Of a stretch of DNA of 58,091 nucleotides, positions 1 through 58,091 are shown in pieces. Position numbers and translations under genes: made by a program. The notes under the pieces were generated by a model, which was not told the origin of the DNA, made no database searches, and was given only the letters and a program-made list of their open reading frames with translations. Within the stretch, counting starts at the first letter, position 1, and every line of letters begins with the position of its first letter. Source of the stretch: Paracoccaceae bacterium. Lineage in GTDB: Bacteria > Pseudomonadota > Alphaproteobacteria > Rhodobacterales > Rhodobacteraceae. Location: contig JAFGTV010000065.1 of NCBI GenBank assembly GCA_016938875.1, positions 1 to 58,091 on the forward strand, written 5' to 3'.

Positions 1-150
1 GGAGACCTCAAGGCAGGGGTTCTCGACCGCCTGTTCGGCAATGTAGGCGTTCAGATCGAGGCTGCTCATCTGAAGAATACGCAGCGCCGCCTGCATCCGG
101 GGCGTCATGGCCAGACCCTGGGTCTGGTTCTGGGCGGCGATCATCTCCAT
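1..150 (-). CDS. rpoN: RNA polymerase sigma-54 factor RpoN, N-terminal fragment
   Basis: This is the first 50 codons of sigma-54, running off the left edge of the window. The visible peptide starts MEMIAAQNQTQGLAMTPRMQ and continues QAALRILQMSSLDLNAYI, which is the glutamine- and leucine-rich region I that contacts activators such as NifA and keeps the holoenzyme silent until ATP is hydrolysed. The start is the ATG at 150; an in-frame Met two codons later is an alternative. It lies 52 bases downstream of modC on the same strand. Given the nif and mod neighbours it is probably the nif-linked rpoN copy; Rhodobacter species often carry more than one. The DNA-binding part is outside the window. 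Confidence 0.9.
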   Translation of the reverse strand, partial: MEMIAAQNQTQGLAMTPRMQAALRILQMSSLDLNAYIAEQAVENPCLEVS

Positions 151-202
151 GGCGACAACCTAGCATGGAGTCGCGCCATGCGGGAAACACGTTTATGCCC
201 GC

Positions 203-913
203 TCAGCCGACCCATCGGGCCGCTCCGGCTGGGGGCGCCGGGACAAAGGGATGGACGGCGGGGCGCGGGGCGGGTCCGCCAACCGTGCCCGAAATGCAGC
301 CCGCGCGCAGGCTGAGCACCCGGTCCGCCAGGCGGCGGATCTCTTCGGCGGCATGCGAGATATAGATCATCGGCGCAGCGGTTTGCGCGCGCAGATCCTC
401 CAGCAGGGTCATCACCTCGTCGCGCCGCCCCGCGTCCAGCCCCGACAGAGGTTCATCCAGCAGCATCAGGTCGGGACGCGCCATCAGGGCGCGGGCGATG
501 GCGACGCGCTGCCGCTCGCCGCCCGACAACACGCCGGGGCGACGGTTCAACAGGGGGGCCAGGGCCAGCACCTCGACCAAACGGGCCTCGTGCGCGGGAT
601 CGAGCGCGCGCGCGCCATAGCGCAGGTTGCCCCGCACCGACATGTGCGGAAACAACAGCCCGTCCTGGAAAATCACCCCGATGCCGCGCCGCGCGGGCGG
701 CAGGTTGATCCCTGCCGCACTGTCGAACAGCACCCGGCCGTTCAGCGCGATGCGCCCCGCGTCGGGGCGGGTGTGCCCGGCCAGGCAGGAAAACAGCGTG
801 GATTTCCCCGCCCCCGACGGACCGACCAGCCCCAGCACCCCCTCGGCGGGCACGGCAAAGGCAACCTCAAGGGCGAAATCGCCCTGTTGGCGGCGGATCT
901 CTACGTCGATCAT
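203..913 (-). CDS. modC: Molybdate ABC transporter ATP-binding protein ModC, short form
   Basis: This is the ATPase that powers molybdate uptake together with ModB and ModA. The Walker A motif GPSGAGKST is at residues 31-39, the ABC signature LSGGERQR at 129-136, Walker B LMLLDEP at about 149-155, and the switch histidine in YISH follows. The predicted protein has 236 residues. Typical ModC proteins have about 350 because of a C-terminal TOBE (molybdate-binding) domain; here the ATPase domain is followed only by a short proline/alanine-rich tail. The start ATG at 913 overlaps the modB stop by 4 bases, so the two are translationally coupled. The reading frame continues upstream through modB, but that part is a shadow. 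Confidence 0.9.
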
Positions 914-1623
914 GCGCGCACCTCCTGCCAGTTCAACCGCCGCGCGATCCATTCCGAGGCCAGCAATGCCCCCCCCGCCAGCGCCAGCGACAACAGGCAC
1001 AGCCGCGCGGCCTGCGCCTCGCCGCCCGGGGTCTGGGTGACGGTGAACAGCGCCAGCGGCAGGGTCTGGGTCTGGCCGGGGATGTTGGCCGCAAAGGTGA
1101 TGGTCGCGCCGAACTCGCCCACCGCGCGGGCAAAGGCCAGGGTCATCCCCGCCAGGATGCCCGGCGTCATCAGCGGCAGGGTCACGGTCACGAACACCCG
1201 GATCTCGGATGCACCAAGCGAGCGCGCCGCGGCCTCCAGCCGGGGATCGGCGGCCTCGGCCGATTGCCGGATCGCGCGCACCAGCAGCGGAAACGCCACC
1301 ACCGCACAGGCCAGCACGACCCCGGCCTGCGAAAACGCCAGCCGCACCCCGAAAAGATCTGCCAGCGGCCCGCCCAGCGGCCCGTTGCGCCCGAACAGCA
1401 CAAGCAACAGGTAGCCCACCACCACCGGCGGCAGCACCAGCGGCAGGTGCACCGCCGCGTTCAGCAATGCCCGGCCCGGAAAGTCGCGCCGCGCCAACAG
1501 CCAGCCCAGCGCGATGCCCGGCACCAGCGACCACAGTACCGCCGCCACCGAGGCGCGCAGCGACAGGCCCAGCGCCTGCGCCTCGAACGGGCTGAGGCCC
1601 CGGAGATCGGCCAGACCGGTCAT
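910..1623 (-). CDS. modB: Molybdate ABC transporter permease ModB
   Basis: This is the inner-membrane channel subunit of the molybdate transporter, 237 residues, with several hydrophobic membrane segments from about residue 25 onward. The EAA loop that docks to ModC is visible as EAAARSLGASEIRVF, followed by TLPLMTPGILAG. It overlaps modA upstream and modC downstream by 4 bases each, so the three genes form one compact operon. Molybdate imported here would supply the iron-molybdenum cofactor made by the neighbouring nif genes. Confidence 0.93.
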   Translation of the reverse strand: MTGLADLRGLSPFEAQALGLSLRASVAAVLWSLVPGIALGWLLARRDFPGRALLNAAVHLPLVLPPVVVGYLLLVLFGRNGPLGGPLADLFGVRLAFSQAGVVLACAVVAFPLLVRAIRQSAEAADPRLEAAARSLGASEIRVFVTVTLPLMTPGILAGMTLAFARAVGEFGATITFAANIPGQTQTLPLALFTVTQTPGGEAQAARLCLLSLALAGGALLASEWIARRLNWQEVRA

Positions 1624-2360
1624 TTCGCGCCCGGCACCGTGAACCCATGCGCGGCAAAGATCGCGGCGGCCTCCTGGCCTTGCAGAAAGCTCAGGAAAGC
1701 GGCGGCGGCCTCGGTCTCGGCCCCCTGCCCGGTCGGGGCGATCAGGTAAAGGATGTCGGGCTGGGCCGTGTCGGGGATGTCCAGCACGACCTCGACCCCC
1801 TCGACCCCCAGCGCGTCAGAGGCATAGACCAACCCAAGGGCGGCCTCGCCGCTGGCCACGGCGGCCACGGTCGCCACGGTGTTGCGGGTGGGGATCAGCG
1901 CGCCCTCGATCCCGGCCCACAGGCCCAGGGTTTCCAGCGCGCCCTGGCCATAGCGCCCCACCGGCGCGGCAGCCGGATCGGCCATGGCGAACCGCGCGTC
2001 GCCCAGTGCCCCGGGCACCCCTGCCACGTCCAGCGGCCCGGCCCCGGCGGGCGCGATCAGCACCAGGCGGTTGGACAACAGCGCGACCGGTGCCCCCTCG
2101 GCCACCAGGCCGGCCCCGACCAGGTGGGTCATCCATTTGGGGTTGGCCGACAGGAACAGGTCCGCCGGTGCCCCCTGTTCGATCTGACGCGCCAGGGTGC
2201 CCGAAGCGGCGTAAGAGGTCGTCACCCCGCCGCCATAGGCCGCGATCGCCGCATCCAGCGCGCGCCCGGTCGACGCGGCCGCAAAGAGCAGCGGATCGGC
2301 CTGCGCCACCAGCGGCATCGACAGGGCAAAAACGGTCAGAACAGTCTTGATCGAACGCAT
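1620..2360 (-). CDS. modA: Molybdate-binding periplasmic protein ModA
   Basis: This is the substrate-binding protein of the molybdate transporter, 246 residues. A Sec signal peptide covers about residues 1-21 (MRSIKTVLTVFALSMPLVAQ then ADP), and the mature protein begins with LLFAAASTGRALDAAI, the usual ModA N-terminus with the first oxyanion-binding serine region. It is the first gene of modABC. The 124 bases between it and nifW must hold any separate promoter. I saw no sigma-54 box and no clear molybdenum-repressor (ATATA-type) palindrome there, so readthrough from nifW is possible. Confidence 0.93.
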   Translation of the reverse strand: MRSIKTVLTVFALSMPLVAQADPLLFAAASTGRALDAAIAAYGGGVTTSYAASGTLARQIEQGAPADLFLSANPKWMTHLVGAGLVAEGAPVALLSNRLVLIAPAGAGPLDVAGVPGALGDARFAMADPAAAPVGRYGQGALETLGLWAGIEGALIPTRNTVATVAAVASGEAALGLVYASDALGVEGVEVVLDIPDTAQPDILYLIAPTGQGAETEAAAAFLSFLQGQEAAAIFAAHGFTVPGAK

Positions 2361-2484
2361 GGCTTTCTCCTTGGTCGGGCTTGGTGGATGAGGATCGGCG
2401 GCACGTTTCGGCCCCTGATCGTGTTGCTTTTCGCGGCATCCGCGACCGCCGCACCGGCACAGCCCGGGGCGGTCCGTTTTCCGC

Positions 2485-2817
2485 CTATCGTGCCAGCGGT
2501 CGCAGCCCCGCCAGCGGGACCATGTTGCCGCGCGATTGGGTGTAGATCTTCAGCGCCTTTTGCGCGCGCGGGGTGGAGTCGGTGAAATCGGCATGGGCCT
2601 GTTTCAGCGCCTTGCGCGCGGCCAGGAAAATGCCGTCCTCGTCCAGCGCATCCAGATCGACCGCTGCCAGGTAATCCCCCATCCGTTTCATGACGTGCAG
2701 CCGGGCACGGTTCAGCACGGCGGCGTCATAGGGCAGCAGCAGAAAGGCAAAGATATCCTCGGCCGAGGACAGCGCACGCATCTGGTCGAGAACGCTTTGG
2801 GGGGCTTGGCAGGTCAT
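2485..2817 (-). CDS. nifW: Nitrogenase-protecting protein NifW
   Basis: A 110-residue protein matching NifW in length and pattern: an N-terminal [16 protein letters not shown] segment, a central [15 protein letters not shown] helix, and a C-terminal [18 protein letters not shown] segment. NifW binds the MoFe protein and is associated with its maturation or protection from oxygen. The start overlaps the nifV stop by 4 bases. It is the last gene of the iscA-nifU-nifV-nifW operon. Confidence 0.92.
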
Positions 2818-4019
2818 GGCAGGCTCCGTTCTTGGGGGGCGGGGGGGACAGGCTGGCGCGACAGCGCCTCGGCCCGGGCGATCAGAAGGACCAGGTCGGC
2901 AGGGGTCGCGGCCCGCTTTTCACGGCTGGCCCAATCGCGCAGCAGCGGCAGAACCGCGCGCGCGGTGCCGGGATCCGCCGGCAGGCCCGCAGCGGTCAGT
3001 GCGCCGGTCAGCGCGGCCAGGCCCGAATGCTTGCCCAGCACGATTTCACGGGCGCGACCGAACCGCGCCGGGCTGAGGGCCGGGGCCTCATACGTGTCGG
3101 GATCTTTCATCAACCCGTCGACATGGATGCCGCTTTCGTGGCTGAACGCATGGGTGCCGACGATCGGCCGCGTGGGGGAAAGCGGGCGGTTCGCGGCGCG
3201 CGCCACCAGGTCCGACAAGGCGCACAGCGCCTCTAGCGCGACGGCGCTGGGGCGGCCCTGCACGGCCAAGGCGGCGACCACCTGTTCCAGCGCGGCATTG
3301 CCTGCCCGTTCGCCCAGCCCGTTGACGGTCACCGACAGATGCGTGGCCCCGGCGCGCGCGGCGGCCAGGGTGTTGGCGGTGGCCATCCCCAGATCGTCAT
3401 GGGCGTGAAACTCCAGCGGCAGCGGCCCCTGCCCGACCAGCGCAACCAGCCGGTGCGCGTCGAACGGGTCCATCAGGCCCAGCGTGTCGGCCAACCGCAG
3501 CCGGATCGCCCCGGCCCCGGCCGCAACACGGCCGAGCTGCATCAAAAACCCCGGATCGGCGCGCGAGGCATCCTCGGCCCCGACGGACACGGCGAACCCG
3601 GCGTCGCTGGCCAGATCGACCAGGCGGGCGACCTCGGCCAGCGCCCAATCGCGGTTGCGGCCCAACTTGCCCGCCAGTTGCCGGTCCGAGGCGGGCACGG
3701 TCAGATGCACCCGCGTCAGTCCGGTCAACGCGGCCAGTTCCAGGTCGCCCTCGCGCAGGCGGCACCAGGCAACGCCCTGCGCGCGGGTCAACGCCGCGCC
3801 CGCCTCGCGGATCGCGGCGACCTCGGGCATGCCCATGGCGGGCACGCCCAGCTCGATCTCGGCCACGCCGGCGGCGTCCAGCGCCCGGGCGATCGCAACC
3901 TTTTCACCGGTCGAGAACGCAACGCCCGCCGCCTGCTCGCCGTCGCGCAGCGTGGTGTCGCAGATCAGCGCCGCGGCCGGGCCGGGGCGAAAGTCATGGG
4001 GGGCAAAGGGCGCGGTCAT
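2814..4019 (-). CDS. nifV: Homocitrate synthase NifV
   Basis: Condenses acetyl-CoA with 2-oxoglutarate to give R-homocitrate, the organic ligand of the iron-molybdenum cofactor. The DTTLRDGEQ motif of the isopropylmalate/homocitrate synthase family is at residues 21-29, the metal-binding [12 protein letters not shown] segment is in the middle, and [11 protein letters not shown] follows. The start at 4019 gives 401 residues, close to family length, and sits 11 bases after the nifU-like stop. The frame stays open further upstream, but that part overlaps the nifU-like gene and looks like shadow. In R. capsulatus nifS precedes nifV; here it is absent. Confidence 0.93.
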
Positions 4020-4030
4020 GGCGGATATCC

Positions 4031-4738
4031 TCAGCGCGCGGGGGCGGGGACGACGAAAACCGTGCGGCCCAGCGCCTCGGCCAGGCGCTTTTGCAGCCCG
4101 CCCAGGGTCAGCCCGGCCAGTTGGCAGCCCGAACACGCCCCCTTGAGGTGGACCCGCACCCGCGGGCCCGCGATGTCGTGCAACTCGACATCCCCGCCAT
4201 CGGCGCGAAAGACCGGGCGCATATCCTCCAGCACCGCCTCGACGGCGACGGTTTCGGCCTCTGGCGACAGGCGGGTGGCGCGGGTGCGGACGGGGGTTGT
4301 CGGTTTCAGCGGCGCGATGGCCAGCGGCTGGGCGCTGCGCGTGCCCTGGGCCGCGCGAAAGGCGGGGGGTTGGGCATAATCGGCCAGAGCCGCCCCCAGC
4401 GCCTGGGCGGCAACGCGCGCGGCAGAGCGATCCGCGTCGGGCAGACCGCCCAGAACGGTTTCGATCGCGTCCGCCGTGATCGTGCGGGCCTCGGCCAGGG
4501 GCTTGCCGATGACCATCTCGGTCAGCGCAGAGCCCGCCGCGACCTCGGGGCCGCCACCGGTCGTGTCGAACCCGGCCGCGGCGATAACCCCGCGTTCGAT
4601 CCGCAGCATCAGACGCAGCGCGTCGCCGGTGCGCAGCGATCCGCCCTCGCCCAGGGCATTGGCATCGGCCAGGGTGCCGCGATTGCGCGGGTTCACGAAG
4701 TGATCAGTCAGCGTGGGGGAATAATCCAGCATCACCAC
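4031..4738 (-). CDS. nifU: NifU-like protein with a cysteine-less IscU domain and a C-terminal Nfu domain
   Basis: A 235-residue protein with two recognisable parts. Residues 1-120 follow the IscU scaffold fold ([18 protein letters not shown], then [15 protein letters not shown]), but the three cluster-binding cysteines are gone: the usual CGD reads TGD (Thr37), the usual FGCGSA reads TGGGPE (Gly61-63), and the usual HCS reads SAA (about 105-107). Residues 160-235 are an Nfu domain with intact ACSGC (Cys202, Cys205). The central 2Fe-2S domain of Azotobacter NifU is missing, replaced by a Pro/Ala-rich linker. It lies between iscA and nifV. It may act as a cluster carrier through the Nfu domain rather than as an assembly scaffold. 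That role is inference; the missing residues are read directly. Confidence 0.85.
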
Positions 4739-4741
4739 CCC

Positions 4742-5065
4742 CTAGCAAAAGGATTTGCCGCAGCCGCACCCGGCATTGGCATTGGGGTTGTCAAAGACAA
4801 AGCCCGAGCTTTCGAGCCCGGCGACAAAGTCGATCGTGGTGCCCGCGAGATAGCCCTGGCTTTCGGGGTCGATCAGCACGGTAACGCCGCCCTCGGCCTC
4901 GACCACGGCATCGTCCGCCTCACGGGTGAGTTCCAGCGCCATGGTGTATTGCAGCCCGGCGCAGCCCCCCGACTGGACCATCACGCGAAGGCCCGCGATA
5001 GGTTGTCCGGCGCCCTGGATTGCGGTGGCCATGGCATCTCTGGCGGCTTGGGTTATCTGGATCAT
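4742..5065 (-). CDS. iscA: IscA/HesB-type iron-sulfur carrier of the nif cluster
   Basis: A 107-residue A-type carrier. The conserved cysteines are Cys35 (in SGGCAG) and Cys100 and Cys102 (in GCGCG), followed by an extra C-terminal Cys107. Proteins of this type, named IscN, nif-IscA or HesB, bind iron or Fe-S clusters and pass them to target proteins; in nif operons they support nitrogenase maturation. It is the first gene after a sigma-54 promoter at 5107-5122 and stands 3 bases before the NifU-like start, so the two are co-transcribed and probably work together. Confidence 0.92.
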   Translation of the reverse strand: MIQITQAARDAMATAIQGAGQPIAGLRVMVQSGGCAGLQYTMALELTREADDAVVEAEGGVTVLIDPESQGYLAGTTIDFVAGLESSGFVFDNPNANAGCGCGKSFC

Positions 5066-5106
5066 CGGTCATCTCCTGGCGAAGCTGGTCCCATGCCAGA
5101 AGGTTA

Positions 5107-5122
5107 AGCACGAAGCGTGCCA
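5107..5122 (-). promoter_or_regulatory. Sigma-54 promoter for iscA-nifU-nifV-nifW
   Basis: Read on the minus strand the sequence is TGGCACG-N4-GTGCT, against a consensus of TGGCAC(G/A)-N4-TTGC(A/T). The -24 element is perfect and the -12 element has one mismatch. It is about 40 bases upstream of the iscA start, in the same position as the other nif promoters of the window. Confidence 0.8.
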
Positions 5123-5207
5123 AGTTTGGTGCGCACGGTTTTTCAATGGGTTACGCAGCGCCCGCCGCAGACATGCAGGGCCGTGTCGCATTTGTCGGGG
5201 CGCGACT

Positions 5208-5223
5208 TGGCGGGTTTGCGACA
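5208..5223 (-). promoter_or_regulatory. Probable NifA binding site (imperfect) upstream of iscA
   Basis: The + strand reads TGG-CGGGTTTGCG-ACA. This is nearly identical to the perfect TGT-CGGGTGTGCG-ACA site before nifE, with one half-site base changed. It lies about 90 bases upstream of the -24 element, the expected distance for an enhancer-bound activator. Confidence 0.6.
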
Positions 5224-5343
5224 GCGCGCCACGGGGATCGTCCGTCCCCGGCCCACACGGGCGGGGCCCGCCGGGCCGACCTTGGGCCGGGCGCGCGCCG
5301 GGTATTTCGACCAGGGAAAAGGGCTTGGGGTGCTTGCCGGGGC

Positions 5344-5646
5344 TCAGCCGCGCTCGATCGTTTCGTGGGTCTGGCACCCCGAGGGGCAGACGCGCGCGCA
5401 GGCACCGCAGCCGATGCAGTTGTCAGCATCTGCGATGACCATGATCTTGCGCTCGATCTCGTCCTCGAATTCCTCATCGTCCAGCTCGACGATGTCGTCA
5501 TCCTCGGTGATCCCCTTGAGGGTCATGACGCCACGCGCGCAGACCTTGTAGCAGCGCCCGCAGCCGATGCATTTTCCCGCATCGATCGCGGTCAGAAATT
5601 CGGGCGTGTATTCGGTGCCGCCGCGGGTGAGGGCTGTGATCGGCAT
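5344..5646 (-). CDS. fdxB: nif-specific ferredoxin III, FdxB
   Basis: A 100-residue ferredoxin with two cluster motifs: CIGCGRCYKVC at residues 26-36 and CIGCGACARVC at 77-87, followed by an extra cysteine at 91. Between them is an acidic stretch (DDDIVELDDEEFEDE), typical of the nif ferredoxin III family (FdxB of R. capsulatus). It is the last gene of the nifENX operon, 3 bases after the DUF683 gene. The likely role is electron donation in nitrogenase function or cofactor assembly. Confidence 0.92.
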   Translation of the reverse strand: MPITALTRGGTEYTPEFLTAIDAGKCIGCGRCYKVCARGVMTLKGITEDDDIVELDDEEFEDEIERKIMVIADADNCIGCGACARVCPSGCQTHETIERG

Positions 5647-5649
5647 GGT

Positions 5650-5862
5650 TCAGACCTCCGCCTGGGAATTTTTCGCGGCCTTCAACTCTTGGCGCGCGGC
5701 GCTGAGCTCCTGGAACAGCGCATGGGTTTCGGCGGCAACCTGGGGGATTTTTTCCCAATCCACGGGCAGTTCTTCGGCCAAATCGTGCAGGTTCATCTTG
5801 GCGTTGGTGGCGCGCATCGACAGTTTCCTGACGCGCGTTTCAAGCTCTTCCAGGCTCATCAC
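5650..5862 (-). CDS. DUF683 / CCE_0567-family small nif protein
   Basis: A 70-residue, mostly helical protein rich in Glu, Leu and Lys (starts MMSLEELETRVRKLSM, ends with a Gln/Ala/Lys-rich helix). Small proteins of this family sit between the NifX-associated gene and fdxB in many nif clusters, as here. Its biochemical role is unknown; a two-helix hairpin is likely from the pattern. The start could be either of the two adjacent Met codons. Confidence 0.82.
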   Translation of the reverse strand: MMSLEELETRVRKLSMRATNAKMNLHDLAEELPVDWEKIPQVAAETHALFQELSAARQELKAAKNSQAEV

Positions 5863-5910
5863 GGAATCCTCGGTTCGGGGTCTGCGGGGTCGGGCGGATA
5901 CGGGGGCGGC

Positions 5911-6384
5911 TCAGGCTTGGGCGGCGTCGGGAAAGCGGGCCACCATTTCGGCGGCATCCGCGGTCATTTTCTCGCCGGCCTCGGCCAGCTTTTCGAATGT
6001 TTCAAAGCCAAAGCGGTGGATGTCGCGGACATGTTTGGACACCACCACCAACCGCCCCGACAGCAGCACGATCCGGCCAAAGCCCTCGTGGCTGATCTTG
6101 GACATCTGCGCGGCCATGGCGCCGGTGCGCCGTTCCAACAGCAGCGCGATCGCGTCATAGAATTTCTCGACCCGCCACAGGGTGTCGGGGTCGGGATCGC
6201 AGATGATCGGGATCTCGCGGCGTTCCTCGGGGGTGACGATGAAGTCGGCCAGCAGATCGGCGTCGGGTTTGTCGTCCCAACTGCCATGGGTATCCTCGGC
6301 GCGGATCACGGCGACCAGCTGTTTCAGGAAATCGCTGGCGGGCAGCGCGCCGCCGCGGGGCAAGGTGTCGGGCTGGGCGGTCAT
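5911..6384 (-). CDS. NifX-associated nitrogen fixation protein (DUF269)
   Basis: A 157-residue protein with the family's typical core: FLKQLVAVIRAEDTHGSWD near the N-terminus, an acidic DPDPDTLWRVEKFYDAIA segment, and RIVLLSGRLVVVSKHVRDIHRFGF near the C-terminus. This family is encoded directly after nifX in most diazotroph clusters and is thought to assist cofactor trafficking. The start overlaps the nifX stop by 4 bases. Confidence 0.9.
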   Translation of the reverse strand: MTAQPDTLPRGGALPASDFLKQLVAVIRAEDTHGSWDDKPDADLLADFIVTPEERREIPIICDPDPDTLWRVEKFYDAIALLLERRTGAMAAQMSKISHEGFGRIVLLSGRLVVVSKHVRDIHRFGFETFEKLAEAGEKMTADAAEMVARFPDAAQA

Positions 6385-6824
6385 TCGGACATGTCCTCGG
6401 CGTAGTCGATGGCGAAATCGGGGGCCGAACGGCCCAGCACCTTGCGCAGGAAGGGGGGCGGCGTGCCGCCCAGCATGTCCCGGACCTGGGTCAGCACATC
6501 GGCGATGGGTTCGCGTTCCTTGCGCTTGATCGGGTGGATGCCCGCGCGCACGACCTTGGCCGCCGAGGGTCCGCCGATGGCCAGCACAAAGAGCAACGCG
6601 CAGCCGGTCAGCGCCTCGACCTTGGGGGTGATACGGTCGTCGATGCTGTCATGTTCGCCTTGCTGGGCGGTCACGTCGTCGAATTCCAGCACCTCGACCA
6701 GGCGGGCGGTCGTGGTCGTCACCTCGTAGAGCGCGAATTTCCGGGCAGAGCCGAAATGCGCATCGAGATTTTCCATGTCATTGGTAGCAATGGCAATTTT
6801 CAGCGGTTTTTCGTTGTCGGTCAT
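6381..6824 (-). CDS. nifX: Nitrogenase cofactor carrier NifX
   Basis: A 147-residue member of the NifX/NafY fold, which binds and carries NifB-co and other iron-molybdenum cofactor precursors between NifB and NifEN. The core IAIATNDMENLDAHFGSARKF is near the N-terminus, followed by EHDSIDDRI and the ALLFVLAIGGPSAAKVVRAGI segment. The same fold forms the C-terminal domain of NifB in this window. The start at 6824 gives the family length and sits 13 bases after the nifN stop; the frame extends upstream only as shadow of nifN. Confidence 0.93.
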   Translation of the reverse strand: MTDNEKPLKIAIATNDMENLDAHFGSARKFALYEVTTTTARLVEVLEFDDVTAQQGEHDSIDDRITPKVEALTGCALLFVLAIGGPSAAKVVRAGIHPIKRKEREPIADVLTQVRDMLGGTPPPFLRKVLGRSAPDFAIDYAEDMSE

Positions 6825-6837
6825 GGGTTCCTCCGGC

Positions 6838-8232
6838 TCAATGAGGCGCAGTCTGCGGGCGGTCATGCTCGAACTCCTGCTCGATGGGGGCGGCGCCGAA
6901 ATCCTGCGGCTGGGCGTGGTGCGGGTGGGCGAGGACGGCATTCGCGACCTCGAACAGGTACGCGCGGGTGCCGCGATAGCCCACGCGGCAGATATCCTGC
7001 GCGCCCAGGCGATCATTGATCGGAAAGCCTGCGCGGATCAGCGGCAGCTGCAACGCCGCAGCGGCGTGGCGGCCATGGGCATGGCTGATCAGCAGCGTTG
7101 CGCCGCCAATGCGCGCGCCCTCCTCCAGATCGCCCAGGTCGCCCAGGATCGCGGTCTGGCACGGGATCTGCGCGACGATCGGATTGGCGGGCGAGGTCGT
7201 GACGCAGGACACCGCCCGCGCCCCCATCCCCGCCAGGGCAGAACTCAGCGCATAGGCCAGGTCGGGGTCGGCGGCGATGGCGTATTTCAACCCGCCGGTC
7301 TGAAAATGGGCGTCCAGCATCGCGTCTTGCAGGCGCGCGCGATCGCGTTTGATCGCGGGGGGGGCATCGGCGGTGCCCGCCACGTTCATCAGCGCGCTGA
7401 CAAACCCATCGACCGCCGTCAGCCCGGTAAGCGCGGGAAAGACCTGAACCGGCATATGCCCACGCCGGCCCAACAGCTCGGCCGCGCCGCGCATGCTTTC
7501 GCCGATGGCAAAGGTCACGGCCGATTGCGCCATGGCCGGGAGCGCGTCAAGCGGGGTGCCGCCCAGGGATTTGCCGGACCAATCCTCGGCCAGGTGCCCG
7601 TCAAGCGAGCCCGACAGATCCGGCAGCACGATCGGTTTCAGCCCGAACGAGCGGATCAGCCGGGTGATCTCCTCGATATCGGCGGGGGTCAGGTTGGCCG
7701 AGGGCAGCACGTTGACCTGACGCAGGTCGGCGTCGCGCCACATCGGGTCAATGTCGGGCACCAGCGCGTCGATGATCGCGGTGACGGCCTTGGCCCAGCC
7801 ATCCTCCAGCGCGCCGTCGAAATCGGGGGTCGAGGCATAGACCACCTTCAGGTCCGCGAAATCCGGGCGGCGGGCCATGATCCCGGCCACCTCGCCGGCC
7901 ACATCCTCGCCGCGGGTTTCGGTCAGCGCGGTCGAGGCGATGCCGATGAACCGGGGATCGGCGCGTTTTTTCAGGTTGGCGATGGCCTCTTCGATCTGCT
8001 CGGCGCCGCCCAGGATGGTCGAGACCTCGTTCATCGCGGTGGTTTGCAGCGGGATCGCCTCGCGGAAATGGCGCACCATGTGGACCATGGCAAAGGCGGT
8101 GCAGCCCTGCGCGCCGTGAAACAACGGCACCGCGCCCTCGATGCCCAGATAGGCCATGGCAGCCCCCAGGGGCGCGCTGGATTTAAGCGGGTTGGTGGAC
8201 AGCGCGCGGCGCGGACGGGTCAGGCGGGCCAT
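6838..8232 (-). CDS. nifN: Nitrogenase cofactor assembly scaffold beta subunit NifN
   Basis: A 464-residue NifK-like subunit of the NifE2N2 scaffold on which NifB-co is matured with molybdenum and homocitrate. The cluster-binding HGAQGC motif places Cys44, followed by AFAMVHMVRHFREAIPLQTTAMNE cut into typical NifN pattern, and STALTETRGED where NifK would carry another cluster ligand. The start ATG at 8232 is 4 bases after the nifE stop; upstream in-frame codons overlap nifE and are not used. Confidence 0.95.
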   Translation of the reverse strand: MARLTRPRRALSTNPLKSSAPLGAAMAYLGIEGAVPLFHGAQGCTAFAMVHMVRHFREAIPLQTTAMNEVSTILGGAEQIEEAIANLKKRADPRFIGIASTALTETRGEDVAGEVAGIMARRPDFADLKVVYASTPDFDGALEDGWAKAVTAIIDALVPDIDPMWRDADLRQVNVLPSANLTPADIEEITRLIRSFGLKPIVLPDLSGSLDGHLAEDWSGKSLGGTPLDALPAMAQSAVTFAIGESMRGAAELLGRRGHMPVQVFPALTGLTAVDGFVSALMNVAGTADAPPAIKRDRARLQDAMLDAHFQTGGLKYAIAADPDLAYALSSALAGMGARAVSCVTTSPANPIVAQIPCQTAILGDLGDLEEGARIGGATLLISHAHGRHAAAALQLPLIRAGFPINDRLGAQDICRVGYRGTRAYLFEVANAVLAHPHHAQPQDFGAAPIEQEFEHDRPQTAPH

Positions 8233-8236
8233 GGGA

Positions 8237-9712
8237 TCAATCCTCGAAATCGTTGGGGTCGTTGGCGATGCCGGATACCGGGCAGCGGTCCTTGAGGCGC
8301 GGGCGGTGGCCGGCAAAGGGGCGGGCGACCTGCCACGGGGCGGGCGCGCGCACGTCGGCCCACATCGGGTTGTTCAACGACCGGTCGATGGCACGCACCA
8401 GGTCGACCATGCCCATGTAACCGGCATAGGGTTCGTGCTTTTCCTGGTTCACGTCGATCCAGGGCACGCGCGCCTTGAGCGCCACGAACTGGCTGCGCGC
8501 CCCCGACATCAGCACATCCGCCCCCGAGGCACGCAGCGTGGCGTACATCTCTTTCGGGGCCATGTTTTCGAACATGTGGGTGTCGGTCCCCATGATCTCG
8601 ATCACGCGCGCCTTGTCCTCTTCGGTGGCCTTGCGCACGCTCGTGCCCACGACCTCCATCCCCAGTTCCTGAAGCGCCGAAACCACAGACCAGCTTTTGT
8701 GCCCGCCGGTATAAAGCAGCACGCGCTTGCCCTGGACGCGGGGGCGATAGGGTTCCAGGGCGGCGCGGGCCTTGGCCTCTTGTTCGGCGATCAGGGCCTC
8801 GCAGCGGTCGATCAGATCGGGGGCCGCGCCACGCTCCACCAGCATTGCACACATGGTGCGCAGCGCCTGGGACGTGTCGGAAATGCCGTAGAACGACCCC
8901 TCGAAGAACGGGATGCCATAGTTTTCCTCAAGCTTGCGCGCCAAGCCCAGCAGCGCGTGCGAGCAGATCAGCATGGTCAGCCGGGCCCGGTGCATCTGAG
9001 CCACCTGTTTGTAACGCGCGTCCGCCGAGAGAGAGCCGAGGATACGGATGCCCAGGCTGTCCAACAGCGGTTTGATCTGCCACAGCTCGCCCGACAGATT
9101 GTAATCGCCGATGATGTTGATGTCGGTATCGGTGGTGGTTTCGGGTTCCATCGTGCCGATGACATGGCGGAACATCATCTCGCCGCCCAGTTTGCACCCC
9201 AGGTTCTTGGACCCGGCAAAGCCGGGGACATCGACAGGGATCGCGGGGGTGCCAAAGGCCTCGGTCGCGGCCTTGCACACGGCGGCGATGTCGTCGCCGA
9301 TCATCGAGGTCACGCAGGTCGAATAGACGAAAACGGCGGGCGGGGCGTGCTTTTCCACGATCTCGCGGATCGCGCGGTAAAGCTTCTTCTCGCCGTGGCC
9401 CATGACGATGTCGAGTTCGGTCAGGTCGGTGGTGAACCCGGTCTTGTAGATCATCGGCCCCGAAGAGGCAGAGCCGCGATTGTCCCAGGCGTTGCCCTCG
9501 CAGGCCAGGGGCGCATGGACCAGGTGGGCCACGTCGACGATGGGTTGCAACGTGATCTTGGCCCCGTCAAACGCACAGCCCCCCGCCGCGGCGCCGGGGG
9601 TCAGCGGCTTGGCGCAGCCCTTCTTGCGGTCGGCGGCGGACTTGGCGCGGTTGGTGGCGCAGGCGGGCTCGTGAAAGGCATCCTGAACGGTTTGTTTGAG
9701 GGCGTCGGACAT
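8237..9712 (-). CDS. nifE: Nitrogenase cofactor assembly scaffold alpha subunit NifE
   Basis: A 491-residue NifD-like subunit of the NifEN scaffold. Cluster-ligand regions are visible as PLACEGNAWDNRG and VYSTCVTSMIGDD, and the cysteine-rich N-terminus (PACATNR, KKGCAKPL, GGCAFDGA) is typical. The central INIIGDYNLSGELWQIK matches the NifE/NifD family. It is the first gene of nifENX-DUF269-DUF683-fdxB, controlled by a perfect sigma-54 promoter about 33 bases upstream and a perfect NifA site beyond it. Confidence 0.96.
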   Translation of the reverse strand: MSDALKQTVQDAFHEPACATNRAKSAADRKKGCAKPLTPGAAAGGCAFDGAKITLQPIVDVAHLVHAPLACEGNAWDNRGSASSGPMIYKTGFTTDLTELDIVMGHGEKKLYRAIREIVEKHAPPAVFVYSTCVTSMIGDDIAAVCKAATEAFGTPAIPVDVPGFAGSKNLGCKLGGEMMFRHVIGTMEPETTTDTDINIIGDYNLSGELWQIKPLLDSLGIRILGSLSADARYKQVAQMHRARLTMLICSHALLGLARKLEENYGIPFFEGSFYGISDTSQALRTMCAMLVERGAAPDLIDRCEALIAEQEAKARAALEPYRPRVQGKRVLLYTGGHKSWSVVSALQELGMEVVGTSVRKATEEDKARVIEIMGTDTHMFENMAPKEMYATLRASGADVLMSGARSQFVALKARVPWIDVNQEKHEPYAGYMGMVDLVRAIDRSLNNPMWADVRAPAPWQVARPFAGHRPRLKDRCPVSGIANDPNDFED

Positions 9713-9744
9713 TTGGGTTTGCTCCGCGTTGCTATTGAATACGA

Positions 9745-9760
9745 AGCAAAGAGCGTGCCA
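9745..9760 (-). promoter_or_regulatory. Sigma-54 promoter for nifENX-fdxB
   Basis: Read on the minus strand: TGGCACG-N4-TTGCT, a perfect match to the -24/-12 consensus. It is about 33 bases upstream of the nifE start. Confidence 0.92.
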
Positions 9761-9857
9761 AGCCAGATGCCAGGCCGAGCAAGGTATTTTATATCAATGG
9801 GTTGCGGTGGTGGATGTGCGCCGGGAAAATACGCGAAAACGGCCCGAATGACCGGTT

Positions 9858-9873
9858 TGTCGGGTGTGCGACA
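9858..9873 (-). promoter_or_regulatory. NifA binding site (UAS) upstream of nifE
   Basis: Perfect TGT-N10-ACA (TGT-CGGGTGTGCG-ACA on the + strand), about 100 bases upstream of the nifE -24 element. It lies between the nifK terminator hairpin and the nifE promoter. Confidence 0.85.
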
Positions 9874-9913
9874 TCGGGTTTGGCCAAGGATGCAGGGCCC
9901 GCCCCCCACAAGA

Positions 9914-9941
9914 AACGGCCGACGCTTTCGCACCGGCCGTT
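9914..9941 (-). terminator. Hairpin terminator of nifHDK
   Basis: On the minus strand the arms AACGGCCG and CGGCCGTT flank an inner part that also pairs (two G-T pairs, then GC/GC), closing on a GAAA tetraloop: a 12-pair stem in all. It starts 46 bases after the nifK stop. The following U-run is weak, so termination may be partial. Confidence 0.7.
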
Positions 9942-9986
9942 CCAGATTGCATCACCATGCGGGACGCGGACAGACGCCCCCGCCCC

Positions 9987-11525
9987 CTAGCGGGTCAGGT
10001 CGAACGACATGTCGGTTTCGCCCAGGGTGCCGGTGTCGCTGTCGAGCTTGTCAAAGATCGTATCCAGCAGCTTGACCAGAACCGTCAGCCCGCCCTGATA
10101 GCCCCAGGTGGGGAAGCGGTGGTGGTGGTGGCGATCAAAGATCGGGAAGGTCAGCCGGATCAGCGGGATGCCCAGGTCGCGTTCCAGGTATTTGCCGTAG
10201 CTGTTGCCGATCAGCATATCCGTCGGTTCGGTCGCCAGGATCGAACGCAGGTGCCACAGATCCTTGCCGGCCCAGACCTGGCAGTTCGCGCCAAAGGGCG
10301 AGCTGTCCAACAGCGCCTGCATCTTCTTGGCCCAGGCCTTGGTGCCGTTGGTGGCCAGGCAGTGGGTCGGCTCGCCGCCGGTTTCCATCACGAAGCGGGC
10401 CATCGCATAAACGAAGTCCGGGTCGCCATAGATCGCGTAGGTCTTGCCGTGCAGATGCGACTGGCTGTCGGCCATCGCGTCGACCAGGCGGCCACGCTCC
10501 AGCGTCAGGCTGTCGGGGATCGGCTTGCCGGTCAGCTCGCTGATCTTCATCAACAGCTCGTCGGTGCCCTGGATACCCATCGGATAGTGGAAGGCGGCCG
10601 TTTCCTGACCCACCTCGGCACACAGCGCCAGCGTCTTCTTGGTGCAGTATTCCTGCATCGAGATCGTCGCCTTGGCGTTGACCGCCTTTTTGGCATCCTC
10701 CAGCTTGGTGCCGCCGTCATACATGCGGAACTCGCCATCCGAGGGGGTGTCATAGACATCGGACACATCCGACAGGATGGTGGCCTTGACGCCCATCTCG
10801 CCCAGCATCCGGTTCAACTCGCGGATGTTGCCGACCGCGAAACCGTCAAAGCCGGGGATGATGTTGATCGAGGTATTTTCCTTTCGCTTGGCGTCCTTCC
10901 AGAAATGGCCGAGGATCCCCTTTTGCATGTTGTCATAGCCATCCACATGGCTGCCGACAAAGGCCGGGGTGTGCGCAAAGGGCACGTCGAAATCGGCGGG
11001 AACGCTTTCCTTTTCCTTGGCTTGCAGGATGAAGGAGTTGAGGTCGTCGCCGATCACCTCGGCCATGCAGGTGGTCGAGACCGCGATCATCTTGGGGGAA
11101 TAAAGCGCATAGGTGTTGGCCAGGCCGTCCACCATGTTCACCAGCCCGCCGAACACCGCCGCATCCTCGGTCATCGACGAGGACACCGCCGAGGCCGGTT
11201 CCTTGAAGTGGCGCGACAGGTGCGAGCGGTAATAGGCCACGCAGCCCTGCGAGCCGTGCACAAAGCTCATCGTGCCCTCGTAGCCGGCGGCGGCGAACAC
11301 CGCGCCCAGCGGCTGACAGGCCTTGGCGGGGTTGATGGTCAGCGCGGTGCGGGCCAGGTTCTTTTCGCGGTAGTCCCAGGACTTGGTCCAGTCCAGGATT
11401 TCCGTCACCTGCGGCGCGGGCGCGGCGTTTTCGTACTTGGCCCGCTTGTTGTCGAGCATTTCCTTGTATTCGGGTTCGTGGAACAGCTTGGCGTGGTCCA
11501 GCACCTTGTCTGCCGATTGGGGCAT
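9987..11525 (-). CDS. nifK: Nitrogenase molybdenum-iron protein beta chain NifK
   Basis: The beta subunit of dinitrogenase, 512 residues. Its P-cluster cysteines are Cys70 ([10 protein letters not shown]), Cys95 ([10 protein letters not shown]) and Cys153 ([12 protein letters not shown]), spaced as in Azotobacter NifK. The residue after Cys153 begins the conserved MAEVIGDDL stretch. It is the last gene of nifHDK. A GC-rich hairpin separates it from nifD, and a GAAA-loop hairpin follows its stop. Confidence 0.98.
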
Positions 11526-11585
11526 GTCTCAAATCCTTCTACGGGCCGTCCGCATTCCGGGACGCGGCCGAAAGGTTGATGGGAA

Positions 11586-11605
11586 GCGGGGGCCAGCGCC
11601 CCCGC
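11586..11605 (-). other. Stem-loop between nifD and nifK
   Basis: A perfect 8-pair GC stem (GCGGGGGC / GCCCCCGC) with a 4-base loop in the 91-base nifD-nifK spacer. It may tune stability of the upstream mRNA or reduce readthrough into nifK. There is no U-run, so it is unlikely to be a full terminator. Confidence 0.65.
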
Positions 11606-11616
11606 CCGAGGGGCCG

Positions 11617-13086
11617 TCAGGCCGATTTCTTCCAGGGCGCGTCGAACATGCCCCAAACCGGGTTGTTGATCGCGAGATCCATATCGCGGGCAAAGATCGC
11701 AAAGCCATCATAGCCGTGATAGGGGCCCGAATAGTCCCAGCTGTGCATCTGGCGGAACGGGATACCCATTTTCTGCGTCGGGTATTTCTCCTTGATGCCA
11801 GAGCCGACCAGGTCGGGGCGCATGGTCTCGATGAATTTTTCCAGCTCATAACCGGTCACGTCATCATAGATCAGCGTGCCTTCCTTGATGTGCTCGCCGG
11901 TGCGCTTGTAATCGTCGCCATGGGCGAACTCGTAGCCCGTGCCGACAATTTCCATGCCCAGGTCGTGATAGGCGGTGGCGACGTGGCGCGGACGCAGGCC
12001 GCCCACATACAGCATCACCGATTTACCCTCGAGGCGCGGCTTGTATTTCGCCAGGATCTCGTCGACCAGCGGCTGATACTTGGCGATCACCGCCTCGGCA
12101 TTGGCCTGGATGGTCTCGTCGAACTTGGCGGCGATGGCGCGCAGGGACGCGGCGATCTGGCTGGGCCCGAAGAAGTTGTATTCCATCCACGGCACGCCGT
12201 GCTTTTCCTCCATGTGCCGGCAGATATAGTTCATCGACCGGTAGCAGTGGATCAGGTTCAGCTTGGCCTTGGGGGCGTTTTCCATCTCGGCCAGCGTCGC
12301 GTCGCCGGACCACGACCCGACCACGTTCAGGCCGATCTCTTCCAACAGGATGCGCGACGACCAGGCGTCGCCACCGATGTTGTAGTCGCCGATGATGTTC
12401 ACATCATAAGGGCTGACCTCGTAGTCAGAGCCTTCGCCCTCCAGCACCCAGTCACGGATCGCATCGTTGGCGATGTGGTGACCCAGGCTTTGCGAAACGC
12501 CGCGGAACCCCTCGCACCGCACCGGCACGATGGTCTTGCCGATCTCGGTCTTTTTCTTGCGGGCCACGGCCTCGATATCGTCACCGATCAGGCCGATGGG
12601 GCATTCCGACTGGACCGAAACCGCCTTGGCCAGCGGGAACAGCTCGTTGATTTCGTCGATCGTCTTTTCCAGCTTCTTGTCGCCGCCGAAAACGATGTCC
12701 TTTTCCTGGAAATCAGTGGTGAACTGCATCGTCACAAAGCTGTCCACGCCGGTGGTGCCGGTGTAGTAATTCCGGCGCTGGGACCAGGAATAGTGGCCGC
12801 ATCCGACCGGGCCGTGGCTGATATGGACCATGTCCTTGACCGGGCCCCAGACCACGCCTTTGGAACCGGCATAGGCGCAGCCGCGGATCGTCATGACGCC
12901 GGGCACGGATTTCACGTTGGATTTCACCGTGTCGCATTTCGACACGATTTCGGTGTCTCCTTCGGCCGCGGGTTGTGCCACACCCAGATGACGGGCGCGT
13001 TTCTTTGCAGCTTTGGCGGGATAGGCGGAGAGGACCTCTTCGATCAGCTTTTCGGGCGCGATCGGATCGGGAATGTCTTTTGCCAT
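11617..13086 (-). CDS. nifD: Nitrogenase molybdenum-iron protein alpha chain NifD
   Basis: The alpha subunit of dinitrogenase, 489 residues, which holds the iron-molybdenum cofactor. P-cluster cysteines are Cys70 (TIRGCAYAG), Cys96 ([10 protein letters not shown]) and Cys162 ([11 protein letters not shown]). The cofactor ligands are Cys281 (NLIHCYRSM) and the histidine in [14 protein letters not shown] near the C-terminus. All are present, so a catalytically competent Mo nitrogenase is expected. It follows nifH after a strong intergenic hairpin. Confidence 0.98.
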
Positions 13087-13128
13087 CTGTCTGGCTCCTT
13101 CGGGCGGGGTGGATGCGGGCGCAAGGGG

Positions 13129-13151
13129 CGGGCCGGCGGATCGCCGGCCCG
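13129..13151 (-). other. Strong stem-loop between nifH and nifD
   Basis: A 10-pair GC stem (arms CGGGCCGGCG and CGCCGGCCCG) with a three-base loop, 8 bases downstream of the nifH stop. Hairpins here in other diazotrophs protect the nifH transcript from 3' decay or cause partial termination, giving more NifH than NifDK. The structure is read from the sequence; the role is inference. Confidence 0.75.
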
Positions 13152-13158
13152 TCAGGGG

Positions 13159-14052
<894 letters not shown>

Positions 14053-14108
14053 CTATGTGTCACTTCGTGTCGCGAGAAGGCGTCGCGGCCGCTCTCCCCC
14101 GTTGGATA

Positions 14109-14124
14109 AGCAGGAAGTGTGCCA
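14109..14124 (-). promoter_or_regulatory. Sigma-54 promoter for nifHDK
   Basis: Minus strand TGGCACA-N4-CTGCT: a perfect -24 element and a -12 element with one mismatch to TTGC(A/T). It lies about 75 bases upstream of the nifH start. Confidence 0.85.
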
Positions 14125-14131
14125 AGCCTGA

Positions 14132-14154
14132 TTTTGTTTTTTGTTTTTTGTTTT
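14132..14154. promoter_or_regulatory. T-rich tract (A-tract DNA) between NifA site and nifH promoter
   Basis: Runs of 4, 6, 6 and 4 T separated by single G, 23 bases with no A or C, in an otherwise GC-rich genome. It lies just upstream of the -24 element and between it and the NifA site, where DNA must loop for NifA to touch sigma-54 polymerase. Rigid or bent A-tract DNA could aid looping or replace an IHF site; this is inference. Confidence 0.55.
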
Positions 14155-14190
14155 CAGCGCTTTACGGATCTTCCCCGGATCGCCCCCCTG

Positions 14191-14206
14191 TGTGTCGAAC
14201 CCGACA
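14191..14206 (-). promoter_or_regulatory. NifA binding site (UAS) upstream of nifH
   Basis: Perfect TGT-N10-ACA (TGT-GTCGAACCCG-ACA), about 75 bases upstream of the -24 element, so near -100 from transcription start. A further ACA (in GCGACA) follows 11 bases later and may form a weaker second half-site. Confidence 0.85.
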
Positions 14207-14261
14207 ATTGCGCGACAATCGCCCTATCGAGCCCGCATCCCCGGCGGCGCCCGCTGGTCCC

Positions 14262-14320
14262 GGGGAGTTTTTGCCAGGAAGAAGGCAAACGGTGGGTCGT
14301 CTTATTGGTCCCGATACCCA
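14262..14320. repeat. Dispersed inverted-repeat element, copy 1
   Basis: About 60 bases starting GGAGTTTTTGCC and ending GGTCCCGATACCCAA, matching the element at 46318-46385. The shared core is GGGTCGTCTT followed by TGGTCC and ATACCCAA, with AGGA..GAAG on the other arm. Both copies are intergenic. This one sits between the nifH control region and the terminator of the nifB operon. Confidence 0.6.
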
Positions 14321-14348
14321 AAAAACATGCGGCCCCCGAAGGGGCCGC
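14320..14348 (-). terminator. Rho-independent terminator of the nifB operon
   Basis: On the minus strand: a perfect 8-pair stem GCGGCCCC / GGGGCCGC closed by a UUCG tetraloop, followed by AUG and a run of six U. It lies 45 bases after the SIR2-like gene and separates the nifB operon from nifH. Confidence 0.88.
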
Positions 14349-14392
14349 AACACATGGGCTTGCGCGCGTCACTGCGCGCATTCGGGGGCGGC

Positions 14393-15229
14393 TCAGGCGC
14401 TTGGGATCGACAGCAGATCGTTCACCGCGGCCAGGGGCAGGTCCAGCCGCTCGATCCCCAGCTCATCGAGAAAGCGCAGCTCCATCCGGGTCAGCGGGCC
14501 CTCGATCACCGCGACATGGCCAGCGGCCGAGCGTTTGGCGATCTGGCGCGCGAACAGGCGCAGCATCTGGTCGTCGAACCGGCAGCCCAGGAACAGGAAC
14601 GGGCGGCCCGTGCGGCGCACCTGGACCTCGGCGGGGATCGGCGACTGGATGTCGATCTCTGTCAGCACCTCGACATAGTCGCTGTCGGAAATCAGGAACG
14701 CCTTGTCCTGGCGGATCACCCCGTGGGGTTTGTAGATCAGCATCTGCCAGTCGGGATCGGGCTGTTCGCCGACCAGCATTTCCCGGGCGTCGTAGGCGCG
14801 GGTCCAGATCTCGGACCACTCGCCGGTGCGGCTGACGCCCTGCACCCAGCCCCAGTTGCCCTGTCCCTGGGCCATGGCGGCCTCGAGGATGCCACTGTCG
14901 TACCAGGCATCGACCACCATCGGCGGGCGCACCCGGGCCAGCCAGCGGTGCAGCGGCGCAGGGTCCGGGTGTTCGGCAAAGACCTCGTGCAGGATCGCAT
15001 CCAGGGTTCTGCGAAAGCGGCGGCTTTCGACGAATTGCGCCACCGACCACAGGTTGCCGCTGACCCGTTTGGGCACCCGGACACGGGCCTCGATCGCGGC
15101 GCACAGCTCAGGGGGCGAGGCAGGCTGCGACCCACCGCCCAGCGCCGCCACCCCTGCGCCCAGATAGGGCACGCGGGTTCCGGTGGCGACCTCGTCCAGC
15201 AGGTCGGCCAGGCGGGTTTCAGCGCCCAT
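14393..15229 (-). CDS. SIR2-like protein of the nif cluster
   Basis: A 278-residue protein with a SIR2-family pattern: TRVPYLGAGVA near the N-terminus (nucleotide-binding glycine loop), KPHGVIRQDK in the middle (a typical SIR2 KxHG element), then SDSDYVEVL and FLFLGCRFDDQMLRLF towards the end. Related SIR2-like genes lie near nifZ or nifT in other diazotrophs; the function is unknown. SIR2 folds bind NAD and may deacylate or hydrolyse it. The start at 15229 is 5 bases after the nifT stop; the frame extends upstream through nifT as shadow. It ends the nifB operon, followed by a UUCG-loop terminator. Confidence 0.8.
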   Translation of the reverse strand: MGAETRLADLLDEVATGTRVPYLGAGVAALGGGSQPASPPELCAAIEARVRVPKRVSGNLWSVAQFVESRRFRRTLDAILHEVFAEHPDPAPLHRWLARVRPPMVVDAWYDSGILEAAMAQGQGNWGWVQGVSRTGEWSEIWTRAYDAREMLVGEQPDPDWQMLIYKPHGVIRQDKAFLISDSDYVEVLTEIDIQSPIPAEVQVRRTGRPFLFLGCRFDDQMLRLFARQIAKRSAAGHVAVIEGPLTRMELRFLDELGIERLDLPLAAVNDLLSIPSA

Positions 15230-15233
15230 TGTC

Positions 15234-15443
15234 CTATTCCACCGAGAGGCGGCGCGCCTCGACCGTGATCGGCAGTTTCGGCGCCTCGTCAAAGGCCGGC
15301 ATCTCGAAGGTCCAGCCGTTGGACAGTTTCGCCCAGCCGCCCCAGAGGCCGGGTTTCTCGGATTCGACGACGATCTCTTCGAGGTCTTTCTTGGGGACAT
15401 AGACCTCCATGCCCTTGGGGGTTTCGCGCACCATGATCTTCAT
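15234..15443 (-). CDS. nifT: Nitrogen fixation protein NifT (FixU)
   Basis: A 69-residue protein matching the NifT/FixU family: MKIMVRETPKGMEVYVPKKD at the start, GGWAKLSNGWTFEMP in the middle and a short C-terminal strand. The function is not established, and mutants in other species fix nitrogen normally. The start overlaps the nifZ stop by 4 bases. Confidence 0.92.
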   Translation of the reverse strand: MKIMVRETPKGMEVYVPKKDLEEIVVESEKPGLWGGWAKLSNGWTFEMPAFDEAPKLPITVEARRLSVE

Positions 15444-15718
15444 GTCGTCATCTCCTTGTCCAGGCTGTCGAGTTCGTCCTTGCGCATGCCGATGATGGAC
15501 TGGCTGTCCACGAATTCGACCGCGTAGATGTAAAATTGGTTCAGGAAGGTGCCGATGTCGCGGACATAGCCGACCTCGCCCTTTTTCACGACGAACTCAC
15601 CAACCTCGGAGCCGGGCACGGTGCCGTCGTTGCGGATATGTTTGCGCGCGCGGACCTTTTCGCCGGGGTCAAAGGCGGGGGGGCCGTAAATCTCGATCTC
15701 GCGGTCATCGGTCGACAT
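15440..15718 (-). CDS. nifZ: Nitrogen fixation protein NifZ
   Basis: A 92-residue NifZ protein: a PPAFDPGEKVRARKHIRNDGT start, GEFVVKKGEVGYVRDIG in the middle and the FLNQFYIYAVEF core. NifZ acts with the chaperone system in forming the second P-cluster of the MoFe protein. The ATG at 15718 is chosen over an upstream Met seven codons earlier; it overlaps the 3' end of the LRV gene by 14 bases in a different frame. Confidence 0.92.
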   Translation of the reverse strand: MSTDDREIEIYGPPAFDPGEKVRARKHIRNDGTVPGSEVGEFVVKKGEVGYVRDIGTFLNQFYIYAVEFVDSQSIIGMRKDELDSLDKEMTT

Positions 15719-16478
15719 CGCTGTCCCTTTCGGTTGCAAGTTCGGCTAGCCGCTCGGTGGCGGCCTGGCGCACGGGGGCGTCGGGATCGGTCAGCATCCG
15801 CGCGGCCAGGGCGGCATCAGCGCGTTCGGCCACGGCGTGGCGCACGCGGATATCGGGATCCTCGGCCAGGCGGACCAGGGCATCGGGGGCCAGACGCGTG
15901 GCGACGGTGCGGCGCACCTGGGGTTCGGGGTCCGCAATCAGGTGGTCCAGCCAGCGCGGCGGAACCCGGCCCGCGACCACCGCGCGGATCTCGGGGTCGG
16001 CATCAAGCGCAAGCAGCGGCAACAGCCCCGGATCGGCGCGGCGCGCGGCGATCAGCCGGACATAGGGGTCGTCATCGCCCAAGAGCGGCGCCATCTCTGC
16101 CGGCGGCAGACGCCAGGCCACGGCGGCGCGCACCTGCCGGTCGGGATCGCGCAGGCACAGCCGCGCATGGCCCACCGGCAGACGCAGGGCCGCGATTGCG
16201 CGCACCGCCGGGTCGGGATCGGACAGCAAACGCGGCAGACGGAACAGCGTGGCCACCCGCGCCGCCGCAGCGCGGGTTTCGAAATAGGGATCATTCAGGC
16301 AGCGATCCGCATCCGCCGGGTTGATCAGGAAGAACCGGCCGATCCGGGGGGCATATCGGTCAAAGGCGCAGGCCCAGCCCGGGCCGCATTGCCCCTGGGC
16401 AAGGTAGGTCGTGAACCGGCAGGTGGCGCAGTCGATCGCGCGTCCCTGCCAGTCCACCGGATCCGGGCCTTCGGGCAT
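15705..16478 (-). CDS. 4Fe-4S leucine-rich-variant (LRV) repeat protein
   Basis: A 257-residue protein. The N-terminus carries four cysteines, Cys17, Cys20, Cys31 and Cys37 (CATC then QCGPGWAC), the pattern of the LRV Fe-S domain first seen in the Azotobacter vinelandii LRV protein. From about residue 85 there are roughly seven 24-residue repeats of the type DPDPAVRAIAALRLP and DPEPQVRRTVATRLA, forming a right-handed alpha/3-10 helical solenoid. It probably serves as a protein-interaction surface with a redox-active cluster; no defined function is known. It lies between fdxN and nifZ in the nifB operon. Confidence 0.88.
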   Translation of the reverse strand: MPEGPDPVDWQGRAIDCATCRFTTYLAQGQCGPGWACAFDRYAPRIGRFFLINPADADRCLNDPYFETRAAAARVATLFRLPRLLSDPDPAVRAIAALRLPVGHARLCLRDPDRQVRAAVAWRLPPAEMAPLLGDDDPYVRLIAARRADPGLLPLLALDADPEIRAVVAGRVPPRWLDHLIADPEPQVRRTVATRLAPDALVRLAEDPDIRVRHAVAERADAALAARMLTDPDAPVRQAATERLAELATERDSDVDR

Positions 16479-16485
16479 GATCCGG

Positions 16486-16680
16486 TCAGACCGGAACGCA
16501 GGTATCGGGCACCGGGCAGACGGCGACGCATTGCGGCGTTTCGAACTGCCCCTCGCATTCGGTGCATTTGTCCGGGTCGATGATATAGGTGTCGCCCTTG
16601 AACGTGATCGCGGCATTGGGGCATTCGAATTCACAGGCGCCGCAGACGGTGCATTGGCTGGTGATGATCTTGAGGGCCAT
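16486..16680 (-). CDS. fdxN: nif ferredoxin I, FdxN (2[4Fe-4S])
   Basis: A 64-residue ferredoxin with [11 protein letters not shown] at residues 10-20 and a second motif CTECEG..CVAVC with the longer spacing typical of FdxN. In R. capsulatus FdxN is the main electron donor to nitrogenase, reduced by the Rnf complex; it can also serve NifB. It directly follows nifB with a 27-base gap and is co-transcribed with it. Confidence 0.94.
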
Positions 16681-16707
16681 GGCGTCCTCCTTTGGGATGG
16701 GGCGCGC

Positions 16708-18183
16708 TCAGGCGCTTTCGGCGCTGCGGCCCAGACACGCGTTGCGCGAGGCGAGCACGGCGGCGACGGCGGTTTCGATGTAATCCTGGGCCAAGCTGTC
16801 GATGGCCTCGATCCCGGCGGCGGCAAGGCGGGCGCGCGGCCCCTCGCCGATCTTGGCGCACAGGATATAAGGCACCCCCTCCAGCACCCGGATAACCTCG
16901 TCCATCCGCTCGCTGTCGCCATGGCCGCCCAGGCAATAGTTGTCCGCCCGGCGGTGCCCGACAAAGCGAATGCCATCGGCCCCGGCCTCATAGATCTGGA
17001 ACTCGGTCGCCTTGCCGAAATGCAGGTTGATCCGGCCCGACCCACGGGTGCAGACGGCAAAGAGCGTGGGTGTCTCGACCGGCTCGGTGGCGGCCTCGGC
17101 AAACTGGGCGGCGGTGGCGCGGTCGCGGCGTTCCTCGGCCACCCACTCGCGATAGGCGGCGCGGGCCTCTGGGGTGTCCTCGATCGTCTCGGGCAGCTTG
17201 TCGAGGGTGAAGTCCTGGCCCCGATCCTCGCCCAACAGGCCCACCGCATCGGCGCGGCATTGGCGGCAATGGCGCATCAGGTTGGCGCCGCCCGCGCAGG
17301 CGTCCTGGACCTTTCTCAGCTCGGCCGCGGTGGGACCGCGCTGGCCGGTCAGGCCGAAATGGGTGCCATGGGCGGGGTCGGAAATCAGCGGCATTATGTT
17401 GTGCAGGAAGGCGCCGCGCGCCTTGACCGCCTTGTTCACCTCGATCAGGTGGTCGTCGTTGATCCCCGGGATCAGGACCGAGTTGACCTTTACCAGAACG
17501 CCGCGCTCATGCAGCATTTCCAGCGATTTCAACTGGCGGTCGCGCAGGATCGTCGCGGCCTCGATCCCGGTGCGGCGTTTGCCGTCATAGAAGATCCAGG
17601 GATAGATCTGCTGGCCGATCTCGGGGTCGATGGCGTTGATCGTGATCGTCACGTGGTCGATGTTCATCGCCACGATCTCGTCGATATGATCGGGCAGCGC
17701 GAGACCGTTCGAGGACAGGCACAGCTTGATGTCGGGCAGCCGTGAGGAGACCAGATCAAAGGTTTCGCGCGTGCGGCGCCAGTCATAGGCCGCATCCCCC
17801 GGCCCCGCGATCCCGAGCACCGACAGCTGCGGCACCTGCGCGGCGACGGCCAGCACCTTGCGCGCGGCCTGTTCGGGGGTCAGCCGTTCGGACACCACGC
17901 CCGGACGGCTTTCGTTGGCGCAGTCGTATTTGCGGTTACAATAGTTGCACTGGATGTTGCAGGCCGGGGCAACGGCCACGTGCATCCGGGCGAAATAGTG
18001 GTGCGCCTCCTCGGAGTAGCAGGGGTGGTCCTTGACCTTGGCCCAGGTCGCGGGGTCCATGTCGGCGGGTCCGGCGGACGATCCGCAGGACGAGGCAGAA
18101 CAGCCGACCTTTTCCGCAGCTTGGCCCATCTGTGCGCGATCGGAGAGGGCGAGGCCGGAAATCGGGATCAGGGGGGCGGACAT
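16708..18183 (-). CDS. nifB: Radical SAM nitrogenase cofactor synthase NifB
   Basis: Builds NifB-co, the 8Fe-9S-C core of the nitrogenase cofactor. The radical SAM motif is Cys75-x3-Cys79-x2-Cys82 (CNIQCNYC); accessory cysteines include Cys28, Cys33 and those in MRHCRQCRADAVG. From about residue 365 there is a NifX-like domain (TRGSGRINLHFGKATEFQIY), so this is the two-domain form. The start ATG at 18183 gives 491 residues and lies downstream of the sigma-54 promoter; upstream in-frame codons precede the transcript start. It begins the operon nifB-fdxN-LRV-nifZ-nifT-SIR2. Confidence 0.96.
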   Translation of the reverse strand: MSAPLIPISGLALSDRAQMGQAAEKVGCSASSCGSSAGPADMDPATWAKVKDHPCYSEEAHHYFARMHVAVAPACNIQCNYCNRKYDCANESRPGVVSERLTPEQAARKVLAVAAQVPQLSVLGIAGPGDAAYDWRRTRETFDLVSSRLPDIKLCLSSNGLALPDHIDEIVAMNIDHVTITINAIDPEIGQQIYPWIFYDGKRRTGIEAATILRDRQLKSLEMLHERGVLVKVNSVLIPGINDDHLIEVNKAVKARGAFLHNIMPLISDPAHGTHFGLTGQRGPTAAELRKVQDACAGGANLMRHCRQCRADAVGLLGEDRGQDFTLDKLPETIEDTPEARAAYREWVAEERRDRATAAQFAEAATEPVETPTLFAVCTRGSGRINLHFGKATEFQIYEAGADGIRFVGHRRADNYCLGGHGDSERMDEVIRVLEGVPYILCAKIGEGPRARLAAAGIEAIDSLAQDYIETAVAAVLASRNACLGRSAESA

Positions 18184-18219
18184 GGGGCTCTCTCCTTTTC
18201 GGTGTCTCCCTGTGGGTGT

Positions 18220-18235
18220 AGCAATGACCATGCCA
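18220..18235 (-). promoter_or_regulatory. Sigma-54 promoter for the nifB operon
   Basis: Minus strand TGGCATG-N4-TTGCT, a full match to the -24/-12 consensus core (GG and GC correctly spaced). It is about 37 bases upstream of the nifB start and decides that start over longer alternatives. Confidence 0.9.
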
Positions 18236-18288
18236 AGCCAGTGGGGCCCTGTTTGTGCGGCTTTGCGGGGCTGTGATGGGGGGGCGAC

Positions 18289-18304
18289 TGTCAGGGGCGC
18301 GACA
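18289..18304 (-). promoter_or_regulatory. NifA binding site (UAS) upstream of nifB
   Basis: Perfect TGT-N10-ACA (TGT-CAGGGGCGCG-ACA), about 60 bases upstream of the -24 element in the spacer between nifA and nifB. Confidence 0.85.
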
Positions 18305-18404
18305 GCGCGTCGCAAAACCGACAATGGGTCCGGCGGTGGCGGGTCGGGGTGTGTCTGCACATCGGAGGGGGATGGGCGTCACGTGAACGGCGGCGGGCGC
18401 GCGA

Positions 18405-20141
18405 TCAGAACTTGCGCACCTCGATATCGTGCTTTTTCAGCGCATAGCCAATCTGGCGCGGGGTCAGACCCAGAATGCGCGCGGCCTTGGCCTGCACCCA
18501 GCCGGACCGTTCCATCGCGTCGATCAGGCGGGCGCGTTCGTCCTGTGGGCCATCCGCGGGCGCGGGGGCCACGGGGGCCGCGTTTGCCTGCGGCGACGAC
18601 GCCGGGGCGGCGGGGCGGATATCGGCCATGGGCAGCGGCGGGCGCACTGTGGCCAGCCCGCCGATCGGCGAATGTTCACCGCTTTGCATGCGCCACAGTT
18701 CCGCCGACAGGCAGGTGCCCTGCTGACAGGCCAGTTCATCGGCGGTGATCTCGCTGCCCGAGGACAGGGAGGCGACGCGGTGGATGCAGTTTTCCAACTC
18801 GCGCACGTTTCCGGGGAACTGACAACGCGCCAGCGCGCGCATCGCCTCGGGGGTCAGGTGCTTTTCCATGCCGTTCTGGGCGTTGAACCGCTTGAGGAAG
18901 GTTTCGGCCAAGGGCGGCACGTCCTCCAGCCGGTCGCGCAACGCAGGCAGTACGATGGGCACCACGCAGATGCGGAAATAGAGATCGGCGCGGAAATCGC
19001 CGCGCGCGACGGCGGCCTCAAGGTCGCGGTTGGTGGCCGTTACCAGGCGCACGTCGACCTTCATCGTCTTGGCGCCGCCGACGCGCTCGAACTCTCCCTC
19101 TTGCAGGATGCGCAACAGCTTGGCCTGGAACTCTGGCCCGATCTCGCCGATCTCGTCCAGGAACAGCGTGCCCTTGTCGGCCAGTTCGAACCGGCCCTTC
19201 TTTTGCGCGATGGCGCCGGTAAAGGCACCCTTTTCGTGGCCGAACAGCTCTGACTCCAGCAGCGATTGGCTGAGTGCGGCACAGTTGACCTTGACGAAGG
19301 CCCTGTCGCGGCGCGGGCTCAGCGCGTGCACGGCGCGGGCGAACAACTCTTTGCCGGTGCCACTTTCTCCGCGCAGCAGGACGGGCGAGTGGGTCGCGGC
19401 GACCTTGTGGATCTGGGCCGTCACGGCCCTGATGGCCGGGCTGTCGCCGATGACGCCCTTGATCGGTTCGGCCGGGGCGCTGGACGCCGCACTGGCCGTT
19501 TCATTGGCGGCGCGCAGGGCCAGGCGGGCCTCTTCCATCAAGCGTTCGCGGTCGCGGGCGACCAGGCGGCGAAACTTGACCGACTGCTCCAGGATCGAGG
19601 CGATCATGGTCATCACCCGCTGATCCTCGTCCAGGGTGAAATACCCGTCCTCCTCGACATCGCGCCAGGCGCCCAGCACGCCGATGACATAGGGCGAATG
19701 CACCTGTTCACGGATCGGCACCGCGATAAAGGCATAGCGGTTGTGCGGCGCACAGGGCGGCAGCGCGTCGGGGCCCAGTTCCTGTGCCGCGTCACGCGAC
19801 ACCAGGGTGACGCCGGTGCGAAACACCGTGCGGGTCGCGGCCAGCGGCAAGGCGCCCGAACCGGCGGGCTGACAGGCCGATCCGCGCGTGGTCGCGGCGA
19901 TGACAAAGGGATTGATTTCCCCGTCCTGACCCGTGCGCCCCTTGTCGTCCAGCAGCGCCAGCGCCCCCATCTGAAGACCCAGGAACGACGACATCACGTT
20001 CAGCACGGACGGCATCGCCCCGACCGGATCGCTTGCGCCGGTCAGGATCTTGGCCGCTTCGCAGACGGTGTCCAGCGGGAACCGTTCGACACCGAGGGGC
20101 GGCTGGGGCGGACCCCGGTGGCCGGTTGTGGCAGTCGTCAT
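18405..20141 (-). CDS. nifA: nif-specific transcriptional activator NifA
   Basis: The enhancer-binding activator of the nif genes, 578 residues. An N-terminal GAF domain (about 20-190) precedes an AAA+ domain with Walker A GESGTGKE (258-265), the sigma-54-contacting GAFTGA loop (305-310) and Walker B GTLFLDE (324-330). The cysteine motif C440-x11-C452-x19-C472-x4-C477 marks oxygen-sensitive alphaproteobacterial NifA proteins, which need no NifL. An alanine/proline-rich linker leads to a Fis-type helix-turn-helix (about 548-572, [20 protein letters not shown]). It directly precedes nifB. R. capsulatus has two nifA copies; only one is in view. Confidence 0.97.
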
Positions 20142-20244
20142 CCTGTCCTCGATTCTCTTTCAAGCATCGATAGCCGCCAAGGCGTTGTCCATATCTGGAA
20201 GGGGGGATGCACCTTTTTGGCGTATCGACAGGCAAGGACTCGCC

Positions 20245-20300
20245 ACTGTCCGGTCAGATTTCAGACAGTCTTTGCTGCGGTGCCGCATAATTCAGCAAAG
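20245..20300. promoter_or_regulatory. Two adjacent palindromes upstream of nifA
   Basis: In the 358-base spacer between bciA and nifA there are two perfect inverted repeats end to end: ACTGTC-N13-GACAGT (20245-20269) and CTTTGCTG-N15-CAGCAAAG (20270-20300). They lie 104-159 bases upstream of the nifA start, where an activator such as NtrC or RegA could bind. I cannot assign the protein. The rest of the spacer shows no sigma-54 box or gene. Confidence 0.45.
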
Positions 20301-20499
20301 AGCGTTCGCCTTCGGAGCGGGTTGAACCCAAAGCATAGAAAGGGTGGACGCCTTGGGCATGGGCATCGCCAGCCCAACGCCGGGGACGGCCGCCCTGACT
20401 TTGACGGGGCCACGGGGCGATGTTGCGGTCGGCCCCGCCAGGTCACGGGCACGCGCCCCCTGCCCCGGCCCGCGGGCCGAACCGAGCGCCCTGGCGCGC

Positions 20500-21510
20500 T
20501 CAGAAGACCGCGTGTTCGCCGCGCTCGACATGGGCCTCGCCACGCACCAGGCGGTCGTAGAAATCGAACAGCGTTTCCTGCCCGGCCGAAGGCGTGGCAT
20601 CAGCGTCATAGCGCCCCGTCGCCGGATCGAGGACCAGCATGGATTCAGTGGCGTAATAGCGCCCGATCCGGGCCAGTTCGGCCTTGTCCCGCAGTCCGGG
20701 CGATACCCGGCCCAACGTGGCCAGAACCGCGATGATGATATCCAGCATCGCCACGGGCACCTGGCGGAATTTCGGCTCTTGTCCCAGGATGTGGAACAGG
20801 TAGTCGCCCTGCTGTCGCGGGGTAATCGCGTCGCCCGGCCCGCCGATGGGCAGGATCCGGTTGCGGCGGCTGTCGTCGTCCAGGCACTCAGCGATATAGG
20901 CGCCCAGATCCGCGTCGCTGATCGGCTTGCACGCGGTCAGCGTTCCATCCCCGAACAGCAGAAACGGTTTGCCCTGGCGCAGCCGGTCCAACTGACCCGA
21001 GAGCGATTTGAAAAACGCCGTGGGCCGGACGATGGAATAGTCCACGCCAGAATCGATCAGCGTCTTTTCAAAGGCCAGCTTGGCCTGCTGGAATCCCAAC
21101 AGCGGCTTTTGCACGCAAATCGCGGACAACAGGACCATTTGCGTGACCCCGGCGGCCTGCGCCGCGGCCAGGGCATCGACATGGGCCTGGTGGTCGATCG
21201 CCCAGGCATCGCGCGGCACACCGGTGCGCGAGGCCAGGCACGACACCAGCGCATCGAACCGCTCGCCCCGAAAACCGTCCCGCGCCAGCGAGGCCGGGTC
21301 GGTCACATCGCCCAGCCGGACATCGACCCCGGCGGGCAGGCCACGGGTCGGATCGCCCCCCGCGCGCGGACGCACGAAACAGATCACCTCGTGCCCGCGC
21401 TGCACCAACGCATCGACGGTCGCCTTGCCGATGGTTCCGGTGCCCCCCAGGACAAAAACGCGCCGTGGGTTGGCAGAGCGTGGGGCGGTGTGGGGATCTG
21501 GCTGGCGCAT
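20500..21510 (-). CDS. bciA: Divinyl (proto)chlorophyllide 8-vinyl reductase, BciA type
   Basis: Reduces the C8-vinyl group of divinyl chlorophyllide to ethyl, using NADPH, in bacteriochlorophyll synthesis. It is a 336-residue atypical short-chain dehydrogenase with the NADP-binding motif VFVLGGTGTIGKATV near residue 20, and the C-terminal YYATESMLVLDPATGRYDAD and ERGEHAVF segments specific to the DVR/BciA family. The start ATG at 21510 gives family length; the frame extends upstream as shadow. It is downstream of ilvD but separated by a hairpin terminator. It shows that the host is phototrophic. Confidence 0.9.
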   Translation of the reverse strand: MRQPDPHTAPRSANPRRVFVLGGTGTIGKATVDALVQRGHEVICFVRPRAGGDPTRGLPAGVDVRLGDVTDPASLARDGFRGERFDALVSCLASRTGVPRDAWAIDHQAHVDALAAAQAAGVTQMVLLSAICVQKPLLGFQQAKLAFEKTLIDSGVDYSIVRPTAFFKSLSGQLDRLRQGKPFLLFGDGTLTACKPISDADLGAYIAECLDDDSRRNRILPIGGPGDAITPRQQGDYLFHILGQEPKFRQVPVAMLDIIIAVLATLGRVSPGLRDKAELARIGRYYATESMLVLDPATGRYDADATPSAGQETLFDFYDRLVRGEAHVERGEHAVF

Positions 21511-21602
21511 CTCATGGTCCTTGGCCTGGGGCGGCGGGGGTGGCGGCACCTTACGCAAGCACGCCACGATCCTGAAGGGGCAACAGCACCGCCCCCGACG
21601 CA

Positions 21603-21628
21603 AAACGGCCCGCCATTTCTGGCGGGCC
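21603..21628 (-). terminator. Terminator of ilvD
   Basis: On the minus strand an 8-pair stem GGCCCGCC / GGCGGGCC with a 6-base loop is followed by GUUUUG. It starts 24 bases after the ilvD stop. Confidence 0.75.
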
Positions 21629-21651
21629 ATCGGTTTTCGGTTACGCCGGGA

Positions 21652-23490
21652 TCATTCCGGCAGGATCCGCACCGCCCCCTTGTCGGCCGAGGCCGCGAAT
21701 TGGGCATAAACCTTCAGCGCCTGAGAGACCTTGCGCGTGCGCGGCGCGGCCGGGGTCCAGCCCTTGGCCTGCTGCTCGGCCCGGCGGGTGGCCAGTTCGG
21801 CGTCGGGGACAGCCAAGGTGATGGTGCGGCTGGGAATGTCGATCTCGATCCTGTCGCCATCGCGCACCAGGCCGATCGTACCCCCCGATGCCGCCTCGGG
21901 CGAGACGTGGCCGATCGACAGCCCCGAGGTGCCCCCCGAGAACCGCCCATCGGTGATCAGCGCACAGGCTTTGCCCAGCCCCTTGGATTTCAGATAGGAC
22001 GTGGGATAGAGCATTTCCTGCATGCCCGGCCCGCCCTTGGGCCCCTCATAGCGGATCACCACCACGTCGCCCTCGGCCACCTTGCCGGTCAGGATGCCGG
22101 ACACTGCGGCGTCCTGGCTTTCATAGACCTTGGCGGTGCCGGTAAACACCAGGATCGAGTCGTCCACCCCGGCGGTTTTCACGATGCAGCCATCAGGGGC
22201 CAGGTTGCCCTTGAGCACGGCCAGACCGCCATCATGGGAAAACGGCGTCTCGGCCGAGCGGATCACGCCATTCGTGCGGTCGGTGTCCAGCGACGGCCAT
22301 TTGGAGGACTGGCTGAACGCGGTTTGCGACGGCACCCCTCCGGGGGCGGCCAGGAACAGCTCACGCGCCTGGGGGTTTTCGGATCTGGCGATGTCCCACT
22401 GGTCGATGGCAGCGCCGATCGTGGGGGCATGCACCGTGCCGCAGTCGCGGTGGATCAGGCCGGCGCGGTCCAACTCTCCGAGGATGGCCATGATGCCGCC
22501 GGCGCGGTGCACATCCTCGACATGGACATCGGCCTTGTTCGGCGCGACCTTGCACAGGCACGGCACCTTGCGCGACAGCGCGTCGATGTCGTCCATGGTG
22601 AAATCCACCCCACCCTCCTGGGCGGCTGCCAGGATGTGCAGCACCGTGTTGGTCGACCCCCCCATCGCGATGTCCAACGCCATGGCGTTTTCGAACGCCG
22701 CCTTGGTGGCCAATGACCGGGGCAGAACGCTGGTATCGTCCTGGTCGTAATAGCGCCGGCACAGATCGACCGCGCGACGCCCGGCCTCCAGGAACAGATC
22801 CTTGCGATAGGCGTGGGTCGCCAGGGTCGAGCCATTGCCCGGCAGCGACAGCCCCAACGCCTCGGTCAAACAGTTCATCGAGTTGGCGGTGAACATGCCC
22901 GAACACGACCCGCAGGTCGGACAGGCCGCCTGTTCGATGGCCTGCAGGTCGCTATCGCTGACCTTGTCATCGGCGGCGGCCACCATGGCGTCCACCAGGT
23001 CGATCGAGATGGTGCGCCCGTCATCCAGCGTGGCCTTGCCAGCCTCCATCGGGCCGCCCGACACGAAGACTGCCGGAATGTTCAGCCGCATCGCCGCCAT
23101 AAGCATGCCGGGCGTGATCTTGTCGCAATTCGAGATGCAGACCATCGCATCGGCGCAGTGGGCGTTGACCATGTATTCAACGCTATCGGCGATCAACTCG
23201 CGCGAGGGCAGCGAATAGAGCATGCCGTCATGGCCCATGGCGATACCGTCATCCACCGCGATGGTGTTGAACTCCTTGGCGATGCCGCCCGCCGCCTCGA
23301 CCTCGCGGGCGACCATCTGGCCGAGATCCTTGAGGTGGACGTGACCCGGCACGAATTGTGTGAACGAGTTGACGATGGCGATGATCGGCTTGCCAAAGTC
23401 GTTGTCCTTCACCCCGGTCGCGCGCCACAGGCCGCGTGCGCCTGCCATGTTGCGGCCATGGGTGCTGGTGCGGGAACGGTATGCGGGCAT
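21652..23490 (-). CDS. ilvD: Dihydroxy-acid dehydratase IlvD
   Basis: Dehydrates 2,3-dihydroxyisovalerate and its homologue in valine, leucine and isoleucine synthesis, using an Fe-S cluster. The 612-residue protein has the family landmarks [16 protein letters not shown] near the N-terminus, the cluster cysteines in [11 protein letters not shown] and [19 protein letters not shown], and the C-terminal [20 protein letters not shown]. The ATG at 23490 gives the usual MPAYRSRT start; an in-frame upstream Met would add 18 unconserved residues. Confidence 0.97.
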
Positions 23491-23773
23491 GTCTGGGCTC
23501 TCCGGGATGGGATTTGTCGGCTGTGACGATTGCCCGTCCGCCATGCAGAAATCAACCTCTCATTGCCCGATCGGGTGACGACGCCCCAACCCGGCGGGGG
23601 GGCCTGTCGCGCCCTGACCCCGCAGCGTGGATGACCCGATCCCGCACGGGGCCATGCCCCATCCCGGCGAAAGACCGGCAAAAGGTCCCCACGGCCGGAC
23701 AAACCACGCATGGGCGCAAAAACCGAACCGCGCCGACGGATCCGGCCATTTTTGCAGTTTTCGCACGTTCCCC
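23491..23773. other. Intergenic spacer between ilvD and csp1, no gene seen
   Basis: This 283-base stretch between divergent genes has no open frame with a ribosome site or family-like content. It should hold the ilvD promoter, which I could not pin down. The csp1 promoter and leader follow immediately to the right. Confidence 0.5.
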
Positions 23774-23802
23774 TTGTAGTGGCGGGGAACACAGCCTATC
23801 TG
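23774..23802 (+). promoter_or_regulatory. Probable promoter of csp1
   Basis: TTGTAG-N17-TATCTG resembles a housekeeping promoter. Support comes from the second csp gene, where TTGCAC-N17-CATCTA stands at almost the same distance (26 versus 28 bases) from the same leader element. Confidence 0.45.
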
Positions 23803-23830
23803 TTGCAAGCTGACGTTTTCTTTTTCGAAC

Positions 23831-23906
23831 CTCTGTCTCCGCTACAACGGCTCTCAGTTGATCGATCCAGACTGACAATGCCGAGCTGCCGCGCCCTGTG
23901 GGCAGC
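23831..23906 (+). ncRNA. Structured 5' leader of csp1
   Basis: Positions 23831-23876 closely match 39240-39285 upstream of csp2. The shared parts include CTGTCTCC, ACGGC, TCAGTT, TCGATC and ACTGAC. TCAGT and ACTGA can pair into a 5-bp stem whose loop holds TCGATC. A second hairpin, GCTGCC (23885-23890) with GGCAGC (23901-23906), occupies the same place as GCCGTT/AACGGC in csp2. The first element ends 53 bases before the start codon in both genes. A thermosensing or translation-control leader is likely. Confidence 0.65.
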
Positions 23907-23929
23907 ACCCTAGACAGGAGACCACGGAT

Positions 23930-24136
23930 ATGGCCAATGGCACCGTGAAATGGTTCAACTCTACCAAAGGCTTCGGCTTTATCGCACCCGAGTCCGGCGG
24001 CAAGGACGTGTTCGTCCATATTTCCGCGCTGGAGCGGTCGGGCCTGACCAGCCTCAACGATGATCAGAAGGTGACCTTCGACATCGAATCCGGACGTGAC
24101 GGCCGCGAATCCGCGGTCAACCTCGCGCTCGTGTAA
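23930..24136 (+). CDS. Cold-shock protein, CspA family (csp1)
   Basis: A 68-residue single-domain OB-fold RNA chaperone. RNP1 is KGFGFIAP (residues 13-20) and RNP2 is DVFVHIS (about 27-33), followed by the [19 protein letters not shown] tail usual in alphaproteobacterial Csp proteins. It destabilises RNA secondary structure at low temperature or in stationary phase. AGGAG lies about 9 bases before the ATG. It is a near twin of csp2 at 39339. Confidence 0.95.
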
Positions 24137-24143
24137 AGAATTC

Positions 24144-24171
24144 GTGCAGGGCTGGTTCGCCCGCCCTGCAC
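24144..24171 (+). terminator. Hairpin downstream of csp1
   Basis: A 9-pair stem GTGCAGGGC / GCCCTGCAC with a 10-base loop starts 8 bases after the csp1 stop. There is no T-run after it, so it may protect the 3' end as much as terminate. Confidence 0.6.
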
Positions 24172-24400
24172 ATCCCGCGACCTGCGACACCGTGCCTGGT
24201 CCGGCTGTCAAATCGCACGCCCCCCTGATGTTTCCCTGAAACCGGCTGGGCATGTGCCGTTTCGCATCCTTGGAATCGTGGCAGGTGGCATCATCCAGAT
24301 GCCGATCCGATCTCGACGAACGTCATATCGGGATGAACAGACGTTTCCCCGTCAACGACTTCGGCGACATCGCCCCCTTGCCATATCGGAGGTCCGTATT

Positions 24401-24634
24401 TTGCTGACCAGAGACACCCTGTTCCGCCCAGTCAAACCCCAAACCAAGGCTGACACCACCACCGAAATCGCCCGGGGCATTATCCAGGCGGATGCTGACG
24501 CCCGAGAGGCCAAGACCCACAGGCTGCGCACCGCCCGGCTTGAACGCGAGGCTTTCGGACACACGCAACAACCGGCCAGCCCGGACAAGAAGCCCCGGAA
24601 AAAACCCGCCGTGAACGCGAAAACCAACGGCTGA
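24401..24634 (+). CDS. Small basic protein with TTG start, unknown function
   Basis: A 77-residue protein beginning with TTG, chosen because GGAGG stands at 24388-24392, 8 bases before it, and no ATG in that frame has a ribosome site. The peptide runs LTRDTLFRPVKPQTKAD, then a Glu/Ala/Arg-rich helix (EIARGIIQADADAREAK, LRTARLEREAF) and a Lys/Pro-rich tail. I recall similar short proteins in Rhodobacteraceae, but I cannot name the family. The flanks (24172-24400 and 24635-24889) show no other gene. Confidence 0.55.
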   Translation: MLTRDTLFRPVKPQTKADTTTEIARGIIQADADAREAKTHRLRTARLEREAFGHTQQPASPDKKPRKKPAVNAKTNG

Positions 24635-24889
24635 CCCGGGACGCCGCGCCCCATCCGCCCCATGAACCCGAGTGGCAGGCGGACGCGGGCAAAACCCGCG
24701 CGGCGCGCGGGCGTGGCCCATGCGCGGTGCGGGCCGCGAAACGGGACGGTCAGTGGATCGAGACGCCCGCCCCACCGCCCGGCACCGCACCGGATAATCG
24801 CCCCCGGGGATGGCCGCCCCGTGCCGCCACATCAAAAAGGGGCGCGCCCACCGGCACGCCCCCTGATTTCAGCCCTGTCGGTCTGACGG

Positions 24890-25135
24890 TTACTTGCTGG
24901 CGGCCTCCAGCGCGGCCAGGCGAACCTTCAGCGCCTCATTTTCTTCGCGGGCCTTCTGGGCCATCGCGCGCACCGCGTCGAACTCTTCGCGGGTGACGAA
25001 ATCGCGATCCGCCAACCAGCGATCGACCATGCTGCGCATCGCGGTATCGGCCTCGTCCTTGGCGCCTTGGGCCACGCCCATCGCATTGGTCATCAGTTGC
25101 GACATGTCGTCGAGAAATTTGTTCCGGGTCTGCAT
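24890..25135 (-). CDS. UbiK/YqiC-like accessory factor (BMFP family)
   Basis: An 81-residue helical protein: [20 protein letters not shown] at the N-terminus, [21 protein letters not shown] in the middle, and a C-terminal coiled-coil [13 protein letters not shown]. This matches the BMFP/UbiK family, which binds membranes as a trimer and assists the ubiquinone-synthesis complex in Escherichia coli. The role here is inferred from family membership. It is divergent from lgt, with a 99-base shared promoter region. Longer in-frame extension upstream overlaps lgt and is shadow. Confidence 0.82.
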
Positions 25136-25234
25136 GGGCGGCCTCTGGCATTTACGTTCAACTCTTATATGGCCCGCAAGCGCGGTAAGGACAAGGTTGA
25201 CTTCACCACATCGCAGCGGACAAGAGGGGGGGAC

Positions 25235-26122
25235 ATGCAGGCCGTTCTGACCTTTCCCGACCTCAGCCCCGAGATCTTTTCGATCTCGCTCTTTGGCATG
25301 CAGTTCGCGCTGCGCTGGTATGCGCTGGCCTATATCGCGGGGATCGTGATCGGCTGGCGGTTGGTGGTGGCGCTGATGCGGCGCCCGGCGCTGTGGCCAC
25401 ATGATCGCCCACCGATGACCCCCGAGCAGGTCGAGGAGTTGCTGACCTGGATCATCCTGGGCGTGATCCTGGGCGGACGGCTGGGGTTCGTGCTGTTTTA
25501 CCAGCCGGGTTACTACCTGTCCCACCCGGCAGAAATCCTGATGGTCTGGCAGGGGGGCATGTCGTTTCACGGCGGGTTCCTGGGGGTCGTGGTGGCGCTG
25601 ACGGTGTTTGCCCGAAAACACGGCGTCGCGCTGATGTCCGCCGCCGACGCGCTGGCGGTGGCCACGCCGCCGGGGCTGATGCTGGGCAGGATCGCCAATT
25701 TCATCAACGCAGAGCTTTGGGGCCGTCCCTCGGACCTGCCCTGGGCCGTGGTCTTTCCCACCGAGATGGCGCAGTTCTGTCCCGGCTGGGCCAGCGTGCC
25801 CTGCGCGCGCCACCCCTCGCAACTCTACGAGGCGGGGCTGGAGGGGCTGGTGCTGGGCGCCGTGCTGTTGATCCTGGTGCTGGGGCGCGGCGCGGGACGC
25901 CATCCGGGGCGGCTGACCGGGGTGTTCTTTCTGGGCTACGGGCTGGCGCGGTTCACGGTCGAGCTGTTCCGCCAGGCCGATTACCAGTTCATCACGCCGG
26001 ACAACCCGATGGGCCATGTGCTGCATTGGCACGGGATGGGTCTGTCGATGGGCCAGCTTTTGTCACTGCCGATGATGGCGGTGGGGCTGGGCCTGCTGTG
26101 GCACGCGCGGCGGCGGGCATGA
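25235..26122 (+). CDS. lgt: Prolipoprotein diacylglyceryl transferase Lgt
   Basis: Transfers diacylglycerol from phosphatidylglycerol to the lipobox cysteine of prolipoproteins in the inner membrane. The 295-residue protein has seven or so membrane segments, [15 protein letters not shown] early, the substrate-binding [13 protein letters not shown] motif, and the Lgt signature [15 protein letters not shown] near residue 155. [12 protein letters not shown] and the arginine in RFTVELFR follow. The ATG at 25235 is preceded by a purine-rich ribosome site. The stop overlaps the next start (ATGA). Confidence 0.95.
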
Positions 26123-27189
26123 CGCCACTGGCCCGCCTCTTGGTCCAGCGCATCGCGGCCAACGGTCCGATCAGCCTGGCCGACTATATGGCCGAATGCC
26201 TGATGCACCCCACCCATGGATATTACAGCACCCGCGACCCGTTCGGCGCAGGCGGCGATTTCATCACCGCGCCCGAGATCAGCCAGATGTTCGGCGAATT
26301 GCTGGGGCTGTGGCTGGCCCAGGTCTGGATCGACCAGGGGGCGCCAACGCCCTTTACCCTGGCCGAGATGGGCCCGGGGCGCGGCACCTGCATGGCCGAC
26401 GCGCTGCGCGCGACCCGCAGGGTGCCGGGGTTCCACGCCGCCATGCGGGTGCATCTGGTCGAGACCTCGCCAACCCTGCGCGAGGTCCAGCGCCAGACCC
26501 TGGCCGGCACCGCCGTCACCTGGATCGAGGATGTGAACGCCCTGCCCCAGGCGCCGCTTTTCCTGATCGCGAACGAGTTTTTCGACGCCCTGCCGATCCG
26601 CCAGTTTCAGCGCGACCCCGCCGGGTGGTGCGAACGACAGGTCGGGGTGATCGACGGGCAGCTTGCCTTTGGGCTGTCGGCCCCCGCGCCGCTGGCCACG
26701 CTGGAGCATCGCCTGGCCGACACCGCCCCCGGCGAGATCGTGGAAACCTGCCCCGCTGCCGGCGCCATCGCCGGGCATCTGGGGGCTGTCATCGCCCGGC
26801 ATGGCGGTGGCGCGCTGATCGTGGATTACGGCGGCTGGCACGCGCGCGGCGACACGTTTCAGGCCCTGCGCGCCCACACCCCCGAATCCCCGCTGGCCAG
26901 CCCCGGCGCGGCCGACCTGACCGCCCATGTGGATTTCGAGGCCCTGGCCCAGGCCGCCCGGTCCCAGGGCGCCCGGGTCAGCGCGATGACCCCCCAGGGT
27001 GTGTTCCTGGAACGCCTGGGCATCACCGCGCGGGCGCAAACGCTGGCGCGCGGGCTGACCGGCGCGGCGCTGGAAAGTCACGTTGCCGCACATCGACGCT
27101 TGACCCACCCGCAGGAAATGGGAACGCTCTGCCAGACAATCGCGCTGACACCCCGGGGCGTGCCCGCCCCGCCAGGACTGGACCCATGA
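26119..27189 (+). CDS. SAM-dependent methyltransferase, MidA/NDUFAF7 family
   Basis: A 356-residue protein of the COG1565 family, whose mitochondrial member NDUFAF7 dimethylates an arginine of a complex I subunit. Visible family segments are [25 protein letters not shown], too long to be chance, the [16 protein letters not shown] block, the SAM-binding [14 protein letters not shown] loop (about residue 85), and [14 protein letters not shown]. It is translationally coupled to lgt upstream (4-base overlap) and pgeF downstream. A role in complex I assembly is a family-based inference. Confidence 0.88.
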
Positions 27190-27941
27190 CGCTGGAGATT
27201 CTTACCTCGGACGCCCTGTCCCCGCTGCGCCATGGGTTTTTCACCCGGCGCGGCGGGGCCTCGTCGGGGGTCTTTGCCGGGCTGAACTGCGGCGAGGGAT
27301 CGTCGGATCAATGCGAGGTGGTGGCGATCAACCGCGGCCGCGTGGCGGGCGCCATGGGTGTCCCGGGCGACCACCTGATCACCGTCAACCAGGTCCATTC
27401 CACCGATGTCGCCGTGATCGCCACGCCCCCCGATATCCGCCCGCGCGCCGATGCCGTGGTCACCGATCAGCCGGGACTGGCGCTGGCCGTGCTGACGGCC
27501 GACTGCCAGCCGGTCCTGTTCGCCGACATCCAGGCGGGCGTGATCGGCGCCGCCCATGCCGGTTGGCGCGGTGCCTTGAACGGCATCCTCGAGGCAACGC
27601 TGGCGGCAATGGAGGGGCTGGGCGCGGACCGCAGCAACACCGCCGCGGTGATCGGCCCCACGATCAGCCAGCGCGCCTATGAGGTGGGACCGGAGTTCAT
27701 GGACAGCTTTCTGGCCGAGGATGCTGGCAATGCGCGGTTTTTCGCCCAGGGCACGGGCGACCGGGTGCAGTTCGATCTGCCCGGATTCAGCCTGGCGCGG
27801 ATGCGCGCGGCTGGGATTGGCCATGCGCTGTGGACGCGTCATTGCACTTATTCCGACCCACAACGCTTCTTTTCCTATCGCCGCAGCGTCCATGAGGGGG
27901 CCGCCGATTATGGGCGACTGATCTCGGCGATCCGGCTCTAG
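27186..27941 (+). CDS. pgeF: Peptidoglycan editing factor PgeF (YfiH, laccase-domain)
   Basis: A 251-residue protein of the copper-oxidase-like PgeF family, which hydrolyses mis-incorporated amino acids from UDP-MurNAc so that cell-wall precursors start with L-alanine. The zinc or copper ligands are in NQVHSTDVA, TADCQPVLF and GAAHAGWRGALNGI. The start overlaps the previous stop by 4 bases. It is the third gene of lgt-midA-pgeF, and the stop is followed by about 130 bases before the next small gene. Confidence 0.93.
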   Translation: MTLEILTSDALSPLRHGFFTRRGGASSGVFAGLNCGEGSSDQCEVVAINRGRVAGAMGVPGDHLITVNQVHSTDVAVIATPPDIRPRADAVVTDQPGLALAVLTADCQPVLFADIQAGVIGAAHAGWRGALNGILEATLAAMEGLGADRSNTAAVIGPTISQRAYEVGPEFMDSFLAEDAGNARFFAQGTGDRVQFDLPGFSLARMRAAGIGHALWTRHCTYSDPQRFFSYRRSVHEGAADYGRLISAIRL

Positions 27942-28075
27942 GCCGGGGTGAACATCGTCAAAATCCGCACCCCGCGCTGCCTCATCCTTGCCCCATTGCC
28001 CCCGCAAGTTGGTTAACAAAGGCCCCCGCCGAATCGTGATCGGGGCGCCGCTACCCGACTTTAAGGAGCGCCAAG

Positions 28076-28201
28076 ATGAAACCGACACGCCGCTGGATGA
28101 TCTGGATCCTGGAAGAAACGGCCAAGCCGATGGCCCCGCTGTCCTGGGATCGCGCCGCCCGTGCCGACCGCCGGCGCCGCCGGATGACCGCCAACGGCTG
28201 A
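28076..28201 (+). CDS. 41-residue basic protein, unknown function
   Basis: A short gene with a strong ribosome site (AAGGAG 8 bases before ATG) and its own terminator. The peptide starts MKPTRRWMIWILEETAKP and ends in an Arg-rich tail (ADRRRRRMTANG). Similar short MKPTRRWM-type proteins occur in Rhodobacteraceae, as far as I recall. The start has an amphipathic Trp-rich helix, so membrane contact is possible, but no function can be given. Confidence 0.6.
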   Translation: MKPTRRWMIWILEETAKPMAPLSWDRAARADRRRRRMTANG

Positions 28202-28220
28202 CCCCCGTTCGACCCACGGC

Positions 28221-28250
28221 AAAGCCCCTTGCCAAAGGCTGGGGCTTTTC
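28221..28250 (+). terminator. Terminator of the 41-residue gene
   Basis: Stem AAAGCCCC / GGGGCTTT with a 12-base loop, ending in TTTT, 19 bases after the stop of the 41-residue gene. This supports that gene as an independent transcription unit. Confidence 0.75.
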
Positions 28251-28336
28251 GCATGTCCGGGATATGCGCTGCGATCTGCACGGGCCGTTCCACAGATCGG
28301 GCCGGCGGCGCACGCGTCCATCCGCAGGAGCGACAG

Positions 28337-28822
28337 ATGCCCAGGCCCGATCCGTTCCAGCCCGCCGATGAAACGGCCCGCACCCTGGCACGGACCCTGA
28401 TGGCCGAGGCCCGGTTCGGCGCGCTGGCGGTGCTGCGCGACGGCGCCCCCTTCGTAACCCGGATCGCGCTGGCCCCCGATCCCACCGGGGGTATCCTGGC
28501 GCTGGTCTCGGATCTTGCGCCGCACACGGGCGCGTTGCGCGCCGATCCCCTTTGCGCGCTGCTGGTCGGAGAGCCGGGGCCAAAGGGTGATCCGCTGACC
28601 CATCCACGGCTGAGCATTCAGGCGCGCGCCCATTTCATATCGCGCGATGCCCCCAACCATGCCACCCTGCGCGCCGCCTATCTGGCCCATCAGCCCAAGG
28701 CGCAGCTTTATATCGACTTTGCCGATTTTCACCTGGTGCACCTCGCCCCGCTGGACGGGCACCTGAACGGTGGCTTTGGACGGGCCTTTCGGCTGACGGC
28801 GGACGATCTGACCCGGCCATGA
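28337..28822 (+). CDS. Pyridoxamine 5'-phosphate oxidase-fold / HugZ-like protein
   Basis: A 161-residue split-barrel flavin-binding protein. ARTLMAEARFGALAVLRDGAPFVTRIA is the family N-terminus in broad pattern, followed by PLCALLVGEPGPKGDPLTHPRLSIQARA-type strands and a YIDFADFHLVHL end. Such proteins bind FMN or heme (HugZ); the substrate is not evident. The ATG at 28337 follows CAGGAGCGAC. A weak hairpin (28826-28854) after the stop may terminate both this gene and the convergent one. Confidence 0.78.
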   Translation: MPRPDPFQPADETARTLARTLMAEARFGALAVLRDGAPFVTRIALAPDPTGGILALVSDLAPHTGALRADPLCALLVGEPGPKGDPLTHPRLSIQARAHFISRDAPNHATLRAAYLAHQPKAQLYIDFADFHLVHLAPLDGHLNGGFGRAFRLTADDLTRP

Positions 28823-28883
28823 AAAGGGCCGCGCCCCCAAGGGGAACGCGACCCAAACGCCCTGCGCACAGATGACGACCAGG

Positions 28884-31175
28884 CTAGAGCGGGTTATCCA
28901 TCCGCGCCGTCACATTGACCCGCCCCGAACAGGGCTGCGGCCAGGTCAGGGTAACCTGGTTCTTGTCGATCCCCTGCTCGACCTCGGCAAAGGGCATCGC
29001 GGACACCCGCCCGCCACCGGCATCCAGGATCGGCCCCTCGAAACTGGTCGCCACGACGTTGCGCGCCCAACCGCCAAAGGGCAGATAGGGGCCCACGTCC
29101 AACGTCCAGGTTGCGGCGGGACTGTTGATATCGGCCTGCAACATCACCGGGTTGACCGTGATCTGGTCGATCCCGTTATAGGCGTTGGCCTCGACCGTGA
29201 CATTACGCGCGCGGTTCATCGCCAGCGTGGCATAGCTCGTGTCGATATGGTCCATCCGCTCGATATTGCCGTTGATGGTCTTGAACACATTGCCCGAGAT
29301 GTTCAGCCCGTGGATGAAATGGTCCTGGCCATGAGGCTTGATCACGAACCAGCGGAACCACGGGGCCACGTCGCTGACGGTAAAGATGTTGCCACTCACC
29401 GTCAGCCCCCCAAAGGAATACTCGGCGGTGAAATCGGGCGTCGCGTCATGCTCGTTCGTCCACTCGATAAAGCTGTTGTCGATATAGTTGGCGGTGATCG
29501 TCGATTTGACGTTGGTCTGGGTCAGCACCAGACCCGCCTGCCGGGTTCCCTCGATCTCGGTGTCGCCCTGGAACCAGTGGTTGTGCACGACCATGTGGCC
29601 AGTCCCGTGCAACACCAGGAAATGGGCAAAGCGCACGGCGCGGTTGTCGCGGATCTTGGTGTCATTGGCGTTGATGTTGATCGCGATGCTGGTGCGATCC
29701 TGCGAGCGCAGCGCCTGTTCGTTCGACAGGAACTGGCACCGGTCGATCAGCATCCCCGCGCATCCCTCGCCGATCGAGGTGATGCCACGATCCTTGGGCC
29801 TGGTGATGAAACAATCGCGCAGGTGAAAGATCAGCCCGTCCGTGGGCAGCATGATCGCACTGGCCTGCCCGTCGCACTGAAACTCGATATCCGACAGAAC
29901 GAACTTGTCCAGCAGGGCGAACCCGCTGAAGTCCAGAACGTATTTGAACCGGGTAAAGGTATAGACTTGGGTGCCCTCGGCGTCGAATAGCGGCTGGCTG
30001 AGCGTCAGCGTGCCCGCCCCGACATTCACGTCGCGCACATAAACCTCGCGGCCCACGCCCAGCCCCTGCACCAGCGATCCGACCGGGATGTTGGCGATAT
30101 TGGCGACGGCGGTCATCTGCAACGGCGAATTGGGCGAATAGCTGGCCTGAGAGGTGACCTGCACATCGTCCCACGCCGCCGAGGGCAGCACGTTGAACTG
30201 CCCGTTGCGGATCACCCGGCGGATCGAATAGGTGTTCTTGTTGGCAATCGCCGCCTGCACGTCGATCGGGGCATCCACATCGACCCGGCGCCCGCCCATG
30301 TCCAGGCTGTCATGGTCGGAGTAGTTGAACAGGACCGCGACCGCGCGCTTGAACGCCTCCAACTCGTTGCCGAAGGCGTCGATATAGCTGGGCAGGTCGA
30401 AATTCTTGGTCAGGGTCAGCCGCTTGTCGGCGGGCATGACCACCGTGCCCTGGAACCGCACCGGGCTTTCAAAGGTGACATGACCGGCCAGCCAGAACGT
30501 ACCCTCGGACACCAGCACCTCGCGCCCGGCGGCGGCGGCATCAGCGGCCTCGAACGCCGCGCTGTCATCGGTGACGCCATCGCCCAGCGCGCCAAAGTCC
30601 CGCACATCGACCCAATCCATCATCTCGCGCAGGAACACATCGGTCACGTCCTCGATCACCAGATCGTCGATGCGCACCACGCCGCCATCCGGCCCGGTCA
30701 GGTCCAGGCCGACATGGGCATAGACCGGAACAGTGCCCCAGGGCATATCGACGCCGGTGCGGGTGCCGGTGCCGATGATCGCGCTGACCGTCTCGACCCG
30801 GCCATAGGCGCTCAACGCAACCGACGGCCCGACCTCGACCAGGTTGGCGACATGGGCCTCGTTGCCGTCCCCGGCCCAAGCGGCGATACGCACCTCGGGC
30901 AGGTTGCCCGACATCGCCTTGACCCGCGCCGTCACCCGCAGGTAGCACCCCGCCAGGATCGGCGTCTGGCCCATATAGCGCAGCTTTTGCACGGTTTCGG
31001 TCTTTTGCAGCTCAAGGCAGCCGGTGAAATCCTGATCCGCAGGCACCAGCGCCGCGTCGGCCGCACCCTCATAGGTGAGGCTGCCGGATGCACCGTCCTC
31101 GCGCGACCAGACATTCAGCCCGCTGGCAAAAGCCGGCGGCATCAGCACCAGACCCTCGGTAATCGCCTTGTTCAT
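28884..31175 (-). CDS. Large beta-helix protein, pectate-lyase superfamily, fibre/spike-like
   Basis: A 763-residue protein without a signal peptide. Residues 1-190 form a putative carbohydrate-binding N-terminal domain (MNKAITEGLVLMPPAFASGL). At about 210 is VDVRDFGALGDGVTDDSAAF, the start of a pectate-lyase/GH28-type right-handed beta-helix found in polysaccharide-degrading enzymes and phage tail spikes. The parallel coils run to about 700, ending in ARMDNPL. No signal peptide plus a phage-spike layout suggests a structural fibre. Dispersed fibre and head-spike genes of the Rhodobacter capsulatus gene transfer agent have this kind of fold; homology here is my inference. No other phage gene is adjacent. 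Confidence 0.7.
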   Translation of the reverse strand: MNKAITEGLVLMPPAFASGLNVWSREDGASGSLTYEGAADAALVPADQDFTGCLELQKTETVQKLRYMGQTPILAGCYLRVTARVKAMSGNLPEVRIAAWAGDGNEAHVANLVEVGPSVALSAYGRVETVSAIIGTGTRTGVDMPWGTVPVYAHVGLDLTGPDGGVVRIDDLVIEDVTDVFLREMMDWVDVRDFGALGDGVTDDSAAFEAADAAAAGREVLVSEGTFWLAGHVTFESPVRFQGTVVMPADKRLTLTKNFDLPSYIDAFGNELEAFKRAVAVLFNYSDHDSLDMGGRRVDVDAPIDVQAAIANKNTYSIRRVIRNGQFNVLPSAAWDDVQVTSQASYSPNSPLQMTAVANIANIPVGSLVQGLGVGREVYVRDVNVGAGTLTLSQPLFDAEGTQVYTFTRFKYVLDFSGFALLDKFVLSDIEFQCDGQASAIMLPTDGLIFHLRDCFITRPKDRGITSIGEGCAGMLIDRCQFLSNEQALRSQDRTSIAININANDTKIRDNRAVRFAHFLVLHGTGHMVVHNHWFQGDTEIEGTRQAGLVLTQTNVKSTITANYIDNSFIEWTNEHDATPDFTAEYSFGGLTVSGNIFTVSDVAPWFRWFVIKPHGQDHFIHGLNISGNVFKTINGNIERMDHIDTSYATLAMNRARNVTVEANAYNGIDQITVNPVMLQADINSPAATWTLDVGPYLPFGGWARNVVATSFEGPILDAGGGRVSAMPFAEVEQGIDKNQVTLTWPQPCSGRVNVTARMDNPL

Positions 31176-31363
31176 CGAAACCCCTTTCCATCTGCGCATG
31201 CCGCGCCCCGGCGCACTCGGCAAAGGGCACGAAAAGGCCCCCGGCTGCCGAAGCTCCGCTCGATTTTCAGTCATCCATGTGTGGAAATCCGGGGGCGCAG
31301 GCCCCCGCAACAAAGGCGTTCCTAGCAGAAAACCCCTAAGAGCCGATTAACCAAGGCCCGATT

Positions 31364-31771
31364 TCAGCTCAGCCCAGGCGGCATGGGCAGGAACCGCACA
31401 CCGTCGATGCGCCAGCCCTCGGGCGTCTCGATCATGCTGTATTCCAGCCGGTGGGTTTGCCCCTCGCCATCCGTGATCTCGATGATCTGGCGACGTGCAT
31501 CCCCCTGCCCCTCCAGCCCCAGATAGCGCACGGCACCCGGCCGCCAGACCATCGGATAGCCCTGCCGCACCATCGCACCGAACCGTTCGGAACTGCCGAA
31601 AAAACGCCGCAACCCGGGCGAGGCATAGCCAAAGGCGCGCGCCTCATCCCCGGCCTCGAACGCGCTCATCTGCGCGCCGATCACGGCCTGCACCGCCTCT
31701 GCGGCACTCTGCGCCCAGGCCGGCATGGCCAGCCAAAGGCCCAAGATCAGCGCGCCCAACCGCTCCGCCAT
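31364..31771 (-). CDS. Exported DUF4864 protein
   Basis: A 135-residue protein with a Sec signal peptide (residues 1-20, LGALILGLWLAMPAWAQ) and one DUF4864 domain (VQAVIGAQMSAFEAGDEARAF, AFGYASPGLRRFFGSSERF, MVRQGYPMVWRP). The domain belongs to the NTF2-like fold class and the role is unknown. It faces the CHAD gene across a 100-base divergent spacer. The 188-base gap to the beta-helix gene holds a GC hairpin (31291-31306) and nothing else I can name. Confidence 0.8.
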   Translation of the reverse strand: MAERLGALILGLWLAMPAWAQSAAEAVQAVIGAQMSAFEAGDEARAFGYASPGLRRFFGSSERFGAMVRQGYPMVWRPGAVRYLGLEGQGDARRQIIEITDGEGQTHRLEYSMIETPEGWRIDGVRFLPMPPGLS

Positions 31772-31871
31772 AGGGGGCCTCCTCTTGTCGACACGGGGAT
31801 GTCATACTGGGGGAATACGCGCGCCGCGCTGGCCCGGTTCAAAATTTGCCGCCCGCACCCCGGAGAGAGCC

Positions 31872-32759
31872 ATGAGCTATCGCCTGAAACGCACCGACAA
31901 AACCCTGCAAGCCGCGTTGCGCCGCATCGCGACCCAAGAGATCGACACCGCCTTGGCCGAGATCGACGCGCCGGCCCTGACCATGCACGACAAGGTGCAC
32001 CAACTGCGCAAGCGCGCCAAGCGGCTGCGCGGTCTGATCCGCCTGCTGCGCCCCGTCTTTCCCGGATTCCAAGCCGAAAATGCCGCGATCCGCGAGGCCG
32101 CCGCGCACCTGTCGCCCCTGCGCGACGCCGAGGGCATGGTGGAAACCTGTGACAAACTGATCGCCGCCACCGGCGCCACGCGCTTTGCCCCGGTCCGCGC
32201 CGAACTGGCCGCCCGGCGCGATGCCCGCGCGGCCCAGGACGACGTCGCCAGCGATCTGGCCGCGTTTCGCGCCGAGATGATCGCGCTGCGCGCCCGGGCC
32301 AGCCAGTGGCGGCTAACCGGCGATGGCTATGGCGCGCTGCGCCCGGGGTTGGAAAAGGCCGCAACAGCCGCGCGCAAGGGGCAACGCGCCGCCAAAGCCC
32401 CCGCCGGCCCCGCCGCGATCCATGCCTGGCGCAAACGGGTCAAGGATCACTGGTATCACACCCGCCTGCTGGCCCCGATCCGGCCGCGCCCACTGAACCG
32501 GCGCGCCAAACGTCTGCGCGCATTGTCCGAACTCTTGGGCGATCACCACGATCTGTCTGTGCTGGACGATTTCATCGCCAGCACACACGACCTGCCCGGC
32601 GATGCCACCCTGCGGGCGGATCTGCGCGCCTGCATCCACGCGCGTCAACGCGCCCTGGCCAAGGCGGCACAGGCGCTTGGCAAACGACTGTTCAAGTGCC
32701 CGCCGCGCAAGATGGGCAAACGCTGGCGGCGCTGGTGGACGGTCTGGCGCGCCGGTTAG
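31872..32759 (+). CDS. CHAD-domain protein
   Basis: A 295-residue, strongly basic helical protein. CHAD domains consist of two four-helix bundles with conserved histidine and lysine/arginine residues, visible as [20 protein letters not shown] (residues 40-59) and [19 protein letters not shown] (about 190-208). CHAD domains bind inorganic polyphosphate. No CYTH (triphosphatase) domain is fused here. The stop codon overlaps the convergent lysS stop: four bases, TTAG, carry both. Confidence 0.9.
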
Positions 32760-34327
32760 CCCCGCGCCAGCGCCCCCTCGATCAGCGACACCGTTTCCGC
32801 AACACCGTAAAGCGCGATGAACCCGCCAAAGCGCGGCCCCTGGCTGGCGCCCAGCAATACCTCGTAAAGCGCCTTGAACCAGTCGCGCAGCGGCTCGAAC
32901 CCATGTTCCTTGCCGACCGCGAACACCAGGCTTTGCAGCTCTTCGCCGTCCAGCCCGCCGTCCCAGGCCGACAGCCGCGCCGCCAGATCCTGCATCGCGG
33001 CGCGTTCCTTTTCGTCCGGCGCGCGAAAGGTCCGCGTCGGCGCCACGAAATCACGGAAATAGCGCACGGCGAACGCGGCCGCCTGATCCAGATCGGGATG
33101 GGTTTCGGGCGTGGCGTCAGGCGCATAGCGACGAATAAAGCCCCACAGCCCCGCCTTGTCCTCGGCCCCGGTCACCGAGGCCAGGTTCAACAGCATCGCG
33201 AACGGCACCACCATGTGGCTGGCGGGCGGATTGCCGCCATGGATATGCCAGACCGGGTTGGCCAGTTGCGCGGCCAGATCCTGATCGGGGAAGGCGCGCA
33301 ATTGCTGGTGATACTCGTCCACCGCCTTGGGGATCACGTCCCACCACATCCGCTTGGCGGTCTTGGGTTTCTGGAACATGAAATACGACAGGCTCTCGGT
33401 CGAGGCATAGGTCAGCCACTCGTCGATCGTCAGGCCATTGCCCTTCGACTTGGAAATCTTTTCGCCGTTCTCGTCGAGGAACAGCTCATAGGTGAAATGT
33501 TCCGGTTTGCGCCCGCCCAAGATCTCGCATATCCGGTCATAGATCGGCGTGTTGGTGGAATGATCCTTGCCGTACATCTCGAAATCGACATCAAGGGCGG
33601 CCCAGCGCGCGCCGAAATCGGGCTTCCACTGCAATTTGACGTTGCCGCCGGTGACCGGCAGCGTCCATTCGCGCCCGTCCTCGTCGTCAAAGGTGACGGT
33701 GTGGTTGACCGCATCCACATGCTTCATCGGGACATACAGCACCCGGCCGGTTTCGGGATGGATCGGCAGAAAGATCGAATAGGTCTGCTGGCGTTCCTCG
33801 CGCAGGGATTTCAGCATCACCGCCATCAGGTCGTCATAGCGTTCGGTGGCGCGTTTCAGCACCTCGTCGAACTGGCCCGATTTATAGAACTCGGTGGCCG
33901 AATAGAATTCATACGCGAACCCGAACGTGTCCAGGAACCGGCGCAGCATGGCGTTGTTGTGATCGCCGAAACTGTCGTATTCGCCGAACGGGTCGGGCAC
34001 GGATGTCAGCGGGCGTTGCAGGTTTTCCCGCAGCATCGCTTGGTTCGGCACGTTTTCGGGCACCTTGCGCATGCCGTCCATGTCGTCGGAGAAACAGATC
34101 AGCCGCGTGGGGATGTCCGAGATCACCTCGAATGCGGTGCGGATCATCGTGGTGCGCGCCACCTCGCCGAAGGTGCCGATATGGGGCAGGCCGGACGGGC
34201 CATAGCCCGTCTCGAACAGCACATGGCCCTTTTCGGGCGGTGCCTTTTCATAGCGTTTGAGCAGGCGGCGCGCCTCTTCAAAGGGCCAGGCCTTGGAATT
34301 CATCGCGGCATCGCGCAGATCGGTCAT
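32756..34327 (-). CDS. lysS: Lysyl-tRNA synthetase, class I (archaeal type)
   Basis: Charges tRNA-Lys with lysine. It is the class I form found in archaea and in alphaproteobacteria, not the class II enzyme of E. coli. The 523-residue protein has the HIGH-like HIGT at residues 49-52 and KISKS at 290-294. The start ATG at 34327 gives [20 protein letters not shown]; upstream in-frame codons overlap the TerB-like gene and are shadow. Confidence 0.95.
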
Positions 34328-34447
34328 CTCAAACACTCTCTTGGCAGGCCGGACCCCTCGCCCGGCAAGGCCCCTTGTCCTATTGCCCGCCCGCGCCCAC
34401 GTCAATATTCTGCACTGCAACACCACGCGCCCCGCAAGGAGATCGGC

Positions 34448-34870
34448 TTGACCCGCATTAACACCCCCCTGACCGCCCAGGACGCGCTTGTCGCGATCAT
34501 GGTGGCGGTTTCCGCCTCGGACGAGCATATCCGCACCTCCGAACTGGTCACGATCGAGCGGATGGTGAACCACCTGCCGGTCTTTGCCGATTTCGACGCC
34601 GACCGCATCGGCCTCGTCGCCCGCACCGTGCTGGAGCTGTTCGAGGAATATGAGGGGCTGGACGCGTTGTTCGGTCTGATCCGCGAGGCATTGCCGGAAA
34701 AGCTGTTCGAGACCGCCTATGTGATGGCCTGCGACGTGGCCGCCGCCGATGGCAAGCTGGGCGAGGAAGAACTGCGCCTGCTCGAAGAGATCCGCTATGA
34801 GTTGAATATCGACCGGCTGGCCGGGGCTGCGATCGAACGTGCAGCGCGCGCGCGGCACATGGTGCTATAG
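34448..34870 (+). CDS. TerB-like / DnaJ-associated helical protein
   Basis: A 140-residue protein starting with TTG, chosen because AAGGAG stands 7 bases upstream and no ATG is available. It has the TerB fold pattern: [27 protein letters not shown], with an acidic metal-binding DEH at residues 25-27, and the repeat [26 protein letters not shown]. TerB-family proteins bind calcium or metals at the membrane in stress response. There is no ter operon here, so a tellurite role is not supported. Confidence 0.8.
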
Positions 34871-34955
34871 CTGCCCCGACCCGAGGCGCCCGCGCGATGG
34901 CGGGCCGGGCGTTCGGGGATTTCAACCCACGCGACCAGGCAGGGCCGCGCCGGGT

Positions 34956-36446
34956 TCAGCCGTAGATTTCCGCCCAGCGCGCGACCAGGTCCTGTTGCAG
35001 GCGGCGGGCATGGGCGACCCAGGTGCGCCCCCCCGGCGGGCGTTCCAGGTCCTGCGGGGCGACGGCGTCCCGGCGCGCCTGGTCGGCGGAAAAGATCGCA
35101 AAGGCCAGTTCGCGCCCCGACCCGGTGGTGATATAGCCCGCCAACCCCGAGACGAAGTTCAACGTGCCGGTCTTGGCGCGCACCTGCACCGGGTGGCCGG
35201 GGACCGGGCGGCCCTGGGCATCGCGCATCGGGATCGACTTGAGCAGTGGTTTCAGCGGCCCGTCCGGCCCCACCGCGACCAGCACGCGCACCATTTCGCG
35301 CGCCGACACCCGAGAGGCCGGGCCAAGCCCCGAGTGATCGACCAGATGCGCCCTGGGCACGCCCATCCGGGTGGCCAGCCAGTCGGTCATCGCGCGCGCC
35401 GATGCGGGCAGGCCGGCCGGCGTCTGACCGCGCGCGATCGTGGCGCTGAGGCCCACGGCCTCGGCGGTCATGTTGGTGGAATACTTCAGCATCTCGCGCA
35501 GGATCTCGGCCAACGGTTCGCTTTGATGCTGGGCCAGCACGACGCCCTGCGGCGGGGCCGATGCGGGCAAGGGGGCGGGCAGCACGATACCATGGGCGCG
35601 GATCAGGGTCTGGAACACCTCGGCGCAATAAAGCGCGGGCCGGCGCACCGGCAGCCAGCGCGCCCCCTCTTTGCCCAGCGCGCCCTCGGCCACGGTCCAT
35701 TCATCGACCCCGCCCTTTGAGGAATAGGTATAGACCGGCGCGGCACGGTCCACGACCTGCATCTGTGCCACGCTGACCCGAGGGCTGAACCGGGCCGCGC
35801 GCGCATCCATCGTCACGTCATAGCCGCCCGCCGCGCGGTGCCATTCGAAATGCACCCGGTTGAAGTTCAGGTTCAGCCCCGAAATCGCCGGGTTATAGCC
35901 GACGTGATCGGGCTGGTCGGGATCGATCGCGGGCAGGTCCGGCAGCGCCCCCGCATGATAAAGGAACCGCCCTGTCACCTCATGCAGGCCGGCGGCCTTG
36001 AGCTGACCGGCCAGTTCGCCCAGCATATCGGTATCGAGCGTCGGATCGCCCCCGCCCACCAGGACCAGATCGCCCTCAAGCCGACCATTGCGCAGCGGCC
36101 CCGTCGCGATCACACGGGTGACAAAGCGATGCCCGGCCCCCAGCGTTTCCAGCGCATAGACCGCTGTCACCGCCTTGGCGACCGAGGCAGGCGGCAGACC
36201 CAGCAGGGGATTGTGCACCTCCAACGCCTGGCCGGTCCGCGCGTCGGCGACGACATAGCCCAGCTTGCCCCCCAGACCGGCGCGGGCGATCAGTTGATCG
36301 GCCTCGGCGGCGCGGAACCTGTCCTCGGGGCGTGGGGCGGGACGCAGCGAGCGTGTCAGCGGCTGCGCCAGCGCGCCGGGGGCGGCACTGGCCAGCAGGG
36401 CGCCCAGAAACCAGCGCCGCGACAGGGTCTGAAAGGGTTTCGTCAT
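34956..36446 (-). CDS. dacB: D-alanyl-D-alanine carboxypeptidase/endopeptidase (PBP4, DacB)
   Basis: A 496-residue S13-family penicillin-binding protein that trims or cleaves peptidoglycan cross-links in the periplasm. Active-site motifs are Ser88-Val-Ala-Lys91 (SxxK), STN in MLKYSTNMTAE (SxN) and KTGTLNFVSG (KTG). The N-terminus SRRWFLGALLASAAPGALA is a signal peptide with a twin-arginine-like SRRWFL. The start at 36446 is chosen because the signal peptide begins there. Confidence 0.93.
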   Translation of the reverse strand: MTKPFQTLSRRWFLGALLASAAPGALAQPLTRSLRPAPRPEDRFRAAEADQLIARAGLGGKLGYVVADARTGQALEVHNPLLGLPPASVAKAVTAVYALETLGAGHRFVTRVIATGPLRNGRLEGDLVLVGGGDPTLDTDMLGELAGQLKAAGLHEVTGRFLYHAGALPDLPAIDPDQPDHVGYNPAISGLNLNFNRVHFEWHRAAGGYDVTMDARAARFSPRVSVAQMQVVDRAAPVYTYSSKGGVDEWTVAEGALGKEGARWLPVRRPALYCAEVFQTLIRAHGIVLPAPLPASAPPQGVVLAQHQSEPLAEILREMLKYSTNMTAEAVGLSATIARGQTPAGLPASARAMTDWLATRMGVPRAHLVDHSGLGPASRVSAREMVRVLVAVGPDGPLKPLLKSIPMRDAQGRPVPGHPVQVRAKTGTLNFVSGLAGYITTGSGRELAFAIFSADQARRDAVAPQDLERPPGGRTWVAHARRLQQDLVARWAEIYG

Positions 36447-36501
36447 AGCCCGAAGTGAAGCAAATCGCCCCGCCCCCGGCAAGGGCGGAAAACCCCCGCC
36501 G

Positions 36502-37122
36502 CTATCCGTCCCGGTGCCAATCACCCCGCGCCCGGATTTCAGAGGACGAGATGTCGATCATCGGCACGTTGACAAAGCACCACGCCGGGGCTCGCCGCGA
36601 CGCCAGGCATGGCGAATATCGCCCGCGCAACTGATAGGGCGCATAGGCGACCGCCGCCTTGGACCGGCGCGCCGCCACCCCCTGGCCGGGCCGGGCAAGC
36701 ACGCCCACCGGAACGGTGCCCAGGATCGACCGCCAACGGTCCCAGCGATGGAACGTCGCCAGGTTATCCGCCCCCATCAGCCATAGGAACGACACGCCGG
36801 GATAAAGCGCGCCCAGCCTTGCCAGCGTTTCGGCGGTGTAGTGGGTGCCGATCCGGGCCTCTATATCGGTGACAATGACGCGGGGATGATCCATCACCGC
36901 CCTGGCCGCGGCGATCCGGCGGGCCATCGGCGCGGGGCCTTCGGGCTTGAGCGGATTTCCGGGGCTGACCAGCCACCACACCCGGTCCAGGCGAAACCGC
37001 TTCAGCGCCTGTCGGGTGATATGGGCATGCCCCTCGTGGGCGGGATCGAACGATCCGCCCAACAGGCCGATCCGCATACCGGCGGTCGCTTTGGGAAATC
37101 CGGTCCGCACACCTGCCCCCAC
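36502..37122 (-). CDS. nadD: Nicotinate-nucleotide adenylyltransferase NadD
   Basis: Adenylates nicotinate mononucleotide in NAD synthesis. [18 protein letters not shown] carries the nucleotidyltransferase (T/H)xGH motif, followed by [12 protein letters not shown] and [16 protein letters not shown], and ISSSEIRAR near the end. The 206-residue version from 37122 includes a short TGFPKATAG extension like those common in Rhodobacteraceae; starting at the Met at 37077 would give 191 residues. It precedes dacB by 55 bases. Confidence 0.92.
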
Positions 37123-37238
37123 CCGTTGACGCGTGTTGTGAAATCAGGCGGCACCCTAACCCGGTCCACATTGCCCTTGTCCAGCGGAATCGCTATGTGC
37201 TGGGGCAACTCTCATACCTAACCCACAGGCGGTTCCCG

Positions 37239-38906
37239 ATGGCTTCGTATCAATATGTCTACCACATGGATGGCGTGTCCAAGACCTATCCGGGTGGCAA
37301 GAAATGTTTTGAAAACATTAAGTTGAACTTTCTGCCGGGGGTCAAGATCGGCGTCGTGGGCGTCAATGGCGCGGGTAAATCCACCCTGCTGCGCATCATG
37401 GCCGGCTGGGACAAGGACTTTTCCGGCGAGGCCTGGGCGGCCAAGGGCGCGCGCGTCGGCTATCTGCCGCAGGAACCGCAGTTGGACGAAACCCTGTCGA
37501 TGCGCGAAAACGTGATGTTGGGCGTGGCTGGGAAAAAGGCCAAGATCGACCGCTTCAACGAGATCGCGATGGAGGTGGCAGAAAATTATTCCGACGAGTT
37601 GATGGAGGAGATGACCACCCTTCAGGATCAGATCGACGCGGAAAACCTGTGGGATCTCGACAGCCAGATCGACGTCGCGATGGAGGCCCTGCGCTGCCCC
37701 CCTGACGATGCCCCCGTCGACACCCTTTCGGGGGGCGAGCGGCGCCGGGTCGCGCTGTGCAAGCTGCTGCTTGAGGCGCCCGAGATGCTGCTGTTGGACG
37801 AGCCGACCAACCACCTGGACGCCGAGACCATCGCCTGGCTGCAAAAGCACCTGATCGAGTATAACGGCACCATCCTGATCGTCACCCACGACCGCTATTT
37901 CCTGGATGACATCACCGGCTGGATCCTGGAATTGGACCGCGGGCGCGGCATTCCCTATGAGGGCAACTATTCCGCCTGGCTGGAGCAAAAGGCCAAGCGC
38001 CTGTCGCAAGAGGCGCGCGAGGACAAGGCCAAGCAAAAGACCCTGGAGCGCGAATTGGAATGGATCCGCGCGGGTCAGAAGGCCCGCCAGGCGAAATCCA
38101 AGGCCCGGATCCAGGCCTATGAGGAACTGGCCGGCCAGTCCGAGCGCGAGAAACTCTCGCGCGCGCAGATCATCATCCCCAACGGCCCGCGCCTGGGCGG
38201 CAAGGTGATCGAGGTCACGAACCTGAAAAAGGGCTATGGCGACCGGCTGTTGATCGAGGATCTGTCCTTTGCCCTGCCGCCGGGCGGCATCGTCGGCGTG
38301 ATCGGCCCCAACGGCGCGGGCAAATCCACCCTGTTTCGCATGCTGACGGGCCAGGAACAGCCCGACGCCGGCACGATCGAATTCGGCGACACCGTGAAAC
38401 TGTCCTATGTCGATCAGTCCCGCGACGCGCTGGATGCCAGCAAGACCGTGTGGGAAGAGATTTCCGACGGGCTGGACATCGTGACCCTTGGCGATGCCGA
38501 GGTGAACAGCCGCGCCTATGTGTCGTCCTTCAACTTCAAGAGCGGCGATCAGCAGAAAAAGGTGGGCCTTCTGTCGGGGGGCGAGCGGAACCGCGTCCAC
38601 ATGGCCAAGTTGTTGAAATCCGGCGGTAACGTGCTGCTGCTCGACGAACCGACGAACGATCTGGATGTCGAGACGCTGCAAGCGCTGGAAACCGCGCTGG
38701 AGGATTTCGCAGGCTGCGCCGTGATCATCAGCCACGACCGCTTCTTCCTCGACCGCCTCTGCACCCATATCCTGGCCTTCGAGGGCGAGGCCCACGCGGA
38801 ATGGTTCGAGGGCAACTTCGAGGCCTACGAGGAAGACAAGATCCGCCGCCTCGGCCCGGATTCGGTGGAGCCGAAGCGGGTGAAGTACAAGAAGTTCGCG
38901 CGGTAA
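37239..38906 (+). CDS. ettA: ABC-F protein EttA (energy-dependent translational throttle)
   Basis: A soluble ABC-F ATPase of 555 residues with two nucleotide-binding domains, GVNGAGKST near residue 43 and GPNGAGKST near 360, each with its LSGGER signature, and the long inter-domain linker of basic helices (about 240-310). EttA binds the ribosomal E site and gates translation initiation by ATP/ADP ratio. The ATG at 37239 gives the family start MASYQYVYHMDGVSKTYPGG. A hairpin follows the stop. Confidence 0.95.
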   Translation: MASYQYVYHMDGVSKTYPGGKKCFENIKLNFLPGVKIGVVGVNGAGKSTLLRIMAGWDKDFSGEAWAAKGARVGYLPQEPQLDETLSMRENVMLGVAGKKAKIDRFNEIAMEVAENYSDELMEEMTTLQDQIDAENLWDLDSQIDVAMEALRCPPDDAPVDTLSGGERRRVALCKLLLEAPEMLLLDEPTNHLDAETIAWLQKHLIEYNGTILIVTHDRYFLDDITGWILELDRGRGIPYEGNYSAWLEQKAKRLSQEAREDKAKQKTLERELEWIRAGQKARQAKSKARIQAYEELAGQSEREKLSRAQIIIPNGPRLGGKVIEVTNLKKGYGDRLLIEDLSFALPPGGIVGVIGPNGAGKSTLFRMLTGQEQPDAGTIEFGDTVKLSYVDQSRDALDASKTVWEEISDGLDIVTLGDAEVNSRAYVSSFNFKSGDQQKKVGLLSGGERNRVHMAKLLKSGGNVLLLDEPTNDLDVETLQALETALEDFAGCAVIISHDRFFLDRLCTHILAFEGEAHAEWFEGNFEAYEEDKIRRLGPDSVEPKRVKYKKFAR

Positions 38907-38912
38907 AGACTG

Positions 38913-38934
38913 GCCCCGGCTTTGGCGCCGGGGC
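38913..38934 (+). terminator. Hairpin terminator of ettA
   Basis: 8-pair stem GCCCCGGC / GCCGGGGC with a 6-base loop, 7 bases after the ettA stop. There is no clear T-run. The next 250 bases to 39184 hold no gene that I can support. Confidence 0.6.
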
Positions 38935-39184
38935 TACTCATCGCGGGACCGCAGGATGGGCGCCACCCCACCGCCCACCAACACGCCCCCGCACACCGGC
39001 TTGCCGCGTGTCCCCTGCGATCACCTTGGCCACCCTGGGCTGTGCACAGACCGTTGGAATGCCCCCGGATTGGCCTCGCCTTGGCGCGCCGTTCAGGCCG
39101 TGCGATGGATGTTTCATGGCGATCCCAAGGGACTCGCATGCGGCTCTGTGCGGTCCGATCCGCCCCGGCAAAAGGCGATTTTTC

Positions 39185-39213
39185 TTGCACCGAATCGGCA
39201 AAACCCGCATCTA
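39185..39213 (+). promoter_or_regulatory. Probable promoter of csp2
   Basis: TTGCAC-N17-CATCTA, 26 bases before the shared leader element. It parallels the csp1 promoter at 23774-23802 in spacing. Confidence 0.45.
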
Positions 39214-39239
39214 GATCCCTGCGACGTTACTCTATCGAC

Positions 39240-39316
39240 CACTGTCTCCCTAATACGGCGTTCAGTTCCTCGATCGACCACTGACTGCGCCGGGCCGTTG
39301 CACTAAAGCGAACGGC
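39240..39316 (+). ncRNA. Structured 5' leader of csp2
   Basis: 39240-39285 matches the csp1 leader element almost base for base (CACTGTCTCCCTA, ACGGC, TTCAGTT, TCGATC, ACTGAC). TCAGT and ACTGA pair around a loop holding TCGATC. A second hairpin GCCGTT (39294-39299) with AACGGC (39311-39316) occupies the same position as the csp1 hairpin but with a different sequence, so pairing is kept by compensating changes. The first element ends 53 bases before the ATG, as in csp1. Confidence 0.65.
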
Positions 39317-39338
39317 ATACATTGTAGGAGACAATCGG

Positions 39339-39545
39339 ATGGCCACTGGCACCGTGAAATGGTTCAACGACACCAAAGGTTATGGCTTCATCGCGCCCGA
39401 TGGCAGCAGCAAGGACGTGTTCGTGCACATCACCGCACTTGAGCGCGCCGGTCTGCGGACCCTGGCCGACAACCAGAAAGTGACCTTCGACATCGAGGCC
39501 GGCCGTGACGGCCGCGAGAGCGCGACCAACATCGCCCTGGCCTGA
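39339..39545 (+). CDS. Cold-shock protein, CspA family (csp2)
   Basis: A 68-residue cold-shock domain protein, near-identical in layout to csp1: [31 protein letters not shown] and the [16 protein letters not shown] tail. Its ribosome site is GTAGGAGAC 7 bases before the ATG. It is followed by a strong terminator. The two genes look like a duplicated pair that kept the same leader design. Confidence 0.95.
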
Positions 39546-39570
39546 TCGTCAAGTCGCTGAGTTGACTGGA

Positions 39571-39596
39571 AAGGGCGCCCTTCGGGGCGCCCTTTT
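39571..39596 (+). terminator. Rho-independent terminator of csp2
   Basis: Perfect 8-pair stem GGGCGCCC / GGGCGCCC-type palindrome around a TTCG tetraloop, flanked by AA and ending in TTTT. Confidence 0.9.
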
Positions 39597-39681
39597 CGCA
39601 TTCCGGCCCCTTGCGGCGGGGCCATCCCGGGACCGCCCCGCCCGGCGACTGCCGGGCGCGGGCACAACCACGGTGGCGTGT

Positions 39682-40101
39682 TCATTCCACCTGGATCGAG
39701 GCGATGTACTCGATCAGCGCCAGGATGCGCCCCCGGACGAACCCGCCCATCTCGGCTTCGCTATGCTCCATCCCCAGAACGCGGTTCGCATCATAGCTAT
39801 AGCGCTGTCCCCAGGCCGGCATTTCGCGCGTGCCATGGGCGCCGACCGTCGCGCCCCCCTCGATCACCCGATAGATATAGCTGACCGGGAACACCCCACC
39901 GTTCGCAGCCTGAAGCCCGGTCAGATCCGGAAGCGGGGTGTTCAGATACCCCGCCAGCACACCGTCGCCCGTGCCCGAGAGACCGTGGCATTGCGCACAA
40001 CTGTTGACGAACTCGGCCTCGCCCAGCGTCATTTGCTGGGCCTGCGCGACAGGCGGCAACAGCAGTGCCACCACGACCAGAGCGGATTTGAAACGTGTCA
40101 T
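39682..40101 (-). CDS. Small exported cytochrome c
   Basis: A 139-residue c-type cytochrome with a Sec signal peptide (residues 1-21, SALVVVALLLPPVAQAQ). Heme attachment is Cys35-Ala-Gln-Cys38-His39 (SCAQCHGLSGTGDG), and the likely Met ligand is in REMPAWGQRY. It is similar to single-domain class I cytochromes that act as periplasmic electron carriers. The partner is unknown. A possible FNR-type site lies upstream at 40164-40177. Confidence 0.88.
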   Translation of the reverse strand: MTRFKSALVVVALLLPPVAQAQQMTLGEAEFVNSCAQCHGLSGTGDGVLAGYLNTPLPDLTGLQAANGGVFPVSYIYRVIEGGATVGAHGTREMPAWGQRYSYDANRVLGMEHSEAEMGGFVRGRILALIEYIASIQVE

Positions 40102-40163
40102 GACAGTCCTCCCCGATTGTCCTTTACGCTAGGTAAAGTTTGCCACGGTAACGGAGGGAGTCA

Positions 40164-40177
40164 TTGAGCGATATCAT
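40164..40177. promoter_or_regulatory. Possible FnrL site upstream of the cytochrome c gene
   Basis: TTGAG-N4-ATCAT matches 8 of 10 bases of TTGAT-N4-ATCAA. It lies 63 bases upstream of the cytochrome start, a position for anaerobic activation. Only one such site was noticed, so chance is a real possibility. Confidence 0.3.
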
Positions 40178-40235
40178 TGCGGCCCGTGACTTCGCGCCTT
40201 CTGGTGGCGCGGACGGTCGCATGATTTGGGAATTT

Positions 40236-40311
<76 letters not shown>

Positions 40312-40346
40312 GATGGAGGGTGATTTGGCGTATGGCGCCGGGGTTG

Positions 40347-40793
40347 TCAAGCGGTCAAAACCGCGTTTTGCCGCACGAAGGCCTCGATATCCGCCGCGGG
40401 GCGCGCACCGGTCAGCCGCGCCACCTCGCGCCCGTTCTGGAACAGGATCAATAGCGGAATACCGCGGATATTATAGCGCACCGTCGCATCGGGATTGGAC
40501 TGGGTGTCGACCTTTGCCAGACGCGCATGGGGGGCCAGCGCCTGGGCAGCCTGGGCGAATTGCGGCGCCATCATCCGGCACGGCCCACACCACGCGGCCC
40601 AGAAATCCACTAACAGCGGCAGGCCGTCGGACTTGGCGCTTTTCTCCATGGTGCGAAAATCGATGTCACGCACCTTGCCATCGGTCAACTTGGCGCCGCA
40701 GGTGCCGCATTTCGGGCCTGACCCCAGCTTGTCGCCGGGCACCTTGTTGGCCGTGCCGCACTCGTGGCAGATCAGTTTCACACTCGCAGCCAT
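40347..40793 (-). CDS. trxC: Thioredoxin 2 (TrxC) with zinc-ribbon N-terminus
   Basis: A 148-residue cytosolic disulfide reductase. Residues 9-32 hold the two CxxC pairs of the TrxC zinc site (Cys9/Cys12, Cys29/Cys32), and the active site WCGPC is at residues 68-72 (Cys69, Cys72). The conserved cis-proline is in RGIPLLILF. TrxC proteins respond to oxidative stress. The start is ATG 40793; in-frame upstream codons lack conservation. Confidence 0.94.
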   Translation of the reverse strand: MAASVKLICHECGTANKVPGDKLGSGPKCGTCGAKLTDGKVRDIDFRTMEKSAKSDGLPLLVDFWAAWCGPCRMMAPQFAQAAQALAPHARLAKVDTQSNPDATVRYNIRGIPLLILFQNGREVARLTGARPAADIEAFVRQNAVLTA

Positions 40794-40965
40794 GCCCGGC
40801 CCTCCTTTGCGATTCATATTCGTTATGTTGAATATAAAGGCCTGCGATGCCCCAAGTGCAAGGGCAATCTTGACGCAGCGCCTTGGCACACCGGACGGAC
40901 CCGCAGCCTGCCCCCCGGGCTACCACGTCCGCGCTTGGCCCGGGATTTCTGGTGCCCCGCAATAC

Positions 40966-40998
40966 AAAACGCCCCGCGGATCACCACGGGGCGTTTTT
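40966..40998 (-). terminator. Terminator of gcvP
   Basis: Stem AAAACGCCCCG / CGGGGCGTTTT around a short loop, with a T-run on either strand. It lies 19 bases after the gcvP stop and could also terminate from the other side. Confidence 0.8.
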
Positions 40999-41016
40999 CA
41001 GGACCGTGCAGGGGGT

Positions 41017-43866
41017 CTATTCCGCCGCGTCGGCATAGGCCTCGACCGGCGGACAGGTGCACACCAGGTTGCGGTCGCCATAGGCGTTGTCGACCCGACC
41101 AACGGGCGGCCAGTACTTGTCGGCCCGGAACGCCCCGGGGGGGAAACATCCCTGTTCGCGCGGATAGGGACGGTCCCATTCGGCGACCAGATCCTCGACC
41201 GTGTGCGGCGCGTTCTTAAGCGGGTTGTTCAGCGCGTCCATCCGCCCCTCTTCCACGGCGCGGATCTCTTCGCGGATCGCCAGCATCGCCGTGATGAACC
41301 GATCAAGCTCGGCCTTGGTCTCGCTCTCGGTCGGTTCGATCATCAGGGTGCCCGCGACCGGCCAGCTCATCGTCGGCGCGTGAAAGCCGCAATCGACCAG
41401 TCGCTTGGCGATGTCGTCCACGGTGATCCCGGCGCTATCGGCAAAGGGGCGGGTGTCGATGATGCACTCATGCGCGACACGGCCACGCTTGCCCTTGAAG
41501 AGCACGCCATAGGCCCCCTCCAGCCGCGCGGCGATGTAGTTGGCGTTCAGGATCGCCGCCTTGGTCGCCTGGGTCAGACCCGCGCCCCCCATCAGCAGGC
41601 AATAGGCCCAGCTGATCGGCAGGATCGAGGCCGACCCATGCGCCGCGCCACTGACAGCACCGCCCTGCCCCGTCATCGGATCGGCGGGCAGATAGGGCGC
41701 CAGATGCGCCTTGACCCCGATCGGCCCCATGCCGGGACCGCCGCCGCCATGGGGGATGCAGAACGTCTTGTGCAGGTTGAGGTGGCTGACATCGGACCCG
41801 ATCTCGCCGGGTTTGGCCAGGCCGACCAGCGCGTTCAGGTTGGCCCCGTCCAGGTAGACCTGCCCGCCATATTGATGGGTGATCTCGCAGACCTCGCGCA
41901 CGGTTTCCTCGAACACGCCGTGGGTCGAGGGATAGGTGATCATGCACGCGGCCAGGTTGTCGCCCGCCGCCGCGGCCTTGGCACGGAAATCGTCCAGGTC
42001 GATATCGCCGTTGGCGGCCGATTTCACCGCCACCACCTTCAGCCCGGCCATATGCGCCGAGGCGGGGTTCGTGCCATGGGCCGAGGTCGGGATCAGGCAG
42101 ATGGTGCGGTGCATCTGCCCCTGCGCCCGGTGATAGGCCGCGATGGTCAGCAGGCCCGCATATTCCCCCTGCGCACCGGAATTGGGCTGCATCGACATCG
42201 CGTCATAGCCGGTGATCTGGCACAGCTTGTCCGACAGGTCGGTCAGCATCTCGGTATAGCCGCGCACCTGTTCGGCGGGGGCCAGCGGGTGGATATTGGC
42301 AAACTCGGGCCAGGTGATCGGCATCATCTCGACCGCGGCATTCAGCTTCATCGTGCAGCTGCCCAGCGGGATCATCGCCCGGTCCAACGCAAGATCCCGG
42401 TCGGCCAGACGACGCATATAGCGCATCATTTCCGTCTCGGCGCGGTTCATGTGGAACACCGGGTGGGTCAGATAGTCGTCCTGACGTTCCAGCCCCTCGG
42501 GGATGCGGTATTGCCCATCGCCGCCGACATCCTTGCGCACGATGCCAAAGGCCCGCCACAGCGCCTCGATGGTCGCGGGGCGGGTAGTCTCATCCAGCGC
42601 GATGCCCAGTTTGGTCGTGCCGATCTTGCGCAGGTTGATGCGTTCGGACAGCGCGGCGTTGTAGATCACGCCCTGCATCGGGCCGACATCGACGGTAAAG
42701 GTGTCAAAGAATTCAGCCGGTTCCACCTTGAACCCGGCCTCTTCCAGGCCGCGCGCGGTGCGCACCGCCTTTCGGTGGATGCGCTGGGCGATCGCCTTTA
42801 GGCCCTTGGGCCCGTGGAACACCGCATAGAACCCCGCCATCACCGCCAAGAGCGCCTGCGCGGTGCAGACGTTCGAGGTGGCCTTTTCGCGGCGGATATG
42901 CTGCTCGCGGGTTTGCAGCGACAGCCGGTAGGCCTTGTTGCCGTGGGCGTCGATCGACACCCCCACGATACGCCCCGGCATCGCCCGCTTATAGGCGTCG
43001 CGGCAGGCCATGAAGGCCGCATGCGGCCCGCCAAAGCCCATCGGCACCCCGAACCGCTGGGTCGAGCCCACGGCGATATCGGCCCCCATCGCACCGGGTT
43101 CCTTGAGCACGACCAGGGCCATCGGATCGGCCACCACGATGCCCAGCGCCCCCGCCCCGTGCAGCGCCGCGATGGGCGCGGTGAAATCATGGATATGCCC
43201 GTAAGTGCCGGGATACTGAAAGATGCCGGCAAAGACCGCCGCGGGGTCCAGATCGGAGAACGGATCGCCCACGATCACCTGGATCCCCAACGGCTCTGCC
43301 CGGGTGCGGATCACCGCGATGTTCTGCGGGTGGCAGTTTTCGTCGACAAAGACGGCGCTTGCCTTGGACTTGGCCACGCGCTGGGCCATGGTCATCGCCT
43401 CGGCACAGGCGGTGGGTTCATCCAGGAGCGAGGCATTGGCCACCTCCAGCCCGGTCAGGTCGCTGACCATGGTCTGGAAATTCAACAGCGCCTCTAGCCG
43501 GCCCTGGCTGATTTCCGGCTGATAGGGTGTATAGGCGGTATACCAGGCGGGGTTTTCCAGGATGTTGCGCTGAATCGCAGGCGGCGTGACCGTGCCATAA
43601 AAGCCCTGCCCGATCAGCGAGTTGTAGACCTTGTTGCGCTTGGCGACCTGGCGCATGTGCCAGATCAGCTCGCGTTCGGACTTCGGCTTGCCGAACTCCA
43701 GCGGTTCGGCCTGGCGGATGCTGGGCGGAACCGTCTCGTCGATCAGCTCTTCGAGGGTTGTCAGTCCCAACGCCCCCAGCATCTCGACCATTTCCTCGGG
43801 CGAGGGGCCGATATGGCGACGGTTCGCGAAATCATAGGGCAGGTAGTTGCTGGGGGTATAGGGCAT
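41017..43866 (-). CDS. gcvP: Glycine dehydrogenase (decarboxylating), P-protein GcvP
   Basis: The PLP-dependent P-protein of the glycine cleavage system, 949 residues, in the single-chain form. The PLP lysine is in [19 protein letters not shown] (about residue 700). The N-terminal [19 protein letters not shown] and the [10 protein letters not shown]-type block ([15 protein letters not shown]) are typical. It decarboxylates glycine and loads the aminomethyl group on GcvH. It is the last gene of gcvTHP under the glycine riboswitch. Confidence 0.97.
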
Positions 43867-43880
43867 GGCTGTGTCCGGTC

Positions 43881-44240
43881 CTATCCGATGAAGGCCTTGT
43901 AGGCGGCCTCGTCCATCATGTCGTCAAGCGCGCTCAGATCCTCGACCTTCATCTTGAAGAACCAGGCCTCGCCCAGCGGATCGTCATTGACCATGCTCGG
44001 CGTGTCGGTCAGCGCCGAGTTGACCTCGACAATCTCGCCATCCAGCGGGGCCAGGATGTCCGAGGCGGCCTTGACGCTTTCGATCACCACGACCTCGTCA
44101 TCCTTGGACACCACCGTGCCCTCGTCGGGCAGGTCGACAAAGACCACATCGCCCAGCTGTTCGGCGGCATGCCCGGTGATGCCGACCACGACAAGGTCAT
44201 CCTCGACGCGCAGCCATTCGTGCTCTTCGGTGAATTTCAT
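43881..44240 (-). CDS. gcvH: Glycine cleavage system H protein GcvH
   Basis: A 119-residue lipoyl carrier that shuttles the aminomethyl intermediate between P- and T-proteins. The lipoylated lysine is in [12 protein letters not shown] (about residue 60), flanked by GEIVEVN. The start ATG at 44240 gives the family N-terminus [10 protein letters not shown]; a Met five codons upstream lacks support. It lies between gcvT and gcvP in the operon. Confidence 0.95.
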
Positions 44241-44251
44241 CTCTCGTTTCC

Positions 44252-45382
44252 TCAACGCTTGTAAGTGGAAGGTCTGAACGGCAGAGCCGCGACATCGACG
44301 GGCAGGCGCTTACCCCGCACCTCGCCCCACAGTTTGGTGCCCTCGGCGGCCAGATCAACAGGCACATAGCCCATGGAAATCGGCACACCGACACTGGGCC
44401 CGAAAGCGCCCGAAGTTACGGCACCAATCGGCGCGCCGCCCTCTTGCGCGGCAAAAAGCCGGGTGCCCTCGCGCATCGGCGCACGGGTCTGGGGCAACAG
44501 ACCCACCCGCAGCCGCGCAGGCCCCGCGTCCAGTTCCCGCAAGATCCGGTCGGCCCCCGGGAACCCGCCCGCGCGCGCCCCATCGGTGCGCCGCGCCTTT
44601 TGGATCGCCCAGCTCAGCGCCGCCTCGACAGGGGTGGTGGTGGTGTCGATGTCATTGCCATAAAGACAAAGGCCCGCCTCCAGCCGCAGACTGTCGCGCG
44701 CTCCCAGCCCGATGGGCTGCACCGCGGCCTCGGCCAGCAGGGCGCGGGCGAAATCCAGCGCCCGGTCGCCGGGCACCGACACCTCGAACCCGTCCTCGCC
44801 GGTATAGCCCGAGCGCGATATCCAAAGCGCGCCAAAGGGGCCGTCCAGCGTTACCACATCCATGAACCGCATCGCGGCCACGCCGGGGGCGATCGCCTCC
44901 AGCACCGTCTCGGCCGCGGGCCCTTGCAGGGCCAAGAGCGCGCGGTCGGCAACCTCTGTGACCTCGCAGCTATCGGACAGGCTTGCGCGCAGATGGGCGA
45001 TATCGGCAGCCTTGCATGCGGCATTGACCACCAGGAACAGATGATCGCCCCGGTTGGCCACCATCAGGTCGTCCAGAATGCCGCCCGCCGTGTCGGTGAA
45101 CATGGCATAGCGCTGGCGGCCCTGTTTCAGACCCAGCACATCGACGGGCACCATCCGTTCCACCCCGCGGGCCGCATCGGCCAGATCGCCCGACAGCGGG
45201 CGCACGATGACCTGCCCCATGTGGCTGACATCGAACAGCCCCGCCGCGGCACGGCAATGCAGATGTTCCTTCATCACGCCCAGGGCGTATTGCACGGGCA
45301 TCTCATAGCCCGCAAAGGGCACCATCCGGGCGCCCATCTCGACATGTAAATCGTAAAGCGCGGTGCGTTTCAGCTCCGACAT
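44252..45382 (-). CDS. gcvT: Aminomethyltransferase, T-protein GcvT
   Basis: The T-protein (376 residues) transfers the one-carbon unit from GcvH to tetrahydrofolate and releases ammonia. Landmarks are [24 protein letters not shown] near the start, the [10 protein letters not shown] block, and [12 protein letters not shown] for folate binding. The ATG at 45382 follows a GGAGGATGG ribosome site. It is the first gene after the riboswitch. The long open frame upstream is shadow of the riboswitch and the opposite gene. Confidence 0.95.
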
Positions 45383-45421
45383 TCGGCCCCATCCTCCTGC
45401 CGGATGCACGTGCGCACCCCT

Positions 45422-45630
45422 GGCATCGTTGCGCCCGGCCCCCATGGCCACGGCTGCGATGCCCCCTCTGTCCCTTCGCCTGAGAACGCTATCCCTTCGG
45501 CGGACACGGGGGTTCACCCGCGCCTCTCTCCAGAGTCTGTTGCCGTCCACGGTCCTGGGGCCTGAGAGTTTACCGGGGCGGTTGCTCCTTCGGCACCGGC
45601 ACAAGGCCAGATTCTCCCGGGGACGGGTGG
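45422..45630 (-). ncRNA. Tandem glycine riboswitch of gcvTHP
   Basis: On the minus strand two glycine aptamers follow each other. Aptamer 1 has GGGAGAAUCU, then GCCGAAGGAGCAACCGCCCC and CUCUCAGG; aptamer 2 has UGGAGAGAGGCG, then CGCCGAAGGGAUAGCG and UCUCAGGCGAAGGGAC. These are the family signatures. Beyond aptamer 2, GGCATCG (45457-45463 on minus) and CGATGCC (45422-45428) can form a 7-bp stem enclosing a GC-rich loop, a plausible expression platform that ends about 40 bases before the gcvT start. Glycine is expected to switch the operon on. Confidence 0.93.
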
Positions 45631-45703
45631 CGCGGAAGCTAGTCGATGCGCAAGGTTCCGGCAAGGGCTTGCTTTCACCCGCAAAGCACGCATTTTCAAC
45701 ACG

Positions 45704-46273
45704 ATGAAAGACCCGTTTTTCTTTGGCTACGGCTCGCTCGTGAACCGCGCCACGCACAGCTTTCCGACCCCCTACCGCGCCGCGATCACCGGCTGGCGGC
45801 GCGCCTGGACGCACACCACCCTGCGCCCCGTCGCCTATCTCAGCGCCCGCCCCGCGCCCGGCACGGTGATCGAGGGGCTGATCGCGGCGGTGCCCGGCCA
45901 TGACTGGCGTGATCTGGACCAACGCGAACACGCCTATCGCCGGCACGAGGTCAGCCACGCCGTTACCCACGAGGCGCCGCATGCGGTGGACGTGCAGATC
46001 TACGCCGTGCCGGACATCCATGCCGAGGCCCCCAGCGTCGCGCACCCGATCCTGCTGAGCTATATCGACGTGGTCGTTCAGGGATACCTGCACACATATG
46101 GCCCACAGGGCGCGCGGCGGTTCTTTGATACCACCGATGGCTGGGACGCCCCGATCCTGAACGACCGCGCCGCCCCGATCTATCCGCGCCACCAGACGCT
46201 CGACGCCGACGAACGCGCCTTTGTCGACCGTGAACTGGCCCTGCGCAACGCCCGCATGATCACGCGGGCCTAG
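45704..46273 (+). CDS. Gamma-glutamylcyclotransferase-family protein
   Basis: A 189-residue GGCT-like fold protein. The N-terminal FFFGYGSLVNRATH is the nucleotide/glutamate-binding YGSL loop, GWRRAWTH and GTVIEGLIAAVP follow, and DLDQREHAYRRHEVS carries the likely catalytic glutamate. The family makes 5-oxoproline from gamma-glutamyl compounds, including glutathione breakdown; the substrate here is unknown. It is divergent from gcvT, with the riboswitch in between. Confidence 0.82.
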   Translation: MKDPFFFGYGSLVNRATHSFPTPYRAAITGWRRAWTHTTLRPVAYLSARPAPGTVIEGLIAAVPGHDWRDLDQREHAYRRHEVSHAVTHEAPHAVDVQIYAVPDIHAEAPSVAHPILLSYIDVVVQGYLHTYGPQGARRFFDTTDGWDAPILNDRAAPIYPRHQTLDADERAFVDRELALRNARMITRA

Positions 46274-46317
46274 ACGCGCCCCGTCCACAGGGCGCACCAG
46301 CGGCCCGCGCGTCGCCA

Positions 46318-46385
46318 TTTTGGATATTTAAGCCCAGGAGAAGACGCACGAATGGGTCGTCTTCATGGTCCAAATACCCAAGATG
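46318..46385. repeat. Dispersed inverted-repeat element, copy 2
   Basis: Starts TGGATATTTAAGCCCAGG and ends GGTCCAAATACCCAAGATGG, sharing GGGTCGTCTT, TGGTCC and ATACCCAA with 14262-14320. GAAGACG and CGTCTTC form a perfect 7-bp arm pair, and GGATATTT faces AAATACCC, so the RNA or a single strand could fold into a long hairpin. It lies between two convergent genes (GGCT-like and gltX), suiting a REP-type element or terminator. Confidence 0.65.
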
Positions 46386-46413
46386 GCGCGGCGCCGGGAC
46401 GGGACGCGCGATC

Positions 46414-47733
46414 CTAGCCGGGTTTTTTCTGCAAGAGCGGCAGCAGGTCGGCCATCTCGGGGCCGCGCGCGCGGCCGGTGACGGCCTTTCTGAGCGGCAT
46501 GAACAGGGTCTTGCCCTTGCGGCCCGTGGCCTCTTTCACCGCGGTCGTCCAGGCGCCCCAGCTTTGGGCGTCATAGGGCGGCTCTGGCAGCAGGGCCAGC
46601 GCCTCGGCCACAAAGGCGCGATCCTCGTCGTCGATCACCGGGCTGGCGCCATCGCGGCACAGTGTCCACCACTGGGCGATATCGGCGCGGGTGGTGATGT
46701 TCTCGCGCACCACATCCCAAAAGCCCTGCGCCAGCGCGTCGGGCACGCCCAGGGCCGCGATCTCGTCACGCACGGCCTCAAAGGGCAACGTGTGCAGGTG
46801 GCGCGCGGTCAGCGGGAACAGGTCGTTCACGTCGAACTTGGTCGGCGCCGCGCCGAAATGGGTGATATCAAAACCCTCGATCAGCGCGTCCAGGCTGTCG
46901 ACCAGTTCCACCGGCTGGGACGAGCCCAGCCGCGCCATCAGCGACAACAGCGCCTCGGGCTCGACGCCCTGGGCGCGCAGGTCGCGCAAACTGAGAACAC
47001 CCAGACGTTTCGACAGCGCCTCGCCCTGCGGGCCGGTCAGCAGCGAATGGTGGGCAAAGCTCGGCGGCGTGCCGCCCAGCGCCTGGATGATCTGGATCTG
47101 GGTCGCGGTATTGGTCACGTGATCCGAGCCGCGCACGATATGGGTCACGCCCATTTCCATGTCATCGACCACCGAGGCCAGGGTATACAGCACCTGCCCA
47201 TCGCCCCGGATCAGCACCGGGTCCGACACGCTGGCCGCATCGATCGAGATATCGCCCAGGATCCCGTCGGTCCATTCGATCCGCGTCTGATCCAGCAAGA
47301 ACCGCCAATACCCCGCCCCATCGGCCCGCAGCCGGGTCTTGTCGGCCTCGCTCAGCGCCAGCGCGGCGCGGTCATAGACCGGGGGTTTGCCCATGTTGAG
47401 CTGTTTCTTGCGCTTGAGGTCCAGCTCGGTCGGGGTTTCGAAACATTCATAGAACCGCCCCGCCGTGCGCAGTTTGTCGGCTGCCTCGGCATAACGGTCC
47501 AGCCGCGCGGACTGCCGCTCGATCCGGTCCCAGGTCAGGCCCAGCCATTCCAGGTCTTCCTGGATCGCGTCGATATATTCCTGTTTCGACCGCTCGGCAT
47601 CGGTATCGTCCAGCCGCAGGATAAAGCGGCCACCAGCCTTTCGGGCGATCATGAAATTGAACAGCGCGGTGCGCAGGTTGCCCACATGCAGAAAGCCGGT
47701 GGGCGAGGGGGCGAAACGGGTAACGGTGGTCAT
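46414..47733 (-). CDS. gltX: Glutamyl-tRNA synthetase GltX
   Basis: Charges tRNA-Glu with glutamate, 439 residues, class I. The HIGH-like HVGN is at residues 16-19 (PTGFLHVGNLRTALFN) and the KMSKS-like ALSKRLG at about 240. Alphaproteobacteria often carry two gltX genes with slightly different KMSKS loops; this one has the ALSKR form. The start ATG at 47733 gives MTTVTRFAPSPTGFLH; upstream frame codons overlap the opposite gene. Confidence 0.94.
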   Translation of the reverse strand: MTTVTRFAPSPTGFLHVGNLRTALFNFMIARKAGGRFILRLDDTDAERSKQEYIDAIQEDLEWLGLTWDRIERQSARLDRYAEAADKLRTAGRFYECFETPTELDLKRKKQLNMGKPPVYDRAALALSEADKTRLRADGAGYWRFLLDQTRIEWTDGILGDISIDAASVSDPVLIRGDGQVLYTLASVVDDMEMGVTHIVRGSDHVTNTATQIQIIQALGGTPPSFAHHSLLTGPQGEALSKRLGVLSLRDLRAQGVEPEALLSLMARLGSSQPVELVDSLDALIEGFDITHFGAAPTKFDVNDLFPLTARHLHTLPFEAVRDEIAALGVPDALAQGFWDVVRENITTRADIAQWWTLCRDGASPVIDDEDRAFVAEALALLPEPPYDAQSWGAWTTAVKEATGRKGKTLFMPLRKAVTGRARGPEMADLLPLLQKKPG

Positions 47734-47796
47734 GGCACTCTCCTGGGGTCGCGGACGCTCTTTCACAGACGCGCCGTTTTGTCCATATGAGGGAGG

Positions 47797-48207
47797 ATGA
47801 CAAAGCCCTTTGCATATACCACGCCGCCCAGCCTGGACCAGATCGCCGACCTGGCCGATGCCGCGCGCCAGGCGTTGCCAGATCCGTTTCGCATCCCCGC
47901 CAGCGCGGTCGCCATCCGGATCGAGGATTTCGCCCCGGACGACATCCTGGCCGAGATGGGAATCGACGATCCGTTCGAGTTGACCGGGCTTTACGATGGC
48001 ATCCCGCTGACAGAACGTTCGGTGATGGATCAGCCCGACCGGCCCGACACGATCTGGCTGTTCCGCCGCCCCATCCTGGAGGAATGGATCGAGCGTGAGG
48101 AGATTGACCTGGCCGATCTGGTCACCCATGTGCTGATCCACGAGTTCGCGCATCATTTCGGCTGGTCCGATGACGACATCGCCTCGATCGACCGCTGGTG
48201 GGAATAG
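47797..48207 (+). CDS. Zinc metallopeptidase-like protein (DUF1025/zincin)
   Basis: A 136-residue cytosolic zincin. HEFAHHFG at residues 115-122 is the HExxH zinc motif; the N-terminal part DLADAARQALPDPFRIPASAVAI and FAPDDILAEMGIDDPFELTGLYDG are typical of the metallopeptidase family formerly called DUF1025. The function is not known. It is divergent from gltX. Confidence 0.85.
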   Translation: MTKPFAYTTPPSLDQIADLADAARQALPDPFRIPASAVAIRIEDFAPDDILAEMGIDDPFELTGLYDGIPLTERSVMDQPDRPDTIWLFRRPILEEWIEREEIDLADLVTHVLIHEFAHHFGWSDDDIASIDRWWE

Positions 48208-48305
48208 ACGCACAGCCCGTGTGCGCCTTCGCAGCCCCGGGGCGTGGAAAGCGCGCCGTTCCCGACTATTTCAAACGGTAACCGACGCCAAAAGGGAGAG
48301 TGCTC

Positions 48306-49250
48306 ATGACAAGGCAAATGCTGAACCGCCGCCAGGCGCTGATGACCGGGGCCGCGCTGCCGCTGGCCGCCGCGATGGGGGCCGGCCTGGCCACGCCCAC
48401 GCCCGCGCGCGCGAGCGCCCCGATGATGGGGGCCGGAAGCACGCCGTTCAGCCGCTTTGTGCTGGGGGAGTTCGAGGTCACCACGATCCTGGCCGGCACC
48501 CGCACCGTGCCCGAGCCGCAAAAGATCTTTGGCACCGACGTGACCCCCGAACGGTTCGCCGAAGTGTCGGCCGAGAACATGATCCCCACCGACAAGGCGC
48601 AGTTCTTTTTCACCCCCACCGTGGTGAATACCGGGTCCGAGCTGATCCTGTTCGACACTGGCCTGAACCCCGAGGGGATCACCGCCGCCCTGGGCGCTGC
48701 GGGCTATACCCCCGATCAGGTCGACACCGTCGTTCTGACCCACATGCACGGCGATCACATCGGCGGGCTGATGGGCACGGATGGGGCGACCTTTGCCAAC
48801 GCGCGCTATGTCACGGGGGCCAAGGAATTCGACGCCTGGGACATGTCCGGCAACGAAGGGTTCGAGGGCAAGGTGCGCCCGCTGGCTGAAAAGATGACTT
48901 TCCTGGACGATGGCGGCGCGGTCTCGTCGGGGATCACGGCGATGGCGGCCCACGGGCATACCGCCGGGCACATGGGCTACATGCTGGAAAGCCAGGGCAA
49001 GCAGTTGCTGATCGGCGCCGATTTCGCCAACCACTATGTCTGGTCGCTGGCCTATCCCGAGTGGGAGGTGCTTTACGATCAGGACAAGGCGGCGGCCGCG
49101 GCCACCCGCAAGCGGCTCTTGGGCATGATGGCCGCCGACAAGATCCCCTTTATCGGCTATCACATGCCCTTCCCCGGACATGGCTTTGTCGAGGCCAGGG
49201 ACAGCGGCTATCGCTATGTCCCCTCCAGCTATCAGATGATGCTGGGCTGA
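48306..49250 (+). CDS. Tat-exported metallo-beta-lactamase-fold hydrolase
   Basis: A 314-residue MBL-fold protein. NRRQALMTG at residues 7-15 followed by a hydrophobic stretch to about 36 is a twin-arginine signal. The metal site is His146-x-His148-x-Asp150-His151 (THMHGDH), with AAHGHTAGH and IGADFANH further on. Such enzymes act as lactonases, phosphonatases or sulfatases; the substrate is not evident. The start is ATG 48306 (GGGAGAG 6 bases upstream); a GTG six bases earlier is less likely. Confidence 0.87.
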   Translation: MTRQMLNRRQALMTGAALPLAAAMGAGLATPTPARASAPMMGAGSTPFSRFVLGEFEVTTILAGTRTVPEPQKIFGTDVTPERFAEVSAENMIPTDKAQFFFTPTVVNTGSELILFDTGLNPEGITAALGAAGYTPDQVDTVVLTHMHGDHIGGLMGTDGATFANARYVTGAKEFDAWDMSGNEGFEGKVRPLAEKMTFLDDGGAVSSGITAMAAHGHTAGHMGYMLESQGKQLLIGADFANHYVWSLAYPEWEVLYDQDKAAAAATRKRLLGMMAADKIPFIGYHMPFPGHGFVEARDSGYRYVPSSYQMMLG

Positions 49251-49373
49251 TCCGGCCCCGCAGGTGCGACCATTGCGGCCCCTTCCCGGCAGGGAAGCGG
49301 GCCGATTTGGGTTGGCCTTTTCGCGCATGGGTGGCACTGTGCCCCCCGCCATCGCCAAGGACAACGCCATCCC

Positions 49374-50324
49374 ATGCAGGACATTCTGACCGTTACCCTG
49401 AACCCGACCGTGGATTTGTCGACCTCGGTCGCCAGTGTCGTACCCGGCGAAAAACTGCGCTGCGCGCCGGCGATCACCGATCCCGGCGGCGGCGGCATCA
49501 ACGTATCGCGCGCGATCCGGCTGTTGGGCGGCGAAAGCCGCGCATTGGTGGCGCTGGGCGGGCATAACGGCGACAAGCTGCGCGCGCTGCTGGAAAGCGA
49601 GGGCATCCGCCTGATCCCGCTAATGGCGCCCGGCGAAACCCGGCTGAGCCTGGCGGTAACCGATGGCGCCACCGGGGCGCAGTTCCGCTTTGTGCTGCCG
49701 GGGCCGCACTGGAACCCCGCCGGGCTGAAGGCCGTGCTGGCCGCGATCACCACCGCGGTGCCGCATACCGGTTATGTCGTGATCTCGGGCAGTGTGCCCA
49801 CGGGGCTGCCCGATGACATCGCCGACCGCGCCGGGGCAAAGCTGAGCGCGCATGGCGCGCGGGTGATCGTCGACACTTCGGGCCCGGCGCTGACGCGGCT
49901 GGTCCAGGGGTCCGACACGCCCCCCTATGTGCTGCGCATGGACGGGAGCGAGGCCGCCGAACTGGCCGGTGGGCCGCTGCAAACCCGTGCGGACAGCGCG
50001 GCCTTTGCGGCCCAGTTGGTGACGCGCGGCGCCGCCGAGGTGGTCATCGTGGCGCGCGGCGCGGATGGATCGGTGCTGGCAACCCAGGATTTGCGGCTGC
50101 ACGCCGAGGCGGCAAAGGTGCCGGTGCGTTCCAAGGTGGGGGCGGGCGACAGTTTCCTGGGCGGCTTTACCCTGGCGCTGGCGCGTGGCGACGACCTGGC
50201 GCGGGCGCTGCAATGGGGCACCGCGGCGGCCAGTGCCGCGGTGATGACCGACGCCACGGCGCTGTGCACCCGCGAGGATACCGAGGCGTTGTTCGATCGC
50301 TGCCCGGTCACCTCGCTGGCGTGA
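49374..50324 (+). CDS. PfkB-family sugar kinase (1-phosphofructokinase-like)
   Basis: A 316-residue ribokinase/PfkB kinase. LTVTLNPTVDLS and the GGGGINVSRAIRLLGGES block mark the phosphofructokinase subgroup; GAGDSFLGGF near residue 255 carries the catalytic Asp. It phosphorylates a hexose phosphate (fructose 1-phosphate, fructose 6-phosphate or tagatose 6-phosphate). There is no PTS gene next to it, so a 6-phosphofructokinase (PfkB) role is as likely. Confidence 0.85.
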   Translation: MQDILTVTLNPTVDLSTSVASVVPGEKLRCAPAITDPGGGGINVSRAIRLLGGESRALVALGGHNGDKLRALLESEGIRLIPLMAPGETRLSLAVTDGATGAQFRFVLPGPHWNPAGLKAVLAAITTAVPHTGYVVISGSVPTGLPDDIADRAGAKLSAHGARVIVDTSGPALTRLVQGSDTPPYVLRMDGSEAAELAGGPLQTRADSAAFAAQLVTRGAAEVVIVARGADGSVLATQDLRLHAEAAKVPVRSKVGAGDSFLGGFTLALARGDDLARALQWGTAAASAAVMTDATALCTREDTEALFDRCPVTSLA

Positions 50325-50539
50325 CGGGCTATGCCCCGGGGGCGCGTTGACCCGGCAGGCGCGGTCCTTGGGACTGCGCCGAACCATCTTTGCCCGAAAC
50401 AGCCCATCGGGCGGGGGTGGACCCGTTGAATGAAACGGCCCCTGCCCCGGCGCTCTCGGATCTCCATGCAAATCCGAAAAAAGGACTGACCCCGCACCTT
50501 CCCCGGGGCTAAGCTGGGCCACCCAGTCCAGGAGCGGCC

Positions 50540-51589
50540 ATGCCTGAATATCTGATCAACCCCTATCGCGGCGTCGGCTTGCCCGGTCTGGGCCTCTTTC
50601 CGGCGCAGGACGCGGGGCCGGTGGCCGCGCTCTTGGCGCTGTGCCCGGCGCATGCGGCAACCCCCTTGCATGATATGCCCGCGCTGGCCGCGGTCGCCGG
50701 GATCGCCCGGCTGCATGTAAAGGATGAGCGCGCCCGCATGGGACTGGGCAGTTTCAAGGCGCTGGGCGCGGCCTATGTCATCGCCCGAGAGGCCGCTCAG
50801 GCACGCGGCCAGGACGACTGGGCACAGGCGCTGTCGGGGCGCAGCTTTGTCACCGCCAGCGCGGGCAATCACGGGCTGTCGGTCGCCGCCGGGGCGCGGC
50901 TTTTCGGGGCGCAGGCGGTCATCTTCCTGGCCGAGACGGTGCCCGAAAGCTTTGCCAGCCGCCTGCGGGACAAGGGCGCACAGGTCGAACGCGCCGGCGC
51001 CACCTATGAGGACAGCATGGACGCCGCGGCCGCCGCCGCGCAGGCCAGTGGCTGGACGCTGTTGTCTGACAGTTCCTGGCCCGGCTACACCGATCTGCCC
51101 TACCGGGTGATGGAGGGATATCTGCAATTGGCCGCCGAGGCCGCGGCCCAGATCGACGCGCCCCCCACCCATATCCTCTTGCAGGCCGGGGTGGGCGGTC
51201 TGGCCGGGGCCGTGGCCGCCCATGCCCGCGCCATTTGGGGGACATCCCCCACCATCATCGTGGTCGAACCCGCCGCCGCCCCCGCGCTGATCGACAGCAT
51301 CCGCGCCGGGCGACTGGTCAGCGCCCAGGGGCCGGTCTCGGCGATGGGGCGGCTGGATTGCAAGACCCCCTCGATGATCGCGCTGGCCGGCCTGGCGCGC
51401 GACGCCGATCTGTTCGTCACGATCACCGAGCAGCAGGCCGCCCAGGGGGTTGCGATCCTGGGGACGCACGATCTGGCCACCACGCCGTCGGGCGGGGCCG
51501 GGCTGGCGGCACTGCTGTCCGGTCTGCCGGGTCTGCGGAACGACAGCCGCGTTCTGGCCATCCTCAGCGAGGGGCCCGAGGATGGCTGA
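50540..51589 (+). CDS. PLP-dependent ammonia-lyase, diaminopropionate/threonine deaminase-like
   Basis: A 349-residue fold-type II PLP enzyme. KDERARMGLGSFKALGAAYV holds the Schiff-base lysine (Lys73), TASAGNHGLSVAAGARLFG is the phosphate-binding helix region, and LLQAGVGGLAGAVAAH the PLP glycine loop. It resembles diaminopropionate ammonia-lyase (DpaL) and the EutB-type enzymes of ectoine breakdown; I cannot fix the substrate. Its stop overlaps the start of the next gene by 8 bases, so the three genes to 53533 form one operon. Confidence 0.83.
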   Translation: MPEYLINPYRGVGLPGLGLFPAQDAGPVAALLALCPAHAATPLHDMPALAAVAGIARLHVKDERARMGLGSFKALGAAYVIAREAAQARGQDDWAQALSGRSFVTASAGNHGLSVAAGARLFGAQAVIFLAETVPESFASRLRDKGAQVERAGATYEDSMDAAAAAAQASGWTLLSDSSWPGYTDLPYRVMEGYLQLAAEAAAQIDAPPTHILLQAGVGGLAGAVAAHARAIWGTSPTIIVVEPAAAPALIDSIRAGRLVSAQGPVSAMGRLDCKTPSMIALAGLARDADLFVTITEQQAAQGVAILGTHDLATTPSGGAGLAALLSGLPGLRNDSRVLAILSEGPEDG

Positions 51590-52748
51590 GGCCGCCATGG
51601 TCTTTCCGGTCGGGGAGTTTCACCGCCGGGTCGCCGCCCTGCAGGACCAGATGACATTGGCCGGGCTGCAGGCGCTGTTGCTGACGACCCCGGCGGATGT
51701 TTTTTACGTCACCGGTTTTCTGACCCGGTTCTGGGAAAGCCCGGCCCGACCGTGGTTCGTCGTGGTGCCCGAACGGGGCGCACCCGTCGCCGTGATCCCG
51801 TCCATCGGCGCGGACCTGATGGGCCGAACCTGGATTGCCGATATCCGCTGTTGGGACGCGCCCGATCCGGTGGATGACGGGGTTGGCCTGCTGTCCCAAA
51901 CCCTGTGCGCGCTGGTGCCTGCGCGGGGGCGGATCGGCCTGCCGATGGGGCCAGAGACGCATCTGCGCATGCCGCTGGCCGACTATGCCCGCGTGGCGCA
52001 GGCGATTGGCGAACGCCGCATGGTTGACGCCACCGCCGCGGTCCAGCAGGTGCGCGAAATCAAGTCCGAGGCCGAGATCGACAAGATCCGCGCCACTTGC
52101 CGCATCGCCGACGCGGCCTTTGCCCGGGTATCCGATTTTGCACGCGCAGGCCGCCCGCTGGCGCAGGTCTTTCGCGATTTCCAGATCGCGCTGCTTGGGC
52201 AGGGGGCGGATTGGGTCAGCTATGTCGCCGGGGGCGCGGGACCGGGGGGCTATGGCGACGTGATCTCGCCCGCCGATGCGCGCCCCCTGCGGCTGGGCGA
52301 TGTGCTGATGCTGGACACCGGCGCGGTCCGCGAGGGGTATTTTTGCGATTTCGACCGCAATTTTTCCATCGGTCCCGCCGACCCGGCAGCACAGCGCGCC
52401 CATGCCGCGCTGCATGCCGCAACCGATGCCGCGCTGGCGGCCCTGCGCCCTGGTATGCGGGCGTGCGATCTGCACCAGGTGATGGCCGACGCACTGCGCG
52501 CCCAGGGGGCCGTGCCGGGGGGCGGACGGTTTGGGCATGGCCTGGGCCTGTCACTGACCGAATGGCCGTCGATCTCGCCAAAGGACGGCACGGTGCTGCG
52601 CGAAGGTATGGTCCTGACGCTGGAACCGGGGTTGGAAATCGCGCCGGGCCGCATCATGGTCCACGAGGAAAATATCGTCCTGCGCAGGACGGGGCCCGAG
52701 CTGTTGTCGACCCGCGCGCCGGACCGGTTGCCGGAATTGGCGCCATGA
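51582..52748 (+). CDS. M24-family metallohydrolase (Xaa-Pro peptidase/creatinase-like)
   Basis: A 388-residue pita-bread-fold enzyme: an N-terminal creatinase domain (about 1-130) and an M24 domain. Metal ligands are visible as MLDTGAVREGYFCDF (two Asp), RFGHGLGLSLTEWP (His), TLEPGLE (Glu) and MVHEENIVLRR (Glu). Related enzymes cleave Xaa-Pro dipeptides, creatine or ectoine (DoeA/EutD). The start ATG overlaps the end of the preceding lyase gene; another Met five codons later is possible. It overlaps the next gene by 4 bases. Confidence 0.86.
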   Translation: MAEAAMVFPVGEFHRRVAALQDQMTLAGLQALLLTTPADVFYVTGFLTRFWESPARPWFVVVPERGAPVAVIPSIGADLMGRTWIADIRCWDAPDPVDDGVGLLSQTLCALVPARGRIGLPMGPETHLRMPLADYARVAQAIGERRMVDATAAVQQVREIKSEAEIDKIRATCRIADAAFARVSDFARAGRPLAQVFRDFQIALLGQGADWVSYVAGGAGPGGYGDVISPADARPLRLGDVLMLDTGAVREGYFCDFDRNFSIGPADPAAQRAHAALHAATDAALAALRPGMRACDLHQVMADALRAQGAVPGGGRFGHGLGLSLTEWPSISPKDGTVLREGMVLTLEPGLEIAPGRIMVHEENIVLRRTGPELLSTRAPDRLPELAP

Positions 52749-53533
52749 GCGATTTCCCCTATAGGCTGAGCGATCCCGGCACCACGCCACCGCGCCTGGG
52801 CCTGATCGTGTTGCAGGTCGATGAGACGATCGAGCAGGATTTCCGCCGCCTTTTCGCGCCCGGCGATGCCGCGCTGCATGTCAGCCGCATCCCCTCGGGG
52901 GCCGATCTGACGCCCGACACGATCGCCACGATGGAAACCGCGCTGCCGCGGGCCGCCGCTCTCTTGCCGCCGAGTGCTGCGTTCGATGTGGTGGGATATG
53001 GCTGCACCTCGGGGACGACGCTGATCGGGGCCGACCGGGTCGCGGCATTGATCCAGGGCGCCGCAAACACCCGCGCGGTGGCCGATCCGCTGAGTGCGGC
53101 CTTGGGGGCGGTGACGGCGCTGGGGGCGGGATCGGTCGGCATCGTCTCGCCCTATATCAACGCGGTCGCCGGGCCGATCAGCCGGGCCTTTGAACGGGCC
53201 GGGCTGGCAGTGCCCGCCACGGTATCCTTCGGGGAACGGGTCGAGGCGCGCGTCGCCCGGATCGACCCTGCCTCGATCCATGCCGCCGCCGTGAGGGTCG
53301 CGCAAGCGCCGGGGGTCGAGGCGATCTTTGTTTCCTGCACCAACCTGCGCACGCTCGATATCATCGACGATCTGGAACAGCGGCTGGGCCTGCCGGTTCT
53401 TTCCAGCAACCAGGCGCTGGCCTGGCAGATGGCCGGATCGGCGGGCGTCCCCCTGGCCCCCGGCGCGCCTGGGCGGCTGTGCCGACGGCACCGGGGCGTG
53501 GCGGGTCGTCCCGCAGGGGGCAATCGGGCTTGA
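52745..53533 (+). CDS. Asp/Glu racemase-fold protein, EutA-like (maleate isomerase / arylmalonate decarboxylase type)
   Basis: A 262-residue protein with the two catalytic cysteines of the family: Cys87 in VGYGCTSGTTLIGA and Cys198 in FVSCTNLRTLDII. The N-terminus RLGLIVLQVDETIEQDFRRL and the VLSSNQALAWQM block resemble EutA of ectoine utilisation. The last ~18 residues after GAPGRL (CRRHRGVAGRPAGGNRA) are unlike the family, suggesting a 3' frameshift or lost stop. The start overlaps the M24 stop by 4 bases. Confidence 0.82.
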   Translation: MSDFPYRLSDPGTTPPRLGLIVLQVDETIEQDFRRLFAPGDAALHVSRIPSGADLTPDTIATMETALPRAAALLPPSAAFDVVGYGCTSGTTLIGADRVAALIQGAANTRAVADPLSAALGAVTALGAGSVGIVSPYINAVAGPISRAFERAGLAVPATVSFGERVEARVARIDPASIHAAAVRVAQAPGVEAIFVSCTNLRTLDIIDDLEQRLGLPVLSSNQALAWQMAGSAGVPLAPGAPGRLCRRHRGVAGRPAGGNRA

Positions 53534-53645
53534 CCTTGGCGACGGGGCGGCAACAACTGCACCCAGGCCGGGGACATTGCCGCCACGCCCCTTGTGATCG
53601 GGGCGCGCGCCGACCCCGACACCCGTTCTGCCCACCGGAGGCCCC
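53534..53645 (+). other. Possible decayed coding sequence downstream of the EutA-like gene
   Basis: The bases after the EutA-like gene read like protein in other frames: a stretch with PQGAIGLDLGDG overlapping the gene end in one frame, then CTQAGDIAATPLVIGARAD in another. There is no ribosome site for them. They may be the remnant of a longer gene broken by small indels, or chance in GC-rich DNA. The ribosome site GGAGG of the thioesterase gene is at its right end. Confidence 0.3.
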
Positions 53646-54125
53646 ATGACCAATGCCAAAGACACCGACGCGTTCCAAGATCACTACCCCGAGGATGTGG
53701 CCCATTGCTATGGCTGCGGGCGCATGAACGAGCATGGGCACCGTATCCGCACGGTCTGGGAGGGCGACGAAACCGTGACCCGTTTTCGCCCGGAACCCTA
53801 CCAGATGTCGGTGCCGGGGTTTGCCTATGGCGGGCTGATCGCGTCGCTGGTCGATTGCCACAGCACCGGGTCGGCGGCCGCGGCGATGTATCGCCAGGCC
53901 GGGCGCGACATGGATACGCTGCCGCCCTTCCGCTTTGTCACCGGGTCGCTGCATGTGGATTTCCTGAAACCCACGCCGATCGACTGCGAGCTGGAGTTGC
54001 GCGGCAAGATCAAGGAGATCAAGGGCCGCAAGGTCGTGATCACGACCGATGTCCTGGCCAAGGGCGTGTTGACCGCCCGGGGCGAGGTGGTGGCGGTGCA
54101 GATGCCGGAAAGTTTCGGCAAATGA
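53646..54125 (+). CDS. PaaI-type acyl-CoA thioesterase
   Basis: A 159-residue hotdog-fold thioesterase. HCYGCGRMNEHG near the N-terminus is typical of this subgroup, FAYGGLIASLVDCHSTGSAAAAM forms the central helix with the catalytic Asp/Asn region, and SLHVDFLKPTPID the active-site strand. It hydrolyses acyl-CoA thioesters; the substrate is unknown. The ATG at 53646 follows GGAGG. Confidence 0.88.
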   Translation: MTNAKDTDAFQDHYPEDVAHCYGCGRMNEHGHRIRTVWEGDETVTRFRPEPYQMSVPGFAYGGLIASLVDCHSTGSAAAAMYRQAGRDMDTLPPFRFVTGSLHVDFLKPTPIDCELELRGKIKEIKGRKVVITTDVLAKGVLTARGEVVAVQMPESFGK

Positions 54126-54195
54126 CCCCAGAGGCGGCACAAACGGCGGCCAGACCTACGCCCCCTAGCGGTCCGGCCCGACCCGGCAAGCTGCC

Positions 54196-54212
54196 GCCCT
54201 CCCCAAGAGGGC
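54196..54212 (+). terminator. Small hairpin after the thioesterase gene
   Basis: 6-pair stem GCCCTC / GAGGGC with a 5-base loop, followed six bases later by TTTT on the + strand, between two convergent genes. It is probably a weak terminator. Confidence 0.45.
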
Positions 54213-54267
54213 TGCACCTTTTGCGGCCAGTCACCTGTGCGCCGCACCCGACACAAAGGCCCCGCAA

Positions 54268-55476
54268 TCAGTGCCGCAGCGCCTCGATCGGGTCCAGCCG
54301 GGCGGCGCGGCGCGCCGGGAAATAGCCGAACACCACCCCGACCAAAGCCGAAAACGCAAAGGCCAGCCCGATGGTCCCGGCATCCGGGGTGAACGGCACG
54401 TTCAGCAGCTGCGCGCCCAGAGCCGCCAACGCCAGCCCCAGCGCCACGCCGAGCATTCCCCCCAGCGCCGACAGCACGATCGCCTCGACCAGGAATTGCA
54501 GAAGCACCTGTCCCGCCTGCGCGCCGACCGCCATTCGGATGCCGATCTCGCGCGTGCGTTCCGTGACCGAGACCAGCATGATGTTCATGATGCCGATCCC
54601 GCCGACCAGCAGGCTGACTGCCGCCACCGCCGACAACAGCCCCGTCAGCACGCGATTGACGCTGTTCAGCATCGAGGCGACCTGTTCCATGTCACGCAGG
54701 CTGAAATCGTCCTCTTCACCGGGGCCGATGCGCCGGACCTCGCGCATCAGGGCCGTGATATCGTTCGTCGCACGTTCGATCGAAAACCCGTCGCGCACCG
54801 AGATATAGATCGTCGGCACGTCCATGTTACCCGCGACGCGGCGGCCGAAGAACTTGAACGGGATCAACACCACGTCGTCCTGATCGGTCCCGAAGGAAGA
54901 GGCCCCCTTGGCCGCCAGCACCCCCACGATCTGACACGACATCGCGCCCAGCCGCATCCTCTCGCCCACCGGATCGGCCCGACCGAACAGCTCCTGCCTG
55001 ACCGTTTCGCCCAGGATACAAACGTTCTTTCCGGCGCTTTCCTCGGCCGTGGTAAAACTGCGCCCCTCTGCCACCGCCCAATCCGAGGCCGTCAGATAGC
55101 GGCTGTCGGTACCCGCCACCCGGGTCTGGTAGTTGGTATTGCCGAACACCGCGACAAGCGAGGATGTCCTCGACGGCGCGGCTGTCTCGACGCTGCCGAT
55201 CTGGTCGATGATCCGGTCCACGTCGGACAGGGCGAACGCGCGTTCCGACCCGCCGCTGTTGCCCGGGCCAAAGCGCATCTGGCCGGGGCTGAGGATCATC
55301 AGGTTGGCACCCATCTTTTGCACATCCGCCGTTACCTGCGCGGTCGAGCCCTTGCCGATGGTGACCATGGCGATCACGGCGGCGACCCCGATCACCACGC
55401 CCAGCACCGTCAGAAAGGACCGCATCGGGTTGCGCAGGATCGCCTGTAGCGCCAGCTTGAAGGTTTCCCACAGCAT
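54268..55476 (-). CDS. MacB-like ABC transporter permease (FtsX domain)
   Basis: A 402-residue permease with an N-terminal membrane segment (about 20-40, RSFLTVLGVVIGVAAVIAMV), a large periplasmic domain (40-270) and three C-terminal FtsX-type membrane segments. The motif VSVTERTREIGIRMAVGA before the second segment is the coupling region. The permease lacks a fused ATPase; the ATPase is the gene just upstream, sharing one base with this start. Together with the adaptor at 56191 it forms a MacAB-type tripartite pump or exporter. Confidence 0.92.
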   Translation of the reverse strand: MLWETFKLALQAILRNPMRSFLTVLGVVIGVAAVIAMVTIGKGSTAQVTADVQKMGANLMILSPGQMRFGPGNSGGSERAFALSDVDRIIDQIGSVETAAPSRTSSLVAVFGNTNYQTRVAGTDSRYLTASDWAVAEGRSFTTAEESAGKNVCILGETVRQELFGRADPVGERMRLGAMSCQIVGVLAAKGASSFGTDQDDVVLIPFKFFGRRVAGNMDVPTIYISVRDGFSIERATNDITALMREVRRIGPGEEDDFSLRDMEQVASMLNSVNRVLTGLLSAVAAVSLLVGGIGIMNIMLVSVTERTREIGIRMAVGAQAGQVLLQFLVEAIVLSALGGMLGVALGLALAALGAQLLNVPFTPDAGTIGLAFAFSALVGVVFGYFPARRAARLDPIEALRH

Positions 55477-56186
55477 CAGGCGTCCCCTTTCGTCCGCCGG
55501 TCGGATTGCACCTTGCCGTCGACCATCCAGATCAGGCGGCGGGCATAGTCAGCCATGTCCTCTTCGTGGGTCACCATGACGATGGTCAGCCCGTCCTCTC
55601 GGTTCAGCGCCTGTAACAGTTCCATGATCTCGACCGACCGTTTGGTATCCAGGTTGCCGGTGGGTTCGTCGGCCAGCACCACATGCGGCCCGGTGGCCAG
55701 CGCGCGCGCGATGGCCACGCGCTGCTGCTGGCCACCCGACAGCTCGGACGGGTCATGGTGGGCACGGTCGGCCAGCCCCACCTTGTCCAGCGCGGCCAGG
55801 GCCGCGGCCTCGCGCTCGGCGCGGCCCAGCCCCTTGTAGATCAGGGGCAATTCCACGTTCTGAAGGGCGGTGGTGCGCGCCAGCAGGTTGTATCCCTGAA
55901 AAATGAAGCCCAGGTAGTGGCGGCGCAAAAGCGCCCGCTGATCGCGCGTCAGGGTGCCCACCTCGATCCCGTTGAACAGATAGCGCCCCGCCGTCGGTCG
56001 ATCGAGGCAGCCCATGATGTTCATCGCCGTCGATTTGCCCGAACCGCTGGGGCCCATCACGGCGACGAACTCGCCCTTCTCGACCTTCAGGCTGATACCG
56101 TCCAGCGCGCGCACCTCGGCCGCGCCGGTGCCATAGACGCGCGCAATGTCGCAAAACTCGATGACGGGTGGATTGGGGGCGGCCAT
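55476..56186 (-). CDS. MacB/LolD-type ABC transporter ATP-binding protein
   Basis: A 236-residue ATPase with Walker [10 protein letters not shown] (about residue 42-50), signature [15 protein letters not shown], and Walker [13 protein letters not shown]. It belongs to the LolD/MacB/FtsE group, which drives permeases by mechanotransmission rather than by transporting through the membrane part. It lies between the adaptor (4-base gap) and the permease (1-base overlap). Confidence 0.94.
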
Positions 56187-56190
56187 GCGC

Positions 56191-57438
56191 TCACTCCGCC
56201 TCGAACTGGTCCGTGATCACCGGGTCGCCTGGGGAAAGGTCGCCGCTGAGGATCGCGGTGACATCGCCATCGGTCTGGCCCGTGGTCACGGCCACCTCGG
56301 TGGGCAGGCCGTCGCGCAACACCCACACGCTCTTGCCCGTCGCCATGCCACCCCCGTTGGCCCCCAGCCGCCGGGGCATCACCAGCCCGATCAGGCCGCT
56401 GCGCTCGCCCTCGTCCGCCACGGCGGCGCGCGGCGGCGCATAGCGCAGCGCCGCGTTGGGCACCAGCAGCGCGTCCTTGATGCTGGCAACCACGATATCG
56501 GCCGTCGCGGTCATGCCCGGGCGCAGCGCCATGTCGGAATTGTCCAGCGTCAGGATCGCCTTGTAGGTCACCACGCCCTCGGTCGTTTCGGGGGCGAAAC
56601 GGACCTGCGTGATCTCGGCTGGAAATATCCGGTCGTCATAGGCCTCGACGGTGAAACGCGCGCCCTGACCCACGGCCACCAACCCGATATCGGCCTCGTC
56701 GATGTCGGCCTGCAACTCCATCTGGGTCAGATCCTCTGCCACGGTGAACAGGATCGGCGCCGAAAGCGAGGCCGCAACGATCTGGCCCGGATCGGCATCG
56801 CGCTCCAGCACGATTCCCTTCACGGGTGAGACGATCGTCGATTTCTCGAGGTCCACGGCCACGCTTTGCAGATTGGCCTCGGCCAAGGCGACATCGGCTT
56901 TTGCGGCACCCAACTCTGCCTCGGCCCGCGCATAGGAGGCCTGCTGGGCAATGAACGTCTCTTGGGATTCCACGCCCCGCTCTACCAGTTCCTGCCCACG
57001 CTCATAGGTTGCGCGCGCCTCGGTCAACGAGGCCGCCGCCACCGCTGTCTTGGCCTTGGCCGCCCCGACAGAGGCCTCGCGCACCGCGCGCTCGGCCGCC
57101 AGCTTGGCCGTGTCGAGCGTGGCCAGCACGGTGCCCACCTCGACTGCGTCGTTGAAATCGACCTCGACCGTGCGGATCGTGCCCGACAACTCGCTGGAGA
57201 TCTCGACCAGTTCCGTCGGCTCGATCGACCCGGTGGCCGACACCAGAACGTCGAATCCGCCGCGCGTCACCGTCTCGGTGACATAGCGCACGCCCTTGCC
57301 GTCGTCCCCGCGGGCGTAGAGCGACCAGCCGCCCCCCACGACGATCGCCGCGATCAACGTGTACTTGAGCCAGGACCAGCGCCCCGTCTTGTGCGCCCCC
57401 AACCCCAGGTTTTGCGAAATGTCGTCTCGATCCGTCAT
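56191..57438 (-). CDS. MacA-like periplasmic adaptor (membrane fusion protein)
   Basis: A 415-residue adaptor anchored by one membrane segment at about residues 25-43 ([20 protein letters not shown]). A lipoyl/barrel-sandwich half ([22 protein letters not shown]) and a long coiled-coil hairpin (about 110-200, rich in Ala, Glu, Lys) are followed by the second lipoyl half ([20 protein letters not shown]) and beta-barrel domains. It links the MacB-like complex to an outer-membrane channel. The ATG at 57438 begins [12 protein letters not shown]. Confidence 0.92.
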
Positions 57439-58009
57439 GGGCCCCTCGCATCCCCGGCGCGGTAATGCACCCGCCGCCCCCATTATACGCCATTCTCCAA
57501 TGAGTCCGTCGCGCGCATGCTGCGAAAGAGCAAACTGAAAATCGCGTGCAACCGGGATAAAATGGCCGGTCTGGGGATTGGCACCGCCCATATCGCGCGG
57601 TGACGAATTCATGCCAACACCCCCTTGCAATCAACGGGATCGCCCAGACAGATGCGTTGTGAGCCATGCCAAGGCTTGCATGCCACTTACCGCCTCACCC
57701 TCAGGGCCCTTCAAAAGCTTGGGCCGCGATGCGGGCTGCGAATGTCGCCCCGCGCGATGTCACGGCACTTGCAAGCGTTTGGGAGGTGTCGTGTACCTGG
57801 GCCTTTCCTGATCTCCGTCGTGACCGGTTTTCCGCCCCAAGGTTCGGAATGCCCGTCAGCTGAGGGCGGTGTCGCCATCCTGAACACCAAGCCCTTATCG
57901 GGACCGCGGGGCGGGATCAGGTCACACATGGCTTCTCTCCCTGTCTCCGCATTCGCCGTTCGGATGACGAGCGATTGGACATCAAGATAAAGAAATAGGT
58001 TGTGTGTGG
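57439..58009. other. Spacer upstream of the macAB-like operon, no confident gene
   Basis: In this 571-base stretch the only candidate is a 72-codon minus-strand frame (57711-57929, starting MCDLIPPRGPDKG) with a good GGAGAG ribosome site 6 bases upstream. Its product is rich in Pro, Gly and Arg and matches nothing I know. The rest must hold the operon promoter; I see no clear box. Confidence 0.4.
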
Positions 58010-58091
58010 TGGCGGAGACGAAGGGATTCGAACCCTCGAGACGGTTTCCCGCCTACTCCCTTAGCAGGGGAGCGCCTTCGACCACTCGGCC
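58010..58091 (-). tRNA. tRNA-Ser (anticodon GCT), 5' end cut by the window
   Basis: The minus strand reads GGCCGAGTGGTCGAAGGCGC, an anticodon arm around CTGCTAA (anticodon GCT), a long variable arm with GGGAAACCG, a T-arm with GGTTCGAATCC, an acceptor strand CGTCTCC and an encoded CCA. The 5' acceptor strand lies beyond 58091. Confidence 0.93.

Follow-up and report, generated by a model that had tools for sequence, protein, structure and literature searches.

A NifU without scaffold cysteines and the absence of nifS in nitrogen-fixing Rhodovulum

The nif cluster of Rhodovulum encodes a NifU protein that has lost every cysteine ligand of its IscU-like scaffold domain together with the central 2Fe-2S domain, and it contains no gene for the cysteine desulfurase NifS. 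The usual account of NifU and NifS is that they build clusters specifically for nitrogenase, and both are often included when nitrogenase components are engineered into plants or yeast. We find that NifD and NifS trees give an order for these losses, that the ligand-free domain is still constrained, and that a search of the source genome finds neither another U-type scaffold nor a NifS. The Rhodovulum NifU is probably now only a carrier of clusters made by another system of the cell. For the pathway as a whole, we lean towards a reading in which SUF acts as the builder of the clusters and IscN and the Nfu domain as their carriers, and docking on nitrogenase clients falls to the dead IscU-like domain.

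The sequence analysed, called the window here, is a stretch of 58,091 nucleotides (contig C21) from a 2.9 Mb genome that is 95% complete in 70 contigs. The named loci closest to it are those of R. kholense, R. adriaticum, R. marinum, R. visakhapatnamense and R. bhavnagarense. Since all are Rhodovulum, we take this to be the source genus. The features needed below are as follows.

2485-2817, minus strand: nifW (Pfam NifW, 3.9e-26)
2814-4019, minus strand: nifV, homocitrate synthase, from ATG 4019 (TIGR02660, 478 bits, cut-off 463)
4031-4738, minus strand: nifU-like gene, 235 residues from GTG 4738; degenerate IscU-like domain, linker and Nfu domain
4049-4243, minus strand: Nfu domain of NifU, residues 166-230 (Pfam NifU, 1.3e-17), CxxC intact
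4244-4354, minus strand: linker of NifU, residues 129-165, replacing the central 2Fe-2S (BFD-type) domain; no domain match
4355-4726, minus strand: IscU/NifU_N-fold domain of NifU without cluster ligands, residues 5-128 (Pfam, alignment, AlphaFold2 and Foldseek, dN/dS)
4742-5065, minus strand: iscN, A-type Fe-S carrier, directly upstream of nifU (Pfam Fe-S_biosyn, 2.2e-19; TIGR00049, 118 bits, cut-off 58.8)
5344-14034, minus strand: rest of the nif cluster, namely fdxB, a Rop-like gene, DUF269, nifX, nifN, nifE, nifK, nifD and nifH

The names fdxB, Rop-like and DUF269 come from family models; nifX, nifN, nifE, nifK, nifD and nifH are what we take these genes to be from reading the open reading frames by eye. 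The order around nifU is fdxB - iscN - nifU - nifV - nifW. In the alignment, a conserved ATG at 4732 (MLDY...) is a more probable start for nifU than the upstream GTG at 4738. Only 11 bp separate the nifU stop from the nifV ATG, so there is no room for nifS at its usual place, and a NifS query gives zero tblastn matches at E <= 1e-8 in the whole 58 kb window. The preliminary description, made from the window alone, was thus right that nifS is missing from it. It had also proposed IscA and the Nfu domain as carriers, and the motifs of both are intact: the C...CGC triad of iscN is present, as it is in the Rhodobacteraceae loci listed, and so is the CxxC of the Nfu domain.

Several other genes adjoin this region. 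Those at 203-2360 (minus strand), directly after nifW, presumably encode the molybdate transport proteins ModA, ModB and ModC, and a ModA match near nifW occurs also in G397, G239, G231 and G219. An LRV/HEAT-repeat protein with an FeS4 domain adjoins a radical SAM protein (15705-16535 and 16708-18360, minus strand); by its place the latter would be NifB, and it carries a C-terminal NifX-like Nitro_FeMo-Co domain. A SIR2-like protein (SIR2_2, 2.4e-18) lies inside the nif cluster at 14393-15400 (minus strand), and the nif proteome of R. capsulatus, in the available part of the report, includes a SIR2 family protein (PMC6925177).

Pfam places a NifU_N domain at residues 6-123 of the nifU open reading frame (1.9e-28) and a NifU/Nfu domain at residues 166-229 (1.3e-17), with no domain between them. 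The accessible text of PMC13382767 gives the ligands of Azotobacter vinelandii NifU as Cys35, Cys62, Cys106, Cys272 and Cys275. When the window protein is aligned to canonical NifU, Cys35 is replaced by Thr37 (codon 4630-4628), Cys62 by Gly62 (codon 4555-4553) and Cys106 by Ala106 (codon 4423-4421), and no cysteine occurs anywhere in the N domain. The three cysteines that bind a cluster or zinc in IscU and SufU are thus all absent. The lysine of the LPPEK motif is replaced by Asp103; D39 is kept. Where canonical NifU has its central 2Fe-2S domain, a linker of 37 residues is found. The Nfu motif is present as Cys202 (4135-4133) and Cys205 (4126-4124), and the C-terminal CxxC is found in all 27 full-length rows of our NifU alignment; the 28th row, from G365, stops at a contig end ahead of the Nfu domain. 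The earlier claims that all three scaffold cysteines are lost, that the central domain is absent and that the Nfu CxxC is intact all hold. Against the TIGR02000 (NifU_proper) model the protein scores 174.3 bits, below the cut-off of 273.3.

The same state is found throughout the genus. NifD is present in 15 of 16 Rhodovulum genomes and the disarmed NifU in the same 15, the remaining genome (G396) having neither; the five named loci are not counted in addition to these. None of the 15 nif-bearing genomes has a cysteine at any of the three ligand sites, where the residues are Thr (11) or Ser (4), Gly (12) or Ser (3), and Ala (13) or Ser (2), respectively. Five of them carry a single cysteine elsewhere in the N domain. 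Agreement among 15 genomes excludes sequencing error at the three sites, and together with the dN/dS values given below it led us to reject error or pseudogene formation as an explanation. The spacing between nifU and nifV ranges from -37 to +11 bp in all 15, with no nifS between. In G406, nifU lies about 15 kb from nifE, a layout that agrees with the split nif arrangement reported for R. tesquicola in the available text of PMC9412634.

No match at the level of NifS identity was found in any of the 16 Rhodovulum genomes, the best matches being 38-43% identical to the query. The lowest E-value (3e-67, 38% identity, in G395) comes from a further enzyme of the class I desulfurase type; in G394 there is a second one, interrupted by a stop. 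In G405 a piece of 74 residues reaches 49% identity and lies in the same 360-residue frame as the 40% match of that genome. In the 2.9 Mb source genome, a second NifU_N domain was not found at E <= 0.001. As the window NifU is the sole protein with this domain, no IscU or SufU was found. A search for a complete NifU or NifS outside the window thus came back empty. There is a very slim chance that a normal NifU and NifS lie in an unassembled part of the genome and that the window gene is a secondary copy. An assembly of 70 contigs at 95% completeness leaves space for this, but the 14 further nif-bearing Rhodovulum genomes are 99-100% complete, and each of them yields a single NifU match (E <= 1e-10) and nothing at the NifS level.

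SufBCD is the only general cluster builder found in the genome. Contig C33 carries a SUF operon that encodes an Rrf2 regulator, a class I desulfurase, SufB, a SufC-type ABC ATPase, SufD and SufS, interspersed with YbjQ-like and Yip1 proteins. The class I desulfurase reaches 241 bits in the NifS model, below the cut-off of 531, and is therefore not called NifS. The preliminary description had named ISC or SUF as the general source of clusters; with a SUF operon present and no IscU found in the genome, the choice narrows to SUF.

Published acetylene reduction rates are 278, 523 and 4066 nmol/mg/h for R. tesquicola, R. steppense and R. strictum, respectively, and R. strictum has a second nitrogenase operon (PMC9412634, available text). 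In R. tesquicola, nifU, nifV and nifW carry consecutive tags, and the word nifS is absent from that text (PMC9412634). The activities in these three species indicate that nitrogenase works in Rhodovulum.

Sequence scans point to a further change in these nif regions. CX4CX2CX5C is the NifQ-type motif. No open reading frame of at least 100 residues contains it in the window, where the gap between fdxB and iscN is 5066-5343, or in 14 other Rhodovulum stretches (L150-L163), fdxB being outside the stretch in L151, L154 and L158. The motif is found near fdxB and iscN in 9 of 11 other nif-bearing genera of the family and in all three additional genomes from the G051 genus; of the two genera without it, G339 meets a contig end and G231 has a rearranged cluster. 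The A. vinelandii NifU gives a cluster to NifQ, according to the portion of PMC11605450 available. Loss of nifQ, as scanned in the Rhodovulum nif regions, may be linked to the change in NifU. One could go further and regard NifU as dispensable and on its way out, with SUF and IscN maturing nitrogenase directly. The stepwise loss across the clade and the lack of a NifQ motif in the Rhodovulum regions read would suit such a course, but nifU is retained in all 15 nif-bearing genomes and missing from the single Rhodovulum without nif genes, and its Nfu domain has a dN/dS of 0.17 in the genus; we consider it highly improbable.

Related genera show intermediate states. In a family sample of 394 genomes (393 genera), NifD was detected at E <= 1e-60 in 14: two Rhodovulum, G147 (73% complete, with a NifD fragment), which was left out of the nifU comparison, and 11 others whose nifU region could be read. 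The order nifU-nifS-nifV is found in all 11 others, with nifS filling a gap of 1168-1272 bp, and their NifS proteins are 57-68% identical to the query, compared with 38-43% at best in Rhodovulum. Four (G219, G231, G239 and G313) keep the three cysteines and the central domain, which contains four further cysteines in the alignment. Six (G051, G091, G111, G252, G339 and G386) have lost at least two ligands, and in the alignment they lack the central domain as well; G091 is the exception among them in keeping the equivalent of Cys106. The tblastn alignments of three more genomes from the G051 genus, read by eye, also show no cysteine at the ligand sites. The last genome, G365, keeps Cys62 alone, in a nifU split over two contigs (L144 and L145). 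The central domain of this transitional NifU is shortened and retains cysteine pairs, with C-x-x-C instead of the canonical C-x-C. No further NifU was found at E <= 1e-10 around G091 (one genome, itself) or in the G365 genus (13 genomes). Fifty-nine plasmid records match the NifU query; among the 30 of these listed, none matches over 80% of it.

In the ligand-poor group, both the catalytic cysteine loop and the PLP lysine of NifS are intact. Ligand loss and nifS loss happened separately. The preliminary description had treated them as one event; each loss is real, but six genera are ligand-poor with an intact nifS. Of 75 loci belonging to other groups (L050-L124, a non-random set because peptide patterns taken from the window protein served to select it), 74 have an N-terminal match, and all 74 keep the three cysteine motifs. 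This led us to reject chance divergence of a fast-evolving family. We also looked at the C-terminal F.P.YA tail found in most alpha-, beta- and gammaproteobacterial NifS proteins read. It is absent from the seven NifS (L138-L143 and L145, G365 included) that are paired with ligand-poor NifU. As a marker of NifU docking it was dropped, because many NifS of other phyla that stand beside a three-cysteine NifU also lack it.

The order of the losses rests on a midpoint-rooted NifD tree (26 rows) and a NifS tree (13 rows), with a single genome standing for each of the 11 other genera; a NifU tree was not used for this because its long branches meet. A partial Roseomonas row was dropped from the NifD tree, as were G420, G422 and G423, rejected as NifD for their length (408-413 residues) and a very long branch that had spoiled a first tree. 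The NifD tree places the canonical four and G365 on one side (100/96), and on the other Rhodovulum (86/85) with G339 (91/87) and G252 (97/90). In the NifS tree, G365 is the first to branch in the ligand-poor group (100/99, then 98/96). Taking the canonical forms as ancestral, the ligands and the 2Fe-2S domain were lost first and nifS last. The ancestor of this group of Rhodobacteraceae diazotrophs would have lost the IscU-like ligands and deleted the 2Fe-2S domain with NifS still present, and nifS would have been lost later, in the ancestor of Rhodovulum.

Is the ligand-free domain maintained? Within Rhodovulum the N domain has a median dN/dS of 0.25, with a maximum of 0.50 among 105 pairs, compared with medians of 0.17 for Nfu and 0.70 for the linker; the corresponding N-domain and Nfu values are 0.10 and 0.33 in the canonical four and 0.47 and 0.44 in the six ligand-poor genera, where Nfu thus shows no special constraint, and all these comparisons are rough as the groups differ in depth. 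Relative to NifD, and with the same roughness, the distance ratio of the N domain is 1.2 in canonical proteins and 3.6 in both the ligand-poor genera and Rhodovulum; for Nfu it is 4.7, 2.6 and 2.7, respectively. On these rough figures, the N domain is under a constraint that is about threefold weaker but still present, and lowest in the intermediate genera. The earlier view that the domain is kept and not decaying is therefore half sustained: it is under purifying selection (dN/dS 0.25), but it has diverged about three times as much against NifD (3.6 versus 1.2).

The 15 Rhodovulum proteins share the same residue at 60 of the 124 positions of the N domain. Invariant residues that do not occur at the same positions in the canonical four include R20, R36, R104, S105 and D120. 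Of these, R36, R104 and S105 occupy or adjoin the former ligand sites, and R104 occurs also in three of the six ligand-poor proteins. No cysteine or histidine is newly invariant in the Rhodovulum N domain, and we rejected replacement ligands at the old cluster site on this ground. A relaxed N domain also fits a mere folding remnant. Nfu would then be the working part, and the IscU-like domain a structural leftover that serves solubility or dimerisation, binds no partner and is kept since its misfolding would harm Nfu. The roughly threefold extra divergence relative to NifD after ligand loss, the dN/dS of 0.47 in the ligand-poor genera and the loss of the LPPEK motif agree with this. We nevertheless regard it as rather unlikely: so many invariant positions, dN/dS values of at most 0.50 and newly fixed residues around the old cluster site, absent from the canonical four, argue for more than a remnant.

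The predicted structure is consistent with a retained fold. AlphaFold2 gives a pLDDT of 83 overall and above 90 over most of the N domain, and the first Foldseek hits are IscU proteins, with an rmsd of 0.9 Å to 4eb5_C. The ligand-free domain is thus predicted to keep the IscU fold, which the input alignment with canonical NifU partly imposes. The nearest solved structure (4eb5) shows an IscU-IscS complex, and the SUF operon includes a class I desulfurase. Both observations would suit a dead domain that docks on the SUF side, on this desulfurase or on SufBCD, to load Nfu and not to reach nitrogenase clients. The LPPEK loop and the loops that hold the cysteines, which have a role in meeting a desulfurase, have changed in Rhodovulum; we consider docking on the SUF side improbable.

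As Rhodovulum has neither a U-type scaffold site nor a NifS, its nitrogenase must obtain clusters from elsewhere. Two known systems suggest how they might travel. Nfu domains bind and transfer [4Fe-4S] clusters, and the degenerate A-type domain of NfuA, which has lost a cysteine, targets apo-proteins (PMC8593673, available part). The Rhodovulum protein resembles NfuA in fusing a carrier-family domain without cysteine ligation to an Nfu domain. It differs in that its dead domain is U-type, with the IscU fold, and in that its gene belongs to a nif cluster; against the NfuA model TIGR03341 it scores 14.9 bits, on the Nfu part only. By analogy, the Rhodovulum Nfu domain may bind [4Fe-4S] and the dead domain may serve in targeting. 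In Paenibacillus polymyxa, a diazotroph whose nif cluster has no nifU/nifS pair, SufCDB is needed for nitrogenase maturation and the Nfu-like YutI is proposed to deliver the clusters; unlike Rhodovulum, which keeps a disarmed, nif-linked NifU, it has no nifU in the cluster, and a nifS-like gene elsewhere is involved (PMC8038749, available part).

Based on NfuA targeting and the Paenibacillus precedents, we propose a route from SUF through IscN and Nfu to nitrogenase. SufBCD, supplied by the SUF desulfurases, would make the clusters and pass them to IscN and to the CxxC of Nfu, and NifU would hand [4Fe-4S] clusters to the apo-nitrogenase proteins as a dedicated carrier. The sulfur could also come from other desulfurases, such as the class I enzyme of the SUF operon or the further one in G395. 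The ligand-free domain would be retained for docking or targeting, a use like that of the degenerate A-type domain in NfuA. A more specific version, which we offer only tentatively and think may well not hold, makes the old cluster site a conserved Arg36-Thr/Ser37...Arg104-Ser105 patch that docks nitrogenase clients. An NfuA-like carrier would then have been built independently on the IscU fold, and the living genera would preserve the steps of a move from NIF to SUF.

The comparison with an A. vinelandii-type NifU summarizes what has changed. The place in iscN-nifU-[nifS]-nifV, the N-terminal family and the C-terminal Nfu CxxC are common to both; Cys35, Cys62 and Cys106, the central 2Fe-2S domain and NifS are missing in Rhodovulum. 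We found no description of the loss of NifU ligands or of nifS in Rhodobacteraceae in the open-access papers searched, as covered by their titles and the openings of their abstracts. Earlier studies that may bear on the finding include that of Meijer and Tabita in 1992 on R. sphaeroides nifUSVW and that of Dos Santos in 2004 on the domains of NifU. On gene order alone, as given in the available part of PMC6925177, Rhodobacter sphaeroides (nifUSVW) and R. capsulatus (iscN-nifU1-nifSVW) share the operon order of Rhodovulum, with nifS retained in these two and missing from Rhodovulum.

An entire genus of diazotrophs thus appears to manage without the scaffold function of NifU and without NifS, and its near relatives hold intermediate states. 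A minimal, probably SUF-fed route to nitrogenase becomes directly testable, and the Rhodovulum protein provides a natural example in which a dead scaffold domain has perhaps been reused as an adaptor.
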